Source: Petrimonas sp. IBARAKI (GTDB lineage Bacteria; Bacteroidota; Bacteroidia; Bacteroidales; Dysgonomonadaceae). Taken from it: DNA of 64,000 nucleotides. Every line of letters begins with the position of its first letter. Position 1 is the stretch's first letter. Shown piece after piece: positions 1-64,000 of this stretch. Location of the stretch: assembly GCA_002356435.2 (NCBI GenBank), contig AP018040.2:868001-932000 (forward strand). Direction: 5' to 3'. Below the pieces are notes generated by a model that was not told the DNA's origin, searched no databases, and saw only the letters and a list, made by a program, of their open reading frames with translations. Position numbers and translations under genes: made by a program.

Positions 1-775
1 TGCTGCCATAGCTAGCGGACTGAATGCAGAGATCAGGAAATACGGATATATTACCATTATCAGCGATAGTGATGAGAACTTTGAAAACGAGAAAAAAGAG
101 TTGGAGCAGTTGAGTGCTAGAAATATTGAGGGGTTGATTATTGTTCCTTCCGGAAATCAGTGGAGGCATATAAAAGAGCTCTATGATCAACAATTGCCCA
201 TTATTTGTATTGACCGGTATTTTGAAGATTTGGATTTGCCCTATGTCTCTACGGATAATTATGATGGAGCATTTCATGCTACAAAGTATCTCATTAATAA
301 CGGACATGTATCCATAGCCTGCATACAAGGTGTCAAGGAGTCAACGCCAAACCGGTTGCGGGTAAAGGGATTTAAAGAGGCGCTTGAACAATCGGGTATC
401 CGTGATTATTGGGTTGTTGGAGATGATTTTACTATACAGAACGGATACCTGGAAACGAAACTCCTGATGCAGCAGAAGGTAAGGCCAACAGCCATATTTA
501 CCTTAAGCAACACCATTGCAATGGGGTGTATAAAGGCATTGAAAGAGGAAAATATACGCATACCGCAGGATGTCTCCATTATAACATTTGATGAACACCC
601 CTATCTCGATTATCTATCAACGCCTCTCTCGTGTGTAGCCCAACCCGTAAATGATATCATCCGGATTGCGGTTAAGTTTCTTTTTTCAAAACTGGAAAAC
701 AAGGATATGAATGCGATCAAGGTGCTTTTAAAACCCAAAATCATAATTAAGGATTCGGTCAAGACAATATTATAA
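1..775 (+). CDS. LacI-family transcriptional regulator, 5'-truncated by window edge
   Basis: The open frame runs from the first in-frame codon at position 2 to the stop at 773-775, so this is the C-terminal part only; an internal TTG at 101 is not a credible start. What remains is a periplasmic-binding-protein-like effector domain: a GLIIVPSG strand, an ICIDR strand, STDNYDGAFHATKYLI, a TPNRLRVKGFKEAL segment, a TAIFTLSN strand with its following helix, and DVSIITFDEHPYLDYLSTPLS near the end. All are typical of LacI/GalR regulators, where this domain binds a sugar ligand. The N-terminal helix-turn-helix would lie left of the window. It is convergent with the PUL on the opposite strand, so it may control genes to the left rather than this PUL. 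Confidence 0.85.
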   Translation, partial: AAIASGLNAEIRKYGYITIISDSDENFENEKKELEQLSARNIEGLIIVPSGNQWRHIKELYDQQLPIICIDRYFEDLDLPYVSTDNYDGAFHATKYLINNGHVSIACIQGVKESTPNRLRVKGFKEALEQSGIRDYWVVGDDFTIQNGYLETKLLMQQKVRPTAIFTLSNTIAMGCIKALKEENIRIPQDVSIITFDEHPYLDYLSTPLSCVAQPVNDIIRIAVKFLFSKLENKDMNAIKVLLKPKIIIKDSVKTIL

Positions 776-857
776 ATTTAGTTATTAAAGCACTGGAGTA
801 TACTTCTGTTTCCGGTCAATATATCCCATTTGAAATAATTGGATAACTTTCATCCCG

Positions 858-1904
858 CTATCTGGCACTTTCGATCATGGAAAGAATATTCTCCAGGGGT
901 GTTCCTGCCTGAATATTGTGGCAGGAACAACAGATGTAACCACCATTCTTGCCCAGGGTCCTGACACATTCCCGTGTCTCTTCCGCCACTTCTTCTGCTG
1001 TGCCCATGGGCAGTATTTTCTGGTTCTCCACGCCACCGTGAAAGATCAGTTCATTTCCGAAGGCCTCCTTAAGTGCCGAACGATCCATACCGGGACATAC
1101 ATGTTGTATAGGGTTCAGAATATCAATGCCACATTCAATCAGTTCAGGTATCAATGGCAGCACGGCCCCGTCGGTATGATACAATACTTTTTTCCCATGC
1201 CGGTGAATCAGGTCACACCACCCTTTTAGCCGGGACTTGAAATGTGTCCTCCAGGACTCCATCGGAATTAGCATGTTGCTTTGCATACCCATGTCGTCAC
1301 TGATAAAAACGATATCAAGCGAATCGTCCATTTCCGTTAACATTCGTTCCAGCATTGCGGTTTGAATGGCATCAATCTTCTCCAGGGCAGCATCGAGAAA
1401 ATCAGGATTGATGATCGTGTCCAGCAAAGCATTTTCCAACCCCCGCATCTGACAATAAATTTCGAAGTGTGATATCCAGGGCCCTATGGTGGCAAAATCC
1501 CAGGCACGGGCCTCCAGGGCAGCTTTTTTTGCCCCGGCATAATCAAATTTGTCCGGGTTGGGCCATAAGGGATAGCTCTCCAGTTGGGAGGGGGAGTGGT
1601 AGTCGGCAATCGGAGGATTGATGTATTCCTGGTAGGTAGCCAGTCCGGCCTTGGTCATGCGTGTGGGAACCCCCCACATGGTGATCTCCCCACTGTCGTT
1701 GGGGTCGAAAAAGCGGCCTGCATATCCGGGGAAGATCCATACGATCTTGTCAATGCCCAGTGCATGATAGACAGCCAGCTCATCCTGTAGGCCGGTATGT
1801 TCACGCAAAACATTCAGGATTTCCGGGGTACACCAAATGTCCACCGGCGTCCGGTCCACGGGTCGGCGGTTGATGGTAGAAAGAATTCGTTCTCTTGGAG
1901 TCAT
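858..1904 (-). CDS. UroD-fold corrinoid methyltransferase, candidate substrate:corrinoid (MT1-type) component
   Basis: 348 residues of the uroporphyrinogen decarboxylase superfamily. The start MTPRERILSTINRRPVDRTP is characteristic of this fold's methyltransferase branch (MtaA/CmuA/O-demethylase relatives) rather than true HemE. Near the C-terminus is ICCSCHNIQAGTPLENIL (residues 324-341), the usual end of the barrel. At the position where zinc-dependent family members have H-x-C this protein has H243-T-D245, so it lacks the standard zinc-thiol pair and may instead handle the methyl donor. It is the last gene of a minus-strand group with a corrinoid protein, a second UroD-fold protein and a MetH-activation-like protein, 13 nt after the preceding stop. 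The family and corrinoid partnership are well supported by context. The substrate is unknown; a methoxylated sugar or methanol from the adjacent pectin-type PUL is inference. Confidence 0.82.
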   Translation of the reverse strand: MTPRERILSTINRRPVDRTPVDIWCTPEILNVLREHTGLQDELAVYHALGIDKIVWIFPGYAGRFFDPNDSGEITMWGVPTRMTKAGLATYQEYINPPIADYHSPSQLESYPLWPNPDKFDYAGAKKAALEARAWDFATIGPWISHFEIYCQMRGLENALLDTIINPDFLDAALEKIDAIQTAMLERMLTEMDDSLDIVFISDDMGMQSNMLIPMESWRTHFKSRLKGWCDLIHRHGKKVLYHTDGAVLPLIPELIECGIDILNPIQHVCPGMDRSALKEAFGNELIFHGGVENQKILPMGTAEEVAEETRECVRTLGKNGGYICCSCHNIQAGTPLENILSMIESAR

Positions 1905-1917
1905 GATAATAATTGTT

Positions 1918-2616
1918 TTAATGGTGGTTTTTGATATTGCGGTAAATACATGTTTTATTGTTGCAAATATCGCATGCGTAGCCTCTTTTCTTTACCTTTT
2001 TCCCAATGCCGACGATTCCGCTCACACTTTTCAGGGGTATCATCAGGCTGCTCCCCGTCAGGCGGATGTTGCAGGGCTGTCCGGGAAGAAGGGAGAAAAG
2101 CGGTTGCTGTTCACTGACAGGCCAGTTGCAATAACCGGGGCTGTACCGGTTGGTGACATGCATCCCAAGCTCCCTGAAAGCATTCTCCAGTTTCTCCTGA
2201 ATCAGGTCCATGGCTCTCTCCACCACCCATGAACCCATGGTGTCGGTGATGAATCCCTTCAGGTAATCCCCCTCCTTGTTGTACTCGCGTGAACGGGCAG
2301 TAAAACCTTCACCCGCCGTACAGACAAGCAGGGCCAGCTTTTCCGCTCCCTTCATGTACCCGCAAATCTGTTGTTGCGGGTGGATCTTCCTGTCCAGGAT
2401 CCTGATCGACCCCTCCTTTTCGTCAATGCGGATATCCTCATACACCGCATATCCTCCCCGTATGCTTGCCAGACCGGGGAGTTGGCCGAACAGCCCGGTC
2501 GCCTCGTGCACCACGGGATTGTCGGGTGAGTGGTCAGGCACCTGCAGTAGCCGCAACAAGTCGCCGAGGTGCAAGCGCAATTCGTCGGGTTCAATGTGAT
2601 AATCGACAAAGGTCAT
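1918..2616 (-). CDS. Stand-alone MetH-activation-domain-like protein, candidate corrinoid reactivase
   Basis: 232 residues from the ATG at 2616. A longer frame to 2697 exists but would overlap the upstream gene by about 70 nt, and this start leaves a 7-nt gap. The core resembles the S-adenosylmethionine-binding reactivation domain of cobalamin-dependent methionine synthase: NRYSPGYCNWPVSEQQPLF matches the R-x-x-PGY...P...Q pattern used to bind AdoMet. The preceding helix (DTMGSWVVERAMDLIQEKL) also fits. The C-terminal tail has C-x2-C-x4-C followed by YR, which could hold a metal or iron-sulfur centre. In MetH this domain reductively remethylates inactive cob(II)alamin. Here it is a separate protein in a corrinoid methyltransferase operon, so reactivation of the neighbouring B12 protein is the likely role. 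Confidence 0.8.
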   Translation of the reverse strand: MTFVDYHIEPDELRLHLGDLLRLLQVPDHSPDNPVVHEATGLFGQLPGLASIRGGYAVYEDIRIDEKEGSIRILDRKIHPQQQICGYMKGAEKLALLVCTAGEGFTARSREYNKEGDYLKGFITDTMGSWVVERAMDLIQEKLENAFRELGMHVTNRYSPGYCNWPVSEQQPLFSLLPGQPCNIRLTGSSLMIPLKSVSGIVGIGKKVKKRGYACDICNNKTCIYRNIKNHH

Positions 2617-2623
2617 GAAAGGT

Positions 2624-3628
2624 TCACTTTTGGTTGAAGGCGGCGAGCGCGTCATAAAAAGCCCGGATGTTCTCCGGCGATACATGCGGAGGCACATCGC
2701 AGCCGGTTGACAATACGAAGTTTGGATAAGGGGCGGTCTCTTCGAGGAGCTGCGTGACCTTTTCCTTAACCTTTTCGGGGGGCAACATCTGCAATACGGC
2801 TACCGGATCGATATTCCCCATCACCAGTACATCCGCCGGACATTGCGCCAGTGCCTCCGTCATATTTGCCGCATTGCCGAAATGATAGGCCGCGGCACCG
2901 GTTTGTATCATGGCATCCGTACAATGGCCCCTGTTTCCGCAATTGTGGAGCACTACCATGAACTGTTCGTCCTGTACCGATTCAATGATCCTTTTGACAT
3001 ACCGGGAGGAAAACTGCAGGCAATCATCGTTGGAGAGCAGTCCCGCGGCCGGCTCCGCGATGACGATACCCGCGCAGCCGCTTTCCTGTTTCAATGCTGT
3101 GGCGTAGGACAGGATAAACTGCGTGCACTTCTCGAGCAGCAGTTCCACCGCACCGGTTTCGAGATAACAACCGGTCATGATCTCCGACATGCCAAACAGT
3201 CTGCCCGCCAGGGAAAAAGGGCCAATCACACCGGCCAGTACGGGTCGGGTATCGATCATCCCTGCCGCCAACCTGTTGGCTTTCAGGTATTGTGGTATTC
3301 TCCCTGCGGCCAGGGAGGGAACCTTCAACCGCTCTACGGTTGAAGCATCAACGAGCTTCCCGGAAATATGGGGCATGTCCTCCTCCGGAAAAGAGATGTC
3401 ACATCCAAACGCTTCCGCCTCAACAGTCAGGTCCATGATTACCGTGGAGGCTTTGGAAGGATATTTGTCGCTAAGCGCTTTAATAGCTCTCGCATGAACC
3501 TCCCCGTTCTGGACGGCTTCCCTTACGGAGTATCCCAGCATCTCGATCCCCGGATGCGTCATGACGGGGATGGCATACCGGTCGGGGGATTGGATGATCT
3601 GTTCCATCCAGCTTTTAATTTCCATCAT
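2624..3628 (-). CDS. UroD-fold methyltransferase with H-x-C...C zinc motif (MtaA-like)
   Basis: 334 residues, uroporphyrinogen decarboxylase superfamily, methyltransferase branch. The zinc-thiol signature is visible as H228-x-C230 in VVLHNCGN and C310 in LSTGCDVPPHVSPENI, the arrangement used by MtaA/MtbA-type methylcobamide:thiol methyltransferases. Other family marks are VIGPFSLAGRLFG (residues 134-146) and GIVIAEPAAGLLS (187-199). Its start overlaps the stop of the corrinoid-protein gene by 4 nt, so the two are translationally coupled. It probably carries methyl groups between the corrinoid protein and a thiol or similar acceptor. Bacteroidota are not known to make coenzyme M, so the acceptor is open; transfer in the opposite direction is also possible. 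Confidence 0.83.
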   Translation of the reverse strand: MMEIKSWMEQIIQSPDRYAIPVMTHPGIEMLGYSVREAVQNGEVHARAIKALSDKYPSKASTVIMDLTVEAEAFGCDISFPEEDMPHISGKLVDASTVERLKVPSLAAGRIPQYLKANRLAAGMIDTRPVLAGVIGPFSLAGRLFGMSEIMTGCYLETGAVELLLEKCTQFILSYATALKQESGCAGIVIAEPAAGLLSNDDCLQFSSRYVKRIIESVQDEQFMVVLHNCGNRGHCTDAMIQTGAAAYHFGNAANMTEALAQCPADVLVMGNIDPVAVLQMLPPEKVKEKVTQLLEETAPYPNFVLSTGCDVPPHVSPENIRAFYDALAAFNQK

Positions 3629-4305
3629 GATGCATTGTTGATTGTCAGTTTATCCAGTATCTCCACCATCTCCTGAGGTCCGTCCGTATAATGGTCGGCT
3701 CCGATTTTTTGCGCAAATTCACGGTTCAGCGGGGCACCGCCCACAAAGGTGATCACCTCCGGAAACGCTTGTTTGATTGTTTGGTTGATAACCGCCATGT
3801 TGGCCATGGTCGTTGTGAGCAAGGCTGACATTCCCACAAAGGCGGAGGGATGGTCCTGAAGCGCTTCAATAAATTTCGTTGCAGGGACATCCACGCCCAG
3901 ATCGATGATTTCATATCCGTTTCCCTCCGCGATCATGCTGACCAGGTTCTTTCCGATGTCATGCAAATCGCCTTCCACCGTGCCGATGATCAGTTTTCCC
4001 TTGTGTGCTACCGTTCCGTCAACGAAAAATTTTTTCAGGTGCATCATCCCGCAGTTCATTGCCTTGGCGCTCATCAGCACCTGTGGTACGAAGACCCGGT
4101 TTTCCCTGAATTTTGTCCCGATGCGTTCCATCCCTGCGATTAATCCTTTTGAAAGTATTTCCGAGGGTGGAAAGTTTAACTCCAATGCCTGCAGGGTAAG
4201 TTCGTCCACACCCGGTTGTCCCTTCATTTCCGGGGGATAGGGGACGCTCCGGTTAATCTTCCCTTTATCCACACAATTGGCAATCTGCTCAAGAATATTT
4301 TCCAT
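3625..4305 (-). CDS. Corrinoid (B12-binding) methyl-carrier protein
   Basis: 226 residues in the two-domain layout of MtaC/MtbC-type proteins. An N-terminal helical cap (about 1-95, with MERIGTKFRENRVFVPQVL and MSAKAM) is followed by a Rossmann-like B12 domain. The lower-ligand motif D-x-H-x-x-G is D113-L-H115-D-I-G118, followed by MSALLTTT (159-166) and the GG at 189-190. His115 should coordinate cobalt in the base-off state. The protein would accept a methyl group from one UroD-fold partner and pass it to the other. It is the first gene of the four-gene module, 60 nt after the phosphoesterase gene and coupled by a 4-nt overlap to the next gene. I see no cobalamin riboswitch in the short gap ahead of it. 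Confidence 0.93.
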   Translation of the reverse strand: MENILEQIANCVDKGKINRSVPYPPEMKGQPGVDELTLQALELNFPPSEILSKGLIAGMERIGTKFRENRVFVPQVLMSAKAMNCGMMHLKKFFVDGTVAHKGKLIIGTVEGDLHDIGKNLVSMIAEGNGYEIIDLGVDVPATKFIEALQDHPSAFVGMSALLTTTMANMAVINQTIKQAFPEVITFVGGAPLNREFAQKIGADHYTDGPQEMVEILDKLTINNAS

Positions 4306-4365
4306 ACGATATTGTTATTTTATGTTAGTGATTTATGTGTTGAAATTTTTTTGATTTTTCTTTAT

Positions 4366-5553
4366 TCAGGGGTAACTGTTATTTTGTGTCTTGAAATGAA
4401 AGGCTTTTACCTGTTTTCCCCCGCTGTTGGAGATCTGGATATCCATCTGTTGTTTATTGGCCTGGACGTTGATCATCTCCCTGTTATGGTTCACCAGTAT
4501 AGGAAAATTAATCGCGTCACTCCTTTCACGATAGATGTGGTTATGAAGATGACCGCACATCATCAAATCAATATTTGCTTTGTTTAAAATGGGGACGAAC
4601 TTGTCCAGGATCTCTTTCTCCCCGTGCCAATTTCCGAAAGGAGGGATATGGGTGATCACCACCTTAAAGGGAGATTGCTGAAATTCATCACCCTGAATCA
4701 CCTTTTCCAGCCATTGGGCCTGTTCGGTACGGTAATTGTCAAAAGCTACGATGCCACTGTATTCAATGTCGTTGTCCGGCTTGTCCTCACCACAGTCGAG
4801 CACGATAAAGCAGACGGGGCCTTGCCGGAACATATAATATAACTGGCCGGTAGGGGTGGGAAAGTAACGGGGAAAGGTTGTTGCGAAATTTCCCCTGGTT
4901 TCATGATTCCCTCTCGCATAATAAAAGGGTGTCTCTTTGGCAAACAACGTCACTGCTTTTTCCAGGAAGTCGTCAAACAGTTTTTTTTCTGAACGGAGAT
5001 CAGTGGTCATGTCTCCGTTAAAAAAAACCAGGTCGGTTTTATCCCATCGGGCCCCTATCAAGAGAGAATCCATCAGTTCGTTGTTGCCGTGAATGTCATT
5101 CAATACCAAAAAAGAAATTTCCTCCTTTTGAGGATTGTTGGTGGTGAATTTAAGCGGTGTTTCACTGTATACATTGCTTGCCACGGTCCGGCCGTAGGTT
5201 ACATGATACGCTTGATGGCTCAGTACCTCCTGGGAATAGATTCGGTACCGGTAGGTAGTGTTGGGTTTCAGATTCTTCAGCCTGACCATATGAACAGAAT
5301 CGACCACTTTGAATCCGTATGATTCTGAAAAAAATTGGGGTCGCGGCTCATGATAGAAATGGGTTTTGTCGTCCGGAGCCAGCTCCACCCACGATATAGC
5401 CCTTTTATTGGTTGTCCAAACAATTGTTACTTCATCTTTAGTCAATCCTTGCAGGTAGGGACCATGGGTAATGGAGATCCGAGACTGAGCAGCAAGAGAC
5501 ATTGAGAAGTTCAGGAAAAGAGTTATTAATAAGAGCAACTTGGTATTTTTCAT
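4366..5553 (-). CDS. Secreted metallophosphoesterase with N-terminal purple-acid-phosphatase-type domain
   Basis: 395 residues with a cleavable signal peptide (MKNTKLLLLITLFLNFSMSLAAQ). Residues about 25-125 look like the fibronectin-type N-terminal domain of purple acid phosphatases (ITHGPYLQGLTKDEVTIVWTT, LKPNTTYRYRIYS). The calcineurin-like catalytic blocks follow in order: LNDIHGN, FFNGDMT, YARGNHETRG, VITHIPPFGNWH and MMCGHLHNH, supplying the dinuclear-metal ligands. The start codon shares one base with the stop of the GH29 gene (TAATG arrangement), so it belongs to the PUL transcript. A phosphomonoesterase or phosphodiesterase acting on a decorated glycan is possible; the substrate is unknown. 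The assignment to the superfamily is firm. Confidence 0.88.
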   Translation of the reverse strand: MKNTKLLLLITLFLNFSMSLAAQSRISITHGPYLQGLTKDEVTIVWTTNKRAISWVELAPDDKTHFYHEPRPQFFSESYGFKVVDSVHMVRLKNLKPNTTYRYRIYSQEVLSHQAYHVTYGRTVASNVYSETPLKFTTNNPQKEEISFLVLNDIHGNNELMDSLLIGARWDKTDLVFFNGDMTTDLRSEKKLFDDFLEKAVTLFAKETPFYYARGNHETRGNFATTFPRYFPTPTGQLYYMFRQGPVCFIVLDCGEDKPDNDIEYSGIVAFDNYRTEQAQWLEKVIQGDEFQQSPFKVVITHIPPFGNWHGEKEILDKFVPILNKANIDLMMCGHLHNHIYRERSDAINFPILVNHNREMINVQANKQQMDIQISNSGGKQVKAFHFKTQNNSYP

Positions 5554-7100
5554 TATTTATTAAGTGTTGTTGATTTTCTTGCAAATTTATTAAAACTTTT
5601 GTCTACTTCGATGGAAGCATCATTATCTTTCGTCATGGTGTAACGTTTCCTGCCTTCCGGAATGACCACTTTTACTACATCATCCATCTCGGTGCGCTGT
5701 GCGGGTAATAAGGAGAAGTTTATGAATCCGTCCCTGTAAATGAAGGGAATCGATTCTCCCGTGCGGAGAAGGGTCACAGCTATTGGTTTTTGGCCTGTTC
5801 GCAGAGAAACCTGTTTCTGGAATGACGGAAGAAGATGCAGGTACCAGTTATTACCCCGGCTAGTGATCATCACGTTGCTGCGGGCAACTCCGGGAGAGGG
5901 AGCTGCTCCAATCACCGATTCGCGGCTATGTGACATCCATTCGGCGATTGCCTCCATATTCCTGTAGTAGTTAGGGTGCATCTCTCCTTTGCCATCCGGT
6001 CCCACATTAGGGAGGAAGTTCCCCCCTAATGAACGGCTGGCGACAAGATGCTCAAAAAACCAGGCATAAGGCCTGAAGGTGCCTGTTTTGTCATACCCCC
6101 AGCCACCACCTCCCGATGTCCAGATATCACAGTGTTCCCACCATTGGGATGGCGTATAGGTGGGGAGAATACATTCAAAAGGAGTGGTGAAGTCACCGAT
6201 CCGCATGCCGCTTCCGGCAGGGTCATCGGGATTCACAATGTTGGACCAGCGGTCGTTGATCACAATCCCCGGTTGCAGGGAACGGATCCAGGTATAGATC
6301 TGCTCTGTGTGCATATCACTCACTCCTTTGAAATACATGCCATCCAGCCACAGAATATCAATTTTGCCGTATCGGGTAAGGAGCTCTTCCATTTGTGCAA
6401 GGACAAACCCGAGAAACCGTTCGTACTTCTGATAATTTGCGACAGAATCGGTAATAGCCGGCAGCTGATGCCACTTCTCCGCATCATATTCATTGGGGTG
6501 CATCAACCCCGGAAAATGCCAGTCCCTGGGAGAGAAATAAAAACCAACCTTCAGGCCGTTTTTTCTACAGGCATCAACATAAGGTTGAATAAGATCCCGC
6601 CCACCCATGTATTGTTTGGTGCCAATACCATATTTGGAGGGCCACAAGGCATAACCGTCATGGTGTTTGGTGGTAAGCACGGCATAGGTGAAACCTGCTT
6701 TTTGGGCTGATTTCAACCATTTGTCGGGGTCGTAGTTCTGTGGATCAAATTGATTGGCCAGGGCATAATAACGTTCGGGAGGTGCTACTTTCCCTCCATA
6801 CCTGTAATGGGCAATCATATCCCACGATGGTTGTGCGCCCACCACACTGTGAATCCCCCAGTGCATGAAAAGCCCGAGGCTGGCATTGGGATACCACTGC
6901 GCCTCTTTATGGGGATTGGGTAGTAGCAGATCCTCTTTCAGCGGCGTTGATATCACTTTTTTGGCTCTTTCAATATCTTTCTTGTCGATGAGGTAGGATT
7001 CGGGGAAACTATTGAATTGTGCAGATAATGGGAGAGTTGTTGTACACAACAGTAACAGGATTGCACACTTTATCTGAAAGATTTTATTTTTACTACTCAT
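5553..7100 (-). CDS. GH29 alpha-L-fucosidase, secreted
   Basis: 515 residues with a signal peptide ending near LSAQ. GH29 motifs are clear: LGLFMHWGIHSVVG (75-88), TTKHHDGYALWPS (143-155), GLKVGFYFSPRDWHFPG (182-198) and GKIDILWLDGMYF, where D253 should be the catalytic nucleophile. The family releases terminal alpha-L-fucose. The catalytic barrel is followed by a short C-terminal domain rich in beta strands. It sits between the GH31 gene and the phosphoesterase in the PUL1 array, which fits trimming of a fucose-bearing side chain. Some GH29 enzymes of Bacteroidota act on other deoxy sugars, so linkage and exact sugar are not fixed by sequence. Confidence 0.93.
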   Translation of the reverse strand: MSSKNKIFQIKCAILLLLCTTTLPLSAQFNSFPESYLIDKKDIERAKKVISTPLKEDLLLPNPHKEAQWYPNASLGLFMHWGIHSVVGAQPSWDMIAHYRYGGKVAPPERYYALANQFDPQNYDPDKWLKSAQKAGFTYAVLTTKHHDGYALWPSKYGIGTKQYMGGRDLIQPYVDACRKNGLKVGFYFSPRDWHFPGLMHPNEYDAEKWHQLPAITDSVANYQKYERFLGFVLAQMEELLTRYGKIDILWLDGMYFKGVSDMHTEQIYTWIRSLQPGIVINDRWSNIVNPDDPAGSGMRIGDFTTPFECILPTYTPSQWWEHCDIWTSGGGGWGYDKTGTFRPYAWFFEHLVASRSLGGNFLPNVGPDGKGEMHPNYYRNMEAIAEWMSHSRESVIGAAPSPGVARSNVMITSRGNNWYLHLLPSFQKQVSLRTGQKPIAVTLLRTGESIPFIYRDGFINFSLLPAQRTEMDDVVKVVIPEGRKRYTMTKDNDASIEVDKSFNKFARKSTTLNK

Positions 7101-7134
7101 GGATAGGTTTTACATTTAGAGAATTCGAATCGTA

Positions 7135-9543
7135 TTATTTTTGAATTTCAATGATCTGCTTTTTATTTAGGTCTCCCTGATACAAGGTGAATTGGACTGC
7201 TCCTTTACCATACTTCCAATCATCTATTCTGATGCCATTCACCAGCAAATAAGAGGGTTTTGTATCGGAGAAAATTTCAAGTTCCCAGGTTCGCTCTTTG
7301 GGCATCCCTTCGTATCGGCCCTCTACGGGATTAAAGGTAATCTCTGTATTTTGTCCGGTATCGACACAATCGATCTTCGTCTTTGAAAAATCACCCTTTT
7401 CATATGCAAAAGTGATCCCATCATCTTCCCAGAGTATATAGCTGCTTGTTTGATAAGGATAGATCTTCAGCTCAATGGTATCGAGTAAATTTTCACCAAT
7501 AAACTGAGTCGGTTTTTGGTAAGGAATAATTGCCCCTTCGCGGATAAAAAGGGAGCCACCTCTCGTTTCCGGCACCGAAGCATGAATGGTCTTGTTGCCT
7601 GTAACTGTTTCGCCGGTCCAGTAATTGATCCATTTCCCTTTCGGCAAATAGAGAGAATCACTGTTGACCCCTACCAGCAGATGGTCTCCAAACATAAACT
7701 GGCTGGTCAGGTTATCCACTGTACGGTCATCAGGGAACACCAGGGGCATTGCCCGCAAAATGGGCATTCCGGACTGGCTCCCTTGCAATGCTGCTGAATA
7801 GATATAAGGGAAGAGGCTGTTGCGAAGGGTTGCATAAAAGTGAAAGGTCTCTTTCTCTTCCGGGTTCATGTACCAAGGATGAAGCAGGTTGTACCAACTG
7901 TTGACCTGGATCCAGGGAAAGAAGAACCCCATATGCATAGCCGCCTTGTTGTCAGAGACCTCTACCAGGACGTCGGCCGAAGTATTGACGAAGCCGCTAA
8001 GGCCAAGATTCAGCTGATCGAGCAGGGCCACTTTGTCTCCGCCGTTGTCTCCGCTGGTGGATACCCCCCAATGCTGGGTTCCGGCATATCCCCCGCAATA
8101 GTGGTGAAAGGAGCGTATACCCTTGTGAGAACGGAAGGTCTCGTACATCTGCTTGGGGAGCAACACCTGATTCAGGTTATGCATCTCTTTGTCTGTAAGC
8201 CCGTTATGATATGCTCGGTCTGGGTGTTCATCGAGTGTGTGGGCAGGGTCCAGTTTGAATCCATCTACACCCTGATCGATAAACCGGGTGAGGTGTTGAA
8301 ACCAATGATCTTTGCCGGAGAGTGACGCTCCGCGCTCCAATGCCAACTTGTCTTCCTCGGCGATGGTCATGTCATGATCGATACAAAGCCATAAAGCCAG
8401 TTTAAATCCAAGGCCATGTAAACGGGAGATAAAGAGGGTGGGGTGTTCATATTTTGGAAATTTCTCTTTTTCCCAAAAGGGTTCTGCTGGGAATTTGTCG
8501 AAATTCCAGTTTTTAGAGGTGGAGAAATCATATCTTTTTTCCATCCACTGGGGTTCAAGCCAAAAAATATCACAAGGAATCTGCTCTTCCCGAAAACGAA
8601 GTGCATCGTTCAGGATATCCAGTTGATCTTCCATTGTATTGCCGCCAAATGCAAGTCCGTACCCCCATTTTGGCATGAGGTAGGGCCTTCCTGTGACACG
8701 GGTATAGTGATCAATCACCTCGGTCATTTGCCTGCCTAGTAACAAGTAAAAATCGGGATCACCCTCGCTGTTGTAGACAAAAAGGTTGTCTTTTTGAAAG
8801 CGACCAATATCCAAATAGTTTTTTGCCGTTGTATTATTGAAGATGCCCCATCCCTCAGAACTGATGATGAAAGGCATCGGTATTTCTGTCTTTTTGTAAG
8901 TGGCCCACATGCGCAGAGCCGTACCCCGGTGTTGGATGTTGGTGCGACTGGTACTTCCTCCCCCGTAGAAGCGCTCTTCTTCTTTGAGGGTGACGCCAAT
9001 TATCCTGCCCTTGGAGAGATTGCCAACCTCATCCAACAATTGGGCCTGTATCGGTGTGTCCGATTTTCCTGAACCGATAATTGCTTCGTCCTGCCTTATC
9101 TCTCCAAAATAGGTGTTGAGGGAAGCAGCCAGCTCGTGGGCTATGGCATCCTTAGGCTGGATAAAGGAAATTCTTTCCACAACAAGTATTCCATTGTTAT
9201 CGGTAACGGTGATGTCACCAGCAAGAGGATCCACAGTGAGGCGATACGACTCTGTGGAAATTATGTGTTTTCCATTCTTCTTTTTGTGGGTGGCACCGAT
9301 TGGTTCCCAATCCGTTTTGATGATTCCGTACCTCTCCATCACGGTTTCCTGAAATTCACCTGTAGGGGAAATCCTGATTCGAAAGATTTCGTTTCGGCAC
9401 GCCTGGATACGTAAAACCTGTCCGTTGTGAAGCGGAATATCAAACGGGTCCGGCCTGCCTTTGGCATTCAGTTGATGATTCATGCCGGAAAAGAACCAAA
9501 GCAGTCCGGCAAAAAAGAATAGAATATGTAAGTTAATCTTCAT
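7135..9543 (-). CDS. GH31 alpha-glycosidase (alpha-glucosidase/alpha-xylosidase type)
   Basis: 802 residues with an N-terminal hydrophobic signal. The N-terminal beta-sandwich (about 40-270, with ERFYGGGSTS) precedes a TIM barrel containing LMPKWGYGLAFGG (289-301), CDIFWLEPQWM (324-334) and GVDGFKLDPAH, where D432 is the expected nucleophile. HWGVSTSGDNGGD (491-503) supplies the acid/base aspartate. A proximal and a distal C-terminal beta domain follow (LPKGKWINYWTGE, RGGSLFIREGAIIPYQ). GH31 members in plant-glycan PULs are often alpha-xylosidases or alpha-galactosidases, so the sugar cannot be decided here. It lies 34 nt upstream of the GH29 gene in the same orientation. Confidence 0.93.
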   Translation of the reverse strand: MKINLHILFFFAGLLWFFSGMNHQLNAKGRPDPFDIPLHNGQVLRIQACRNEIFRIRISPTGEFQETVMERYGIIKTDWEPIGATHKKKNGKHIISTESYRLTVDPLAGDITVTDNNGILVVERISFIQPKDAIAHELAASLNTYFGEIRQDEAIIGSGKSDTPIQAQLLDEVGNLSKGRIIGVTLKEEERFYGGGSTSRTNIQHRGTALRMWATYKKTEIPMPFIISSEGWGIFNNTTAKNYLDIGRFQKDNLFVYNSEGDPDFYLLLGRQMTEVIDHYTRVTGRPYLMPKWGYGLAFGGNTMEDQLDILNDALRFREEQIPCDIFWLEPQWMEKRYDFSTSKNWNFDKFPAEPFWEKEKFPKYEHPTLFISRLHGLGFKLALWLCIDHDMTIAEEDKLALERGASLSGKDHWFQHLTRFIDQGVDGFKLDPAHTLDEHPDRAYHNGLTDKEMHNLNQVLLPKQMYETFRSHKGIRSFHHYCGGYAGTQHWGVSTSGDNGGDKVALLDQLNLGLSGFVNTSADVLVEVSDNKAAMHMGFFFPWIQVNSWYNLLHPWYMNPEEKETFHFYATLRNSLFPYIYSAALQGSQSGMPILRAMPLVFPDDRTVDNLTSQFMFGDHLLVGVNSDSLYLPKGKWINYWTGETVTGNKTIHASVPETRGGSLFIREGAIIPYQKPTQFIGENLLDTIELKIYPYQTSSYILWEDDGITFAYEKGDFSKTKIDCVDTGQNTEITFNPVEGRYEGMPKERTWELEIFSDTKPSYLLVNGIRIDDWKYGKGAVQFTLYQGDLNKKQIIEIQK

Positions 9544-9594
9544 GTAATCCCAGTGATAATTTATCCATCCATCCGTGATTGGACTTTCCTCAAG

Positions 9595-11709
9595 TTAAGG
9601 GAACTTGTGGAAGTTCTCGTATTTTATTTTCCAACTACTGTCTTTCGGGAACCCGGGGGCTGTAACGTCTCCGGAGCCATCCCATCCTTCAGCCATCATC
9701 GCGATAGCTGTCAGTAACCCTCCGTTTGACGGGAAATAGGGATAAGGTGATCCTTCGCCATAGGCCAATCCGTGTTCATCAAAGATATAATTATCGTGCA
9801 ACAGCAGGTCAACCGCCAGCTCCGGCCGGCCTAACCGGGCTGCTGTCATTGCCAGCATCGGAAAATCCCATCCCCAGATCCTTTTAAAATTCCAGGTGGA
9901 AAGAATCTTGTCGAAGGTCTTTTCCAATATTACTTTATCCACATCATCGCCGGGTAACATGCCATAAATACCAATGATGGCAGGATGCTCAAAGGTATAT
10001 TTGGTCCACATATCGGGTATCCCCTCATACAGGACATAAAGGCTATCTTCCACCGGATAGGGTGATAACTGGTGATAAACACTGTCTATTTTTGTCGGAA
10101 CATCGATATTGAGTCTGTTGTACCATTCTTTAGCTACCTTCAGTCCGTAACGCCAGTAACCCAGTTCAAATGTGGGATTGAACGTTTCGGCATAAGGTGT
10201 GTTTTCTGAAACGGGAACAATGGGAGGCCCCAGAACATATTCATCTTTTTCCGGATGATAATAGGCAAACGAAGCCAGGAATTCCGCGGTGCTGAAGACT
10301 ACTTCCCGCCATTTCTCTAGCGTTTCCCGGTTTGGCTTTTGACGATATTCCATCTCTGCAAAGTAGATAGGATGAGGTTGTTGCCATATCAGAAAAGCAT
10401 GGGCAACGCCTGGCCACTCCACGTTATTGTATGCAGTACATTTTGGCCATTTTGTTCCCTGAAAGCCTTCACTCTTAGCCCTTAGCCTGGCCGTTTCCAG
10501 GAAATCTTGATAAATACCCAGGCTCTTGTCTGCCAGCTCCTGATTATCCCATAAAGCCCAATGTGCCAGATGCCACCAGATCATCTCAAAATGGAAGCGG
10601 CCATACCAGCCGTTGTTGTTTACCAGCCCGCTTTCTTGCGGAGGTAAGGATCCCGACTCATTTGCCTTCATCAGGTAGCGGGATAAAACGATGCGTCTCT
10701 CCAGTTCAAACCAACGTTCGTCTTCGCTCTCGGAGAGATCGACCGCTGCTCCCGATTCCCAAAATTGCTTCCATGCTTTCCTGCTAGCCGAAAGTCCTTC
10801 TTTTGCTGTGACAGGCTTCTCTTGAATCTGTTTGGGTGAGAACTCACAGGTGAATGCCATCTTGTTTCCCTCGGGAGTTAGCCTATAAGTGTGAGGATTA
10901 TCTTCTGCCTCGGAAAAGATACAGGGGGTATCCCAGGACAACGCAGAGTAATATTTTTCCTGATCTAGCTCCCGGGTAAAAATAACCTTTTGCTTGGTTC
11001 CTGTGTAGGTGGTTGCATGTCTGTCGGGTTCATCCCAAATGCCGATATAATTTCCTTTCCTGCTGTTGTGGGCAGAAGCTCCGGGAAAGGTGATCTTTAC
11101 AGCCAACCTCTTGAGGTCGATAAGGGGTGATTCTACTGTCACGGCGATCAGGTCTCTATCGGGATGGCAGGCGGTATATACCTGTACAGGAATATCATCA
11201 ATCTCAAAATAACTGGAGATGATGCCGCTCCAAAGATCCACTTCCTGCAGACAATTCTGCAGGTCGGTCATCGCTACTTCCTTGCCCTCCGCACCCAACA
11301 ATGAGAAAGCGATCCTGGCCAGGTTGATCCGATGCGGGTTGCCCACCAGCCATTCGGTAATCACCTTTTGCTCTTCCGTCTCCTCGTTTCTGAGGGGATA
11401 GGTGACCATCCTTCCGTTGTGAAGTACTTGCTGTCCCTTGAAATTGCTAATATCCACACCTTCGGGTACCGGGTCCGAATGCCATCCCCATTGCGACAGG
11501 GTATTGAAAGGAACAAAAGTCTGTAATCCGGTGATATCCACTCCAAAAGCGATTTCACCGTTTCCCACTTGTGCCGGACTGCGTTTGCTGAATTTTTCGG
11601 ATACGATGTTGTGTCGCGAGACCACCTCCTTGCGGTTGATTCTGTTCTTATTAGCTGGATTGTTACAGCCCAATAGCAGGATGATCAGTATAAAATAGCT
11701 TACCCTCAT
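9595..11709 (-). CDS. Lipoprotein with (alpha/alpha)6-barrel glycosidase fold, GH65/GH95-like
   Basis: 704 residues starting with a lipoprotein signal (IILLLGCNNP). An N-terminal beta-rich domain begins QVGNGEIAFGVDITGLQTFVPFNTL, a pattern seen in GH65/GH95-type proteins. A helical domain follows with SGLVNNNGWYGRFHFEMIWWHLAHW and IWGWDFPMLAMTAARLGRPELAVDLLL, typical of six-hairpin glycosidases. The acidic pair around FHFEMIWWH and the ETFNPTFELGYWRYG segment are candidate active-site elements. I cannot name the exact family with confidence: it may be an unclassified relative of clan GH-L. It is probably surface or periplasm anchored and acts on an oligosaccharide released by the other PUL1 enzymes. 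Confidence 0.7.
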   Translation of the reverse strand: MRVSYFILIILLLGCNNPANKNRINRKEVVSRHNIVSEKFSKRSPAQVGNGEIAFGVDITGLQTFVPFNTLSQWGWHSDPVPEGVDISNFKGQQVLHNGRMVTYPLRNEETEEQKVITEWLVGNPHRINLARIAFSLLGAEGKEVAMTDLQNCLQEVDLWSGIISSYFEIDDIPVQVYTACHPDRDLIAVTVESPLIDLKRLAVKITFPGASAHNSRKGNYIGIWDEPDRHATTYTGTKQKVIFTRELDQEKYYSALSWDTPCIFSEAEDNPHTYRLTPEGNKMAFTCEFSPKQIQEKPVTAKEGLSASRKAWKQFWESGAAVDLSESEDERWFELERRIVLSRYLMKANESGSLPPQESGLVNNNGWYGRFHFEMIWWHLAHWALWDNQELADKSLGIYQDFLETARLRAKSEGFQGTKWPKCTAYNNVEWPGVAHAFLIWQQPHPIYFAEMEYRQKPNRETLEKWREVVFSTAEFLASFAYYHPEKDEYVLGPPIVPVSENTPYAETFNPTFELGYWRYGLKVAKEWYNRLNIDVPTKIDSVYHQLSPYPVEDSLYVLYEGIPDMWTKYTFEHPAIIGIYGMLPGDDVDKVILEKTFDKILSTWNFKRIWGWDFPMLAMTAARLGRPELAVDLLLHDNYIFDEHGLAYGEGSPYPYFPSNGGLLTAIAMMAEGWDGSGDVTAPGFPKDSSWKIKYENFHKFP

Positions 11710-11720
11710 AAGGATTCGTA

Positions 11721-14051
11721 TTATTTAAATCTTTTCTTCATCGGTTTCCTGCCCATCTTGAACAGCAGCTCACCCCCTTTGATCAGGTCTCTGTGGAGCA
11801 AGGTGTAGTCCCTGACTGGCTTGCCGTTTATTTCCACATGCTGGACGTAGATGTTTTTTTCATCGTAATTCTCCACTTTGACTACCAGTTCCTTGTTGTT
11901 CGGAAGTTGCAGGGTTGCCTCTTTGACGGAGGGTGAGCCAATGGCGTATTGTCCCGATGCGGGTGCAACCGGGTAGAAGCCCAGCGAAGAGAAAACATAC
12001 CAGGCAGACATCTGGCCACAGTCATCGTTGCCACACAATCCGTCGGGTTTGTTCAGGTACATGCTGTTTTTGATCTGGTGAATTCGTTCCTGTGTTTTCC
12101 AGGGTTTGCCGGCCCAATTGTAGAGGTAAGGCACGTGATGGCTAGGTTCGTTGCCGTGCACGTAGCAACCAATCAATCCCTCCCGGGTTACATCTTCCGT
12201 TTCGGCAAAATACTTATCCGGCAGGTACATGGTAAAAAGGGTGTCCAGGTATTGCGAAAAACGTTCATTTCCACCCATTCTCTGGATGAGGGCAGGTACA
12301 TCGTGCGGTACATAGAGCGAATAATTCCATGAATTGCCTTCGATAAACCCTTCATTGGCCGTATGGAGTGGATCAAAGGGAGCTTTCCAGCTTCCGTCAC
12401 TGTTCTTTGCACCCACAAACCCGGTGTTGTTGTTGAACAGGTTTTTCCAGTTGTGGGCCCGTTCGTTGAATTTTGCGGCTACCTCCTTGTTGCCGATCGA
12501 TTCCGCCAGTTGAGCAATTGCCCAGTCGTCATAGGCATATTCCAGGGTCATGGAGGAGCCGTATACACTTTTGTCAAACGGCACATATCCCAGTTTCATG
12601 TAGTCATCGAGGTTCCCGTAGTTGGGGTAGGTTGCCGAGGATACCGATGCCTCCAGTGCCCGCTGCGGGTCAAAACCCCGGATACCGTTTACCCAGGCGT
12701 CAGCGATCACCGGCACGGCATGATAACCGATCATGCACCAGTTTTCATTACCAAAATGACTCCATACCGGCAGGGATTTATGTACACTTTGGTCATGATG
12801 AGCCAGCATGGAATTAACCATATCGGAAGTACGTTCCGGTTGTATGATTGTCAACAACGGATGCAGTGCCCGGTAAGTGTCCCACAAGGAGAAAACAGAG
12901 TAATTGACAAATCCTTCCGCCTTGTGTATCTGGTGGTCGATTCCCCTGTACAGGCTATCTACATCCATGTATTCAACAGGATTGATAAACGTGTGGTACA
13001 ATGAGGTGTAGAATGTTTCTTTCTTTTCCGGTGTAGCTTTAATCCTGATTCTCTCCAGTTCCTTTTGCCATTTCTCTTTGGCTTCATTTTTCACCCGGTC
13101 GAAATCAAAATGAGGTACTTCGGCATAGAGGTTTTTCAGTGCCCCTTCGGTGCTGACAGCAGAAAGGGCAAATTTGATCTTGATTTTCTCTCCCGCTTCC
13201 GTTTTGAAGTCGAAGTGGGTCTTCAGTTTTCTGCCACCCATTTCAGGGAAATTGTTTTCCTGGTCAAACTTACGCCAGAAACCGCGATAAACCAGCTCTT
13301 CTTCATTGCGGGACCCGTAATTTTCAATGGGCTTGGAAAAGACCATGGCAAAATAGAGGTAATTGGTCCGCGCCCATCCGCTGGTGATGCGGTAGCCTGT
13401 CACCAATGTGTCGTTGTGTACCCATACCTGTGACCACAATACTTTTCCGTCATAATTGTAGATTCCGTGTGTCAAGTCAAGGACGATGTGCGCATCTTCA
13501 CTTTCTGGAAAGGTATATTGGTGAAAACCCACATGTTCAGTAGTGGTCAACTCGGCATCGATATTGTAATCGTCCAGTGTTACGCGATAGTAGCCGGGTG
13601 TAGCTGTTTCGGTTTCGTGGCTGAATCGCGACCGGTATCCATTCTCCGGTTTGTCGGACGTGCCGGGGTTCAACTGCAATTTCCCGGTAGTGGGCATAAT
13701 CAGAAAATCCCCCAGGTCGGAATGGCCCGTACCACTGAAATGGGTATGGCTGAATCCTACTATGGTGGGGTCGTTGTATTGATAACCGGCACAGTAACGG
13801 TACACGGTGCCTGTATATTTCCCATCTACGGCATACGGGATGGTATCGGTGTCCGGGCTGAGTTGTACCATACCAAAAGGGACGGTAGAACCGGGAAATA
13901 CATGCCCCATTTCCTGAGTGCCGATCATGGGATTCACATATTGCGTCAGGTCTTCAGTTTTCTGTTGTGCGGATAATGACCCAAAGACGGATACTGCGCA
14001 CAGAAGTGTAATAATTGTCTTGTTGCACATGCTCATTGTTTTATAAATCAT
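11721..14051 (-). CDS. GH92 exo-alpha-mannosidase
   Basis: 776 residues with a signal peptide ending near LSAQQ; MSMCNK a few codons downstream is an equally possible start. GH92 hallmarks are VNPMIGTQEMGHVFPGSTVP (39-58), VGFSHTHFSGTGHSDLGDF (98-116), YHTFINPVEYMDVDS, GNEPSHHVPYLYNWAGKPW and CGQMSAWYVFSSLGFYPV. The family comprises calcium-dependent exo-alpha-mannosidases of Bacteroidota, each with a linkage preference that cannot be read from these motifs. Mannose is not a usual pectin sugar, so its presence among GH28/GH106/GH29 genes hints at a mixed glycan such as a plant glycoprotein N-glycan or a gum. It lies 8 nt downstream of the GH141-like gene. Confidence 0.95.
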   Translation of the reverse strand: MIYKTMSMCNKTIITLLCAVSVFGSLSAQQKTEDLTQYVNPMIGTQEMGHVFPGSTVPFGMVQLSPDTDTIPYAVDGKYTGTVYRYCAGYQYNDPTIVGFSHTHFSGTGHSDLGDFLIMPTTGKLQLNPGTSDKPENGYRSRFSHETETATPGYYRVTLDDYNIDAELTTTEHVGFHQYTFPESEDAHIVLDLTHGIYNYDGKVLWSQVWVHNDTLVTGYRITSGWARTNYLYFAMVFSKPIENYGSRNEEELVYRGFWRKFDQENNFPEMGGRKLKTHFDFKTEAGEKIKIKFALSAVSTEGALKNLYAEVPHFDFDRVKNEAKEKWQKELERIRIKATPEKKETFYTSLYHTFINPVEYMDVDSLYRGIDHQIHKAEGFVNYSVFSLWDTYRALHPLLTIIQPERTSDMVNSMLAHHDQSVHKSLPVWSHFGNENWCMIGYHAVPVIADAWVNGIRGFDPQRALEASVSSATYPNYGNLDDYMKLGYVPFDKSVYGSSMTLEYAYDDWAIAQLAESIGNKEVAAKFNERAHNWKNLFNNNTGFVGAKNSDGSWKAPFDPLHTANEGFIEGNSWNYSLYVPHDVPALIQRMGGNERFSQYLDTLFTMYLPDKYFAETEDVTREGLIGCYVHGNEPSHHVPYLYNWAGKPWKTQERIHQIKNSMYLNKPDGLCGNDDCGQMSAWYVFSSLGFYPVAPASGQYAIGSPSVKEATLQLPNNKELVVKVENYDEKNIYVQHVEINGKPVRDYTLLHRDLIKGGELLFKMGRKPMKKRFK

Positions 14052-14059
14052 ATTGTTGA

Positions 14060-16147
14060 TTACTTATTACCGATTGCATAGGTACCCATTTTTTCAAAAG
14101 GAACGGCTTCAAAGCCCCTGATTTTTTCAAATACTGCTGAAGTTTCCGTTAACTTGAAATTCATCCTGTTTTTATCTATAAATCCCGGATCTTCACGGGT
14201 GATAAGATTATTGGTGGTGAAATCGAGGAATTGTTTATCCGCATTTACCCCATCGTCTACTTTTAGTACGGTCTGTCCAACATTTACAAACAGGTTCCTG
14301 TCCACCCGGTTCCTTTTTGGAAAAGAGGGATCCTCTTCCCAGTATTTTGCCAGTTCCGGATAGTTTGTACAGTAGGGAGGCCGATCGAATTTTATTTCAT
14401 TCAATCGCTGTTCAATAATCCCTCCGGGAGCGATCATCGGTTTTGCCCAATCAAAAGCCTGTAAGCGATTGTCTACTTTAATCCCGACCGGGCAATCAAT
14501 GAAAATGTTGTTTGTGTAGGGATTGTCACTACCTCCGCCAATCAATACGGGAAAAGCGCCCGCCTTGTAGAACACGTTCCCGTGCACTTTCATCCCGCAG
14601 GCCGCATCATCGTGATAGATGGCTGTGGTACGATAGCGTTCCGGCAGGTGATGGATGAAATTATATTGCACCAGGTGTCCTCTTTCAGAGGGATTACGGC
14701 CGTAATAAATTGCACCTGCGTCGTCCGTCTCCATACAAACATGATGAATCTCGTTATACTCAATGAGGTGATCATTTCCGGAGAGTAGAATGGCTACATG
14801 CGGAGCATTAAATATTTCATTATGAATGATTTGGTTGCCCACTCCCGATATTTTAATCCCTGCACTGTAGGTTTTGGCGATGCGATTGAAATCGTGAATG
14901 GTGCAATTGTGGACATAATTGCGGGCGGGGGTAAGGGTATTACGGTCTCCTCCTGAAAGAACAATTCCACCTCTCCCCGTTTCATAGATTATACAATCGA
15001 CGATGCCGTTGTTGCTGCTGAATGCCTGTTGTGGCTGTTGTGAAAAACCGGTTGCATCTTCAATGGATATGGCGAAACTGCCTAAATTCCTGAATATACA
15101 ACCTGAAAAAATACAATTGCCGGTTCCATACAATGCTGCCGCACTTCCTCTTGCATTTTCAAAAACGATTCCTTTAACGGTGATATCGGATGCGCCCAGC
15201 ATCTCCATAATAGGCTCTTCGAGGAGCGAAACTTCCAGGGTAGATAGTGTTCCCGGATCAAAAAAATAGAGGATTCCCTCTTCTCGGTCGATACAGTATT
15301 CACCCGGGGCATCTGTTTCTTCCACGATATTGTAGGCATACCATTGATTCCAGGGTTTTCCCGATCCAAAACCGTACCTGTGTGGATGAAAAGTGGTTAT
15401 GGCCTTTTTAGATGAATCAATCGACGCCAGCCTTACCGCATCATCCGCCCATCCGTGATTGAAATAACCGGCAATCCATACTTTCTCCGGATGCTTCCAT
15501 CCGTAAGGCTTGTCCCCCGGATAGGTAAAGGTTGCCCCTTCCTGTCTTTTGTCATCAGCCAGGGACCCGCTGTAGATTACCTTTCCGATGTTAACCGATG
15601 AATCGTTTGGCCATCGGGAGAGGTGTCCCGGTTTTCCGTTGATAAATAACTCCATGGGGGCCGGTGTTACAGGCCGGCCGAAGCCGACCGGCTCTAACTG
15701 GCCATAATCCTCGATAGGTAAGTCTTTCAGGCGGACCATAAATACCTTGTTCCTGTTTGCTTCGGGAAAGATCTCCTCTTTATCTGTCCCTGCAACCGGA
15801 AGAATCTGTTCCGGTGCAATAAGAATACTGCCTGTTAATGTGACTTTTTCATCGGGGAAGGATTGTATGGTAATGTTGTAATCTTTGTCGGTGAAGTGGA
15901 TCGTTCGCTCGATGCGGTAGTTGCCTCCACGCAGCAAGATGGTGTACGGGCGATCGTCCGTTTCTCCCCATCTTTTCTCCCTGATATAATCCCTGGCCCT
16001 CTCCAAGGTCATAAAGGGATCGTTTCGTTTACCGGTGCCTTTGTCATTCCCGTCTACAGAGACATATACCCTGTTGTTGCCTGCACATGATCCCAGAAAA
16101 TACAACAGGAATAAAAAGAGGTAATATCGTCTGGATAAGTTCCTCAC
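14060..16147 (-). CDS. Right-handed beta-helix lipoprotein, GH141-like
   Basis: 695 residues, lipoprotein signal (LFLLYFLGSCAGN). The opening YVSVDGNDKGTGKRNDPFM with ERARDYIRE is the standard entry of secreted beta-helix glycan-active proteins. Repeated beta-helix coils follow, including ITVKGIVFENARGSA, IVDCIIYETGRGGIVLSGGDR, NCTIHDFNRIAKTYSAGI and NEIHHVCMETDDAGAIYYGR. This layout resembles GH141, whose characterised members include an alpha-L-fucosidase acting on rhamnogalacturonan II and a xylanase. The assignment to GH141 rests on overall resemblance, so treat it as probable. It sits 5 nt after the truncated GH28-like gene and 8 nt ahead of GH92, so it is clearly co-transcribed. Confidence 0.72.
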   Translation of the reverse strand: MRNLSRRYYLFLFLLYFLGSCAGNNRVYVSVDGNDKGTGKRNDPFMTLERARDYIREKRWGETDDRPYTILLRGGNYRIERTIHFTDKDYNITIQSFPDEKVTLTGSILIAPEQILPVAGTDKEEIFPEANRNKVFMVRLKDLPIEDYGQLEPVGFGRPVTPAPMELFINGKPGHLSRWPNDSSVNIGKVIYSGSLADDKRQEGATFTYPGDKPYGWKHPEKVWIAGYFNHGWADDAVRLASIDSSKKAITTFHPHRYGFGSGKPWNQWYAYNIVEETDAPGEYCIDREEGILYFFDPGTLSTLEVSLLEEPIMEMLGASDITVKGIVFENARGSAAALYGTGNCIFSGCIFRNLGSFAISIEDATGFSQQPQQAFSSNNGIVDCIIYETGRGGIVLSGGDRNTLTPARNYVHNCTIHDFNRIAKTYSAGIKISGVGNQIIHNEIFNAPHVAILLSGNDHLIEYNEIHHVCMETDDAGAIYYGRNPSERGHLVQYNFIHHLPERYRTTAIYHDDAACGMKVHGNVFYKAGAFPVLIGGGSDNPYTNNIFIDCPVGIKVDNRLQAFDWAKPMIAPGGIIEQRLNEIKFDRPPYCTNYPELAKYWEEDPSFPKRNRVDRNLFVNVGQTVLKVDDGVNADKQFLDFTTNNLITREDPGFIDKNRMNFKLTETSAVFEKIRGFEAVPFEKMGTYAIGNK

Positions 16148-16152
16148 TGTTT

Positions 16153-16902
16153 TTATCTTTTGGATTGAAGCTTTTTACCTTTGGAATTGATGGTTTCCTT
16201 TACCGACACATTTCTTGATGCCTGGTTTGTGTCTATCTCATTGCCTGTGGTGTCGAAATAGGAATTGCTGAGGGTTACGCTGTCACAGTTGGAAATTACC
16301 ATCCCTTTGCTTCCGGGCACTGCCTTGCTCTCTACTGTAATGTTGTTAATGTTGATGTTTTTACAGCCGGAATAGGTTTGTACATCTCCGCAGGCATCCC
16401 GCAGGATAAGTCCTTCCAGTTTGATGTTACTGCATCCGTTGAAATGAATCAATGCCGGTCTGGTTTGTAATGCACTTTTTTCGAGGTGTCCTTTCTCTAC
16501 CTGATCAGTAATGCTTTTCAATACCCCTTGTCCATGTCCTTCAATGACTCCTTTACCGGTGATGCCAATATTCTCAACGTTATCCGCCAGGATAAGTGCC
16601 TGGGTGTTGTTGACACTAACGTAATCATAAATTGACTGAAAAGCGACCAATACAGCACCTTCATGCAGTTGGATCGTTACGTTGGGCTTTAAGTGGAAAC
16701 TGCCTGTGAGGTAGCGTCCTACATAGAAGTTGAGTTGTCCGCCTCCATTGGCACTGATATAATCAATGGCGTATTGTATGGATGCTGTATTTAAGGTGAC
16801 GCCATCTGATTTGATGTCAAACAGGGATGCTTTGTAATCCTTTGCGAACATTGAGAGTGTGAGGATTAAAGCGACGCAGGTAATAACTATTTTTTTGCTC
16901 AT
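16153..16902 (-). pseudogene. Truncated GH28-like beta-helix protein lacking catalytic residues
   Basis: 249 residues with an intact signal peptide (ITCVALILTLSMFA). It aligns along its whole length with the N-terminal halves of the two upstream GH28-like proteins (about 490 residues), then ends. The paralogues' NNDGIDIVDC segment is here G-S-K-G-M-V-I-S-N-C (197-206), and their D-A-A-D-D / D-A-S-D-D segment is D-T-T-G-N (217-221), so the expected catalytic aspartates are gone. The C-terminal half is missing; the next gene starts 5 nt after the stop, so no remnant is left in another frame. Either this is a decaying duplicate or a short secreted binding protein. An intact frame and signal leave the second option open. 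It lies 39 nt after the second GH28 gene. Confidence 0.8.
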
Positions 16903-16941
16903 TTTGTTTTGTCTTTTAATGGTTGAATGGGGTAAACAGCA

Positions 16942-18429
16942 TTATTGGATCGTTACATTTTTGGAACGGTTTTGAATAATCTGCTTTTTGTTTTTGCTTT
17001 CGGGTTCAATAAACTCTACGTTGCGGAAAGTAGCTCCGTCCACATTGTCGATTACTATCGAAGGACGGTAGTCTTTTTTCTCGGCAACCAGTCTTACGTT
17101 GTCGAATACCACACCGTCGGCATGACGTACATAGAATCCCCATGCGGGCAGTTCTTTCCATTGTGAGAATTCAGGGTATCTTTCACGCATGTCGGGGATA
17201 CTGTCCAGTTCAGTCTGGCTGGTGCCGCGATATGCATATAACGGATTGCCGGCACCCGGATATACAATTTCGATGTTCTTCAATACTACCTCCTCGATTT
17301 TATGGTCGGGAAGCCCGAATATTACGGCGGGAGAGATGTTGCGCGGATTATCTTCCACCGGGCCCTCGTAGTTATAACCCTCGTCGGGTTTTGACATCGG
17401 TACTTCTGCGTATACATTGGAAATGCGGACATTCTTCATACTGGGTTGCTTGCCGCTGCTCCAGCGGTCACCTATACGTAGGAAAATAACGTTGCCGGTA
17501 TTGATGGAGCGGATGCTGTCCACCTCAATATCCTCGATGATTCCCCCGTCTACCGCAGCAAAAGTGATGGCAGAACGAAAGGTGTCGAATATGGTCACGT
17601 TCTTAATTTTAAAGTTCCTGAATCCCCCGCGGGATACGGTGCCAAACTTGATTCCATTTGCGCTGGAACGGCCTACACAGTTCTCCACTACCACATTCTG
17701 GCAGATACTGTTAGCATCGTGCGATTTGAAACAGATGACATCGTCCGCCGCATCAAAATAGGAGTTTTTAATGGTTACCCCGTCACAATCGACGATGTCG
17801 ATTCCGTCGTTGTTCCAGTATGCTTTGCTATCTACATAGATACCATCTACATACACATTCTTACACTGGTCGTAGGTCTGGTTCCAGCTGGCCGGGTCGC
17901 GAAGAGTGATACCGGTGATGGTGACGTTGACACACTCCCGGAAGTAGATATTCTCCGGCCGTCTCCACTCCCTGGGCCTGTCGAGCAAGAGCTCATCTTC
18001 AAAAATGCCGCGGTGGATCAGGCTGACCAGGTTGTTGGCCGTAGTGAATCCCCGTCCGTTTATGGTCCCTTTACCGGTAATTCCGATGTTCTCCTGATTC
18101 ACGGCAAAAATCATGGAGGACCACTTGATTTTGGGGTCAATCACATAATCCAGCGGATTGGTGGATCCCAGTATGGTCGCACCGGGTTCCAGATGAAGGG
18201 TCACGTTCGATTTCAGGTAAATGCTTCCCGTCACGTAATTGCCTACCTGAAAAACGAGGCGGCCGCCTCCGTTTTCACTTACGTAATCGATGGCTCTTTG
18301 TATGGTTCTTGTGTTAACCGTTGTTCCGTCGGCTTTTGCTCCAAAGTCGGATACATTGTAATCTTTTGCCTGGAGATGAGTGGCAAGAAGTATGAACACG
18401 ATCGAAAAATATATATTTATCTTACTCAT
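16942..18429 (-). CDS. GH28-family (polygalacturonase-like) beta-helix glycosidase
   Basis: 495 residues, signal peptide ending near LQAKD. It begins with the pectate-lyase-superfamily entry NVSDFGAKADGTTVNTRTIQRAI, then shows beta-helix coils. Catalytic-type acids are in YWNNDGIDIVDC (204-214; N207/D208, D211) and SYFDAADDVICFKSHD (D229-D230). The canonical GH28 GHG histidine is replaced by RSSANGIKFGT (254-264), so this is a divergent branch. GH28 enzymes hydrolyse galacturonic-acid or related linkages in pectins; the exact bond here is open. It has a close paralogue directly upstream and a truncated one downstream, which points to tandem duplication. Confidence 0.87.
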   Translation of the reverse strand: MSKINIYFSIVFILLATHLQAKDYNVSDFGAKADGTTVNTRTIQRAIDYVSENGGGRLVFQVGNYVTGSIYLKSNVTLHLEPGATILGSTNPLDYVIDPKIKWSSMIFAVNQENIGITGKGTINGRGFTTANNLVSLIHRGIFEDELLLDRPREWRRPENIYFRECVNVTITGITLRDPASWNQTYDQCKNVYVDGIYVDSKAYWNNDGIDIVDCDGVTIKNSYFDAADDVICFKSHDANSICQNVVVENCVGRSSANGIKFGTVSRGGFRNFKIKNVTIFDTFRSAITFAAVDGGIIEDIEVDSIRSINTGNVIFLRIGDRWSSGKQPSMKNVRISNVYAEVPMSKPDEGYNYEGPVEDNPRNISPAVIFGLPDHKIEEVVLKNIEIVYPGAGNPLYAYRGTSQTELDSIPDMRERYPEFSQWKELPAWGFYVRHADGVVFDNVRLVAEKKDYRPSIVIDNVDGATFRNVEFIEPESKNKKQIIQNRSKNVTIQ

Positions 18430-18468
18430 GATTGTTGTTGCTAATTGATGAATAAATCTGATTTAAGC

Positions 18469-19947
18469 TTATTTTTGAATGATACGGGTTGATTTATGAC
18501 GGATGAGATCTTTTCCTCTGCCCGGAACATTGTATTGCATTCTGGACAATGTAGCTCCTTTTACGTCGTCAAACACAACGGCGGGACGGTAATCTTTCTC
18601 TTTGGCAGTGAAGGTCACATTCTCCAAGGTGAGATTGCTGGCGTGACGTACATAGAGCCCCCATGCCGGCAATTCCTTCCAGTTGGAAAATTCCGGATAG
18701 GAGTCAATCAATTCCGGGATACTGTCCAGGTCTGCGGGTTTAGTACCGCGATAGGCATAGTTCGGATTGCTGCCGCCGGGGTACACAATTTCGATATTGC
18801 GCAGGGTCACGTTGTTGATGTCTACTCCCGGGATACCGTATATGACGGCGGGAGATACGTTGCGGGGAAGGTCTTCGATCGGTCCTTCGTATCCGTAGCC
18901 GGCGTCCGGTTTGGTGGCAGGAATTTCCGCATACATGTTCTGGATGGTAACATTATCAATGGTTCCTTGTTTGTCTTTATTCCAGCGTGTTCCGATACGT
19001 AAGAAAATAGCATTCCCGGTATTATAAGCGTAAAGGCTGTCCACAAAGATGTCTTCCACCTTTCCTCCATCGGGAGTGGCAATAGTAAAAGCGGAACGGA
19101 AAGTGTCGTATACTTTGTTGTTGATGATGCGGATGTTCTTGTATCCGCCCGAAGTGACCGTCCCGAATTTGATGCCGTTGGCACTTGAACGGGCTACGCA
19201 GTTACGCACCTCGATATTCTCACATCGTTTGGTTTTATCGTGCGATTTGAAACAGATGGCATCGTCCGAAGCATCGATAAAAGAGTTGCTCACTACTACG
19301 TCCTTGCAGTCGACAATATCCAGCCCGTCATTGTTCCAGAATACTTTGCTGTCGACCGTGATCCCGTCAATTCGCAAATTCTCGCACTGATCGTACGTTT
19401 GAACCCAAAAGGCGGTGTTCTTAATGGTAATTCCGCTAATGGATACATGGTTACACTCCCGGAAATAAATACCGCCTGGCCGTCTGGTTGCAGGACGGTC
19501 TAATTGTAACTTGTCCTCAACAATCCCCTTGTGGACCTGGTCAACCAAGTTGTAAGCCACCTCGGCTCCCTGCCCGTCAATCACACCCTTCCCGGTTATG
19601 GAGATGTTGCTTGCCTTGTTGGCGTACACCAATGCCGGCATAAAAATGGGTTCTTCGATGTTGTAATCGTATATGTTGGTTGATCCTACCAGTATGGCCC
19701 CTTCCCGGAGCACAATATGCACATTCGATTTCAATTCGATGGTGCCGGTCAGGTAGCGCCCCACATAGAAAACCAGTGTGCCGCCTCCCTTTTCGTGGAT
19801 GTAATCGATAGCCTTCTGAATAGAGGTGGTGTTTAACGTGGTGCCGTTGGACTTAATACCAAAGTATGATGCTTTGTATTCAGCGGCTGATAGATGCAAA
19901 ATAGAAAACACCGCAAGTGTCAGAAAAACAGTTTTTATTCTTTTCAT
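18469..19947 (-). CDS. GH28-family (polygalacturonase-like) beta-helix glycosidase
   Basis: 492 residues with a signal peptide (TVFLTLAVFSILHLSAAEY). It matches the downstream paralogue block for block: KSNGTTLNTTSIQKAIDYI, ITGKGVIDGQGAEVAYNLV, FWNNDGLDIVDC (203-214) and DASDDAICFKSHD (225-237, with D228-D229), then RSSANGIKFGT instead of the usual GHG region. It is the first of the three tandem copies. It lies 128 nt after the GH106-like gene, and that gap contains a hairpin and an AT-rich leader, so a separate RNA segment may begin here. A role in trimming galacturonate- or rhamnogalacturonan-type oligosaccharides is the best guess. Confidence 0.87.
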   Translation of the reverse strand: MKRIKTVFLTLAVFSILHLSAAEYKASYFGIKSNGTTLNTTSIQKAIDYIHEKGGGTLVFYVGRYLTGTIELKSNVHIVLREGAILVGSTNIYDYNIEEPIFMPALVYANKASNISITGKGVIDGQGAEVAYNLVDQVHKGIVEDKLQLDRPATRRPGGIYFRECNHVSISGITIKNTAFWVQTYDQCENLRIDGITVDSKVFWNNDGLDIVDCKDVVVSNSFIDASDDAICFKSHDKTKRCENIEVRNCVARSSANGIKFGTVTSGGYKNIRIINNKVYDTFRSAFTIATPDGGKVEDIFVDSLYAYNTGNAIFLRIGTRWNKDKQGTIDNVTIQNMYAEIPATKPDAGYGYEGPIEDLPRNVSPAVIYGIPGVDINNVTLRNIEIVYPGGSNPNYAYRGTKPADLDSIPELIDSYPEFSNWKELPAWGLYVRHASNLTLENVTFTAKEKDYRPAVVFDDVKGATLSRMQYNVPGRGKDLIRHKSTRIIQK

Positions 19948-19981
19948 TTGTTTATATTTTATGTTTTATATTTTATATTTT
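19948..19981 (-). repeat. AT-rich short tandem repeat in the GH28 leader
   Basis: The leader just ahead of the GH28 start is made of TTTTATAT-like units on the plus strand (AAAATATA units in the mRNA) without G or C for long stretches. Bacteroidota lack a strong Shine-Dalgarno dependence, and A-rich leaders often aid translation; that reading is inference. Confidence 0.4.
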
Positions 19982-19983
19982 AA

Positions 19984-20034
19984 GTTAGGCTACATGGAAC
20001 TGTTCCTTTATGCCGTAGAGAGGAATAGCCTAAC
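19984..20034 (-). terminator. Imperfect hairpin between GH106-like and GH28 genes
   Basis: GTTAGGCTA (19984-19992) pairs perfectly with TAGCCTAAC (20026-20034), and TTCCT (20003-20007) can pair with AGGAA (20021-20025) inside. It lies in the 128-nt gap of a same-strand gene series. There is no T-run directly behind it on the minus strand, so it may be a processing or stability element rather than a strong terminator. Confidence 0.45.
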
Positions 20035-20075
20035 CTTAGTGAATTCGCTTTAATCACGTATTTATTTGCTAATGA

Positions 20076-22940
20076 TTAATAAACTGTAACAGGTCCAACC
20101 AGTCCCATCGATTGGATTTCCTGTTCCCTGCCTTTCCGGTTCGTGTATTTCTGGGCAGTGGGGTTGTCAGTTAATGCCTGCATATAATTACCCATGGTTG
20201 TGATGACATGCACCTCGATTTCATTCTCTCCGGTTTTTACATCATCACCCAGCTTGTAAATACGGTTACCGTACCATTTTACTCCTTGTGATTTCCCATT
20301 GACAAACAGTTCGGATACACCGGATACCTTTCCCAGATTCAGAATGGCTCCTTTCTTATGAATCTGGATTCGTTTCTTGTAAACCACAGTGCCGGTGAAA
20401 CGGACATGCTCGGTATCTTTTAAATCCTGTAATGTTTCCATTTGTGTGCTCTTCACCCACTTCTCCCGGCTGTGGCGGAGCTCCACCTCCCAGTTGTTGT
20501 TTAGGAACTGTGCGGCCGGGTGATTCAAGGGCAGCTCTTCCCAATATTCACCTTTCCGCTCTTTGTTGAAGACAATGATGCGGGACTCTGCCGGCCCCAG
20601 GTTTAATTGCAGGCTATTGCCATCAAGCTTCAACCGATACGATTTACCCGTCTCGGGATCCAGTATCCAGGGATTACGTCCCCGGGTAATTTCTTTGGAG
20701 AAAGTGATCCGGGTGTTTCTGTTTTCATGCTTGTGGGCATTGGAGAAGAAGAAGATCTCACTTTTGTCATCTGCCTGATAACGAGTCTGCATCAGATAAC
20801 GGTCGGGCCGGCTGATTTCCAGGTAATGGGGCAGTTGGTATTTTTGCTGTAAGCCGGTATACCACTCCAGGTAGCGGAGATCATCCGGTTTGGGAGTCAG
20901 GACAAAGCGGTCGGAATATGCACGAAGTTTATCCGTCCAGGCGCTTACCTTTTTGTCGTTCTCCTTGTAATTGTGCAGGCCTAATGATTTCTCTGGCAGG
21001 CACTCAATAGCGAATATTTTTCCTCCCCCGCGGACAAACTCGTAGAGCTTGGCCAAGGTGTCGGGAAACATACTCTTCACCTCCGGCAAAAACAAAATGC
21101 CGTACTTTTTGGGTCCGTAGCAGAGTTTTCCTTTTTCAATTTTTGCCTCTTGAATGATTTTTTCGGTTACATAATCGGCTGCTCCTCCATTCTTATTGAT
21201 AGATTCCCAGATGATGGAAGTGTAGGGGATATTCAGTTTTTCGGGGAAGGGATCTGTCTGTACACCCATCTCACCCCACATGTCGTAGTTGGCCGGCAGT
21301 ATGGCTATATCGGTATACATGTCGGCATGCTGTAACAAAGATGAGATACGGGCCTTGTAGCGATTCAGGTACTTGAAATAGGGCCACCAGTTGTTGTTTT
21401 CGTTATAGTAGGAGCCGTATTGTACCCACCCCGGGAAGGGTGCCTCCGGGGGTGAATAGTTGAATCCGTGCCATATGGAATGGGTAATCCCCGACATGAT
21501 TGCCTGATCCGAACCTATTTTTAGTAATTCCAATGTAGCATTAAAAACAAGGTAAGTGTTGGTCATCTCTTCACAGCTGATCAATCGTTTGCCGGTAAGG
21601 TGTGCTGCGGAGGAAACATACTTGTTGATCATGGTATAACCACGCCCCCGGCGATAATCCTCATCCGACATCTCTTCTCCGAGCTTGTGGCGGAGCCAGT
21701 TGGTGGTCCACGATTCTCCTTCCGGGATGTCGTACCCCAAGCTTGTCTCCAACGGGAAGAATCCCCTGCCGTAGGCCTGAGCCCTTGATTTTACGTTTTG
21801 TTCACGACACCACTCCAGGTAGGTTTGGGTAAAACGTTCATACAGCAATTCGGCCTTTGTATATTCAAAGTCAAAGCGGACACGACGGATTATCTCTTCA
21901 AACTCCGGACTTTTCTTTACGCCATAATTCTCATCCACCACAGCCCCCAGCCGTCCGACCTTGAACATGGTAAAAGGGAGATAGGGCATCAGGTCGTAAC
22001 CTCTTCTCTTTCTGAACTCGTCTGCGAGATCGGCACTCCAGTTGCAGCCTTCCAATTCCATCGAATCGGTGAAGAAGGCCCTCAGGTGGTTGGAGAGTGG
22101 GCCGGTTTTTTTCTGGATGGTGTCGGACATATGATTCAGGTACTTTCTTACGGCTTCCTTGTCCATATGGTTCAGGATAGGACCTGCAGCACCGGGTGCA
22201 CCGTTGATCACAGAGGCAAAGGAGTTGACTTTCACCAAGGCATAAAAGACATGCTTCCCTTCCGGCACCTTAACCTGGATAAGTTCTTCATGCCGTTGGT
22301 CCGATAATTCAATCACCTGGTCGAGACTCTCCATGGGTTCAGGAACCATTTTCAGGGAAAGAATTTCAAAAGTCCTGCCCGGAAAGGTGTCAGTAACTCC
22401 GGGATCCGTCTCGTTGAAAATATGGTAACGCGAGACTTCATAGTCCATTGGCCCTTCCAATTCCTCAGCGAGTATCAGTGCCACCTGGGCACGCTCGTCA
22501 TGGGGTAACGTTTCTGCACCGAAAGGCCAACCTGAACCTACGATCAGATCACAGGTCATATCCAGTTTTTTAGCTTCATTGAAGGTAACCTGCAACAGGT
22601 CGATCCATTCGTCACTGAGCCACCGTATCGATTTGATGCCGAGATCATCTCCTGTTGAAGGGAAGTCGATAGGGTTGATCTCAACCCCACCCACACCCGC
22701 TTCTTTCAACAGGCGTAACTCTCTGAGAATCTCATTTTTTTCTACTTTGTTTCCGTTCCACCACCACCTGACGAAAGGATGGTATTTGGCATCCGGATTC
22801 TTAAATGTGGTATAGATATTGGCTCTACGCTTTCCGTTTGTATCCACAAGTGTGTCGGATCCCAACAGGGAAACACCCCCAGTGGCTACAAGACCGGCGG
22901 AAAGTGCCGCACTACGAATGATAAAAGATCGTCTGTCCAT
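20076..22940 (-). CDS. GH106-like alpha-L-rhamnosidase, Tat-type signal
   Basis: 954 residues. The N-terminus MDRRSFIIRSAALSAGL carries an RR-x-F twin-arginine-type signal. The GH106 signature follows: YHPFVRWWWNGNKVEKNEILR with LLKEAGVGGVEINPIDFPS (about 50-95), CDLIVGSGWPFG, FFTDSMELEGCNWSADLADEF and HSIWHGFNYSPPEAPFPGW. A C-terminal jelly-roll domain (VVYKKRIQIHKKG, LNLGKVSGVSELFVNGKSQG) closes the protein as in other GH106-type enzymes. The family cleaves alpha-L-rhamnose in rhamnogalacturonans with the help of a calcium ion. The gene lies between the TIM-barrel glycosidase-like gene and the GH28 cluster, which fits rhamnose-containing pectin breakdown. Confidence 0.88.
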   Translation of the reverse strand: MDRRSFIIRSAALSAGLVATGGVSLLGSDTLVDTNGKRRANIYTTFKNPDAKYHPFVRWWWNGNKVEKNEILRELRLLKEAGVGGVEINPIDFPSTGDDLGIKSIRWLSDEWIDLLQVTFNEAKKLDMTCDLIVGSGWPFGAETLPHDERAQVALILAEELEGPMDYEVSRYHIFNETDPGVTDTFPGRTFEILSLKMVPEPMESLDQVIELSDQRHEELIQVKVPEGKHVFYALVKVNSFASVINGAPGAAGPILNHMDKEAVRKYLNHMSDTIQKKTGPLSNHLRAFFTDSMELEGCNWSADLADEFRKRRGYDLMPYLPFTMFKVGRLGAVVDENYGVKKSPEFEEIIRRVRFDFEYTKAELLYERFTQTYLEWCREQNVKSRAQAYGRGFFPLETSLGYDIPEGESWTTNWLRHKLGEEMSDEDYRRGRGYTMINKYVSSAAHLTGKRLISCEEMTNTYLVFNATLELLKIGSDQAIMSGITHSIWHGFNYSPPEAPFPGWVQYGSYYNENNNWWPYFKYLNRYKARISSLLQHADMYTDIAILPANYDMWGEMGVQTDPFPEKLNIPYTSIIWESINKNGGAADYVTEKIIQEAKIEKGKLCYGPKKYGILFLPEVKSMFPDTLAKLYEFVRGGGKIFAIECLPEKSLGLHNYKENDKKVSAWTDKLRAYSDRFVLTPKPDDLRYLEWYTGLQQKYQLPHYLEISRPDRYLMQTRYQADDKSEIFFFSNAHKHENRNTRITFSKEITRGRNPWILDPETGKSYRLKLDGNSLQLNLGPAESRIIVFNKERKGEYWEELPLNHPAAQFLNNNWEVELRHSREKWVKSTQMETLQDLKDTEHVRFTGTVVYKKRIQIHKKGAILNLGKVSGVSELFVNGKSQGVKWYGNRIYKLGDDVKTGENEIEVHVITTMGNYMQALTDNPTAQKYTNRKGREQEIQSMGLVGPVTVY

Positions 22941-23002
22941 ATTGTTTTTAATACTATTCGAGTTGTTTTTGAAACTGTTTATTTTTTTTGGTTGTAGGTT
23001 CG

Positions 23003-24637
23003 TTAAAAATATCCGTGTGTTTTCACATCTCCGTATTTAAGTGCGATTTCCACACGTTTCACCAGGAGAGATGAGTCTGCTGCGTGGAAAGCGACGGTAT
23101 TGTATCCCTGTTGAATACTTTCTACGGGTAGGACAAATGCATACTGACATTCTCCTTCCATCAGTCCCCTGCCTTTGTCATAAAGTGAGACATAATCCGG
23201 CGCCGAATGGGTTATGTCCCTGCCGTTGACTTTTAATGTAAAGGATGCCTGCTTACTGCTCCTGACAAAGAGTATCACCTCTTCGGGAACGGTCTTTCCG
23301 GGATCATCCCCAATAAAAATTTCGGCTTTGGAGAAATCATCGGATCTTACCTCCAAGGGTAAGGAGGAGATGTGTTTGATGCCATATTCGGTTACACCAT
23401 CGGAGAGGCAATAGATCTTGTTCCTGTAGGCAAGTGTCTCCGGGGATCCCAGTTCCTGAATAAGATGAGGTGAGATAACCCGGCATACCTGGCCTCCCTC
23501 TTCAAGGTGCAACAATCCTTGGTAAGTTGAGTTAAAAGCTCCATAGTAATGATTGAAAAGATAAATACCATCGGCACCCTGCGATAAGATATGGGAAGCC
23601 ATTCCTCTGAACATGCCGTGCGAAAAGGTCTCTCGAGGTTTGTACCCTCCGTCATCGATGGTTGCATAGACCGGGACAGTTGTTGATCCCAGTTCTTTGA
23701 TAAATTGTGCAACAGGAAGGGAAGGGTTGCCACGCCAGTGCACTCCGATGGTTATGAAGTCGACCAACCCCAGACGGATCCACTCCTGGATGTCGAGCCC
23801 CTTGTCAAGGCAATCCCGGACCGTGAGCGGTACCCTGACGGAAAGGAGTATTTTTTTTCCTCTTTTTTCAGAGAGTTCATCCACTTTGGCTTTTACCTCT
23901 TTCATCAGTTCGGTCATCAGGAAAGCGTTTTTCTTTCCTTCGCCTTGTTTAAAATAGACGATGAAACGCATAAAATCCAGATCCAATCCGTCAATCATCT
24001 CATATCTCTCCAGTTGCTCGGTAATGATCGCCAATTTATGGTCACGTACTTCCGGATGTGCAAAATCCAATGCCCTGGAACCATTTAATCCGGGGGTGTC
24101 ATCGTTGGTCCAAAACTCAGGATGTGTATACCAGAATTCGGGATAAGTTATGGGGCAATTTGTTGTGGTATCATTAAAATGAAGGTCGTTCATCCTGTAG
24201 GTGATAAAAGCTTCCATACCGTGCATCTTTGCTCGTTTAAGTGATGCTTCAATCAGGTCAGTACCATCTTTTTCGAGATTCAGGTGGTTTAGGTAAAAAC
24301 TTTTGTAATGATGGGTAGCAGCCGTGTCATTACCACAATCCAGCTTTCCGTCAAGATCATCACCCAATATACGGCCATGCTTTGAGCGGTAATAAAAAAA
24401 ATCGCTGCCTGTGCACATCATGTAGGTAGTCACTTGTGAATGGCTGACCATGTCGACGTAAGCATTCACATCATGCACAGTGAGGGGCCGTTTGTGGAAC
24501 CAATAATTGCCCAGAGCATCACTTCCGTCGTTGTTGTGAATAATCCGGTATCTCCTTTCTGGTTCAGCTGAATTAACGTGTAAGGATAGAAGTATGCCCC
24601 AAGATACCAAAAAGCACACGATATATTTTTTTTGCAT
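23003..24637 (-). CDS. Secreted TIM-barrel glycosidase-like protein, family uncertain
   Basis: 544 residues from the ATG at 24637, which gives a clean signal peptide (MQKKYIVCFLVSWGILLSLHVNSAEP); an upstream in-frame start at 24709 would add an implausible segment. The barrel contains YRIIHNNDGSDALGNYWF, GTDLIEASLKRAKMHGMEAFITYR, YEMIDGLDLDFMRF and ADGIYLFNHYYGAFN, in the manner of GH10-like hypothetical glycosidases (GHL-type). A C-terminal beta domain follows with SLPLEVRSDDFSKAEIFIGDD. The aspartates in GLDLDFMRF are candidate catalytic residues. I do not recognise a characterised family. It is the first enzyme after susD, separated from it by a hairpin. Confidence 0.65.
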   Translation of the reverse strand: MQKKYIVCFLVSWGILLSLHVNSAEPERRYRIIHNNDGSDALGNYWFHKRPLTVHDVNAYVDMVSHSQVTTYMMCTGSDFFYYRSKHGRILGDDLDGKLDCGNDTAATHHYKSFYLNHLNLEKDGTDLIEASLKRAKMHGMEAFITYRMNDLHFNDTTTNCPITYPEFWYTHPEFWTNDDTPGLNGSRALDFAHPEVRDHKLAIITEQLERYEMIDGLDLDFMRFIVYFKQGEGKKNAFLMTELMKEVKAKVDELSEKRGKKILLSVRVPLTVRDCLDKGLDIQEWIRLGLVDFITIGVHWRGNPSLPVAQFIKELGSTTVPVYATIDDGGYKPRETFSHGMFRGMASHILSQGADGIYLFNHYYGAFNSTYQGLLHLEEGGQVCRVISPHLIQELGSPETLAYRNKIYCLSDGVTEYGIKHISSLPLEVRSDDFSKAEIFIGDDPGKTVPEEVILFVRSSKQASFTLKVNGRDITHSAPDYVSLYDKGRGLMEGECQYAFVLPVESIQQGYNTVAFHAADSSLLVKRVEIALKYGDVKTHGYF

Positions 24638-24731
24638 AGTACTGCCCGGATGATAAGGGTGTTTTGAAATTGTTACAAAAAATACCGGATCTGATTCGAG
24701 GAATTGCACAAATCAGATAATTTTAGAATGA

Positions 24732-24763
24732 AGAGGGTAGGGATTAAGAAATCTCTACCCTCT
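24732..24763 (-). terminator. Strong hairpin directly after susD of PUL1
   Basis: AGAGGGTAG (24732-24740) pairs with CTACCCTCT (24755-24763), extendable by three more pairs with one G-T wobble into a 12-bp stem and an 8-nt loop. It lies in the gap between the susD stop (24797) and the next gene's start (24637). On the plus strand it is followed by TTTATT. It probably separates a strongly expressed susCD RNA from weaker downstream enzyme genes. Confidence 0.65.
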
Positions 24764-24796
24764 TTATTAATTAGAAAATTTATGAGAACATAGAAT

Positions 24797-26452
24797 TTAG
24801 AACCAATTCGGGTTTGTAGAGGTCTCCTGAATAGGGATCTCATAGGTCATATGTTCCACTTTGTAGATTTTTCCGGATGACCAGTGAACCGTTGATCCGT
24901 TACGGTCAATATCTACGTTCCAGCGTTTGCTGTTGGAATATTCAAGCCCGTTCTCTCCCCACATTTCGATCCTCCACTGCAGTTTGACCATATCCAGCAC
25001 AGAAAGGCCAGCCATAGACGAGTAATTGTCACACGTCAATGTCGGTGAACCCTCTTTTGTCCTTGCGGCAAGTAGTTTGTTAAGCGTTGCTTTTGCAGCA
25101 CCCTCCTGGCCGGCAAGAGCCTGTGCTTCAGCCAGCATCAACAATACTTCCGAAGAACGGATATAGGTATAGTCACAGTTTAGTTGATTGTTCCTGACAT
25201 TATGCTGTTTGGCAATGGTAGCACCCCATTTCAGGTTGGTGTATTTGGGAAGCACCCTTTCTCTTTTATTGGTTGGATAAGTATAAGTTACCGGTGTTGT
25301 CATAAACCTGCTTTTGCGGTAATCGTTGTCATCCATCTTTTCATACAACCTGTTGTCTATTCGCATATGGTATGCACTTAAACCTCCGTTGCCTTCCAGG
25401 AAGCAGTTGAAATTGCTGAACTGATAATTTGGAGCTCCATTTCCGTCAACCCAGCCTAGGATGGTTTCGGGATTTACGCTAAGACTACTGAATGCATTGT
25501 CGTTGGCTTTCACATCATCCGTTCCTGCGGCTAAGGCGTTTACACGAGAGTTGTCAATGCCGTAATATTCTTCAGCAATAAAATTGGGATACTTATTCAA
25601 AATCTCCTGGGTAGCTGTGATACAGGTAGCATAATCGCCTGTCCAGAGCGATGTACGGGCAAGAAAGAAAAGTGCTACTCCACGGTCGATATCGTTTGGC
25701 TTGTCAGTGGTAAATCCATCGCTCGCATTTCCGATCTGAGACTCCACAAAAAGTTGAGCAGCTTCTTTAAGATCAGCTTTGATGAAGTCGTAGGTTTCGG
25801 TGGCAGATGCAGGGGCTACAGGGGTATTCACTCCATATTCGGTGTAGATCGGCATTCCTTTTCCCTCTTTACCTCCATGGAGGTATGCTTTTTGAAATCT
25901 TTCCATCAGCAACATATATCCATATGCACGAACGGTCAGTGCCCGTGCCCGATAATCCTTAAGCGATTTGCTCCCACTTTGCTCAACGGTTTTTTTATCC
26001 AGATAAGCCAGCACCTTATTAGCATTGGTATGGGGAGTTGCTGCCAATAACCACCAGGTGTAGTTATAGGTTCTGTCTTCAGCTAACCAAGGTTCAAAGC
26101 TGGCATCGATGTTATAGAAAGTTTCATAACTACCTGTACTTCCCAATGTGGCTTCTCCCAATACAATATCATTTCCCCTAAGATTGCCAAACAGATCCTG
26201 GTTGGTAAGCGGATTTAAGGGATTACTGCTAAATCCGGAGTAATCACCGGCCAGCCTGAAATTGGCATCCAGTGTTTCCACCAATCCGCCCATTATCAGT
26301 TTAATCCTTTCTTCGTCTCCGGAAGCCAGGATCTCCTGGATCATTTCGTCTGTGAGGTTATTGGGTGGGGCAACTTCCAAGCTGTCTTCACATGCGGAAA
26401 ACAGAAAACCCATCAATAAAAAATATAGAAATATCTTTTTCATCATTTTCAA
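24797..26452 (-). CDS. SusD/RagB-family outer-membrane glycan-binding lipoprotein (PUL1)
   Basis: 551 residues with a lipoprotein signal (IFLYFLLMGFLFSACEDS). SusD-like features are the N-terminal helical region (PNNLTDEMIQEILA, INDASFEPW-type segments), RALTVRAYGYMLLMERFQKAYLHGG, and the C-terminal YIRSSEVLLMLAEAQALAGQEGAAKATLNKLLAAR and WRIEMWGENGLEYSNSKRW. SusD proteins cap the SusC channel and bind the oligosaccharide at the cell surface. It follows susC by 17 nt in the same orientation. The protein differs clearly from the PUL2 SusD, consistent with a different ligand. Confidence 0.94.
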   Translation of the reverse strand: MKMMKKIFLYFLLMGFLFSACEDSLEVAPPNNLTDEMIQEILASGDEERIKLIMGGLVETLDANFRLAGDYSGFSSNPLNPLTNQDLFGNLRGNDIVLGEATLGSTGSYETFYNIDASFEPWLAEDRTYNYTWWLLAATPHTNANKVLAYLDKKTVEQSGSKSLKDYRARALTVRAYGYMLLMERFQKAYLHGGKEGKGMPIYTEYGVNTPVAPASATETYDFIKADLKEAAQLFVESQIGNASDGFTTDKPNDIDRGVALFFLARTSLWTGDYATCITATQEILNKYPNFIAEEYYGIDNSRVNALAAGTDDVKANDNAFSSLSVNPETILGWVDGNGAPNYQFSNFNCFLEGNGGLSAYHMRIDNRLYEKMDDNDYRKSRFMTTPVTYTYPTNKRERVLPKYTNLKWGATIAKQHNVRNNQLNCDYTYIRSSEVLLMLAEAQALAGQEGAAKATLNKLLAARTKEGSPTLTCDNYSSMAGLSVLDMVKLQWRIEMWGENGLEYSNSKRWNVDIDRNGSTVHWSSGKIYKVEHMTYEIPIQETSTNPNWF

Positions 26453-26469
26453 AAATTAATAGCGTTTAA

Positions 26470-29400
26470 TTATAATTCAACATTTACACCAAATGATACG
26501 GTCTGCATGGTAGGATAGGTATAGGCACCTACTTCCATTCCACCGGTCAATGACATACTGGGGTCAACACCCTTAGCCGCAGAGATCATAAACATGTTAT
26601 CTGCAGAGACAAAGAGGCGCAACTTGCTGATTTGGTAGTTCGACAGCAGTTTACCCGGCAATGTATATCCTAATGTGATATTCTTCAGCCTTAAATAGGA
26701 TGCAGAGAAGAGGGCCATGTCGGTATATTTCCATGAACCGAAGGTTGAACCGTCGTAATTATCCGCCCCGTACCATTGCATCGGGAATTTGGCATTTTTG
26801 TTTTCAGGAGTCCAGGTGTTGTTGATCAATTCCTCTGAAAGGACGCCGATATTGTACCTTAAGTAATAACTGCTTCTGTAAAGGCCGTTTCCATATTCTA
26901 CGCTGTAGTATTTACCACCCAATTGGTATGCTGCCATGGCGCTCAAATCAAATCCTTTATAATTAATTGTCGTAGAAAAACCTCCAATCCATGTTGGAAT
27001 GGCACTGCCCACTTCATATTTCGAAGCCTCGTTGTAATTCTTGGTCTTGACATCGTCACCCACTTTTGCACCGGTATACTTGCCTTCTGTAATATCCTCC
27101 TCGGTTACCTTGTGATAGAATAAAGGCAACCCTGTTTCCTGGTCTACACCTCCATACTTATAAATCCACAAGTTATACCAGTCTCTTCCTACTCCTCTGA
27201 GGTAGTATTGTCCGCTGGCCGCATTGCCAGCACCGCTGGCTGACCATCCTTCACCGTTAGCTTCGTAGGTATAGGGAGGTAAACCCGGAGTATATTCCGG
27301 AATAGAACCTGCCGGTACATCTTTTAACGTAGTGGCGTAGTGTGTTCCGTTTGTAGAAATAGTCCAGGAGAAGTCTTTTCTGCGAATGATATCCACCCCG
27401 AGTTCTACTTCAAAACCGTTGTTCTGCAATGCTGCACTGTTGGATTGGAGTGATTCCTGGCCAACTGCCATATAGTTCACCTGTTGGTTGTAGAATGTGT
27501 TGTCGGTAAGTCGGTTATAGTAGTCAACGGTACCGTGCACCCGGTTAAACAAGGAGAAATCAATTCCTACGTCAAAAGTCTTTGTGTTTTCCCAAGTCAA
27601 TGCATCGTTCACAAAACCACCTACGCTCATTGTATAGGCATTGGGTGTACCCGTACCCGCTGATGTTTCGGTGTACCTCGCTCCGTAGCCCCAAGTCCTA
27701 TAACCGCTGTAGCGGCCAATTGCATTGGAGTTACCGATTACCCCGTAGCTCGTTCTCAATTTCAGGTTGTCCAGCCAGTTTTTGGTCCCCATCATGAAGG
27801 GTTCGGACGTTACGCGCCAACCGGCACCCAACGACCAGAATGTACCCCACCTGTTTTTCTTGAACTTGGATGAACCGTCACGACGGATCGAAGTGGAGAG
27901 GTAGTACTTTTCGTCGTAGATGTAATTGGCACGGCCCAGGTAACTCTCCATTCTTTCAATGTCGTCTCCGTATCCGGGTCCTCCAAATCCTCTGGCATTG
28001 ACGTATCGGCCTACAAAGTTTCCAGAACCCAAAAATCCCGGGATCAATTCATAGCTGGATCCCCAGTTAATGCCTTCATTTCTCCAGTCATTGAATTCGT
28101 GTGCAGCCATGGCATCCACATGGTGTTTGTCAAAGTCTTTGTTATAAGTCAGGATCTCCTGGGTATTGATGATGGTTTGGTTAGTCAGCCTCCTGTAAAT
28201 CCCTCCTTGGTCCTTTGCCGCTCCGGTTACGCTATTGGCGTATCTTACCTGAGAAATATTGTTCTTGTCAAACGAGAAGTTCACCAAAAATTTAAAATCA
28301 TTCAAGAAACTGATTTCAGCATATGACCGGGTAGTAAGCATGTCAGCCACATCCTGCCATTTGTCATTTTCCATCGCATAGGCGATGTTGGTGCTTCCAT
28401 ACAATGCCCCCGTTTCCCCAATTGGTGAATAGGTGCTTCCTGCCGTGGAATTGTATATTGTGCCATCTTCGGGATGAGTTCTGTAACTGCCGTCTTCATT
28501 GTAAGCATATACGGGAACAATGGGGGCAAACCCGTTGATAAACCTAAATACGTTCCCTTGGTTAGAGCCGGCGTTTCTTCCCCAGGTGGTACCCATTTTG
28601 TCGGTGGAAGTTCTGGAAAACCCAACATTGGCTCCTACTTTTAACCATTTGAATAGCTGAGAGTTTATGGTTGATCTGCCGCTGAACCGGTCAAATTTTG
28701 AATTGCTGATATAAGAAGGGTCAGACAGGTAACCAAGAGATACGTAATAATCAACCTTATCGGTTCCTCCGTTGGCTGAAATATTGTATTCCTGCCTGAA
28801 GTTCTCGTTTAACAGTACTTTGTCGAATGTGTCGTTATACAGAAGTTCAGCTTGGGGATTCAATCGTCCGTCGGTGCCTACCAGATAGGCACCCGTCATT
28901 GTTTTGGCGGGAATTCCGCTTACGTTTGTTTCATCTACATAAACTGCGCCCGGAACGCGGTATGCCATGTAGTTTCCAAATCGATTTGTCCCAAATGTCG
29001 ATTCTTTATTAATGTAGTTGAACAGATGTTGGCTGGCAAATTCTGCCGCCTGCTCATGTGAATAATTGGGGTTGTTTACATTGGTGGTCCAGTTTTGCGG
29101 TTGTCCTGTACCGTTTACCCCATAACGGTATGAGTTATAAATCGATTTCCATGCAAATTCATAAAAATCTTTTGCGTTATCAATCTTTCCCAGGTCAAAT
29201 GGTCCCACGGAATTGAAACCTGCTTTGGCAGAAAATGAGATATTGGTTTTACCTGATTTTCCCCTCTTGGTAGTGACAAGCACCACACCGTTTGCACCAC
29301 GGGAACCGTATAGTGCCGTAGATGCCGCATCTTTTAATACCGTGATGCTTTGAATATCGTTCGGATTGATGGTTGACAGTGGGTTGTCGCTTTGCGCGGG

Positions 29401-30297
29401 TACTCCGTCAATCACAACCAGCGCTACAGAACTGTTTAGGTTTGCCGACCCCACACCGCGTACACGTATACCCATATCCATACCGGGCTGGCCGTCTACA
29501 GAAGAAACCTGCAAACCTGCTACAGCACCTTCAAGAGCGCGGGATACCGTAGATACCGACTGAGAGGATACGATTGAACCGTCAACGGCGGAGATTGCTC
29601 CGGTTAAGTCCTTCTTTTTGGCAGTACCGTATCCAATCACCACCACTTCATCCAACGCTTGTGTGTCTTCCATCAGGATGATGTTGAAATTGGATTTGCC
29701 TGCAGTTTGGATTGTTTGATTCAGGTAGCCGATATAGGTAATGGTGATTACCGCGTCGTTCGCTACAGTTAAGGAAAAGTTGCCATCTATGTCCGTAATG
29801 TTTCCGTTGGTGGTGCCTACCTCCAGGATATTTGCGCCAATTACAGGTATGCCTGCATTATCCACCACTGTCCCGGTAATTTTCCTTTTCTGCTGCTGTG
29901 CATCGGCAAGTCCTTCTGCTACTCCTTCTGCTCTCTTGGAGAGGAGGATGTGATTGCCTTCCAACGCATAATTGACGTCTTTATTTTTTAAAAGTGCATG
30001 GAGTACATTGGAAACAGCTTGTTGTTTGGATTTTACCGATACCTTCTCGTTCGTATCTACCTCGTCGCTGTAGATGAACAGATAATCGGTTTGCTTTTCA
30101 ATCTCGTTTAATACTTCTTTGAGTGTTACGTTTCGTTTATTGATCGTCACCCTGGCATTTTGAGTGTAGCTCATTTCGGCCATAGAGCAAAAGATGCAGG
30201 TAAACAATAAAATAAAGGTTGTTCGCATAATCAATAAAAAATGTTTAATGGGCACTTTTTCGGTTAAATGATTACCCAATGAATAGTTTTTCTTCAT
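26470..30297 (-). CDS. SusC/RagA-family TonB-dependent transporter with STN signalling domain (PUL1)
   Basis: 1275 residues from the ATG at 30297 (MKKNYSLGN); the upstream ATG at 30360 directly follows a hairpin and is less likely. After the signal peptide comes an STN secretin/TonB short domain (LKEVLNEIEKQTDYLFIYS), a carboxypeptidase-regulatory-like domain (GTVVDNAGIPVIGANILEVG), the TonB plug (VVVIGYGTAKKKDLTGAIS, LKDAASTALYGSRGANGVV) and a C-terminal beta barrel ending in VSFGVNVEL. It imports oligosaccharides across the outer membrane with SusD. The STN domain is expected to contact the FecR protein encoded next to it and so report substrate to the sigma factor. Confidence 0.96.
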   Translation of the reverse strand: MKKNYSLGNHLTEKVPIKHFLLIMRTTFILLFTCIFCSMAEMSYTQNARVTINKRNVTLKEVLNEIEKQTDYLFIYSDEVDTNEKVSVKSKQQAVSNVLHALLKNKDVNYALEGNHILLSKRAEGVAEGLADAQQQKRKITGTVVDNAGIPVIGANILEVGTTNGNITDIDGNFSLTVANDAVITITYIGYLNQTIQTAGKSNFNIILMEDTQALDEVVVIGYGTAKKKDLTGAISAVDGSIVSSQSVSTVSRALEGAVAGLQVSSVDGQPGMDMGIRVRGVGSANLNSSVALVVIDGVPAQSDNPLSTINPNDIQSITVLKDAASTALYGSRGANGVVLVTTKRGKSGKTNISFSAKAGFNSVGPFDLGKIDNAKDFYEFAWKSIYNSYRYGVNGTGQPQNWTTNVNNPNYSHEQAAEFASQHLFNYINKESTFGTNRFGNYMAYRVPGAVYVDETNVSGIPAKTMTGAYLVGTDGRLNPQAELLYNDTFDKVLLNENFRQEYNISANGGTDKVDYYVSLGYLSDPSYISNSKFDRFSGRSTINSQLFKWLKVGANVGFSRTSTDKMGTTWGRNAGSNQGNVFRFINGFAPIVPVYAYNEDGSYRTHPEDGTIYNSTAGSTYSPIGETGALYGSTNIAYAMENDKWQDVADMLTTRSYAEISFLNDFKFLVNFSFDKNNISQVRYANSVTGAAKDQGGIYRRLTNQTIINTQEILTYNKDFDKHHVDAMAAHEFNDWRNEGINWGSSYELIPGFLGSGNFVGRYVNARGFGGPGYGDDIERMESYLGRANYIYDEKYYLSTSIRRDGSSKFKKNRWGTFWSLGAGWRVTSEPFMMGTKNWLDNLKLRTSYGVIGNSNAIGRYSGYRTWGYGARYTETSAGTGTPNAYTMSVGGFVNDALTWENTKTFDVGIDFSLFNRVHGTVDYYNRLTDNTFYNQQVNYMAVGQESLQSNSAALQNNGFEVELGVDIIRRKDFSWTISTNGTHYATTLKDVPAGSIPEYTPGLPPYTYEANGEGWSASGAGNAASGQYYLRGVGRDWYNLWIYKYGGVDQETGLPLFYHKVTEEDITEGKYTGAKVGDDVKTKNYNEASKYEVGSAIPTWIGGFSTTINYKGFDLSAMAAYQLGGKYYSVEYGNGLYRSSYYLRYNIGVLSEELINNTWTPENKNAKFPMQWYGADNYDGSTFGSWKYTDMALFSASYLRLKNITLGYTLPGKLLSNYQISKLRLFVSADNMFMISAAKGVDPSMSLTGGMEVGAYTYPTMQTVSFGVNVEL

Positions 30298-30360
30298 ACA
30301 TTTGTAATTGTTTTTAGTTAATACATTGAATATTTCTTGGTTGTGTTGACGAAAACGCAT

Positions 30361-30390
30361 AATCGGTGAGCGTTGCAGCGCTTGCCGATT
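30361..30390 (-). promoter_or_regulatory. Hairpin between fecR and susC of PUL1
   Basis: AATCGGTGAGCG (30361-30372) pairs over all 12 positions, with two G-T wobbles, with CGCTTGCCGATT (30379-30390) around a 6-nt loop. It lies between the FecR stop (30451) and the chosen susC start (30297). No T-run follows it on the minus strand, so RNA processing, stability or attenuation is more likely than simple termination. PUL2 has a hairpin at the same relative place. Confidence 0.55.
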
Positions 30391-30450
30391 CTTGTTTTCC
30401 AGGTGGTCTGTAATTCGTTTATCTCATAGGCACACGTGTTTTAGTACGTT

Positions 30451-31371
30451 TTATCTTATATAAATTGTTCCTGTTTCTTCGTTTCTTTCGTAAGTGAACC
30501 GGATGCTTCTTTGCAGCACCCGCAATGCATAATCAACACCGTCGGATTGACGGAATTTTCCAGTGTATGTGTGTTGCGGTAACTTTTTCGAATTGATTTG
30601 AATTTTTATATCGAAATATTTTTCGAGGGATAAAAGAATCTCTTCTAACTGTTTATTATTAAATGCGATCAGGCCGTTTCTCCAGAGGTATTCGTCGGTA
30701 TCTTCTATTTTTGACACAATTAATAATCCATTGTTGCTCAGGACTGCTTTTTCGTTCGGTTTTAAAGCCGCGAGTTTAACTTCATTTTTGTAAATCTCCA
30801 CACCTCCTTCAAAAAGACTCGTTTCGAAAGAATTGAATCGCGAATATGCTTCAACATTAAACGATGTGCCGGTAACACGTACATCCCTCTGGCCGGTTTT
30901 TACTATAAACGGTTTTTTTTCGTTTTTGCTAACATCGAAATAGGCTTCACCGTTCAGGTATACCGTTCGGTTTTTCTTTGAAAATGAGGACGGATAGCGA
31001 AATTCGGTATTCGAATTGAGCCATACGTTAGAATTATCGGCAAGGATGAGGTTGATACGTTGGCCGGGCGGTACAAATAGGGTGTTGTACGGTCCGGTTG
31101 AATCTTTTCCGATGAGCAAGTATAATCCGCTAACGATGAGTAGCAGGGCTATAGCCGCTGCAGCTCCTGTTGCCCATGGCGACAGCAAAACCTTCCTTTT
31201 TTGTTTTAATGAGGTCCCTCGTGTGGTTAATAAGATTGCATCATAGACTTTTCGTTCTTGAAAGAATACACGATGATTGGCTTCAGAAGCATCAAGCCAT
31301 TGCTTTATCTGTTTTTCTTCATTAACCGAAGCATTCCCCTCGAAGAAACGGTATAAAAGTTCTTTATTCAC
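30451..31371 (-). CDS. FecR-family anti-sigma factor (PUL1)
   Basis: 306 residues. A short cytoplasmic N-terminus (FEGNASVNEEKQIKQWLDAS) is followed by one membrane segment at about 68-87 (TGAAAAIALLLIVSGLYLLIG). The periplasmic FecR domain includes GQRINLILADNSNVWLNSNTE, VYLNGEAYFDVSKNEKKPF and VRVTGTSFNVEAY. The C-terminus is a DUF4974-type domain (IAFNNKQLEEILLSLEKYFDI). Such proteins hold the partner ECF sigma factor at the membrane until the STN domain of the matching SusC signals. It lies 71 nt after the sigma gene and ahead of susC, the standard order. Confidence 0.95.
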   Translation of the reverse strand: MNKELLYRFFEGNASVNEEKQIKQWLDASEANHRVFFQERKVYDAILLTTRGTSLKQKRKVLLSPWATGAAAAIALLLIVSGLYLLIGKDSTGPYNTLFVPPGQRINLILADNSNVWLNSNTEFRYPSSFSKKNRTVYLNGEAYFDVSKNEKKPFIVKTGQRDVRVTGTSFNVEAYSRFNSFETSLFEGGVEIYKNEVKLAALKPNEKAVLSNNGLLIVSKIEDTDEYLWRNGLIAFNNKQLEEILLSLEKYFDIKIQINSKKLPQHTYTGKFRQSDGVDYALRVLQRSIRFTYERNEETGTIYIR

Positions 31372-31442
31372 GCGTTAGTTTCTTTATCCTGTATATGTAT
31401 AACAGTTCAGGAGTGAGTTACCCTAACGGAAAATGTGTTTTT

Positions 31443-32009
31443 TTAATGAAAATAAAATAAAAAAAGCAACAGGTGAATGAAGTCTTTTAACGAAAAGCGA
31501 AGTTGGGCCAAGGCTTTTGATATATGGAATTCTATAGCTTTAGTGCTCAAATCCATTTGGTTGGCGATGTCTTTGTAGGATAAGCCCTGATATCGGTTTA
31601 AAATAAATACTTGGCGTGTTTTCTGGGGTAATTTGTTAAGGGTGGATTCTACAATTTTCTGTATTTCGTCTGAAAAAATAAAATCCGGATCGCAGGCCTG
31701 TAAGGTATTTATTCGTGTAGATAACAGCCATTCAGCGTGGTCGTTTATTTCTTTCTCGGCACGTTGACGCACCTGGAGGTGTTGTAAATAATTGATGCAT
31801 TTGTTTTTAATTATAGACAAAATGTAAGCTTGGGGTTGTGTGTCCGGTAAAAGGTTTTCCTTGTTCTCCCAGTACGTTGTAAAAGCTTCCGATACAAAAT
31901 CTTCTGCAACCTGTTTCTCTTTTACATATCCCCATGCGAAACGAATAAAACGATCGTAATATTCGTTAAACAAATTATTGAAATGTTGTACGGAAGAGAA
32001 AGAATTCAT
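31443..32009 (-). CDS. ECF sigma-70 factor (PUL1)
   Basis: 188 residues if started at the ATG at 32009 (MNSFSSVQHFN). A frame start at 32039 is also open, but a -7 box at 32027-32034 would lie inside it, so the shorter start is preferred. Region 2 is FNEYYDRFIRFAWGYVKEKQVAEDFVSEAF, region 4 is LPQKTRQVFILNRYQGLSYKDIANQMDLSTKAIEFHISKAL. The C-terminus ends in a hydrophobic stretch (FIHLLLFLFYFH), common in Bacteroidota ECF factors. It should drive susCD and the downstream genes when released by the FecR protein. Confidence 0.93.
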   Translation of the reverse strand: MNSFSSVQHFNNLFNEYYDRFIRFAWGYVKEKQVAEDFVSEAFTTYWENKENLLPDTQPQAYILSIIKNKCINYLQHLQVRQRAEKEINDHAEWLLSTRINTLQACDPDFIFSDEIQKIVESTLNKLPQKTRQVFILNRYQGLSYKDIANQMDLSTKAIEFHISKALAQLRFSLKDFIHLLLFLFYFH

Positions 32010-32026
32010 CGTCTCAGTTTTCGCAG

Positions 32027-32034
32027 CAAATTTA
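32027..32034 (-). promoter_or_regulatory. Bacteroidota-type -7 box for the PUL1 sigma gene
   Basis: The minus strand reads TAAATTTG here, an exact match to TAnnTTTG, 17 nt upstream of the ATG at 32009. A clear -33 TTTG at the usual distance is not visible. Confidence 0.5.
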
Positions 32035-32109
32035 GGCACAAAAAACTGTCTATTGAAATTATTTGATAAAAATATTGTTTAGGATCAGGCCAACAAATTC
32101 AAAAACAAG

Positions 32110-33825
32110 TCACTCTTCCGGTGTTTTTTCATCGGGATATTCTTGCCGGAATCCTTTCCAATAGCCTTTTATCGTTGATTTCACTTCCCTGTGTAACACC
32201 AGCAGGCCGAAAAGATTGGGAATGGCCATAAACGCTACCGTGAGTAGCGACACGTTCCAGATGATAGTAGTATCGGTAAACGACGCAAAAAAGAAGGCGA
32301 TCACGAAAACTATGCGGTAAATCAGTACATAATTGGCTCCGAAAAGATAAGTTACAGCCCTGTCTCCGTAATACGACCAGGCAATGGACGTGGAAAAGGC
32401 AAATAAAAGCAAGCCGATAGAAACGATGTATTTTCCAAAATCGCCGAAGAAGCTCTTGCTGAACGCGGCTGTTGTAAGCGGGGCACTGTGGATAAGTGAG
32501 TTCCCACGGAACGTTACATTATAGGGGGTGGTTGTCACTTTTCCATTTACAACATCGATCCGGCCCGTGAAAGGTTGCCCTGATTCCAGGACCACCACCT
32601 CACTGGCCAATGAACGAGCATGGATGATGGATACATTTTCCTGCAACTGACCGTCTTTAATGTCCAGCTTTCCGCTAAAAAGGGGAAGTCTGGCTGTCTG
32701 GTTGAGGTGATTCTCCAGACGCGAGACATCGGACGGTTTATTTTCACTGTAATGCGCTGTCAAGACTTCAATATCCGTTTTCTGAAACTGGTTGGGCAGT
32801 TTCTCTTTCCACACCCCAGATGACAACAATACCAGTCCCGTCAAGAAACATATAATGATCGTGTCGATAAAGGGTTCCAGAATAGCCACCATCCCTTCGG
32901 AGACGGGTTCATGCGCTTTGGCAGCAGCGTGGGCAATGGGTGCCGAGCCTTGTCCGGATTCGTTGGAAAACAACCCCCTGTTTACTCCCTGGTTGAAAGC
33001 AAAAGCAAATCCCGCACCTAAGAATCCTCCAGTAGCAGCTGTTCCCGTGAACAGGTCAAGAAAGATAGAGGCGAAGGAGGGGATTATATTCTGGTAATTA
33101 AACAAGATAACAGCTAATGCTCCCACAAAGTAAAAGATGGCCATAAACGGAACCAACCGTTCGGTAACCTTGGCAATCCGTTTGATCCCACCAATAATGA
33201 TCAGGGCAAGGAAAAAAGCCATGATGGCTCCCGTAATGACGTGCTTGATGCCGAAAGTAGCGAAAACGGAGTTGGATATGCTGTTTATCTGCGGTAAACT
33301 TCCCGACCCAAAGGATGAAAGGACAGTTGCTACGGCAAAAAAGCCGCCCATCCAGTAACCGGTTTTTATCCGGTATCCGTTTTTTATGGAAATGTTAAGC
33401 CGTTTTTTCATGTAATACATCGGGCCTCCGGCTACCATGCCTTTTTCGTCGAAATCACGGTACTTATGAGACAGCGTTACCTCCACGAATTTCGTACACA
33501 TCCCAAGAAAAGCCGTAAGCAGCATCCAGAAGATGGCGGCGGGCCCTCCCAAGTGAACGGCGAGAGCTACTCCTGCAATGTTTCCCGTTCCCACGGTTCC
33601 GGATAATGCTGTCGCCAGTGCCTGAAAATGGGAGGTGTCTCCTTTGTCTGTTGATTTATCGTACTTGCCTTTTACTATTTTAATGGCATGGCGGAAATAC
33701 CTGATCTGGGGAAACCGGAGGTAAACAGTAAAAAAGGTACCCGTTCCCAACAGGAGAAAAATAAACCAGTAGTTTCCTCCGATGTAGTTATGCAGGGTAA
33801 TCAAGAAGTCGTTTATTTGTTGCAT
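32110..33825 (-). CDS. AGCS-family sodium:alanine/amino-acid symporter with large soluble insert
   Basis: 571 residues. Family signatures are SHFQALATALSGTVGTGNIAGVA (65-87), GGPMYYMKKRL (133-143) and FNQGVNRGLFSNESGQGSAPIAHAAA (277-302). About ten membrane segments are visible. Between the segments ending near 338 and beginning near 465 lies a stretch of about 110 polar residues (KLPNQFQKTDIEVLTAHYS to SKSFFGDFGKY) absent from short AGCS proteins. It imports alanine, glycine or a related amino acid with sodium. A promoter is seen at 33927-33934. The gene lies directly upstream of the PUL1 sigma gene but has its own 70-nt separation, and need not belong to the PUL. Confidence 0.93.
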   Translation of the reverse strand: MQQINDFLITLHNYIGGNYWFIFLLLGTGTFFTVYLRFPQIRYFRHAIKIVKGKYDKSTDKGDTSHFQALATALSGTVGTGNIAGVALAVHLGGPAAIFWMLLTAFLGMCTKFVEVTLSHKYRDFDEKGMVAGGPMYYMKKRLNISIKNGYRIKTGYWMGGFFAVATVLSSFGSGSLPQINSISNSVFATFGIKHVITGAIMAFFLALIIIGGIKRIAKVTERLVPFMAIFYFVGALAVILFNYQNIIPSFASIFLDLFTGTAATGGFLGAGFAFAFNQGVNRGLFSNESGQGSAPIAHAAAKAHEPVSEGMVAILEPFIDTIIICFLTGLVLLSSGVWKEKLPNQFQKTDIEVLTAHYSENKPSDVSRLENHLNQTARLPLFSGKLDIKDGQLQENVSIIHARSLASEVVVLESGQPFTGRIDVVNGKVTTTPYNVTFRGNSLIHSAPLTTAAFSKSFFGDFGKYIVSIGLLLFAFSTSIAWSYYGDRAVTYLFGANYVLIYRIVFVIAFFFASFTDTTIIWNVSLLTVAFMAIPNLFGLLVLHREVKSTIKGYWKGFRQEYPDEKTPEE

Positions 33826-33926
33826 ATGATAAGGTGGTTTTTAATAGCCATCTTTCGCGAGTATAATGTTACCCTGCTAACCGTCTTTCACGGCAACCGG
33901 TTTAGTGAGTGACGCCAAATGTTTCG

Positions 33927-33960
33927 CAAATATACATATTTCATTAAAAGACCGGCCAAA
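33927..33960 (-). promoter_or_regulatory. Promoter for the AGCS symporter
   Basis: On the minus strand TATATTTG (33927-33934) matches the -7 consensus, and TTTG (33957-33960) stands 22 nt upstream as a -33 element, slightly wider than the usual spacing. It leaves a leader of about 95 nt with a small stem (CCGT/ACGG). Confidence 0.5.
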
Positions 33961-34010
33961 AGACTTAAGAAAATATAAAGAAATTATGGATCATTATAAA
34001 CCAAAGTTTT

Positions 34011-34018
34011 TATCTTTG
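34011..34018 (+). promoter_or_regulatory. -7 box for the DUF4884/NagX pair
   Basis: TATCTTTG matches TAnnTTTG exactly, 38 nt ahead of the lipoprotein start at 34057. The expected -33 TTTG is not evident. Confidence 0.45.
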
Positions 34019-34056
34019 CAAGAGTATTCGTACTTGTATTTTTCCTTGCTTGCAAA

Positions 34057-34359
34057 ATGAAGACCTTTGTTAAAATCCTGATGTTGATTGCACTTACAAG
34101 TGTAATGTATTGCTGTTCTTCGCTTTATCGTCTTCCTGTTTCTACGGAAATTCCCGTTAATAACCAGTCGTATCAGGTTGATTATTTGTTCGAGCACGAT
34201 GGCTGTAAGGTTTATAGGTTTTACGACAGGGGGCAGTACGTGTATTTTACCAATTGCCAGGGAGAGGTGACAAGCATAAAAAACGATTCCACAGCTGTCA
34301 GAGTGACTAATTCGGTAAGGATTACATACGATGATTATGACAAAACACGAAAAAATTAA
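34057..34359 (+). CDS. DUF4884-type small lipoprotein
   Basis: 100 residues. The N-terminus (ILMLIALTSVMYCCSS) is a lipoprotein signal with Cys at the cleavage site. The body YLFEHDGCKVYRFYDRGQYVYFTNC matches a short domain found widely in Bacteroidota (DUF4884) with two conserved cysteines that could pair in the periplasm. Function unknown to me. It is followed after 9 nt by the NagX-like membrane protein, so both are probably transcribed from the box at 34011. Confidence 0.85.
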   Translation: MKTFVKILMLIALTSVMYCCSSLYRLPVSTEIPVNNQSYQVDYLFEHDGCKVYRFYDRGQYVYFTNCQGEVTSIKNDSTAVRVTNSVRITYDDYDKTRKN

Positions 34360-34368
34360 CAAAACATA

Positions 34369-35478
34369 ATGGAGAAACAACAACCGGAAAGACTGAAATC
34401 ATTGGATGCCCTTCGCGGGTTTGATATGTTCTGGATCATGGGTGCGGAGGAGATTTTTGTTTTGCTTGGATCGCTGACCGGCCTCCCTGCATTACAATGG
34501 TGGGCCAACCAAATGACACATGTGGAATGGCACGGATTTCATGCATACGATATGATTTTCCCGTTGTTTCTGTTTATTGCCGGGGTTTCTTTTCCGTTTT
34601 CGGCTAAGAAACGCTTGAGTATCGATGGGGGACGGAAGTCGCTTTACAGGCATGTCTTTAAAAGGGGATTGCTTTTGGTCTTGATCGGGGTTATTTACAA
34701 CAACGGATTGAATTTTGATGTGGCAAATATGCGCTACGCGAGCGTGCTTGGCCGGATCGGGTTAGCCTGGATGTTTGCCGCACTGCTGTTTATGAACACT
34801 AAAAATGCGAGAATCCGGTTGCTGTGGCTTAGCGGGATCCTGATTTCCTATTGGTTGTTGTTTGTGTTTTTTAAAGCGCCCGACCTGGGGGATCCCGATC
34901 ATTACTCCATGAGAGGAAATATTTCCAGTTATATCGACCGGATTTTATTGCCGGGTAGGTTTTGTTGTTATGAAATAGGAGACAACGAAGGGCTGTTGCC
35001 GACCGTTGCAGCTATTGGTACGGCGCTTCTGGGTATGCTTACCGGAGAGTTCTTGATGACTAAGCTGAAACCTACAAAGAAAGTATTATACCTTGCAACA
35101 GCAGCTGTTCTATTGATGATTGTAGGACAGGTATGGAACCTCGTTTTCCCTATTAACAAGAACCTGTGGTCAAGTTCATTCGTTTGCTGGGTAGGCGGAT
35201 TGAGTATGCTGCTGCTCGCAATTTTCTACCTGGTTATCGATGTGTGGAAATTTCAGAAATGGGCGTTTTTCTTTGTAGTTATAGGGATGAACCCCATAAC
35301 CATCTATCTGGCAAACCGGATAATAGGATGGGACAGTGCAAATAGATTTTTCTTTGGCGGGCTTGCCGGGCTGTTGCCCGAAGCATGGGCCCCGTTTATC
35401 ATGGCTATCGGTTACGTGACTATCGGTTGGGTATTCTTATACATACTTTATAAAAAGAAAGTTTTTTTGAAGGTTTAA
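34369..35478 (+). CDS. NagX/DUF5009-type membrane acyltransferase
   Basis: 369 residues with about ten membrane segments. The N-terminus RLKSLDALRGFDMFWIMGAEE and the block HAYDMIFPLFLFIAGVSFPFSAKKR are hallmarks of the family related to heparan-alpha-glucosaminide N-acetyltransferase and NagX; KRGLLLVLIGVIYNN and LGRIGLAWM also fit. Members move acyl groups onto sugars across a membrane or take part in amino-sugar use, but few bacterial members are characterised. Its partner is a DUF4884 lipoprotein 9 nt upstream. The PUL2 sigma gene follows 49 nt downstream on the same strand. Confidence 0.88.
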   Translation: MEKQQPERLKSLDALRGFDMFWIMGAEEIFVLLGSLTGLPALQWWANQMTHVEWHGFHAYDMIFPLFLFIAGVSFPFSAKKRLSIDGGRKSLYRHVFKRGLLLVLIGVIYNNGLNFDVANMRYASVLGRIGLAWMFAALLFMNTKNARIRLLWLSGILISYWLLFVFFKAPDLGDPDHYSMRGNISSYIDRILLPGRFCCYEIGDNEGLLPTVAAIGTALLGMLTGEFLMTKLKPTKKVLYLATAAVLLMIVGQVWNLVFPINKNLWSSSFVCWVGGLSMLLLAIFYLVIDVWKFQKWAFFFVVIGMNPITIYLANRIIGWDSANRFFFGGLAGLLPEAWAPFIMAIGYVTIGWVFLYILYKKKVFLKV

Positions 35479-35527
35479 ACGATAGTGGAAATCTTTCGAA
35501 ACATAAAAGTTAAAATTTTTTCTTCTT

Positions 35528-36127
35528 TTGACTAATAATAACGATTATAATTCTTCTGTAAATCTTCAGGCCATTTCTCAATCCCAGTTTGAAGAGTTGT
35601 TTTGTTCTTTTTATCCACAGGTTGCAGCGTATGCCACCGTCATCCTGGATAATAAAACGGCGGGAGAAGACATTGCCCAGGAGGTATTTGCCTATGTGTG
35701 GGAAAAACGAAAGAGCCTGCAAGTAGGTGTGGGGTTTCTCAGCTACCTTTTTCAAACGGCTTATTCGAGATGCATCGATCACATTAAAAAAAATAATCGG
35801 TTAGAGAAATATGCGCAAGAATCACTTTTGAAGTTTGCTGAGGAATACCATATGTATCTCGAGAATGATTGTCAGCCCTTGAAGGAACTTTTTAGTAAAG
35901 ATTTCGATGAAAAGTTGAACGCTTTGTTGGCGCAGCTTCCCGAAGTACGCCGTCAAGTGTTCGAAATGGTTTATCACGAGGGTCTGAAAGCGAAAGAAGT
36001 TTCCGAAATACTTCAGATGCCGCAACGTACGGTGGAAAGCCATATTTACCTTGCCATGAAATTTCTTCGAAAACATTTATCTTCCTCCGATTTCCTTATT
36101 TTAATACTCTTTTGTAAGTTTTTCTGA
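35528..36127 (+). CDS. ECF sigma-70 factor (PUL2), apparent TTG start
   Basis: 199 residues from a TTG at 35528. No ATG or GTG exists in frame ahead of the conserved region 2 (FEELFCSFYPQVAAYATVILDNKTAGEDIAQEVFAYVWE), so a TTG or another rare start must be used. Region 4 is LPEVRRQVFEMVYHEGLKAKEVSEILQMPQRTVESHIYLAMKFL. The hydrophobic C-terminus (FLILILFCKFF) parallels the PUL1 sigma. It is the first gene of PUL2 and should activate the susCD and enzyme genes downstream. No strong -7 box is visible in the 49-nt gap, so readthrough from the NagX gene is possible. Confidence 0.92.
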   Translation: MTNNNDYNSSVNLQAISQSQFEELFCSFYPQVAAYATVILDNKTAGEDIAQEVFAYVWEKRKSLQVGVGFLSYLFQTAYSRCIDHIKKNNRLEKYAQESLLKFAEEYHMYLENDCQPLKELFSKDFDEKLNALLAQLPEVRRQVFEMVYHEGLKAKEVSEILQMPQRTVESHIYLAMKFLRKHLSSSDFLILILFCKFF

Positions 36128-36196
36128 AAAAATCGTTTTTGCTCCGTAGTTTCTCCCCTTTGTTCGTTTAGCTTATATAGACGTACTTTTTTTGCT

Positions 36197-37162
36197 ATGG
36201 ATTCCGGATTTTCACTGTTGGTTAAATATCTTTCTTCTCCCCTCTCCCCTGCCGAGAGACAGGAGCTGGACGAATGGCGCATATGCTCTCCGGAAAACCA
36301 GGCTCTTTTTTCGGAGGTTAGTCAGTTGCGACTGATTAGTGAGTTCAGGCGTAGCAATACAGTATCGGAGACGGCATTAGCGCTTTCCCGCGTTCAGGAA
36401 AAACTTCGTCGCCGCTCACCTCAATATCGTTTTTTTAATGTTTTTAAATATACCGCGGCTATTGCATTTATAGTCCTACTTTCCGTTTTCGGTTGGAAGC
36501 AGTGGACAGCCGGAAGGTACACTACCATTGTTGTAGCCGAACACGAATCCGTAAAAAAAGTACATCTGGCCGATGGTTCTACGGTCTGGCTCAACGCTTC
36601 GTCCGAGTTGCGGATTCCCAAGTCGTTCTCGTCATCCAGACGTACTCTTTCCTTAAAAGGAAAAGCTTTTTTCGATATTGAAAAAAATCCCCGGTCGCCG
36701 TTTCTGGTAACATCAGCCTATATAAACGTGAAAGTTACCGGCACGTCTTTCGACCTTTTTGTGGACGACGAAGGACGCCATGTGGAGACCATTCTGGCAT
36801 CGGGAAAGGTAGTGTTACAAGATAATCGAAAAGAAGATGTTTATGAAATGTCACCCGGAGAAAAGGTGGTGTTCAATGCCGAAAACAACAGTTACAGTGT
36901 CTCGACAGTTGATGTTAATACACTCACTTCATGGCACCTTGATCAAATTAAGTTTGAGAATGCCACGCTGAGGGAAATTGTAAATAAGTTGAGCCTTATT
37001 TACGATGTAAACATCAATCTGGAATCCAAGAAACTGGCCGACCGGCGTTACCGGTATGTTATTAACCGGGAAGAATCGTTGAAAGAAGTACTTGATATAC
37101 TTAGTTATCTTGCCCCTATTCACTATCGGATAGAAGGAAACGAGGTATTTATTACCGAATAA
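36197..37162 (+). CDS. FecR-family anti-sigma factor (PUL2)
   Basis: 321 residues. Cytoplasmic part about 1-80 (SPLSPAERQELDEWRICSPENQAL), one membrane segment at about 84-100 (KYTAAIAFIVLLSVFGW), then the periplasmic FecR domain with VKKVHLADGSTVWLNASSELR, LKGKAFFDIEKNPRSPFLV and VKVTGTSFDLFV. A DUF4974-type C-terminus follows (IKFENATLREIVNKLSLIYDV). It should restrain the sigma factor encoded 69 nt upstream until the STN domain of the PUL2 SusC signals substrate. Confidence 0.95.
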   Translation: MDSGFSLLVKYLSSPLSPAERQELDEWRICSPENQALFSEVSQLRLISEFRRSNTVSETALALSRVQEKLRRRSPQYRFFNVFKYTAAIAFIVLLSVFGWKQWTAGRYTTIVVAEHESVKKVHLADGSTVWLNASSELRIPKSFSSSRRTLSLKGKAFFDIEKNPRSPFLVTSAYINVKVTGTSFDLFVDDEGRHVETILASGKVVLQDNRKEDVYEMSPGEKVVFNAENNSYSVSTVDVNTLTSWHLDQIKFENATLREIVNKLSLIYDVNINLESKKLADRRYRYVINREESLKEVLDILSYLAPIHYRIEGNEVFITE

Positions 37163-37222
37163 TGAAATAAACATGAACCCCATATCATTGTGTTGGTCGT
37201 CTGGGTATCATGTAAAAGATAT

Positions 37223-37250
37223 AGGCAGGTAAATAGAGAAATACCTGTCT
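37223..37250 (+). promoter_or_regulatory. Hairpin between fecR and susC of PUL2
   Basis: GGCAGGTA (37224-37231) pairs with TACCTGTC (37242-37249) with one wobble, extended by A37223-T37250. It stands about 50 nt upstream of the susC start and mirrors the PUL1 hairpin position. Confidence 0.45.
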
Positions 37251-37299
37251 TGATTTACAATCCAACTTTTACAACTAATAACAAAAAAACAAAAAATGT

Positions 37300-40200
37300 A
37301 TGAATGAACACGTAGAACACAGGATGGCAAAACCAACAGCTGTCTTTCGACCTAATTTGTCACGAATGCTGAAAATGTTCGTGATAGTATTGTTGAGTTC
37401 ACAGTTTTTTGCTTCGGCAGTTGCCGCGCAATCGGTAAACGTGAAGCTTACATTGAACAACTCCACTGTAGCTGATGTGATTGAAAAGCTGCACCGGCAA
37501 ACAGGGTATGAGTTTTCTTATGATGCTGGTATTCTTTCCGAAAAGTTGACCAATGTGTCTGTAGATGCGAAAAACGAACGTATCGAAACCGTCCTTTCGC
37601 AAGTTTTTGGAAAATCCGACATTACCTTCAGGGTATTGAACAACCGTGTTTTTCTGAAAAGCAATAAAAAATTAGAAATGCAGATGTCTACATTAGCCAA
37701 CACTACTCAACAACCGAGGGCAAGAAAGGTATCCGGAACTATTAACGATAATAAAGGTGAGCCCATTATTGGCGCAACCATTGTGGAAAAAGGAAATACT
37801 ACCAATGGAACTATTACGGATATTGACGGAAATTTTACTTTGGAAATAGTTCCGGACGCGGTGTTGCAAATTACATACGTGGGCTACGAACCGCAAGAAA
37901 TTACCACAACCGGAAAGAATACATTTCATATTGTTTTACAGGAGGATACGAAAACGTTGGATGAGCTAGTGGTTGTGGGATATGGAACTTTACGAAAACG
38001 GGATCTTACCGGTTCCGTCGTTTCATTAACGGAAGGAAGATTTACAGAAGGAATAAACACCAATGCTTTGCAACTGTTGAGCGGAAAAGCAGCTGGGGTA
38101 AATATTAGTCAAACAAGTTCAGCACCCGGAGCGGGTACAAAGATTCAAATTCGAGGTGCAGGGTCAATCAATAGCAGTAATGCTGCTCTTGTGGTTGTTG
38201 ACGGATTGCCAGGTGTTGACCCGACTTCAATCAGTCCCGAAGACATTAAGTCGATCGAAGTGTTGAAAGATGCCTCCGCAGCGGCAATATACGGAACACG
38301 TGCTGCTAACGGTGTAGTCTTGATTACTACTAAAGGTGGAGAAAAAGGCGAAGTTACTGTAAAATTTGGTTCTGAATTTGGTCTTCAGACCGTGGCAAAA
38401 AAAATGGAAATGTTGAATGCCAGGCAATATATGGAAACACTCAATGCTATACGTAAAGAATCAAACAATAAAGATGGAGCCATTTTCTCAGATGAACAAA
38501 TTAATGCGGCTGGTGAAGGAACAAACTGGCAAGATGAGATTTTTCGTCGTTCTGCTCCAGTTCAGAACTATATGCTTTCGTTTTCTGGAGGTGCACCAAA
38601 AAGCGATTATTATCTGGGGTTAAATTTTCTGAATCAAGAGGGATTGGTTCATATGTCTGATTTTAAAAAGTTGAACGTAAGAACAAATATGAATTTTACT
38701 CCGAAAGATTTCTTGCGCTTTAAATTTACTTTAAATTATTCACGCGCCGATCGTAATTCAATGTATGAGAATATGGATGGGGTTAATGAAGGTGCTGGTC
38801 CTATCAATGCAGCCTTACAGTTTGATCCTACGTTGTCTGCAGGTAAAAATCCTGAAACAGGACGCTATTATCTGAATGATTACATAGCATTGGATAACCC
38901 GCTGGCTCTAATGAACGGAATAAAAAATAATAATCAGCGTAACACGGTATACGGAACTTTTACCACGGAAATTGAACCGTTGAAAGATCTTTTAGCAACA
39001 GTTCGTTTAGGTGGAACGGTAATGAACTATATGCAATCATCTTACAGGGACAGACAAACTATGCAAGGACTTGGCAGTAGAGGAGTCGGCAGTAAACGTG
39101 CTGATGAAAACACGCATTGGCTGGCTGAATTTTTATTGAACTACAGGAAGAATTTTTATAATATTCATAATATTTCCTTCTTGGCTGGAACCACGTATGA
39201 GCAATTTACAGAACAGTATGTTTATGCTGATTCCCGAGGATTCCTTTCCGATGTAACCAGCTCAAACTTACTGCAAAGCGGTGACAATCTTAATGGAGAC
39301 AACGTACGTTCCTACAAATCGAAAAATCGCTTGAATGGAATTTTAGGGCGGATGCATTACGAATTGCTCGACAGGTACTTGCTCACCGCATCATTCCGCT
39401 ACGATGGCTCTTCACGATTTTCAACACAAAATCAATACGCCTTTTTCCCTTCTGCGGCTGCCGCTTGGCGTGTTTCGAGCGAACCTTTTTTTAATGTGAA
39501 AGCCGTTGATGATCTCAAGCTGCGTGTAGGATACGGTGAATTAGGAAATCAGGGTATTGGTAACTATCAAACGATAAATACACTGGTCGCTGGCGGGTCG
39601 GCTGTGTTTGGTAATAGCTTGGCTACAGGAGCAATATCTGCCCGTCTTGCCAATCCCAACCTGAAATGGGAAACAACTTCAGAATTAAATACAGGGATTG
39701 ACTTCAGTATTTTCAATAGCCGCATTAGCGGGAGTGTTGATTATTTTATCCGCGACACCAAAGACCAGCTTTTTAGTAAGCCTTTACCATCGGTAATTGG
39801 GCACAGTAATATAATGGTAAATGCCGGAACGGTCAGAAATACAGGGGTTGATATTATGCTTAACACCATTACTATGAAAAAGTCGGATTTTGACTGGGAA
39901 ACGTCATTCAACCTGTCATTCCTGAAAAACAGAGTGGTGGAACTTCCACCGTTCATTCCCGAATTGATCACCGGTTCGATAGCCAGTTTCATCTCCGGAT
40001 ACGAACTCACCAAAGTGGGACATCCCATCTATTCTTTCTACGGATACGAAGTTGAGGGTATTTTCCAAAAGGGTGACGATATAGCTAATTCTACACAACC
40101 AACGGCAAAACCGGGCGATTTGAAATTCAAAAATCAAAACGGCGATAAAGTAATTGATCTTAATGACCGTGTTATACTGGGTAAACCGTTTCCCGATTTT

Positions 40201-40689
40201 ACGGGCGGACTCAACAACCGTCTACGTTACAAGGATTTCACGCTCGACCTGTTTCTGCAATGGGTGCAGGGTATTCAAACACTGGATGCCAACGTGGTGG
40301 AAACATTCTATCCCACCAACGAATACCGCAACCGCATTGCCAAATATTACCTGAACCGTTGGACGGAAAGTAATCCTACAAACCTTTATCCCAGCGGCGT
40401 TGATCCCAGCAGTTACGGTGGACAATATGCGATAAATTCGTTCACGGTTAGGGACGCTTCGTTCCTGCGGCTTAAGACTGTAAATCTTTCGTACAATGTA
40501 CCTGTCAAAACTCGTAAATTTATAACGAACCTGCAGATTTATGCTTCAGGCGATAACCTGTTTACAGTTACTAAATTTGATGGGTTTGACCCCGATGCCA
40601 GTGCTCGCGGTGAGAGCGTGTCGAAAGTAAATTATAATAGCTATCCTTTGGCACGGACATTCAGAATGGGAGTAAATGTTACATTTTAA
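37300..40689 (+). CDS. SusC/RagA-family TonB-dependent transporter with STN domain (PUL2)
   Basis: 1129 residues. A hydrophobic signal (LKMFVIVLLSSQFFASAVAAQ) starts after about 23 residues, so an internal ATG (such as MLKMF) is a possible true start. Next come the STN domain (NNSTVADVIEKLHRQTGYEFSYD), a carboxypeptidase-regulatory-like domain (GTINDNKGEPIIGATIVEKG), the plug (VVVGYGTLRKRDLTGSVVS, LKDASAAAIYGTRAANGVV) and a beta barrel ending in FRMGVNVTF. With SusD it imports an oligosaccharide, probably sulfated and fucosylated judging from the downstream enzymes. The STN domain ties it to the FecR/sigma pair. Confidence 0.96.
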   Translation: MNEHVEHRMAKPTAVFRPNLSRMLKMFVIVLLSSQFFASAVAAQSVNVKLTLNNSTVADVIEKLHRQTGYEFSYDAGILSEKLTNVSVDAKNERIETVLSQVFGKSDITFRVLNNRVFLKSNKKLEMQMSTLANTTQQPRARKVSGTINDNKGEPIIGATIVEKGNTTNGTITDIDGNFTLEIVPDAVLQITYVGYEPQEITTTGKNTFHIVLQEDTKTLDELVVVGYGTLRKRDLTGSVVSLTEGRFTEGINTNALQLLSGKAAGVNISQTSSAPGAGTKIQIRGAGSINSSNAALVVVDGLPGVDPTSISPEDIKSIEVLKDASAAAIYGTRAANGVVLITTKGGEKGEVTVKFGSEFGLQTVAKKMEMLNARQYMETLNAIRKESNNKDGAIFSDEQINAAGEGTNWQDEIFRRSAPVQNYMLSFSGGAPKSDYYLGLNFLNQEGLVHMSDFKKLNVRTNMNFTPKDFLRFKFTLNYSRADRNSMYENMDGVNEGAGPINAALQFDPTLSAGKNPETGRYYLNDYIALDNPLALMNGIKNNNQRNTVYGTFTTEIEPLKDLLATVRLGGTVMNYMQSSYRDRQTMQGLGSRGVGSKRADENTHWLAEFLLNYRKNFYNIHNISFLAGTTYEQFTEQYVYADSRGFLSDVTSSNLLQSGDNLNGDNVRSYKSKNRLNGILGRMHYELLDRYLLTASFRYDGSSRFSTQNQYAFFPSAAAAWRVSSEPFFNVKAVDDLKLRVGYGELGNQGIGNYQTINTLVAGGSAVFGNSLATGAISARLANPNLKWETTSELNTGIDFSIFNSRISGSVDYFIRDTKDQLFSKPLPSVIGHSNIMVNAGTVRNTGVDIMLNTITMKKSDFDWETSFNLSFLKNRVVELPPFIPELITGSIASFISGYELTKVGHPIYSFYGYEVEGIFQKGDDIANSTQPTAKPGDLKFKNQNGDKVIDLNDRVILGKPFPDFTGGLNNRLRYKDFTLDLFLQWVQGIQTLDANVVETFYPTNEYRNRIAKYYLNRWTESNPTNLYPSGVDPSSYGGQYAINSFTVRDASFLRLKTVNLSYNVPVKTRKFITNLQIYASGDNLFTVTKFDGFDPDASARGESVSKVNYNSYPLARTFRMGVNVTF

Positions 40690-40703
40690 TAAACGATACA
40701 ACA

Positions 40704-42200
40704 ATGAGGTCACATAAAAAAAATTGGTATAATTATTATTTATTGGTCATTTTTTTGTTCTTAATGACGGGGTGTAACTTTTTGGAAGAAAAAGTGTATA
40801 CCGAATATGATCCGAATGAGTTCTTGAAAGATCAATCGGGTGTCGATGCCTTGCTTACAGGTGCCTACGCTCGTTCGCGTATTATTGGCTACGCAAGCCG
40901 AAACTACACTTATTTGATGAACGAGTTTACAACTGATATAGCTTTTGAAACTGGTGGTGGGCTCGAGCGCGACGCAAAACCCTATATTGATTTTACTTGG
41001 GCAGTAAACGATGGATTTCTAAACAGTTTCTGGGATCAAATGTACCAAGCTGTAGCCAGTGCAAATACAGTATTGACCGTAGCCGACGGATTGTCAGGAA
41101 TTTCTGAAGGACAAGTGAATAGAATAAAAGGGGAGGCGCGTTTTATCCGTGCAGCATCGTATTATTTTCTGTACAATATCTTCGGTGCTACTCCGATTAT
41201 TGACATTCCTAAAGATGCTACACCTGATAGAATAGAAGAAATCGGAAAATCCACGCCAAGAGCGGATAGAGAAGTTTTCGTAAAGTATATGGTTGATGAT
41301 TTGACATTTGCAGCAGAATACCTGCCTGTTGATGAAAATCCGATTGGACGCGCAAGCAAAGGTGCTGCTTTGGGTATATTGACCAAACTTTATTTGCACG
41401 AAAAAGATTGGGATAATGTTATTGCCTCTGCCCAAAAGATTATCGATTTGCAATATTATTCGCTTCATGCTGATTATACTAAACTTTTTGCTGTTGAAGG
41501 AGAAGGTAACAAAGAGTATATCTACCGCGCTCCGTGTATTGCACAAAGCGGCTTTCAAAACAACTACATGCCGCACGCCTTTCCTCCCAATTATCCTATC
41601 CAATCCAATTGGGTGAATTTTGGCGCGCAATTCCGTACATATACGGCATTCTATAAAACATTCGAGACGAACGACCTGCGCCGTAAACTCATTATTACAG
41701 AATACACTGATCAATCAGGGAAATTGATAAAATTGCTTGAGGATGAAAATGGAAACCCACTGGACAATGCCAGAAGTTTTAAATACTGGCCCGACCCAAA
41801 TGCAGTGAGTGAGAACAATGGCAATGATATTGTTTATGTAAGATACGCCGATATCCTGTTGAGTATGGCAGAAGCATTGAACGAAAAGACCGGCCCAAGC
41901 ATCGAAAATATATCCTTAATTAATGAGGTGCGCTTGCGTGCAAAAGCATCGGGAGTAAGAACAACCGATTTTTCCTCGAAAGAGGAACTTCGCGATTTCA
42001 TCTTAGCAGAACGTGGGCGTGAATTTTTTTCGGAAGGGCTTCGTCGTGAAGATCTTATCCGGCATGGGAAATTTATTTCAGGAGCTGTGGCACGAGGTAA
42101 GGATGCAAAACCGCACCATGTACTTTTCCCTATACCGCAAAGACAAATGGAAGCAAACGCCAATCTTGTGCAGAATGAAGGATATGCATCGTTGAATTAA
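40704..42200 (+). CDS. SusD/RagB-family outer-membrane glycan-binding lipoprotein (PUL2)
   Basis: 498 residues with a lipoprotein signal (LLVIFLFLMTGCNFLEE). SusD-like segments include GVDALLTGAYARSR, NTVLTVADGLSGISEGQVNRIKGEARFIRAASYYFL with NIFGATPIID, and near the C-terminus YVRYADILLSMAEALNE and ILAERGREFFSEGLRREDLIRHG. It follows susC by 14 nt and is followed by a terminator-like hairpin. It should bind the PUL2 glycan at the cell surface. Confidence 0.94.
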   Translation: MRSHKKNWYNYYLLVIFLFLMTGCNFLEEKVYTEYDPNEFLKDQSGVDALLTGAYARSRIIGYASRNYTYLMNEFTTDIAFETGGGLERDAKPYIDFTWAVNDGFLNSFWDQMYQAVASANTVLTVADGLSGISEGQVNRIKGEARFIRAASYYFLYNIFGATPIIDIPKDATPDRIEEIGKSTPRADREVFVKYMVDDLTFAAEYLPVDENPIGRASKGAALGILTKLYLHEKDWDNVIASAQKIIDLQYYSLHADYTKLFAVEGEGNKEYIYRAPCIAQSGFQNNYMPHAFPPNYPIQSNWVNFGAQFRTYTAFYKTFETNDLRRKLIITEYTDQSGKLIKLLEDENGNPLDNARSFKYWPDPNAVSENNGNDIVYVRYADILLSMAEALNEKTGPSIENISLINEVRLRAKASGVRTTDFSSKEELRDFILAERGREFFSEGLRREDLIRHGKFISGAVARGKDAKPHHVLFPIPQRQMEANANLVQNEGYASLN

Positions 42201-42208
42201 TTCAAAAG

Positions 42209-42238
42209 GATAGTGTGCCGTCGTCCAGGTGCACTGTC
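42209..42238 (+). terminator. Terminator-like hairpin after susD of PUL2
   Basis: GATAGTGTGCC (42209-42219) pairs with GGTGCACTGTC (42228-42238) over 11 positions, three of them G-T wobbles, around an 8-nt loop, and TTTT follows at once. It begins 9 nt after the susD stop. Partial termination would lower the GH29 and sulfatase genes relative to susCD. Confidence 0.65.
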
Positions 42239-42274
42239 TTTTAAAAATAATCGTATCTTCGTTAAAAGAAACCA

Positions 42275-43660
42275 ATGCTTAAGAAATCGATGTCCCTCAA
42301 TCTCCTCTTTTTGTTTACAGTGTTTTGTGCATTGCCGCAATCACACCTGTTCCCTGTGCCTACTGCCCGGCAACTCCGTTGGGCGCAAGCTAAGTTTGGG
42401 GTGATTTTTCACTACGATTTACACGTTTTCGACGGCAAAAGGTACGATCAGGCTATCAACCGTATCCACCCCGTGGAGGATTATAACATGTTCAATCCTA
42501 ATGAATTGGATACGGATCAGTGGATAAAGGCGGCTAAAGCTGCAGGCGCTAGATTTGCCGTGATCACTGCCACGCACGAAACCGGATTTGCTATTTATCA
42601 GAGTAACGTAAATCCATACAGCTTGAAAGCCTTGAAATGGAGAGACGGAAAAGGCGATGTCGTGGGCGATTTCGTGAAATCGTGCCGCAAATACGGCATT
42701 CAACCTGGAGTTTACATAGGTATCCGCTGGAACTCATTGTTAGGTATTCACAATTTCAAGGCGGAAGGTGAGAGTGAATTTGCCCGCAACCGTCAGGAAT
42801 GGTACCGTCGGTTTTGTGAACGAATGACGGAAGAATTAATGTCGAAATACGGCGATTTGTTTATGGTGTGGTATGACGGTGGTGCCGATGATCCGAAAGG
42901 ATTGGGCCCGGATGTGGAGCCGATTGTCAACCGCCTGCAGCCGGAATGCTTGTTTTATCACAATACCCAGCGTGCCGACTTTCGCTGGGGCGGTTCTGAA
43001 GCTGGAACAGTGGGGTATCCGTGCTGGAGTACTTTCCCAAATTCGTTTTCGCACAATAAAAACCTCGACACACAGCGCAGCCATGTCGAATTGCTCAAGC
43101 ACGGAGATCCCGACGGGAAATATTGGGTCCCAGCCATGGCTGACGCACCCCTGAGAGGACATAACGGTCGCCACGAATGGTTTTGGGAGCCGGGAGATGA
43201 GGATGCCGTTTATCCGCTCAAAGACCTGGTAGATATGTATTATAATTCGGTAGGACGCAATGCGACACTTATCCTGGGTCTTACACCCGATTCACGGGGA
43301 CTGGTGCCCGAAGGCGATGTTCAGCGCCTAAAAGAGTTTGGTGATAAAATTGATGACCTGATGGGGCATCCTTTAAAAACTGTTGCAGGAAACGGAATGA
43401 AACTGGAGATTAATCTTGGGAAGCGGCAGCCTGTTAATCAGGTGGTCATCCAGGAAGAAATAAGCAACGGTGAACGTGTCCGGGCATATGTCGTGCAGGG
43501 ACTGACTGTCGGCGGGTGGAAGACGCTTTGCGAAGGGGAATCTGTAGGTCATAAACGCATTCAGACTTTCAAGTCCTCTCCGGTGAGCCGCATTCGCTTG
43601 TTGATAAACGAAAGTATTGATGTGCCCCAAATAAAGAATTTTAGTGTGTACTGTAACTGA
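42275..43660 (+). CDS. GH29 alpha-L-fucosidase (PUL2)
   Basis: 461 residues with a hydrophobic N-terminus (LLFLFTVFCALPQ). GH29 blocks: LRWAQAKFGVIFHYDLHVF (34-52), WIKAAKAAGARFAVITATHETGFAIYQS (83-110), YGIQPGVYIGIRWNS (140-154) and YGDLFMVWYDGGAD with D201 as the expected nucleophile. A C-terminal beta-sandwich with QPVNQVVIQEEISNGERVRAY resembles a carbohydrate-binding-like domain. It differs strongly from the PUL1 GH29 and appears to be of another subgroup. With two sulfatases downstream it suggests a sulfated fucose-containing glycan such as fucoidan-like material or mucin. Confidence 0.9.
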   Translation: MLKKSMSLNLLFLFTVFCALPQSHLFPVPTARQLRWAQAKFGVIFHYDLHVFDGKRYDQAINRIHPVEDYNMFNPNELDTDQWIKAAKAAGARFAVITATHETGFAIYQSNVNPYSLKALKWRDGKGDVVGDFVKSCRKYGIQPGVYIGIRWNSLLGIHNFKAEGESEFARNRQEWYRRFCERMTEELMSKYGDLFMVWYDGGADDPKGLGPDVEPIVNRLQPECLFYHNTQRADFRWGGSEAGTVGYPCWSTFPNSFSHNKNLDTQRSHVELLKHGDPDGKYWVPAMADAPLRGHNGRHEWFWEPGDEDAVYPLKDLVDMYYNSVGRNATLILGLTPDSRGLVPEGDVQRLKEFGDKIDDLMGHPLKTVAGNGMKLEINLGKRQPVNQVVIQEEISNGERVRAYVVQGLTVGGWKTLCEGESVGHKRIQTFKSSPVSRIRLLINESIDVPQIKNFSVYCN

Positions 43661-43679
43661 TACTCAAAAAGATAACGTG

Positions 43680-45227
43680 ATGATATACCCATTTTTCAAA
43701 AAAACAACCCTGATTGCAACCTCTGCCTTGGTGGCAGCCGCATTGCATGCTCAAGAAACTGCTGACACACGTCCCAACATTATTCTTTTTATGGTGGATG
43801 ATATGGGCTGGCAAGACACGTCACTTCCGTTTGGAACAGAAAAAACACCGCTTAATGAGCGTTATCATACCCCCAACATGGAGCGACTGGCATCGCAAGG
43901 AAGGATGTTCACGCAGGCGTATGCCTGTGCCGTAAGTTCTCCTACACGTGTGAGCCTGATGACAGGTATGAATGCTGCGCGCCACCGGGTTACCAACTGG
44001 ACATTGGAGAAAAATAAATCAACTGACCGGAAAAGCGACGTGCTGAAATTTCCCGAATGGAATGTGAACGGCATTTGCGAAGTGCCTGATGTCCCGTATA
44101 CGTATGAAGTAACTTCGTTACCACAAATTCTTAAAAACAGCGGTTATCATACCATTCATTGCGGTAAGGCGCATTGGGGGGCCATTGATACTCCGGGTGA
44201 AAATCCGCACCATTTTGGTTTTGAAGTAAACATTGCCGGACATGCCGGCGGCGGATTAGCCAGTTACCTGGGTGAACAGAATTTCGGCAACCGCACCGAT
44301 GGAAAACCGTCATCGTTGCAAGCCATCCCGGGTCTAAAAGACTATTGGGGAAAAGATATTTTCGCTACAGAAGCTTTAACCCTAGAGGCTATAAAAGCAT
44401 TGGACAAAGCTAGAAAACTGGGACAGCCGTTTTATCTGTACATGTCTCATTACGCCATTCATATTCCGGTAGATAAGGACAAGCGGTTCTTTCAAAAATA
44501 CAGAGATGCCGGATTATCGGAAAAAGAAGCCGGATATGCTTCACTTATTGAGGGCATGGACAAAAGCCTGGGTGATTTGATGGATTGGCTTGAGAAAAAC
44601 AAAATGGATAAAAATACAGTTGTAATTTTTATGTCGGATAACGGTGGCCTCTCATCCGAACCGGAATGGCGCGATACGCCGTTACATGTACACAACGCTC
44701 CGCTCAATAGCGGAAAAGGCTCGGCCTACGAGGGTGGGATACGGGAACCGATGATCGTAAAATGGCCGGGAAAAGTGAAGCCTGGAACCCGGTGTAACGA
44801 TTACCTGATTATTGAAGATTTTTTCCCGACAATCCTGGATATGGCTCAGGTGGAAGAACGAAAAACCAAACAGCCGATCGATGGCGTCAGTTTCATGCCG
44901 ATGCTGGAAGGGGGTTCTTACGAATACAATAAACGTAGTCTCTATTGGAACTTTCCCAACCTATGGGGTAACGAAGGTCCGGGGATTGGTCCTACGTGTG
45001 CTGTCCGTAGTGGCGACTGGAAGTTGGTTTATTACTACGAAACCGGTAAGAAAGAATTGTTCAATATTACCAACGACATTGGAGAAAAAAAGGATGTGTC
45101 GATCCAGAACGCCAGCATAGTAAATGATCTTTCGCGCGATTTGGGAGAATACCTGCGCAGTGTGGAAGCGCAGCGTCCTTCATTCAAAACAACGGGAAAA
45201 GTGTGTCCATGGCCCGATGAGGTTTAA
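43680..45227 (+). CDS. Family S1 sulfatase, serine type (PUL2)
   Basis: 515 residues from the ATG at 43680, which gives a signal peptide ending near LHAQE; the frame is open from 43644 but that would overlap the GH29 gene. Metal-site motif PNIILFMVDDMGWQD (32-46). The maturation site is S86-S-P-T-R90 in AVSSPTRVSLMTG, so the catalytic formylglycine would be made from serine and needs an anaerobic radical-SAM maturase (anSME) from elsewhere. Later blocks: HCGKAHWG, VVIFMSDNGGLS and SGKGSAYEGGIREPMIVKWPG. It removes sulfate esters from a sugar; position and sugar are unknown. Confidence 0.93.
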   Translation: MIYPFFKKTTLIATSALVAAALHAQETADTRPNIILFMVDDMGWQDTSLPFGTEKTPLNERYHTPNMERLASQGRMFTQAYACAVSSPTRVSLMTGMNAARHRVTNWTLEKNKSTDRKSDVLKFPEWNVNGICEVPDVPYTYEVTSLPQILKNSGYHTIHCGKAHWGAIDTPGENPHHFGFEVNIAGHAGGGLASYLGEQNFGNRTDGKPSSLQAIPGLKDYWGKDIFATEALTLEAIKALDKARKLGQPFYLYMSHYAIHIPVDKDKRFFQKYRDAGLSEKEAGYASLIEGMDKSLGDLMDWLEKNKMDKNTVVIFMSDNGGLSSEPEWRDTPLHVHNAPLNSGKGSAYEGGIREPMIVKWPGKVKPGTRCNDYLIIEDFFPTILDMAQVEERKTKQPIDGVSFMPMLEGGSYEYNKRSLYWNFPNLWGNEGPGIGPTCAVRSGDWKLVYYYETGKKELFNITNDIGEKKDVSIQNASIVNDLSRDLGEYLRSVEAQRPSFKTTGKVCPWPDEV

Positions 45228-45299
45228 ATCTGCTAGAAAATATGTATCTTTATGTTTTGAATTTGTCGGAAGTTTATTTTAAAGAATGAGGTGTGCCTT

Positions 45300-46715
45300 A
45301 TGAAGCTTTTAAAATCGCTGTTTGCCATTGAAGCTTTTTTGTGCGGGATGGGTGCTTACGGACAGCAATTGTCGAAACCCAACGTAGTTTTTATTATTAC
45401 CGACGACCTCGGTTACGGTGATTTAAGCTGTTTCGGACAGGAGAAATTCCTGACACCGAACATTGACCGGCTGGCGCTTAACGGAACTCGGTTTACGCGG
45501 AGCTATTCCGGTACAACCGTAAGTGCTCCCTCGCGTGCCAGCCTGATGACCGGATTGCATACCGGTCATGCGTCTATCCGTGGAAACAAAGAGATGGATC
45601 CGGAGGGTCAATTCCCGTTACCGGAAAATACTTATACGCTTTTTCATCTGTTTAAAAATGCCGGCTACAAAACTGGCGCTTTTGGAAAATGGGGACTGGG
45701 ATATCCCGGATCAACCGGTGATCCAATCCATCAGGGAGTGGATGAGTTTTTCGGTTATAACTGTCAGCGATTGGCCCACAACTACTATCCCGGCCATCTG
45801 TGGCGTAATCAAAAAAGAATAGAGTTGCCCGAAAACGATAACGGACGATCTGGGGCTTATGCGCAAGACCTCATACAAAAAGAAATACTGAGTTTTATCA
45901 GTAACAATAAAGGTAACCCGTTCTTTCTTTATGCTCCCATAGTGCTTCCACATGCGGAACTGATCGTTCCCGAAGACTCCATTATTCAACAGTTTCGTGG
46001 AAAATTTCCGGAAACACCTTATAGGGGGATAGATGATGGTCCTTCGTTCCGGAAAGGGGGATATGCTTCACAGGAACATCCCCGTGCTACTCACGCGGCT
46101 ATGGTAAAGCGAATTGATGTGTATGTGGGGCAGATTATTGAAAGACTCAAAGCCGAAGGTATTTACGAAAATACATTGATCGTTTTTACGAGTGATAACG
46201 GCCCACATCGCGAAGGTGGGGGAGATCCCGATTTTTTCAACAGCAACGGCATCTACCGCGGATACAAACGCGATCTGTACGAAGGAGGAATCCGTGTGCC
46301 GACTGTTGTTTCGTGGAAAGGCCATGTGGCGGCCGGAGAAGAAAACAGCTTTGCCTTCGCTTTTTGGGATTACATGCCCACTTTTGCCGAACTGTTGGGT
46401 GTGGAATACCCAAAACCTACTGATGGGGTGAGTGTTCTTCCTACGTTTCTGAATAGAGACGGACAGAAAAGCCGCGATTTCTTCTATTTCGAGTTTCTGG
46501 AAATGGATGGAAAGCAGGCCGTCATTCAGAGTGATTGGAAATTGATTCATCAAAGCATCCGAAAGAACCCGACGTTTGAACTTTATAACCTGGCTTCCGA
46601 TCCGTCGGAAAATCACAATATCATTTCACTGTATCCTGAAAAAGCAGAAGAATTGAGAAAAATCATGCAGTGTGCAAGAACCGATGATTGGGCCTGGAAA
46701 TTATATAATGACTAG
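45300..46715 (+). CDS. Family S1 sulfatase, serine type (PUL2)
   Basis: 471 residues from the ATG at 45300, with a signal peptide ending near AYGQQ; a GTG nine bases upstream is less likely. PNVVFIITDDLGYGDLSCFG (28-47) forms the metal site and S75-A-P-S-R79 the formylglycine site, again serine type. GAFGKWGLGYPGSTG, LIVFTSDNGPHREGGGDPDFF and YKRDLYEGGIRVPTVVSWKG complete the active-site ring. It is related to but clearly distinct from the preceding sulfatase, so they probably attack different sulfate positions. Last gene of PUL2. Confidence 0.93.
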   Translation: MKLLKSLFAIEAFLCGMGAYGQQLSKPNVVFIITDDLGYGDLSCFGQEKFLTPNIDRLALNGTRFTRSYSGTTVSAPSRASLMTGLHTGHASIRGNKEMDPEGQFPLPENTYTLFHLFKNAGYKTGAFGKWGLGYPGSTGDPIHQGVDEFFGYNCQRLAHNYYPGHLWRNQKRIELPENDNGRSGAYAQDLIQKEILSFISNNKGNPFFLYAPIVLPHAELIVPEDSIIQQFRGKFPETPYRGIDDGPSFRKGGYASQEHPRATHAAMVKRIDVYVGQIIERLKAEGIYENTLIVFTSDNGPHREGGGDPDFFNSNGIYRGYKRDLYEGGIRVPTVVSWKGHVAAGEENSFAFAFWDYMPTFAELLGVEYPKPTDGVSVLPTFLNRDGQKSRDFFYFEFLEMDGKQAVIQSDWKLIHQSIRKNPTFELYNLASDPSENHNIISLYPEKAEELRKIMQCARTDDWAWKLYND

Positions 46716-47232
46716 CTTATCACCAGGACAGCAGAAGTGGATTTGGACAATTACAGCATAAATTTATGTGTAGATTCATATGATTGGTTTGTCAATTTAT
46801 CAAACGTCAATTATAAAAAAAGAGACTGATCAATTTTTAATTGACAGTAAAACAGCTAGATATGATGTTTTGATAGCCTGGAAGCTCCTCCCTGATTTTT
46901 TATTGCAGCTTTTTTTATGAAAAAAACTTTTTGAAAATAATTGCCATATATATAGGCGGTTACATGCAAGCTGTGCTTCTGTAGTTATAATTTAACATTG
47001 AGGCTAATCCGAAAATACAAAAAAATGTTCATTCAGTCCTAACATTTCTGTCCGGTACCGTAGTATTTTTACCGTCGCAAAATGCTGCACGCATTGTATG
47101 TTTAACATCGGCATTTTACTTCATCGCTTTCTTTCGAAAAAGAAGTAGCGTTAAGGTTATATATCGCTCGTTTTTGTTACGAAGAAAATTTAATGTTTAA
47201 TTATTTTACAAATCCTTTAAAATTTTATCGTT
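46716..47232. other. 517-bp intergenic region, no gene seen
   Basis: AT-rich. I see no credible coding frame. It holds an inverted repeat GTCAATTA (46806-46813) / TAATTGAC (46838-46845) that may end the PUL2 transcript, and just upstream GTTTG (46787-46791) / CAAAC (46801-46805). No exact TAnnTTTG box was found ahead of the peptide gene at 47233, although a promoter for it must lie here. Confidence 0.5.
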
Positions 47233-47415
47233 ATGCGAAAAAAACTGCACAACAATTCACAAATCATACCGAAAGATGGGTTTCTGTCTGTAGAAGGTGT
47301 GTCGGGAACATATACCTCGCCCGATATTGAGGTTATCGACATTGAAACAGAACAAAGTTTTCTGCAATCCGGAAGCGGTGGTAATGGTGGTGATATGCCC
47401 GGCGATATACTTTAA
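47233..47415 (+). CDS. Small acidic PDIE-motif peptide, copy A
   Basis: 60 residues, no signal peptide or membrane segment. A basic N-terminus (MRKKLHNNSQ) is followed by the conserved core Y27-T-S-P-D-I-E-V-I-D-I-E38 and a glycine-rich acidic tail (SGSGGNGGDMPGDIL). The core is nearly identical to that of the small peptide at 59608-59742. It stands 24 nt ahead of a fimbrillin-like lipoprotein, as does the other copy (139 nt), so the pair is a repeated cassette. Short peptides of this look occur in Bacteroidales as hypothetical proteins. I know of no function; candidates are a secreted signal or modified peptide, a leader for translation control, or an accessory of the lipoprotein. Confidence 0.75.
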   Translation: MRKKLHNNSQIIPKDGFLSVEGVSGTYTSPDIEVIDIETEQSFLQSGSGGNGGDMPGDIL

Positions 47416-47439
47416 ATTTAGCTGAAAAACTATTAAATT

Positions 47440-48480
47440 ATGAAATTCAGAATTTTTTTCTTCGCAGCTATTGCTCTTATCACGGCTAGCTGCAACAACG
47501 AAACAATTGAGCCCGGGACGGTGGTGAAGGATAAACCGAAAAACCAGGTGTTGAACATTACAGCGTCATTTGAAGAGCCGGCTGAAACACGCGCTTACCT
47601 GGAAGAAACCGGGACTACAGTAATTAAGGCCATTGGGTTCAGGTGGGAAACGACGGATGAAATTCAGTTTTGCTTTGAACAAGGAGGGACTGCGGACAAA
47701 AATACCGCTAATGTTACTGCTGTAAGCGCTGATGGAAAAACAGCGCAATTTACGGTTACAGTTCCCGCGGGAATCGATGTCGGCAACCCATACACCCTAT
47801 ACGCTTACAGAAGCAGTAGAAAAAGTGAAATAACTACCGGGAGTGTATTGGATCCGATTACTCCCACTGTCGCTGTCTTGCCGGCGGCTCAGTTTAATTA
47901 TCAGGCAACCTTAGCTGATCAGGCAACTGTCTTTTCCATATGGAGCAAAAAAGTCATTGATCCGGCTATGACAACGATTTCACTTTCTTTCAAGCACCTG
48001 GGGTCGATGATGACGCTAAACCTGAAAAATGTGGGCAGTGCAACCATTAGCGATCTGCATTCAATTGTCCTCCAGACCAATCCAAGTCAGAACTGGATAA
48101 TCAACCGATTAAATGGAAACGGTGGGGCACTGTTTGATATGGCGGCAGAAACTTATGTGGGAGGGAGTGAACAGTTTTCAACAACCTTGACTTTTTTTAC
48201 TCCTTCAGCCACACTTGCTCCGGATGAAGTGGGAACCTACTACCTCTGGTTTGTTCCGAAAACGGACATCGCTGCATTCGACTTAATGCTGGCTTCGTTA
48301 AAAAGTCCAGGGACTCCGTCAGACATAACCGGCCTTACAAATGTCAACAAGAGCATCACCAGAAGTCTTCAGACAGGGAAAAATTATTTGTTGTTTGCTA
48401 CAATAGAAAATGATGAGTCCACCACTCCTCCCCGTCCGTACCTGTTGAAATTTACCGATTCATCTTATGTCGCTCCTTAA
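47440..48480 (+). CDS. Fimbrillin-like lipoprotein, copy A
   Basis: 346 residues with a lipoprotein signal (FFFAAIALITASCNN, Cys18). After a short spacer comes a beta-rich body with TRAYLEETG, IGFRWETTDEIQF, AQFTVTVPAGIDVGNPYTLYAY and ISLSFKHLGSMMTLNLKNVG. These blocks align in order with the lipoprotein at 59882-60862, and both follow the pattern of fimbrillin/Mfa-like proteins, which form or decorate surface filaments after gingipain-like processing at arginine. The TR-A/L segment near 53-58 could be such a site. It follows the PDIE peptide by 24 nt and is convergent with the FMN reductase gene. Confidence 0.78.
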   Translation: MKFRIFFFAAIALITASCNNETIEPGTVVKDKPKNQVLNITASFEEPAETRAYLEETGTTVIKAIGFRWETTDEIQFCFEQGGTADKNTANVTAVSADGKTAQFTVTVPAGIDVGNPYTLYAYRSSRKSEITTGSVLDPITPTVAVLPAAQFNYQATLADQATVFSIWSKKVIDPAMTTISLSFKHLGSMMTLNLKNVGSATISDLHSIVLQTNPSQNWIINRLNGNGGALFDMAAETYVGGSEQFSTTLTFFTPSATLAPDEVGTYYLWFVPKTDIAAFDLMLASLKSPGTPSDITGLTNVNKSITRSLQTGKNYLLFATIENDESTTPPRPYLLKFTDSSYVAP

Positions 48481-48491
48481 AGGGGGCATGA

Positions 48492-49040
48492 TCAGAAACT
48501 GTTTATCCAAGAGGCATATGCGTCCATATAATTTTTGAGGAAATTGCGCGTATCTTCACTCAGAAGATTTCCGTTTTCATCAAAAAGAGTGTGGGCGCTT
48601 CCGATATACGCCTCGGGTTGCTGCATCATGGGAACATTCAGAAAAACCATCGATTGACGTACAATATGATTAGCGCCAAATCCACCGATAGCACTCATTG
48701 ATACGCTAACAACCGCTCCCGGTTTCCCTCCCCAAACGCTTTGTCCATAAGGTCTGGAGGCTACGTCGAAAGCATTTTTCAGCGCGCTGGGAACCGATCG
48801 GTTATATTCGGGTGTTACAAATAAAAAGCCGTCGGCAGCTTTTATTTTACGGCGAAAATCGACATATTCTGTTGGCGGATTTTGATCTATATCCTCATTG
48901 TAATGAGGTAATTGCCCTATTTCTACAATTTCTAATTCCAAGGAATCGGGAGCCAGCTGTATAAGCTGATTAGCTACTTTTCTGTTAAACGATTCTTTTC
49001 TTAAGCTGCCTATTAAAACAGCGATCTTCTTCTTGTTCAT
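48492..49040 (-). CDS. NADPH-dependent FMN reductase family protein
   Basis: 182 residues of flavodoxin-like fold. KIAVLIGSLRKESFNRKVA (4-22) is the FMN phosphate-binding loop, FVTPEYNRSVPSALKNAFDV the signature of the ChrR/ArsH-type branch, and KPGAVVSVSMSAIGGFGA the second flavin-contact block. It should reduce FMN, quinones or metal oxyanions at the cost of NAD(P)H in the cytoplasm. It is single-gene, 11 nt from the convergent lipoprotein stop and 194 nt from its neighbour on the same strand. Confidence 0.92.
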   Translation of the reverse strand: MNKKKIAVLIGSLRKESFNRKVANQLIQLAPDSLELEIVEIGQLPHYNEDIDQNPPTEYVDFRRKIKAADGFLFVTPEYNRSVPSALKNAFDVASRPYGQSVWGGKPGAVVSVSMSAIGGFGANHIVRQSMVFLNVPMMQQPEAYIGSAHTLFDENGNLLSEDTRNFLKNYMDAYASWINSF

Positions 49041-49234
49041 AATAAATAAAATTTGATTTTTAAAGTGTTATTTTTATAAAGAGCCTGGATGTCTTTTGTT
49101 TACACATTCCCCGACTTTAACAAGGATAGGATCTAAAAAGTTTTTACCAGTCTGGGATTAGAAAATAATTTAACTAAATCTAACCGGAAAGGCATAGATT
49201 TAAAAAATATTAATGCAGGTTTAATAGGTTATAT

Positions 49235-50431
49235 CTATTTAATTGCCAATTCATCAAATGCCTTTTGCTGAAATTCGGCACGTATGTTACTTGCGTCTGA
49301 ATTGAAATTCGGACGTTGTATCATCATTATATAGGCTATATCCCTAACGGGATCTATCCATGCTTGTGTCCCCCAGGCGCCGCCGTGTCCGAATGAGCCG
49401 GGCGATAACATGGCTGCTACTCCCGGATGAGGAATTCTAAGAATGCAGGTGCCAACTCCCCATCCGTAATTTGCTCCAAGGTTTCCGTATTGAGCCTCCT
49501 GAAGAAAACCACAGTCAAGTTCACCCGTTTTTACTGAAGTGAGGTAAGTCATGGCATTTTCGCTGAGGTAGCGTTTCCCCTTGTAAATACCCTTTCCCAA
49601 AAGCAACTGTGCGAAGTGCGCATAGTCGAGAGCAGTGGAAAACAGTCCACCATTACCCAGTGGTGCACTATCGGGTTTGCCAAAGATCTCAGCTACTTCA
49701 GCTTTTTCAAACCGTCCGTTGTTCCTGTTTTTAATATAGCCTGCAGCACGTTGAGTACTGCTCTGCCAGACAGGATAGAAAGTGGTACTACTCATTTCAA
49801 GCGGATCAAAAATACGTTGCTGGAGAAATTGGTCAAAACGTAGTCCACTGACCACTTCCACAATTCTTGCTCCGGTATTGATTCCCGATTGGCAGTAGTT
49901 CCATCTGCTGCCCGGTTCAAATTGAGTAGGGCCGCTGACATAAGAAGGGATCAGGTCTGCAAGCTCTTTTGCCCTCATGGCCGTTTGAGCATCCGCTTCC
50001 CGTAAACCCGAAGTGTGGTTCATTATCTGTGTGATGGTGAGATTGGCATCCTTTCCAGAGGGTGCTTTTAAGTCCATGAATTCGGGAATGTATTTCGAAA
50101 CCGGATCGTCGACAGAAAGTTTTCCTTCATCCTGAAGCATCAGTAAGGCAACAGCTGTGACGGGTTTTGTCATGGAGGCAATCCAGAAAATGTGGTCGGG
50201 TTGCATGGGCGACCTTGTCTCATAATCTGCAACACCAACACTCCCGAGATGCAGGATGTTATCCTTCGAAACCACCGCGGTAACTGCTCCGGGTATAAAA
50301 CCCGAATCTACAAATGCCTGCATAACGTCATCGATGGCTTTGACATTTGGGATGCTGTCGCTGCTTTTGTTGGAATGTGAACCGCAGGCAAAAAACAACA
50401 TGCTGATAATTAAAAAATAGAATGTTTTCAT
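49235..50431 (-). CDS. Class C beta-lactamase-like serine hydrolase, lipoprotein
   Basis: 398 residues with a lipoprotein signal (LIISMLFFACGSHS, Cys16). The catalytic S-x-x-K is S86-M-T-K89 in FWIASMTKPVTA; RWNYCQSGINTGARI carries the tyrosine of the second motif, and FGHGGAWGTQAWIDP supplies HGG in place of KTG. This pattern is typical of esterase-like members of the class C superfamily rather than antibiotic-destroying enzymes. Substrate unknown: esters, D-peptides or cell-wall fragments. Transcribed in the same direction as tadA, 19 nt behind it. Confidence 0.88.
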   Translation of the reverse strand: MKTFYFLIISMLFFACGSHSNKSSDSIPNVKAIDDVMQAFVDSGFIPGAVTAVVSKDNILHLGSVGVADYETRSPMQPDHIFWIASMTKPVTAVALLMLQDEGKLSVDDPVSKYIPEFMDLKAPSGKDANLTITQIMNHTSGLREADAQTAMRAKELADLIPSYVSGPTQFEPGSRWNYCQSGINTGARIVEVVSGLRFDQFLQQRIFDPLEMSSTTFYPVWQSSTQRAAGYIKNRNNGRFEKAEVAEIFGKPDSAPLGNGGLFSTALDYAHFAQLLLGKGIYKGKRYLSENAMTYLTSVKTGELDCGFLQEAQYGNLGANYGWGVGTCILRIPHPGVAAMLSPGSFGHGGAWGTQAWIDPVRDIAYIMMIQRPNFNSDASNIRAEFQQKAFDELAIK

Positions 50432-50450
50432 GACAATGTGTATGGTGTGG

Positions 50451-50885
50451 TTATCTTATTTTTTCAAAAAAAGCTTTCATCAGCTTTGCACATTCTTCGG
50501 CCAAAACCCCTGAGGTAACGGTTGTCTTAGGATGTAAAACGCTAGGCGCTGACTTGGAAAAACCCCGTTTTTCGTCGCTTGCGCCGTAAACAACCCGTGA
50601 GAGTTGTGCCCAGCCCAACGCGCCGGCACACATGGGACAAGGTTCAACAGTGACAAAAAGCGTGCAGTCGGTTAGGTATTTTCCGCCAAGCACGTTGGCG
50701 GCTGCGGTTATCGCCTGCATTTCGGCGTGTGCGGTAACATCGTTGAGGGTCTCCACCAGGTTGTGTGCCCGGGCGATAATCCGGTGGTTGGCAACAACAA
50801 CTGCACCTACCGGAACCTCGTTCTTATCGTAAGCTCTCTGCGCCTCAATCAGCGCCTGCCGCATAAAGTAAGTGTCGTCCAGCAT
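50451..50885 (-). CDS. tadA: tRNA-specific adenosine deaminase
   Basis: 144 residues, cytidine/deoxycytidylate deaminase fold. Zinc site H53-A-E55 (AHAEMQAI) and P82-C83-P-M-C86 (EPCPMCAGAL), and the N-terminal MRQALIEAQRAYDKNEVPVGAV, are characteristic of TadA. It converts A34 to inosine in the tRNA-Arg anticodon. It follows the small RHH-like gene by 3 nt, so the two are co-transcribed. Confidence 0.95.
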   Translation of the reverse strand: MLDDTYFMRQALIEAQRAYDKNEVPVGAVVVANHRIIARAHNLVETLNDVTAHAEMQAITAAANVLGGKYLTDCTLFVTVEPCPMCAGALGWAQLSRVVYGASDEKRGFSKSAPSVLHPKTTVTSGVLAEECAKLMKAFFEKIR

Positions 50886-50888
50886 ATC

Positions 50889-51116
50889 TTATCTCCTCAT
50901 TTCATTTTCTTCAAAAAGGGTGGGATAATCCATGTCCATATTTTTGAGAATATGATTCAGTATGGTTTCCCTGAACCACCGGGAGCGATTGGTGATTTTG
51001 TATTTCTTCAAATAGAAATTGATAACATCGTATTCTTCGTCGCTAAGCATAAACTCTGCTTTTTTCGACCTTGGAGTGGGACGTCCTTTTAATTTGTACT
51101 TTTTTGTCGTTCTCAT
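50889..51116 (-). CDS. Small basic ribbon-helix-helix-like protein
   Basis: 75 residues. A basic N-terminus (MRTTKKYKLKGRPTPRSKKAEFML) leads into SDEEYDVINFYLKKYKITNRSRWFRETILNHIL, a strand-helix-helix pattern like ribbon-helix-helix DNA-binding proteins of the MobC/Arc type. It lies 3 nt ahead of tadA. I do not recognise a characterised homologue; a small DNA- or RNA-binding regulator is plausible. No mobilisation genes are near, so a plasmid role is unlikely. Confidence 0.6.
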   Translation of the reverse strand: MRTTKKYKLKGRPTPRSKKAEFMLSDEEYDVINFYLKKYKITNRSRWFRETILNHILKNMDMDYPTLFEENEMRR

Positions 51117-51209
51117 TTCTTGTTGAAGAAATTATTCTGAAAAATTGCGTAAATCCTTTTCAGGCACAAAAAAACAAAATATTTTAACACGAAAGAAAAG
51201 AATATTGCA

Positions 51210-51217
51210 TAAATTTG
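51210..51217 (+). promoter_or_regulatory. -7 box for the yraN-birA run
   Basis: TAAATTTG matches the -7 consensus exactly, 48 nt ahead of the yraN start. It lies between divergent genes. Confidence 0.45.
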
Positions 51218-51265
51218 TATTTCTAAGCATTTGTTGGTTTTATAACCGGCCGATATTTCAAAAAA

Positions 51266-51628
51266 ATGGCACAACACAATGAGTTAGGCAAAAGAGGCGA
51301 AGAGGAGGCCGTGAGATACCTGAAATCGAAAGATTATAAAATTGTTTGTCGGAACTGGAGATTTTACGGCTACGAGATTGATATTGTTGCGGAGAACGAA
51401 GAATTTATTGTCTTTGTCGAGGTGAAAACCAGAACGTCTGTTCAATGGGGGAATCCGGTGGGTTTTGTGAATAAGCTCCGAATGCGTAGAATGTTGGATG
51501 CTGCCGATCATTATCTGATTGAAATGGATATCGACAAGCCTGCCCGGTTCGATATTATCGGTCTGGTCTGGAATGGAAGAGAATTTGACCTGGAGCATAT
51601 CGATGATGCTTTTTTGCCCTTCCTGTGA
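51266..51628 (+). CDS. yraN: YraN/UPF0102-family endonuclease-like protein
   Basis: 120 residues. LGKRGEEEAVRYLKSKDYKIVCRNWRF and YEIDIVAENEEFIVFVEVKTRTS show the restriction-endonuclease-like core (E-x-D, E-V-K) of UPF0102. VNKLRMRRMLDAADHYL is the usual third block. Its biological role is not settled in bacteria; DNA repair or processing is suspected. First gene of a plus-strand housekeeping run. Confidence 0.92.
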   Translation: MAQHNELGKRGEEEAVRYLKSKDYKIVCRNWRFYGYEIDIVAENEEFIVFVEVKTRTSVQWGNPVGFVNKLRMRRMLDAADHYLIEMDIDKPARFDIIGLVWNGREFDLEHIDDAFLPFL

Positions 51629-51669
51629 GCATTGGTTATTTGCCTTAGGCGATTATCAATCAGGAATAT

Positions 51670-52032
51670 ATGAATATAGAAGAGCTTTATGATTACTGTC
51701 TTTCCATTCCGGGTGCGGAAGTAACAACGCCGTTTGACGATGTTACATTGGTGATGAAAGTGTGTGACAAGATGTTTGCCCTTATCCCGTTGGATGCTGA
51801 CAGATTGTCTGTCGCGCTCAAATGTGAACCGGAAAAAGCGGTGCGGTTGCGTGAAGAATACAGATGTGTGGAGCCTGCTTTTCATATGAACAAAACGTAT
51901 TGGAATACAATTTATATAACTGGAGAAATGCCGGATGAGGAATTAAAAATATGGATCAGGCACTCGGTGGAAGAAGTCATTAAGAAATTACCCAAAATAA
52001 AGCAGAAAGAGTACTATGGATCAGTTGAGTGA
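51670..52032 (+). CDS. MmcQ/YjbR-family protein
   Basis: 120 residues: LYDYCLSIPGAEVTTPFDDVTLVMKV, KMFALIPLD and VEPAFHMNKTYWNTIYI are the family blocks of MmcQ/YjbR, a small CyaY-like fold often annotated as DNA-binding. Role unknown. The stop overlaps the birA start by 17 nt, so translation is probably coupled. Confidence 0.9.
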   Translation: MNIEELYDYCLSIPGAEVTTPFDDVTLVMKVCDKMFALIPLDADRLSVALKCEPEKAVRLREEYRCVEPAFHMNKTYWNTIYITGEMPDEELKIWIRHSVEEVIKKLPKIKQKEYYGSVE

Positions 52033-52765
52033 AGACAGAAAAATTGTGCGGTTGGAGGAAACGGAATCGACAAATTCCTACCTGAAAGAGTTATTGAGAA
52101 CAGAACACTTGGAAGAAGGTTCTGTTGTGGTGGCTGATTTTCAAACGGCAGGCCGTGGACAGATGGGCAACAGCTGGTATTCGACAAAAGGAGATAATTT
52201 GCTTTTCAGTCTGTTGATTTATCCGATAGAGATTCCTGCTAACGAGCAGTTTATTATCTCCCGGATAATTTCACTGGCCATAAAAAATACCCTGGATCAG
52301 TTTACGGATGATATCCGGATCAAATGGCCCAACGATATTTACTGGAAAGACCGGAAAATTGCCGGTATTCTCATAGAAAACAGTTTGCAGGGGAAAATAA
52401 TTGAAAACTCCATCATTGGAATCGGGTTGAACCTCAACCAGCAGGTGTTTCCGCCGGAATTGCCCAATCCGGTATCGTTGAGGCAAATCACTGCAACCGA
52501 ACAGGATAAAGACTACATCCTGGATCTTTTGATGAAAGAGTTTTTTCTGTTATACAGGGGGTTGCAGCGCGGAGAAAAACAAGTTATTGAAGATGAATAC
52601 ATGCTTGATTTGTACCGGGTAAACGGTTATTACTGGTTTGAAGATGCAAACGGCAAGTTTCAGGCAAAAATCGATAACGTGCTTCCGTCCGGTCATCTTG
52701 TATTGAAGACGCTTGAGACCAATGAGGAGCGAATGTATGCGTTTAAGGAAATAGCTTTTATATAG
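52016..52765 (+). CDS. birA: Biotin--[acetyl-CoA-carboxylase] ligase
   Basis: 249 residues. RLEETESTNSYLKELL, VVVADFQTAGRGQMGNSWYS (biotinyl-AMP loop), LLFSLLIYP, IKWPNDIYWKDRKIAGILIE and IIGIGLNLNQ are the catalytic blocks of biotin protein ligase. The N-terminal DNA-binding domain of the E. coli bifunctional BirA is absent, so this is the enzyme-only type. It biotinylates carboxyl carrier proteins in the cytoplasm. Followed after 11 nt by pyrH. Confidence 0.95.
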   Translation: MDQLSEDRKIVRLEETESTNSYLKELLRTEHLEEGSVVVADFQTAGRGQMGNSWYSTKGDNLLFSLLIYPIEIPANEQFIISRIISLAIKNTLDQFTDDIRIKWPNDIYWKDRKIAGILIENSLQGKIIENSIIGIGLNLNQQVFPPELPNPVSLRQITATEQDKDYILDLLMKEFFLLYRGLQRGEKQVIEDEYMLDLYRVNGYYWFEDANGKFQAKIDNVLPSGHLVLKTLETNEERMYAFKEIAFI

Positions 52766-52776
52766 AACAGATATAG

Positions 52777-53484
52777 ATGAAATACAACAGAATTTTACTG
52801 AAACTCAGCGGTGAGTCGCTGACAGGAGAAAAAGGGTACGGGATAGATGAAGTCCGGTTGAATGACTATGCCCGACAAATAAAAGAAGCTGCACAAATGG
52901 GAGTGCAAGTCGGAATTGTTATCGGTGGTGGAAATATTTTCCGGGGCTTGAGCGGCTCGCAAAAAGGGTTCGACCGGGTAAAAGGTGACCAAATGGGTAT
53001 GCTTGCCACCGTTATCAATAGCTTGGCATTGAGTTCTGCATTGACGGCCATTGGTCAGAAAAACAGGGTTTATACCTCCATTCGTATGGAACCTGTCGGC
53101 GAGCTTTACTCCAAATGGAAAGCGATTGAGTCCATGCAAAATGGTGAAGTGGCTATCCTTTCCGGAGGAACGGGAAACCCGTTCTTTACCACCGACACCG
53201 CTTCTGCTCTGCGTGGAATAGAGATTGAGGCTGATGCCATGTTTAAAGGCACCCGTGTTGACGGTGTTTATACTGCTGACCCCGAAAAAGATCCGTCGGC
53301 AACCAAGTTCGATACGATCTCATTTGATGAAGTTTACGACCGGGGCTTGCGGGTAATGGATCTTACGGCGACGACAATGTGCAAGCAAAATAACCTGCCC
53401 ATTGTTGTTTTCGATATGGACACATACGGAAACCTGAAGAAGGTCCTTTCCGGGGATAATATTGGAACCCTGGTGCACGTGTGA
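52777..53484 (+). CDS. pyrH: UMP kinase
   Basis: 235 residues, full length for bacterial UMP kinase. LLKLSGESLTGEKGYGID (7-24), GGGNIFRG, DQMGMLATVINSLALSSAL and TGNPFFTTDTASALRGIEIEAD are diagnostic. It phosphorylates UMP to UDP with ATP and is a hexamer regulated by nucleotides in characterised species. pyrH next to frr is a very common bacterial order. Confidence 0.98.
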   Translation: MKYNRILLKLSGESLTGEKGYGIDEVRLNDYARQIKEAAQMGVQVGIVIGGGNIFRGLSGSQKGFDRVKGDQMGMLATVINSLALSSALTAIGQKNRVYTSIRMEPVGELYSKWKAIESMQNGEVAILSGGTGNPFFTTDTASALRGIEIEADAMFKGTRVDGVYTADPEKDPSATKFDTISFDEVYDRGLRVMDLTATTMCKQNNLPIVVFDMDTYGNLKKVLSGDNIGTLVHV

Positions 53485-53507
53485 AAGATTTATTCAAATA
53501 TTTTCAC

Positions 53508-53515
53508 TATTTTTG
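53508..53515 (+). promoter_or_regulatory. -7 box ahead of frr
   Basis: TATTTTTG matches TAnnTTTG, 25 nt ahead of the frr ATG. A short inverted repeat GTGAAA (53481-53486) / TTTCAC (53502-53507) precedes it and overlaps the pyrH stop. It would allow frr and the genes behind it to be expressed apart from pyrH. Confidence 0.4.
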
Positions 53516-53540
53516 CTAACATAACATCAAACAAAAAGAT

Positions 53541-54098
53541 ATGGATATTTCAACAATTAAAAAAGATGCCGAGGAAAAGATGCAGATGACCTTGGAATTT
53601 CTGGAAGAAACTTTCGCACGAATTCGTGCAGGGAGAGCTAATGTGCGTATTCTTGACGGGGTGAGAGTAGAATATTATGGCAGTCACGTTCCGTTGTCGA
53701 ATGTATCAACAGTCTCTACTCCTGATGCCAAAACTATTCTGGTTCAACCGTGGGAAAAAAATATGCTGAAAGTAGTTGAAAAAGCGATTATGGATTCTGA
53801 CGTGGGAATTACCCCCGAGAACAACGGTGAAGTTATCCGCTTGGGAATCCCGCCGCTTACCGAAGAACGCCGCAGGCAGCTTGTGAAGCAGACCAAGCAG
53901 GAATCGGAGGATGCCAAGATCAGCATTCGGAACTCCCGCCGCGAAGGGATTGATGAGGTGAAAAAGGCTGTTAAAGATGGACTTCCCGAGGATATGGGAA
54001 AAGACGTTGAAAATGAGCTTCAAAAACTTCACGATAAATTCATCAAAAGAATTGATGATAAGTTCGCCGAAAAGGAAAAAGAAATACTTACCGTATAA
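53541..54098 (+). CDS. frr: Ribosome recycling factor
   Basis: 185 residues, the standard length. MTLEFLEETFARIRAGRANVRILDGVRVEYYG, VQPWEKNMLKVVEKAIMDSDVGITP, and RRQLVKQTKQESEDAKISIRNSRR are the conserved helical and beta segments. It splits the post-termination ribosome together with EF-G. Followed after 6 nt by rsgA. Confidence 0.98.
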   Translation: MDISTIKKDAEEKMQMTLEFLEETFARIRAGRANVRILDGVRVEYYGSHVPLSNVSTVSTPDAKTILVQPWEKNMLKVVEKAIMDSDVGITPENNGEVIRLGIPPLTEERRRQLVKQTKQESEDAKISIRNSRREGIDEVKKAVKDGLPEDMGKDVENELQKLHDKFIKRIDDKFAEKEKEILTV

Positions 54099-54104
54099 AT
54101 AGCG

Positions 54105-55046
54105 ATGAGCGAGGAGGGAAGTAAGAGGGGACTGGTAATCAGAAATACGGGCAATAACTATCTGGTAAGAACGGACGAAGGGACGGACATGTCGTGTCTG
54201 GCAAAAGGGAATTTCCGTCTTAAGGGTATCCGGAGCACGAGCCCGGTGGTAGTGGGAGATAGGGTGAAAATGGATATAAACCCCGACGGGACTGCATATA
54301 TTACCGAGATTGAAGACCGTAAAAACTATATTGTCCGCAAGGCGTCCAACCTTTCCAAACACTCGCATATTCTAGCCGCCAACATTGATCTGGCTCTTCT
54401 TTGTGTTACTGTAAGGTTTCCGGAAACAACCACAGTATTTATCGACCGGTTTTTGGTTACCGCAGAGGCATACAGTGTTCCTGTTGTTCTTGTTTTCAAC
54501 AAAACGGATATCTACGACAGCGATGACAGGGAATACGTGGATGGGTTAGTTCACTTGTATTCAACTGTCGGGTATACATGCATTAAAACCTCGGTGCTCA
54601 CAGGAGAGGGGATGAATGAAGTACGTGAGCTTGTTTGTGGAAAGATTACACTGCTTGCCGGACATTCCGGCGTGGGAAAATCAAGTATCGTAAACACGCT
54701 GCAAAAAGACGCAACGCAAAAAGTAGGAAAGATATCGGATTACCACAACAAAGGAATGCATACTACTACTTTTTCGGAAATGATTGAACTTGAAAAGGGA
54801 GGCTTCGTTATCGACACTCCGGGAATCAAAGGATTCGGAACCATCGACATGACAACGGCTGAGGTTTCTCACTATTTTCCCGAGATTTTCAGGATTTCGT
54901 CGAAGTGCAAGTTTTATAACTGCCTGCACCTGAACGAACCCGGCTGTGCCGTGATAAAAGCGTTGGAAAATCATTACATCAGTCAGAGCCGGTATCAGTC
55001 TTATTTGAATATCCTGGAAGATGCAAACGAAGAAAAATACCGGTAA
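54105..55046 (+). CDS. rsgA: Small ribosomal subunit biogenesis GTPase RsgA
   Basis: 313 residues. An N-terminal OB-fold ([18 protein letters not shown]) is followed by a circularly permuted GTPase domain with NKTD (G4) before the Walker [10 protein letters not shown] (G1) and DTPG (G3). The zinc module is [17 protein letters not shown]. It acts in late 30S assembly in the cytoplasm. Confidence 0.97.
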
Positions 55047-55081
55047 TCTGGCTGTGCCGTAGGACTACAACAGAAACAGTT

Positions 55082-56500
55082 ATGAACAGTGTATTGATGC
55101 TTATTCTCGAGATCCTTTACGCTTTAACCATCATCAGTGTGGTTATTGTGGTAATTTCTGAGAATAGGAATCCCATTAAGACGCTTTCATGGGTAATGGT
55201 GCTTGTGTTTTTGCCTTTTGTGGGATTGATCTGGTATCTTGTTTTCGGCCAGGATTTTACCAAAAAACAAGTCATTACCAAACGGATGTACAGCAAGCTC
55301 AAGAAACGTCCACTGGATGAAGTTGGCCCGCTGGAGGAGTTTGCTTATCCCCAGGAGCATGCGAGTTTGATCCGTTTACTGAAAAACCTTGACCATACCC
55401 CGTTGTTGGGAGGGAACGATGTCCGGTTTTATACCCATGCCGCGGAAAAATTCGAAGATTTACTGCGCGATATTGAAAATGCAAAACAACATATCCACGT
55501 AGAGTATTATGTTTTTGAAGGGGATAACATCGGCAGAAAAGTGAGGGACGCATTGATCCGAAAGTCACTCGAAGGTGTTGAAGTACGCGTTATTTACGAT
55601 AGCTTTGGTTCACGTAAAACCCCTAAAGCATTTTTTGAGGAGTTCAGAAAGGCCGGTATCGAAGCAGAACCGTTTCTAAAGGTTGCACTTCCCAAAATTA
55701 CCTCGCGGCTAAATTTCCGGAATCATCGAAAAATAATTGTCATTGACGGACAGATTGGATATGTAGGAGGCATAAACATTGCCGACAGGTACATCGACGG
55801 TTTTAAATGGGGAATCTGGCGCGATACACACGTACGCATCGAAGGCAAAGGCGTGCAGGGTTTACAATCGATCTTTCTTATCGATTGGTTTTTTGTGAGT
55901 CAGACACTTATCACGTCGAGGAAATATTTTCCGGAGCTTCCTGTTTATGGAAGCATATCCATGCAGACTGTCAACAGCGGGCCATTCCGTGAGGAAAGGG
56001 AAATCTCTCACGGTATTCTTCAGGCCATTTACGATGCACAGAAGAGTATTTTCATTCAAACACCCTATTTCATTCCGCCTGAATCCATGATAGAAGCGCT
56101 GCAGGCAGCTGCTATCCGAGGACTGGATGTAAGGCTGATCATCTCCAAAAAATCGGATGTGCCTTTGGTGCAAATGGCATCACGTTCTTTCGTAAAGGAG
56201 ATGCTGGAAAGTGGGGTGAAGGTGTATATGTACGAGAAAGGCTTTTTGCATTCCAAACTGATGGTGTTTGATGATTCCCTTACATTGATTGGTTCGGTGA
56301 ATTTCGATTCACGCAGTTTTGAACACAATTTCGAGGTGGAAGCGTTTATCTACGATCACGATGTGGCAGAAAAAGCCATGGATATCATTGTTGAGGATCA
56401 ACGGTTTTCTCAGGTTGTCTCCCTGCGTGAGTGGATGAGGAGACCGATGAGGCTCAGGTTTATTGAATCTTTAATGCGTTTGTTTGCACCTTTGTTATAA
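55082..56500 (+). CDS. cls: Cardiolipin synthase
   Basis: 472 residues. Two N-terminal membrane segments (about 3-22 and 35-55) precede a double phospholipase-D domain. The HKD motifs are H-R-K-I-I-V-I-D in NHRKIIVIDGQIGYVGGIN and H-S-K-L-M-V-F-D in LHSKLMVFDDSLTLIGSVN. It joins two phosphatidylglycerols to cardiolipin at the inner membrane. Lies 35 nt after rsgA. Confidence 0.96.
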   Translation: MNSVLMLILEILYALTIISVVIVVISENRNPIKTLSWVMVLVFLPFVGLIWYLVFGQDFTKKQVITKRMYSKLKKRPLDEVGPLEEFAYPQEHASLIRLLKNLDHTPLLGGNDVRFYTHAAEKFEDLLRDIENAKQHIHVEYYVFEGDNIGRKVRDALIRKSLEGVEVRVIYDSFGSRKTPKAFFEEFRKAGIEAEPFLKVALPKITSRLNFRNHRKIIVIDGQIGYVGGINIADRYIDGFKWGIWRDTHVRIEGKGVQGLQSIFLIDWFFVSQTLITSRKYFPELPVYGSISMQTVNSGPFREEREISHGILQAIYDAQKSIFIQTPYFIPPESMIEALQAAAIRGLDVRLIISKKSDVPLVQMASRSFVKEMLESGVKVYMYEKGFLHSKLMVFDDSLTLIGSVNFDSRSFEHNFEVEAFIYDHDVAEKAMDIIVEDQRFSQVVSLREWMRRPMRLRFIESLMRLFAPLL

Positions 56501-56516
56501 CCAATTATAGAAAAAT

Positions 56517-57053
56517 ATGGTTAGGATCTATTTAATCGGATATATGGGTGTGGGAAAGACCACGGTTGGCAAGAAACTGGCTAAGTTGCTCGATATAGGT
56601 TTTGTCGATTTAGATAAGTTTATCGAGAGCAAATACCATAAGACTGTGCCAGAGCTTTTTGCTGAACGGGGTGAACGTGAATTTCGCCTGATCGAGCAAA
56701 AATCGTTAATCGAGGTTTCAGAGATAGAGGATGTGGTGGTTTCGACAGGCGGCGGGACCCCCTGTTTTTTTGAAAATATCCGGCTGATGAATCAAACAGG
56801 AACTACGGTATATATTCATGCGGAACCCGAAGAACTTGCAGCCAGGTTACGGACATCGAAAACAGTTCGACCCATTGTTTCCGGAAAAACCGGAGAGGAC
56901 CTGACGTTATTCATTGCCCAACACCTGAAAGAAAGGGAGCGGTTTTACAATCAGGCACAAGTTATTTACAAAACCGACCGTTTAATCACAAAAGAAGATA
57001 TTCACCTGACCGTTGACAGAATTGCTGACGAAATAAAAAAACGGCTAAAATGA
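56517..57053 (+). CDS. aroK: Shikimate kinase
   Basis: 178 residues. Walker A GYMGVGKTTVGKKLA (8-22), the shikimate-binding FVDLDKFIE and RGEREFRLIE, and VVSTGGGTPCF are typical. It makes shikimate 3-phosphate in aromatic amino-acid synthesis. Its stop overlaps the start of the alanine dehydrogenase gene by 4 nt. Confidence 0.96.
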   Translation: MVRIYLIGYMGVGKTTVGKKLAKLLDIGFVDLDKFIESKYHKTVPELFAERGEREFRLIEQKSLIEVSEIEDVVVSTGGGTPCFFENIRLMNQTGTTVYIHAEPEELAARLRTSKTVRPIVSGKTGEDLTLFIAQHLKERERFYNQAQVIYKTDRLITKEDIHLTVDRIADEIKKRLK

Positions 57054-58258
57054 TATACGAACCCTTAAGAAGCACACAATTTGTTGTTCGTGAATTGCTG
57101 CTGAAAGCAGACAAACAAAACATCTCGCTTGTAATAGGTATTCCAAAGGAAAATCAAAAAGTGGAAAAACGGCTGGCAATCACTCCCGAAACAACGGCCC
57201 TGCTTGTTGAATCGGGTTATCAGGTAATGATTGAATCCGATGCCGGGCTGGCTATTAATTATTCCGACCGGTATTATTCCGATTCAGGAGCAAATATCGT
57301 ACAAACAAAGGCCGAAGTTTTTCAGGCCGATATTATTCTGAAGGTCTCAGCACCTACTTTTGATGAAGTTTCGATGATGAAACCACGAAGCAGTGTGTTT
57401 TCGTTTTTGCAGTTGTACCTGATCTCATCGGAAACACTGGAGCTAATGGCGGAAAAACGCATAAATGCGCTGGCTTATGAGTTGATTTATGATGATAGCC
57501 AGATTTCTCCTTTTGTAACTGCCATCAGTGAAATTGAGGGAGCATACTCCATTTCTGTAGCATCGGAATTGCTCAGCAGTGCACACGGTGGAAAAGGTAT
57601 TCTGTTGGGTGGGGTTCCAGGGATTTCGCCTACCGAAGTGGTGATTATAGGGGCAGGTGTTGCGGGAGCTGTGGCTGCGCGTGCTGCGCTTGCATTAGGT
57701 GCTACAGTGAAAATATTTGATAACGATATCAATAAACTTAGGAAAATCCAGCACGAATTGGGTCGGATGGTGTTTACCTCTACCCTGCAACCGAATGTGT
57801 TGCGCAATGTTTTTCGCTCTGCCGATGTGGTGATCGGAGCCATGCAATATGTAAATAAAACGCACTTGTACCGTATCTCCACCGACTTGATCCGCGAAAT
57901 GAAGAAAGGGTCGCTCATTATTGACTTGCGTATGTCATATGGAGGGTGTTTCGAAACTACGATGGAAGCGTGTTTACCCAATCATCCCCAGGTTTTTGAA
58001 CGGTTCGGTATTTTGCATTTCTGTGAATTAAGCATAAGCTCCCGCGTAGCACGCACAGCATCCATCGCTTTGAGCAATATTTTTATTTCGATGTTCTCGG
58101 CAATGGCCGAGAGTGGGGGAGTAGGACGGTTCGCCCGTTTCGACCGCGGTTTTGCCTCCGGATTCTACATGTTTACCGGGAAAATGGTCAATTCTTATGT
58201 AGCCAATCATTTTAATTGGCCGGTAAACGATATCGGGTTGTTCCTGCCGGGATTGTAG
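57050..58258 (+). CDS. ald: Alanine dehydrogenase (AlaDH/PNT family)
   Basis: 402 residues. VIGIPKENQKVEKRLAITPETTALL is the N-terminal substrate-side block, VIIGAGVAGAVAARAALALGATVKIFDND the NAD-binding Rossmann loop, and VIIGAMQYVNKTH-type and LIIDLRMSYGGCFETT segments complete the fold. About 30 extra residues precede the standard start, as is common in Bacteroidota copies. It interconverts alanine and pyruvate plus ammonia. A transhydrogenase alpha-like role cannot be fully excluded, but no beta subunit is near. Confidence 0.9.
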   Translation: MIYEPLRSTQFVVRELLLKADKQNISLVIGIPKENQKVEKRLAITPETTALLVESGYQVMIESDAGLAINYSDRYYSDSGANIVQTKAEVFQADIILKVSAPTFDEVSMMKPRSSVFSFLQLYLISSETLELMAEKRINALAYELIYDDSQISPFVTAISEIEGAYSISVASELLSSAHGGKGILLGGVPGISPTEVVIIGAGVAGAVAARAALALGATVKIFDNDINKLRKIQHELGRMVFTSTLQPNVLRNVFRSADVVIGAMQYVNKTHLYRISTDLIREMKKGSLIIDLRMSYGGCFETTMEACLPNHPQVFERFGILHFCELSISSRVARTASIALSNIFISMFSAMAESGGVGRFARFDRGFASGFYMFTGKMVNSYVANHFNWPVNDIGLFLPGL

Positions 58259-58283
58259 AGAAATGAGCTTTTGAGGTTGAATA

Positions 58284-59375
58284 ATGGCAGAAATATATTA
58301 TCTTCTCACTTGGGGCACTTTCTGGTTGATGCTCTTATGCTTTGTCTTTCTTTTAACCGTTTCCGTTCCTAGGCGTGACGATTTAAGAAGCTATAAACGC
58401 GTGCGTCTTTTGTTGGCGTGGGGCGTTTTTTTTCTGATGACGCTCGTAAATCTAACTGAACTCAGTATGAGCGACTCCGGAACCAACGACGACATTTGGT
58501 ATACGCGACTAATGACGCTGTGGATTGGAGCGTGTGTGGCTCCCGTTTTTTCGATTGTAAATATTACCTTGATAAACAGTCATTTCTTTTCGTGGAGGAA
58601 TCTTGTCAGGGATTTGGTTATTCCCCTTGTACTGGTTGTCGGCAACGTATTCTTGTTCGAGATTTTCTCTGCCAAATCACTGGCCTTCCTTTTTGCTTAT
58701 GTTGTTTTCATTGTCTACTATGTGCTTGTGGTGGTGGCCTATACGGTGATTTTTCTTCGCAACTACAGACAATATTCTATCCGGCTCAACAATTATTTTT
58801 CCGAACCCGGCTCCAATCTGCTGAAATGGACAGTAACCACGCAGTTTCTGGCCACCTCAAGCGGTATAATGGCTTTTGTAAGTTTATTTATGCCGCATGG
58901 ATGGTTGTGCGTTTTCGCCTTATTCCTCAATATCCTTTATCCGTATTATGCTATACGGTTTATTAATTATGCATTTCAGTTTCCTGTTATAGCCCCAGTG
59001 GTGGAAGAAGTTATGGAGGAAGAGCCAGTCGTCAGAGATTCGGTTTTCATGCTGGAAGATATTGTTGGTGAATGGGAAAAAGAAAAACGCTACCTTCAGC
59101 CCGAACTCAATATCGAAATGGTTGCCCATGAATTGAGTACCAACCGCACCTATCTTTCCTCTTACATTAATACCTGCAAAAACAAAAACTTTAAAGAATG
59201 GATTAGCGACTTGCGTATTGCCGAGGCGCAACGCCTCCTGCTGTCCGAACCCAAAACACCGATAAACGAAATAGGCGAACGGGTGGGATTTTCGGACAAA
59301 GGAAACTTCAGTACCCGTTTTTCCAAAAGCGTTGGCATGAGCCCTTCCTTGTGGCGGAAGACGCATTTGAAATGA
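58284..59375 (+). CDS. Membrane-anchored AraC-type transcriptional regulator
   Basis: 363 residues. The first 235 or so hold about seven membrane segments (for example WLMLLCFVFLLTVSV, LLLAWGVFFLMTLVNL, FAYVVFIVYYVLVVVAYTVIF). An acidic linker (PVVEEVMEEEPVVRDS) connects to a cytoplasmic helix-turn-helix pair: LNIEMVAHELSTNRTYLSSYIN and PINEIGERVGFSDKGNFSTRFSKSVGMSPSLWRK. It should sense something in or through the membrane and act on DNA. Directly downstream are a perfect inverted repeat, a -7 box and the second PDIE-peptide/fimbrillin cassette, which is its most likely target. Signal unknown. Confidence 0.88.
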   Translation: MAEIYYLLTWGTFWLMLLCFVFLLTVSVPRRDDLRSYKRVRLLLAWGVFFLMTLVNLTELSMSDSGTNDDIWYTRLMTLWIGACVAPVFSIVNITLINSHFFSWRNLVRDLVIPLVLVVGNVFLFEIFSAKSLAFLFAYVVFIVYYVLVVVAYTVIFLRNYRQYSIRLNNYFSEPGSNLLKWTVTTQFLATSSGIMAFVSLFMPHGWLCVFALFLNILYPYYAIRFINYAFQFPVIAPVVEEVMEEEPVVRDSVFMLEDIVGEWEKEKRYLQPELNIEMVAHELSTNRTYLSSYINTCKNKNFKEWISDLRIAEAQRLLLSEPKTPINEIGERVGFSDKGNFSTRFSKSVGMSPSLWRKTHLK

Positions 59376-59390
59376 AAAATGTGTTGCAGC

Positions 59391-59417
59391 TTTGTCAAAG
59401 TTCCGGACTTTGACAAA
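59391..59417. promoter_or_regulatory. Perfect 10-bp inverted repeat behind the AraC-type gene
   Basis: TTTGTCAAAG (59391-59400) and CTTTGACAAA (59408-59417) are exact reverse complements around TTCCGGA. It begins 15 nt after the AraC-type stop and ends 138 nt ahead of the -7 box of the cassette. There is no T-run on the plus strand. It could be an operator or a weak terminator. Confidence 0.55.
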
Positions 59418-59555
59418 GGTATCTGCTGTAAACTCCTCTCCTCCGCATTCCGTCTCCCGTCTCTTCCAATTGTTAAAAAGCAGGCAGTTTTTGCACGATT
59501 GTTGCAAACACGAATTTTTTGTTGGAAACACAACCCTTCTTTTGCCTTCTCCCAG

Positions 59556-59563
59556 TAGCTTTG
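59556..59563 (+). promoter_or_regulatory. -7 box for PDIE cassette B
   Basis: TAGCTTTG matches TAnnTTTG, 44 nt ahead of the peptide ATG at 59608. The nearest TTTG (59541-59544) is too close to be a standard -33 element. Confidence 0.45.
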
Positions 59564-59607
59564 TCGCAAATTCTCCGAAGAATTTTATTTTAACCCTGTA
59601 ATTAGAT

Positions 59608-59742
59608 ATGAGACAAGAAAATTTGCAAACGAACAATGCGGTTGAACATTATGAAGCTCCTGATATCGAAATGATCGATATTGAATTGAATCAAAACATT
59701 TTAGGCGGAAGTGTTCCGGATATACCTGTTCACGATTGGTAA
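59608..59742 (+). CDS. Small acidic PDIE-motif peptide, copy B
   Basis: 44 residues, too short for usual gene finding. ATG at 59608, TAA at 59740-59742. The core Y15-E-A-P-D-I-E-M-I-D-I-E26 is nearly the same as in the 60-residue peptide at 47233, and both continue with Q-x-[FI]-L and a G-S pair. The tail is LGGSVPDIPVHDW. There is no signal peptide. A -7 box lies 44 nt upstream and a fimbrillin-like lipoprotein starts 139 nt downstream. Conservation of the core between two distant loci, while flanks differ, is the main evidence that it is translated. Function unknown; the GG before the tail resembles a double-glycine cleavage site, but no dedicated peptidase-transporter is near. Confidence 0.7.
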   Translation: MRQENLQTNNAVEHYEAPDIEMIDIELNQNILGGSVPDIPVHDW

Positions 59743-59881
59743 GAAATTACATGAAGTGGTTATTTTTTTACGGAAGTCACAATGCAAAGTAGCTTATCAA
59801 TCTATAAGTCTGTTGTTGGGTGTCTGGCTCGCGACTTTTGGTTTTGTAAATACAACAACATTAATTCTCAGGTTATACATT

Positions 59882-60862
59882 ATGAATTATAAATTATTCT
59901 TTCTAGCAGTCTTAGCCCTTATCGTAACAAGCTGCGACAAAACAGATGATGCGATAGAACTAAGTCATGATGCATCACTACTGACCGTAATTGCCGCCGC
60001 GCCTGGATCCGGCGACAACAATCCTGCGACCGCCACGCGCCTCTCTATGGCTATGGATGAAACGAAGATTTCCGTAACGTGGAAAGCGGGCGACAAAGTA
60101 CAGCCTTACTTTGTGCAGGGGCCAACCATCTTGAAGGGGACGGAAATCACCCTTACCGATGAGCATTTGTCGGACAACAAAAAAAATGCCACTTTCAACA
60201 TCGCAGTCCCCGATGATATTAACACGGCTAACCCCTATACACTCTATTGTGTGCACGGCTCCTCTTCCCAAATTGCCAGAGGAAAAATACTGGTTGATTT
60301 TAGCTATACTCCTTTTTTCCCTTTTTCCGGTGGTTATGGCAGTGTTTCTCCGGATACTTATTATACGCCCATTACAGCGTCTGCGGAGATAGCTTTTGGT
60401 GTACCCACGACTTCGCTCACGTTTAATTATTTGGGTGCGATGCAGATAATCTGCTTCAAAAACGCTGCTGGAGCTGAAGTTGCATATACGGAAATGGAGT
60501 TGGTACAGGTCAATCCCGCTGACGCTGCCGGCTTCTATGCTTATAAAAATGGCGAAGGAGCACCCCGCTATGATTTGATTTCTAAAGAAGTGATTTATTA
60601 TGGTGTTTCTCAGGGAGTTATTTCAGGTTCTATATGGAGCGACGATGTTCGGAAGTTTTCCCGCTTTGTGTTGTTGACCGGTAACACGATGCCAGCTACC
60701 AGATTGAAAGTGAAAATAGATGGTGTGCAAAAGGAGAGTATAAATGCAACAAGCGCCTCTGCTGTCCCGCACCAAGCCGGTAACGCTTACTGCGTTTATG
60801 CACTGTGGAACGGTGTTGATTTGCAACTGACCGACAAGGATTTTACGTCTGTACGCAAATAG
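59882..60862 (+). CDS. Fimbrillin-like lipoprotein, copy B
   Basis: 326 residues from the ATG at 59882, which gives a lipoprotein signal with Cys18 (FFLAVLALIVTSCDK); the frame is open further upstream but would run into the peptide gene. The body parallels copy A in order: ATRLSMAMDETKISVTWKAGDKV, ATFNIAVPDDINTANPYTLYCV, TTSLTFNYLGAMQIICFKNAAG, with a C-terminal NAYCVYALWN. These are fimbrillin/Mfa-type features; the TRLS segment near residues 52-55 could be an arginine processing site. The two copies have diverged strongly outside the shared blocks. Confidence 0.75.
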   Translation: MNYKLFFLAVLALIVTSCDKTDDAIELSHDASLLTVIAAAPGSGDNNPATATRLSMAMDETKISVTWKAGDKVQPYFVQGPTILKGTEITLTDEHLSDNKKNATFNIAVPDDINTANPYTLYCVHGSSSQIARGKILVDFSYTPFFPFSGGYGSVSPDTYYTPITASAEIAFGVPTTSLTFNYLGAMQIICFKNAAGAEVAYTEMELVQVNPADAAGFYAYKNGEGAPRYDLISKEVIYYGVSQGVISGSIWSDDVRKFSRFVLLTGNTMPATRLKVKIDGVQKESINATSASAVPHQAGNAYCVYALWNGVDLQLTDKDFTSVRK

Positions 60863-60931
60863 GTAAAGCAGCAATAACTCCGGCACTGATTGATCTATAT
60901 TTGCAGAACTGCTGGTTTTATTCTCCTCCTG

Positions 60932-61450
60932 TTATTCACGGATATCACCGCTGTCTCGCATCTCTATCTCTTTTGCCTGCTTCAACCATTGAAACCGGGC
61001 ATTTTCCGGTGAAATATCTTTCCACACCTGCGTATCAAACTCAAAACAGGCTGTCGATGCCGTAGGCAAGTTGTCAAGCGCTACACCAAAATGATTGATC
61101 AGGAGGGTTAATCCGGGGTTGTGCCCAACAATCAGACAATAGCTGACTGTGTTGGGGACTCTTGATAAACATTGTAGAATTTCCTCTACCCAGGCCAAAT
61201 ATAATTCTTTGTCCGTCACAATTTGTTCTTTCGGATATCCCATGTTTTCGGCGGCAATAACGGCTGTTGCATATGCACGTTCGGCAGATGAAGAGAGTAT
61301 GAGCTCCGGTTTCCCCGTTTTCTGAAGCAGGTAAACTCCCATTTTAGCCGTATTTTTCTTGCCTCTCTCGTTCAATGGACGGTCGTGATCATCCAGGTGA
61401 GCATAGTCCCAAGATGACTTCCCGTGCCGCATTACAATCAGCTTTTTCAT
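60932..61450 (-). CDS. sixA: SixA-type phosphohistidine phosphatase
   Basis: 172 residues from the ATG at 61450 (MKKLIVMRHGKSSW); an 18-residue longer frame would run into the MarR gene. R-H-G at the N-terminus, DHDRPLNERGKKNTAKMG and VGHNPGLTLLINHFG are the catalytic blocks of the short histidine phosphatase branch SixA. It removes phosphate from phosphohistidine in signal-relay or PTS-type proteins. Follows the MarR-type gene by 11 nt. Confidence 0.9.
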   Translation of the reverse strand: MKKLIVMRHGKSSWDYAHLDDHDRPLNERGKKNTAKMGVYLLQKTGKPELILSSSAERAYATAVIAAENMGYPKEQIVTDKELYLAWVEEILQCLSRVPNTVSYCLIVGHNPGLTLLINHFGVALDNLPTASTACFEFDTQVWKDISPENARFQWLKQAKEIEMRDSGDIRE

Positions 61451-61461
61451 CTCTTCTGTTG

Positions 61462-62079
61462 TTATACTGTAGTTGGAAAATCCAGCATTTTGTGTTCCCG
61501 ACAATCAACTCTTATATGAACGTGGTCCAAGTCCCGTTTCAACAACGTACAATGGTCTTTTTTTTCATCATCAGAAGGTCGATAGTAGGAACAGGTGGTA
61601 CACATACGAAGAACGGAAATTACTCCCGTTTTGTTTAAATGGATGATCAATTTTATCAAACTTGACAATACGTTTTTTTTATCACCCCAGCTCAATTCTG
61701 CAATAGGGCTATAAATCTCTTTGGCGAAAGACGAGGTCTGCCCGGCTATTTTGTTTCCCTTTTCCGTGAGGTTGATAACAAAGCTTCGTGAATCGGTAGC
61801 TTCATTGTCTTTGACTACAAGGTGTTTCTGTTCCAGTGTTTTTACGGTATCGCTTATCGTCGCCTTGGTAACATTAAACTCTTTTGCCAGGTAACTCACT
61901 TTCTTTTTTTCTTCATTTTGTGTGAACAGGAAAATCAAAATTTGCACCTGAAGTGGAGTGAGGGAGAACTCCTTGCTTTTCTTCCACAGCAGTACACGAA
62001 ATGCCTGAGATATCCTTTCCAGGGAAGCAACGATCTTCCCTTCGGTAGTTTGGTCGGAATAAAACTGAAAATCCTCCAT
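61462..62079 (-). CDS. MarR-type regulator with four-cysteine C-terminal tail
   Basis: 205 residues. The winged-helix part is at about 35-125 (LTPLQVQILIFLFTQ, VSYLAKEFNVTKATISDTVKTLEQKHLV, DSRSFVINLTEKG). After the dimerisation helices a tail of about 45 residues carries C160, C163, C177 and C193 (C-x2-C-x13-C-x15-C) with nearby histidines, unusual for MarR proteins and suited to a zinc or iron-sulfur site. It may sense metal or redox state. It lies between the DUF2024 gene and sixA on one strand. An operator-like repeat occurs in the DUF2024 promoter. Confidence 0.87.
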   Translation of the reverse strand: MEDFQFYSDQTTEGKIVASLERISQAFRVLLWKKSKEFSLTPLQVQILIFLFTQNEEKKKVSYLAKEFNVTKATISDTVKTLEQKHLVVKDNEATDSRSFVINLTEKGNKIAGQTSSFAKEIYSPIAELSWGDKKNVLSSLIKLIIHLNKTGVISVLRMCTTCSYYRPSDDEKKDHCTLLKRDLDHVHIRVDCREHKMLDFPTTV

Positions 62080-62144
62080 CTATTTATATTTTGTCAATCT
62101 CAATTATATAGGATATCTTTTTTTATTCCCCGAGGATAAGGTGG

Positions 62145-62408
62145 TTAATCACAATTCTCCATTTCGTAAATATAATATCCCTTTTCCCGGATATCGGCTA
62201 TCCACTGGGGTTTTATTTTTTCCGTATGGCAATATTTGCTTTCTTTGGAAGTGAGTGGCTGTCCTTCCTGCCCCCTTGCTTTAAGGTATTCTCTCCCGTA
62301 ATTGTGAATTACGTTTTCATCTTTTAAATCCGCCGGAACAATGATGTCAAAATGCATAACCTTTCCGTCTTTTTTTGTTACATAAGTATCCCAAACAGCT
62401 GCTTCCAT
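62145..62408 (-). CDS. DUF2024 family protein
   Basis: 87 residues: AVWDTYVTKKDGKVMHFDIIVP, and SKYCHTEKIKPQWIADIREKGYYIYEMENC are the family blocks. The CH and final C could bind a metal. Function is unknown. It is led by a good promoter with an inverted repeat in its spacer and is followed after 65 nt by the MarR-type gene. Confidence 0.88.
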   Translation of the reverse strand: MEAAVWDTYVTKKDGKVMHFDIIVPADLKDENVIHNYGREYLKARGQEGQPLTSKESKYCHTEKIKPQWIADIREKGYYIYEMENCD

Positions 62409-62453
62409 GATTTTTACGTTTTAAGCCGGTTGTCTTGGCACCATTGCCATCCG

Positions 62454-62485
62454 CAAATATAGTTAGGATAACTAACTAAAGCAAA
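62454..62485 (-). promoter_or_regulatory. Promoter with operator-like repeat for the DUF2024-MarR-sixA group
   Basis: On the minus strand TTTG (62482-62485) and TATATTTG (62454-62461) stand 20 nt apart, a near-ideal Bacteroidota promoter 46 nt ahead of the start. The spacer holds AGTTAG (62461-62466) and CTAACT (62472-62477), a perfect inverted repeat with a 5-nt centre, placed where a bound repressor would block RNA polymerase. Confidence 0.6.
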
Positions 62486-62575
62486 CGAAAGGTGATTTTT
62501 TTCATAGAGCCCTTTATCAAAGTATAGCATTTCGATTAATTCAGCCGGTGATAGGTTTCGTAGCCCTTGTATGTG

Positions 62576-63289
62576 TTACCGTATCAGCTTCATCTTCTTT
62601 ATTCGGATTGCCTTTATGGGACGGTCGTGTTTGTCTGTTTCTGCTTCCGATATTTTTTCCACGACCTCCATCCCTTTCAATATTTCGCCAAATACGGTAT
62701 AATTGCCATCGAGGTGTGGTGTTCCGCCGACGTTTATGTAATCTTGTCGCGCTTGTGTGCTGAATTTGTAAGTAGAGTCGTTTGTATTTCCGTAACGGGC
62801 TATTTTGCTTTCCTCCAGCTTATCCAGTTGTTCGTTTGTAAACTTTTTCCCCACTACAATGTAAAACTGGCAACCCGATGATGCTTTTTGCGGGTTGCTG
62901 TCGTCTCCTTCACGCGCAGCGGCAATAGTGCCGTATTTGTGATAAATTTGGGGAGTCCTGAATTCTGAGGGAACGGTGTAGCCGACATCGCCGTCGCCCA
63001 GCATTGTATCTGGCCCTGCCGTTTTGGACTGGGGATCTCCTCCCTGAATCATGAATTCCTTGATTACACGATGGAAAAGTAATCCGTTATAGGTTTTTGC
63101 ATTCACCAGCTTGATAAAATTATTGCGATGCAACGGTGTTTCGTTGTATAGTTTTAGCGTAATATCGCCTTCAGTGGTCTGGATAAGGACTTTCTGTTCT
63201 TTTTCGTTGCTGTGCTTCAACGAGGAGCAAGCTTGCATTGTCAGCGCCAAGACTAAAATAAGGAAAACAAATGTTGCGTGAGATTTCAT
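62576..63289 (-). CDS. Cyclophilin-type peptidyl-prolyl isomerase, lipoprotein
   Basis: 237 residues from the ATG at 63289, giving a lipoprotein signal (VFLILVLALTMQACSS); a longer open frame to 63403 would overlap the MATE gene. VLIQTTEGDITLKLYNETP, HRNNFIKLVNAKTYNGLLFHRVIKEFMIQGGDP, SSGCQFYIVVGKKF and FGEILKGMEVVEKI are the cyclophilin core. It should assist folding of exported proteins in the periplasm. Confidence 0.95.
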   Translation of the reverse strand: MKSHATFVFLILVLALTMQACSSLKHSNEKEQKVLIQTTEGDITLKLYNETPLHRNNFIKLVNAKTYNGLLFHRVIKEFMIQGGDPQSKTAGPDTMLGDGDVGYTVPSEFRTPQIYHKYGTIAAAREGDDSNPQKASSGCQFYIVVGKKFTNEQLDKLEESKIARYGNTNDSTYKFSTQARQDYINVGGTPHLDGNYTVFGEILKGMEVVEKISEAETDKHDRPIKAIRIKKMKLIR

Positions 63290-63318
63290 ATTTGTCTGTT
63301 TTTTCTTGTTATCACTAA

Positions 63319-64000
63319 TTACCTGTATTTTCGCTGTGAAAAATAATACCACGTGGCCGAGCATATTCCTTTCACAACAGAAGTGATTGAAATGGCCCAC
63401 CAAACACCGTTGACGCCAATGGCAGAAGCCAGGAAAACGGCTAGCGGAACGCGCAGGGTGTTGAATACGATGCTTACAATGGCCGGAGGAGTGGTCTTTC
63501 CAATTCCGTTGAACATTCCCTGCGTGGTCAGCTCCAGCATCATGAACAATTGGGATATACCAATAATAAATAAATAATCGCCACCAGCAAGATAGGCCTC
63601 TTTTTCGGGAATGAAAACCGAAAAAATTTCACTGCCAAACAACATGAACGACGTTGTCACTACAAGCCCCAAAGCCATCATAGCCCTTAATGTATACCGA
63701 TAAGCATGGCGGGCTCTGTCCATCTTACCGGCAGCAAAGTTCTGTGCTACAAAGCTACCCAGAGCTGTTGCAAACCCCTGTGAGGTATTCCAGGTAACTC
63801 CCTCTATTTGCCCACCTGTGGTTTGGCTGGTAACTCCCAGGTGTCCTCCGTGAATGGAAGCTATACGGGTGAGGTTCATGTTGATGATAGAAAAATAGAC
63901 GTTCATGGCCGCTACGGGAACTCCCAGTTTCAGGATATTGAGTGTGTAGTTTTTTCGGAGTTTTATCCAGAAGGCGAACTGTCCCAAAACACCTTTTTTT
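63319..64000 (-). CDS. MATE-family efflux transporter, C-terminal part
   Basis: The gene runs off the right edge; the frame is open to 64000, and a TTG near 63987 is not a real start. The visible 222 residues hold about six membrane segments with LKLGVPVAAMNVYFSIINM, NTSQGFATALGSFVAQNFAAGKMDRAR, and LTTQGMFNGIGKTTPPAIVSI, typical of the second half of MATE (NorM/DinF-type) proteins, which export cationic drugs or metabolites with sodium or protons. Confidence 0.92.
   Translation of the reverse strand, partial: KKGVLGQFAFWIKLRKNYTLNILKLGVPVAAMNVYFSIINMNLTRIASIHGGHLGVTSQTTGGQIEGVTWNTSQGFATALGSFVAQNFAAGKMDRARHAYRYTLRAMMALGLVVTTSFMLFGSEIFSVFIPEKEAYLAGGDYLFIIGISQLFMMLELTTQGMFNGIGKTTPPAIVSIVFNTLRVPLAVFLASAIGVNGVWWAISITSVVKGICSATWYYFSQRKYR

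Follow-up and report, generated by a model that had tools for sequence, protein, structure and literature searches.

Four tightly packed genes at the end of a PUL in Petrimonas sp. IBARAKI appear, from sequence comparison, to encode a corrinoid O-demethylase of four parts that acts on a methyl-ether sugar set free by that PUL, a reading to which we assign a probability of about 0.6. That they form a corrinoid methyltransferase system of some kind is close to certain. The module is one of a family of modular corrinoid systems in Bacteroidota whose donor enzyme varies.

The genes C, A, V and D occupy positions 858–4305 on the minus strand of the window (the whole 64,000-nucleotide stretch analysed), at the end of a SusCD/GH28/GH106/GH29/GH31/GH92 locus. 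C and A overlap by 4 nt (3625–3628), gaps of 7 and 13 nt separate A from V and V from D, and 60 nt lie between the start of C and the phosphoesterase gene ending at 4366. All gene calls were made with our own ORF picker and not taken from annotation; together with Pfam matches and predicted folds they confirm the first-pass annotation, which had described a complete four-gene corrinoid module with this overlap and these gaps. The module is not a chance arrangement, since relatives of A and D are found in other genomes of the order.

C (3625–4305, 226 aa; PF02607 and PF02310) is a corrinoid (B12) methyl-carrier protein, and its nearest solved structures are 1y80 and the trimethylamine corrinoid protein 7xcn. 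A (2624–3628, 334 aa) is an MtaA-like UroD-fold methyltransferase (PF01208, 1.3e-57; nearest structure 4ay7) that scores 3e-37 against the MtaA/CmuA subfamily, below the subfamily cut-off. Its zinc motif, H228-x-C230...C310, is of the thiol type and invariant across 16 aligned orthologues; A is the predicted MT-II, on the methyl acceptor side. V (1918–2616, 232 aa; PF02965, 6.6e-9) resembles a MetH activation domain; its start was taken as the ATG at 2616, a longer mechanical ORF to 2697 running into A. The predicted model of V (pLDDT 93) has MetH activation domains as its closest fold matches (1j6r first, followed by 6bm5, 6bdy and 1msk) and suggests a reductive reactivase. Four conserved cysteines (C163, C215, C218 and C223) may hold a metal or Fe-S centre; their geometry is poorly defined, the tail being modelled with a pLDDT of only 50–62. 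D (858–1904, 348 aa; PF01208, 5e-20) is a second UroD-fold methyltransferase, likewise below the cut-off of the MtaA/CmuA subfamily (2e-17), and its model (mean pLDDT 83) is closest to the methylcobalamin:CoM methyltransferase 4ay7. The donor alignment and tree place its predicted metal site at H243-x-D245...H329, an oxygen-type site with a cysteine immediately before H329. We predict D to be the MT-I, an O-methyl-sugar demethylase for which O-methyl-L-rhamnose is the best substrate guess.

In the proposed mechanism, D, a metal-dependent UroD-fold MT-I with an oxygen-type site, would take the CH3 group off an O-methyl sugar (an O-methyl-L-rhamnose being the likeliest) and load it onto the Co(I) form of C, leaving the plain sugar to enter normal catabolism. 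A, as an MtaA-like MT-II with a Cys-type site, would then hand this CH3 from CH3-Co(III)-C on to an acceptor thiol; homocysteine is the likeliest, with methionine as the product. Judging by its fold, V would act like the MetH activation domain and restore C that has fallen to Co(II) by re-reduction and re-methylation, for which SAM and an electron would probably be needed.

The neighbouring genes also lie on the minus strand. A calcineurin-like phosphoesterase with a purple-acid-phosphatase N domain (4366–5553; PF00149, PF16656) is followed by GH29, the alpha-L-fucosidase family (5553–7100; PF01120), GH31 whose N terminus looks signal-like on inspection (7135–9543; PF01055; best PDB match 6jr6), a 704-aa protein with no Pfam match (9595–11709), GH92 (11721–14051; PF07971), a right-handed beta-helix protein (14060–16147; PF13229), three GH28 genes (PF00295), one of them short (16153–16902, 249 aa; 16942–18429; 18469–19947), a GH106 alpha-L-rhamnosidase (20076–22940; PF17132), a weak GH18/GHL10-like protein under Pfam cut-offs (23003–24709), a SusD-like protein (24797–26452; PF07980, PF14322) and a SusC-like TonB-dependent transporter (26470–30360; PF07715, PF13715, PF07660). 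At 30451–32039, a FecR-type anti-sigma factor (30451–31371; PF04773) and an ECF sigma factor (31443–32039; PF04542/PF08281) are predicted to control the PUL. A LacI gene, considered as a divergent regulator of the module, was rejected: it is convergent with D and begins beside an ADP-ribosylglycohydrolase/PfkB operon. Pfam upholds the earlier calls of GH28, GH106, GH29 and GH31, and GH92 is present too. The protein called GH141-like at first pass tests negative, as the beta-helix at 14060–16147 has no GH141_M domain and its structure matches just 9rx2, not BT1002/5mqp. With no GH141 by domain or structure match, the suggested RG-II link of this PUL is unsupported, and D orthologues point to O-methyl-rhamnose.

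C-A-V occurs twice in the window genome, each time with a different donor enzyme. Window positions 1931–4313 correspond to positions 9576–11958 of a second locus, L005, over 2,383 bp at 99.7% identity (6 mismatches, the first 2,270 nt of the genes being free of them). The L005 copy adjoins another UroD protein, D2, together with Gfo/Idh, isomerase-like and SusCD genes. We compared 96 loci: the best 80 of 579 relatives in named genomes, a choice that favours close relatives, 16 loci from genomes of the same order, and the window, L005 and L006, less three removed as duplicates (L006, L083 and L091). In eight of the 96 (L041, L063, L071, L087, L096, L106, L111 and L121) A is missing from the gene calls; each was fetched via an A match or fragment, and all stay in denominators of 96. 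The strict A motif (HNCG plus GCDxPP) is present in 86 of the 88 called orthologues, L105 and L118 each missing one part. Donors differ across the 96 loci, whose named part is the best 80 of 579 and includes the genera Bacteroides, Phocaeicola, Parabacteroides, Prevotella and Alistipes, and in some genomes A lies far from the likely donor.

Among 295 genomes of the order, 17 carry A. Donor DC is present in seven, six with A (0.4 expected; Fisher 1e-7), D relatives in 34, ten with A (2.0 expected; 1e-6), and the L075-type donor in 20, five with A (1.2 expected; 0.003), all three tests ignoring kinship. At least one of these donors accompanies A in 15 of its 17 genomes. A was not found at E<=1e-30 in 24 of the 34 genomes with a D relative (E<=1e-25) or in 15 of the 20 with an L075-type donor. 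The genomes without A include those that carry the two D relatives nearest to D of all, G270 at 71%, on a contig of 4.5 kb, and G007 at 57%, in split form. Since most genomes with a D relative lack A, the A core is not obligatory.

The neighbours of donor genes are often sugar genes: RhaT or RhaM, an SSS transporter with YicI-like GH31 and BT1002-type GH141, or GH78/GH106. By donor type, RhaT occurs in 8 loci of the 96-locus set, RhaM in 6, and SSS, GH31 and GH141 together in 24. BT1002-type GH141 with YicI-like GH31, which we take to be an RG-II-type set, accompanies a different donor, not D, in Bacteroides, Phocaeicola, Prevotella and others. Genes for taking up or hydrolysing sugars were found at 12 of 18 A loci and in 5 of 20 control stretches from the same genome set (p 0.012), a comparison biased towards A loci because its seeds were taken from A loci and the window. 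The 18 A loci are the 16 from same-order genomes, L005 and the window, entered as its first 14 kb; the controls come from 13 genomes, and GH92 was left uncounted in the 'any GH' and 'any of' sums for cases and controls alike. Such genes also occur in 61 of 78 named loci (from the best 80 of 579). The link to glycan genes recurs. The first-pass annotation had held that modules lying apart from PULs would speak against its proposal, and such loci were found in part: six of the 18 A loci had none of the sugar genes looked for.

D orthologues in L042 and L189 adjoin orthologous GH78 alpha-L-rhamnosidases (57% identical over 781 aa), and that in L043 adjoins a homologue of the 829-aa rhamnosidase-like protein of L042. 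A D relative in L190, split by a transposase, adjoins a class II aldolase, with FGGY kinase, L-rhamnose isomerase and RhaT genes 3–8 kb away. L-rhamnose isomerase is also encoded in the window genome, and the PUL includes GH106, a homologue of which (44% over 954 aa) adjoins another UroD donor in L195. Because D orthologues adjoin GH78 and one lies near L-rhamnose catabolism genes, O-methyl-L-rhamnose is the best substrate guess, the link comprising four orthologue contexts, all of predicted enzymes. We judge the donor substrate probably to be a methyl-ether sugar, with an even chance that this sugar is an O-methyl-rhamnose. Alpha-L-rhamnosidases act on phenolic glycosides too, and D could demethylate methoxylated phenolic aglycones freed by the rhamnosidases that flank its orthologues, as in acetogens, whose O-demethylases share the four-part anatomy (PMC12915777, in excerpt). 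We consider this unlikely, as related donors adjoin monosaccharide transporters, RhaM, and BT1002-type GH141 with YicI-like GH31, the L190 relative lies near rhamnose catabolism genes, and the window PUL has SusCD and GH28.

Metal sites bear on the chemistry. According to the zinc-site logic in PMC10418091 (in excerpt), HCC marks sulfur or selenium, and a carboxylate or non-ligand replacing Cys marks oxygen. Of 69 donor candidates, only three have HCC; the others have HDH (21), HCH (21), HDK (13), HDG (5), HD- (2), HCN (2), HDN (1) and HDF (1). Donor enzymes would thus mostly carry an oxygen-type site, and the HCC site of D2 counts against a simple oxygen rule. Salvage of methyl-sulfur or methyl-selenium compounds, the role suggested for type 1 mlp gene clusters, would suit the HCC-type motifs of A and D2 and the scoring of A with MtaA/MtbA S-methyltransferases, but it is quite improbable given the H-D-H site of D, the MetH-type activator, the absence of Ram/RACE (PF14574) from the genome and the glycan genes around the module.

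The first-pass annotation had offered either a methoxy sugar or methanol as methyl source. Methoxy-sugar demethylation is now the best explanation; methanol released from pectin methyl-esters and feeding C and A is very improbable. At five other loci an MtaB-like protein accompanies A and C, and four of the five have RACE as well, so A can serve methanol there; three of the MtaB-like proteins were tested (413–417 bits against a curated cut-off of 720) and two were assigned by clustering. For the window genome we reject methanol, as it has no MtaB (no NF040651 match) and D is UroD-fold, not MtaB. That D makes methylated sugars, moving methyl from C to sugar, is the least credible reading, even with a UroD-fold transferase assayed in reverse of its proposed direction (PMC10418091, in excerpt), for the neighbourhood is degradative (SusCD, GHs, RhaA, RhaT) and the hydrolase link recurs.

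For a sugar demethylase, the fate of the methyl group is suggested by PF02574 (homocysteine S-methyltransferase), which is fused between donor and corrinoid domains in L114, L171 and L172 by Pfam and in L084, L093 and L110 by homology. It stands alone in L164, L165, L168 and L170 and in L161, where the four genes run C-A-V-PF02574; the 20 control stretches have no PF02574 at all. Since some relatives have PF02574 in the same protein or the same cluster, homocysteine is the probable final acceptor of the methyl group, giving methionine. A persists near PF02574 in L161, L164, L165 and L168, so it may not itself be the homocysteine enzyme. In the window genome MetH, a separate protein of 1232 aa, is the sole carrier of PF02574; stand-alone forms of this domain and of H4folate methyltransferase are absent, PF00809 occurring only in MetH and a dihydropteroate synthase. 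We judge the acceptor very probably to be some thiol, with homocysteine slightly favoured.

In titles and abstract openings, with most subscription papers and bioRxiv outside the search, we found no report of corrinoid sugar demethylation, and we met no sugar demethylases other than P450 monooxygenases in the literature examined. We tentatively propose, at somewhat less than even odds, a Bacteroidota plug-in system that converts glycan methyl ethers, those of plants among them, to methionine without oxygen, in which interchangeable sugar-specific demethylases feed one common set of carrier, thiol methyltransferase and MetH-type reactivator. Prevotella-type relatives would be single-chain versions, with a sugar-demethylase domain replacing the folate domain of methionine synthase, and the branch with GH141, symporter, YicI-like GH31 and demethylase would provide the final step that is missing for RG-II 2-O-methyl-xylosyl-fucose. 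Common gut Bacteroides carry relatives for which other sugar targets are predicted. Sections of plant and algal glycans are capped by methyl-ether sugars; if gut genera do have an oxygen-free route for these, it would account for what becomes of methyl sugars, link the use of fibre to the supply of vitamin B12 and open a way for methyl groups in the diet to reach methionine.

Among known systems, acetogen four-component O-demethylases of the Odm, Vdm and Mtv kinds share the division of labour, in which MT-I sets the substrate and a corrinoid protein carries the methyl, and the module has the same anatomy of corrinoid protein, two methyltransferases and activator in one cluster. The MT-I enzymes OdmB and VdmB belong to the UroD superfamily (PMC10418091, in excerpt), and D is likewise UroD-fold. 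Acetogen enzymes act on aryl ethers, whereas the predicted substrate here is a sugar; their MT-II is of the H4folate (PF00809) type and their activator an ATP-dependent Ram/RACE protein, whereas A is MtaA-like with a thiol-type zinc motif, V is a MetH-type domain, and the window genome has no Ram/RACE (PF14574). A resembles MtaA and C resembles MtaC of methanogen MtaABC, but there the donor is MtaB, and the module has a UroD-fold donor in a genome with no match to NF040651. To our knowledge, this organism is unlikely to contain coenzyme M. Type 1 mlp clusters (Kountz & Balskus, PMC10418091, in excerpt) likewise have a corrinoid protein alongside several UroD-fold (Mlp) proteins, and their clusters contain no H4folate methyltransferase; as described there, they differ in having Ram/RACE, nearly all-HCC Mlps and a link to Se/S, whereas the module has a MetH-type activator, an H-D-H donor (A alone being HCC) and glycan genes. 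Identity with these clusters is rejected on D's site and the missing RACE. MetH also joins cobalamin and activation domains, and some module relatives fuse PF02574 to the corrinoid domain; the module itself has only these two parts of MetH, split over genes, with neither PF02574 nor PF00809 and with a UroD-type donor instead. Finally, P450 monooxygenases demethylate 6-O-methyl-D-galactose during polysaccharide breakdown in Formosa and Zobellia (PMC8360166, in excerpt). Both routes remove sugar O-methyl groups within polysaccharide breakdown, but that one is oxidative and frees formaldehyde, whereas the module is predicted to be O2-independent and to keep the methyl group.

Gene calls placed the four minus-strand genes of the module, with their overlap and gaps, where the first-pass annotation had put them. 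Pfam and NCBIfam, the latter with scores below curated cut-offs, identify a corrinoid carrier (C, 3625-4305), an MtaA/CmuA-type UroD protein (A, 2624-3628), a MetH activation-like protein (V, 1918-2616) and a remoter UroD protein (D, 858-1904). Structure models of D and V agree with these assignments: the D model (pLDDT 83) is nearest to 4ay7, the M. mazei methylcobalamin:CoM methyltransferase (TM 0.68), and the V model (pLDDT 93) to MetH activation domains, best 1j6r. Upstream on the same strand lie genes for a phosphoesterase, GH29, GH31, a 704-aa protein without family, GH92 and a beta-helix protein, followed further on by three GH28, GH106, a weak GH-like protein, SusD, SusC, FecR and an ECF sigma factor. 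The label 'GH141-like', given earlier to one protein of this polysaccharide utilization locus (PUL), failed in both a domain search and a structure-sequence match. The window corresponds to C1:868001-932000 of a 3.69-Mb genome in one contig. By eye, it also holds a second SusC/SusD-like pair (37300-42200), followed by plus-strand genes to 46715 that include a sulfatase-like one (45291-46715, by eye only). Mostly left of the window start, beyond a LacI gene, an operon (L006:1-7324) encodes two ADP-ribosylglycohydrolase-like proteins, a PfkB kinase, a PHP protein and a GH127-like protein.

C, A and V are present twice in this genome. Window positions 1931-4313 match 9576-11958 of stretch L005 (genome C1:2333575-2335957) over 2,383 bp with 99.7% identity; the 6 mismatches all lie beyond nt 2,270, counting from the start codon of C. 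Recent duplication would account for this identity, and so would gene conversion. D is absent at the second copy, where a different UroD protein, D2, lies upstream (L005:12299-13444); a Gfo/Idh protein and an isomerase-like one (PF01261) accompany it, not far from a SusC/SusD pair. The four URO-D matches in the whole genome are the two A genes, D and D2, and no separate HemE for haem synthesis was found among them.

V would reactivate the corrinoid protein, with use of SAM suggested by its MetH fold. The activation fold is followed by a tail, poorly modelled in structure prediction, where 62 of 63 V proteins show C-x2-C-x(4-7)-C (the exception has undetermined bases); 61 of 63 carry a PGYC motif. 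C163, C215 and C218 are fully conserved in an alignment of 26 proteins, C223 almost fully, and our guess is that these four cysteines, three of them in the C-terminal tail, may hold a metal or Fe-S centre. No Ram/RACE activator was found in the window genome; V and RACE are both present in four relatives.

The family was detected through A: at E<=1e-30 in 17 genomes from a sample of 295 of the order, and at E<=1e-60 in 9 of 296 sampled across the phylum, window genome counted. The best 80 of 579 A relatives from a wider scan of named genomes are all Bacteroidota by record titles, among them Bacteroides xylanisolvens XB1A, Phocaeicola vulgatus ATCC 8482, B. salyersiae, Parabacteroides faecis and P. 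gordonii. In a set of 96 loci (99 minus three duplicates), genes were called for A (88), C (62), V (63) and a variable donor enzyme (69). The strict motif pair HNCG and GCDxPP is found in 86 of 88 A proteins, while His-Cys-Cys occupies the aligned positions in only 3 of 69 donor candidates, the column match being uncertain for the most distant; the commonest donor sites are HDH (21), HCH (21) and HDK (13). Kountz and Balskus describe His-Cys-Cys as typical of S-methyltransferases and replacement of Cys by a carboxylate or non-coordinating residue as typical of oxygen enzymes (PMC10418091). By this rule A reads as the thiol-side (acceptor) enzyme and most donors read as oxygen-side enzymes. D2, which is of the HCC type, counts against the oxygen-donor reading. 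One locus (L120) has two donors and a single core.

The C-A-V core and its donors co-occur, often unlinked. Among the 295 order genomes, with kinship ignored and the three donor sets overlapping, a donor either fused with a corrinoid domain or adjacent to one (DC) occurred in 7 genomes, 6 of them with A (expected 0.4; Fisher 1e-7), D relatives (E<=1e-25) in 34, 10 with A (expected 2.0; Fisher 1e-6), and donors of the type found in L075 (E<=1e-40) in 20, 5 with A (expected 1.2; Fisher 0.003). All A genomes but G043 and G190, 15 out of 17, had at least one donor type. A and DC are on separate contigs in 4 of the 6 genomes holding both: in G219, G064 and G211 each lies far inside its own contig, whereas DC of G006 reaches the end of its contig, so that the two may be adjacent there. 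The sole DC genome without A is G111 (86% complete), whose DC is a fusion with PF02574, a homocysteine S-methyltransferase domain. No A (E<=1e-30) was found in 24 of the 34 genomes with a D relative or in 15 of the 20 with an L075-type donor. Nor was A found in G007, which is 99% complete and carries intact relatives as well as a split D. Since D-type relatives are commoner than A (34 vs 17 genomes), either other acceptor enzymes exist or some relatives work otherwise.

Homocysteine is the best-supported candidate for the methyl acceptor of the family, because PF02574 is repeatedly fused to or beside these modules. Pfam places it between donor and B12 domains of one chain in L114:14690-17797, L171:9351-12404 and L172:9528-12398, and homology indicates the same chain in L084, L093 and L110; four of these six are in records titled Prevotella. 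The layout resembles that of methionine synthase (MetH), minus the folate domain. Stand-alone PF02574 proteins stand in a row with C, A and V (L161), next to C and V with A 7 kb further (L164), after donor, C, A, V and UroD (L165), with a DC set (L170), and between C and RACE in an array that starts with a D relative (37% identical) and ends with A (L168). PF02574 was near the module in 4 of 8 fetched A loci from other classes of the phylum, in 4 of 96 Bacteroidales loci (L026-L121; all four fusions) and in none of 20 control stretches. As A is retained near PF02574, its own acceptor could be homocysteine or another thiol. The window genome has no PF02574 outside MetH, and its PF00809 domains are limited to MetH and dihydropteroate synthase (284 bits, cut-off 163).

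The first-pass annotation had tied the module to glycan genes. A listed sugar gene was found at 12 of 18 A loci vs 5 of 20 control stretches (Fisher 0.012) and sugar transporters at 8 of 18 vs 2 of 20 (Fisher 0.020), a lenient test since the sugar-gene seeds were drawn from A loci and the window. The A loci were 16 from order genomes, the window and L005, the controls came from 13 of these genomes, and GH92 was excluded from both sums. The tie does not extend to the other six loci (L026, L032, L034, with only 3.6 kb, L036, L037 and L040), which have none of the listed genes. In the wider-scan set (best 80 of 579), 61 of 78 loci have one.

Sugar contexts differ with donor type. A sodium:solute symporter, GH31 and GH141 occur together in 24 loci (e.g. 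L059:11973-19658) with DC, in Bacteroides, Phocaeicola, Prevotella, Paludibacter, Dysgonomonas, Alistipes and others. The GH31 shows no signal peptide by eye; that of P. vulgatus matches 5f7c and then YicI enzymes, YicI being an alpha-xylosidase. The P. vulgatus GH141 matches BT1002 (5mqp, 596 bits). BT1002 is described as freeing 2-O-methyl-D-xylose-alpha-1,3-L-fucose from rhamnogalacturonan II (RG-II; PMC10154630), and B. thetaiotaomicron as breaking all RG-II linkages except one (PMC12282258). The symporter, donor-corrinoid protein, YicI-like GH31 and BT1002-type GH141 are together a candidate route for the 2-O-methyl-xylosyl-fucose of RG-II. The linkage that B. thetaiotaomicron leaves unbroken reportedly lies inside this disaccharide. 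A second context has RhaT (PF06379, 8 loci) and RhaM (PF05336, 6 loci), one member each assigned by Pfam and the others by clustering, mostly with a 410-420-aa or 344-aa donor; a third has a GluP/FucP-type MFS carrier with GH127, GH38 or GH92. Behind C, V and PF02574 at L164:2883-9690 we noted by eye, in a row, ribose-pyranase-like, lyxose-isomerase-like and three UroD-like proteins and a GH31.

For D itself, the neighbours favour an O-methyl-L-rhamnose as substrate. Its close relatives in L042 (78%), L043 (78%) and L189 of G270 (71%) are joined by one in L190 of G007 (57% and 38%), in two pieces at 8653-10397 split by an IS5-type transposase (9033-9596). The same GH78-type protein adjoins D in L042 and L189 (57% identity over 781 aa), L042 further encodes one GH106-like and one more GH78-like protein, and an 829/830-aa rhamnosidase-like protein precedes C in L042 and L043. 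In L190 a class II aldolase adjoins the D relative, and 3-8 kb beyond it lie a rhamnulokinase-like FGGY kinase (below cut-off), L-rhamnose isomerase (665 bits, above cut-off) and RhaT. GH106 in the window PUL and L-rhamnose isomerase elsewhere in the window genome point the same way. A fair rival is that D acts on phenolic aglycones freed by rhamnosidases. Use of released methanol, as first proposed, was not borne out: methanol systems have MtaB, and no match to its family model turned up in the window genome. Methanol use is possible in L045, L046, L047, L050 and L051 of uncultured Bacteroidota, where an MtaB-like protein accompanies C and A, with RACE in four and CobW in three of the five; the three MtaB-like proteins tested scored 413-417 bits, under the cut-off of 720.

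The sugar demethylases encountered in the literature are P450 monooxygenases (PMC8360166); titles and abstract starts of the literature listings, which mostly do not cover subscription journals, hold no report of corrinoid sugar demethylation. Type 1 mlp clusters are nearly all-HCC and have RACE, whereas the module differs in both. Acetogen O-demethylases are described as consisting of MT-I, a corrinoid protein, MT-II and an activator (PMC12915777); they have an H4folate MT-II and Ram/RACE, neither of which is seen in the module, but the module, as predicted from its genes, shares their four-part working scheme. The system would hold broader promise if the donor-PF02574-corrinoid fusions act as their layout implies.
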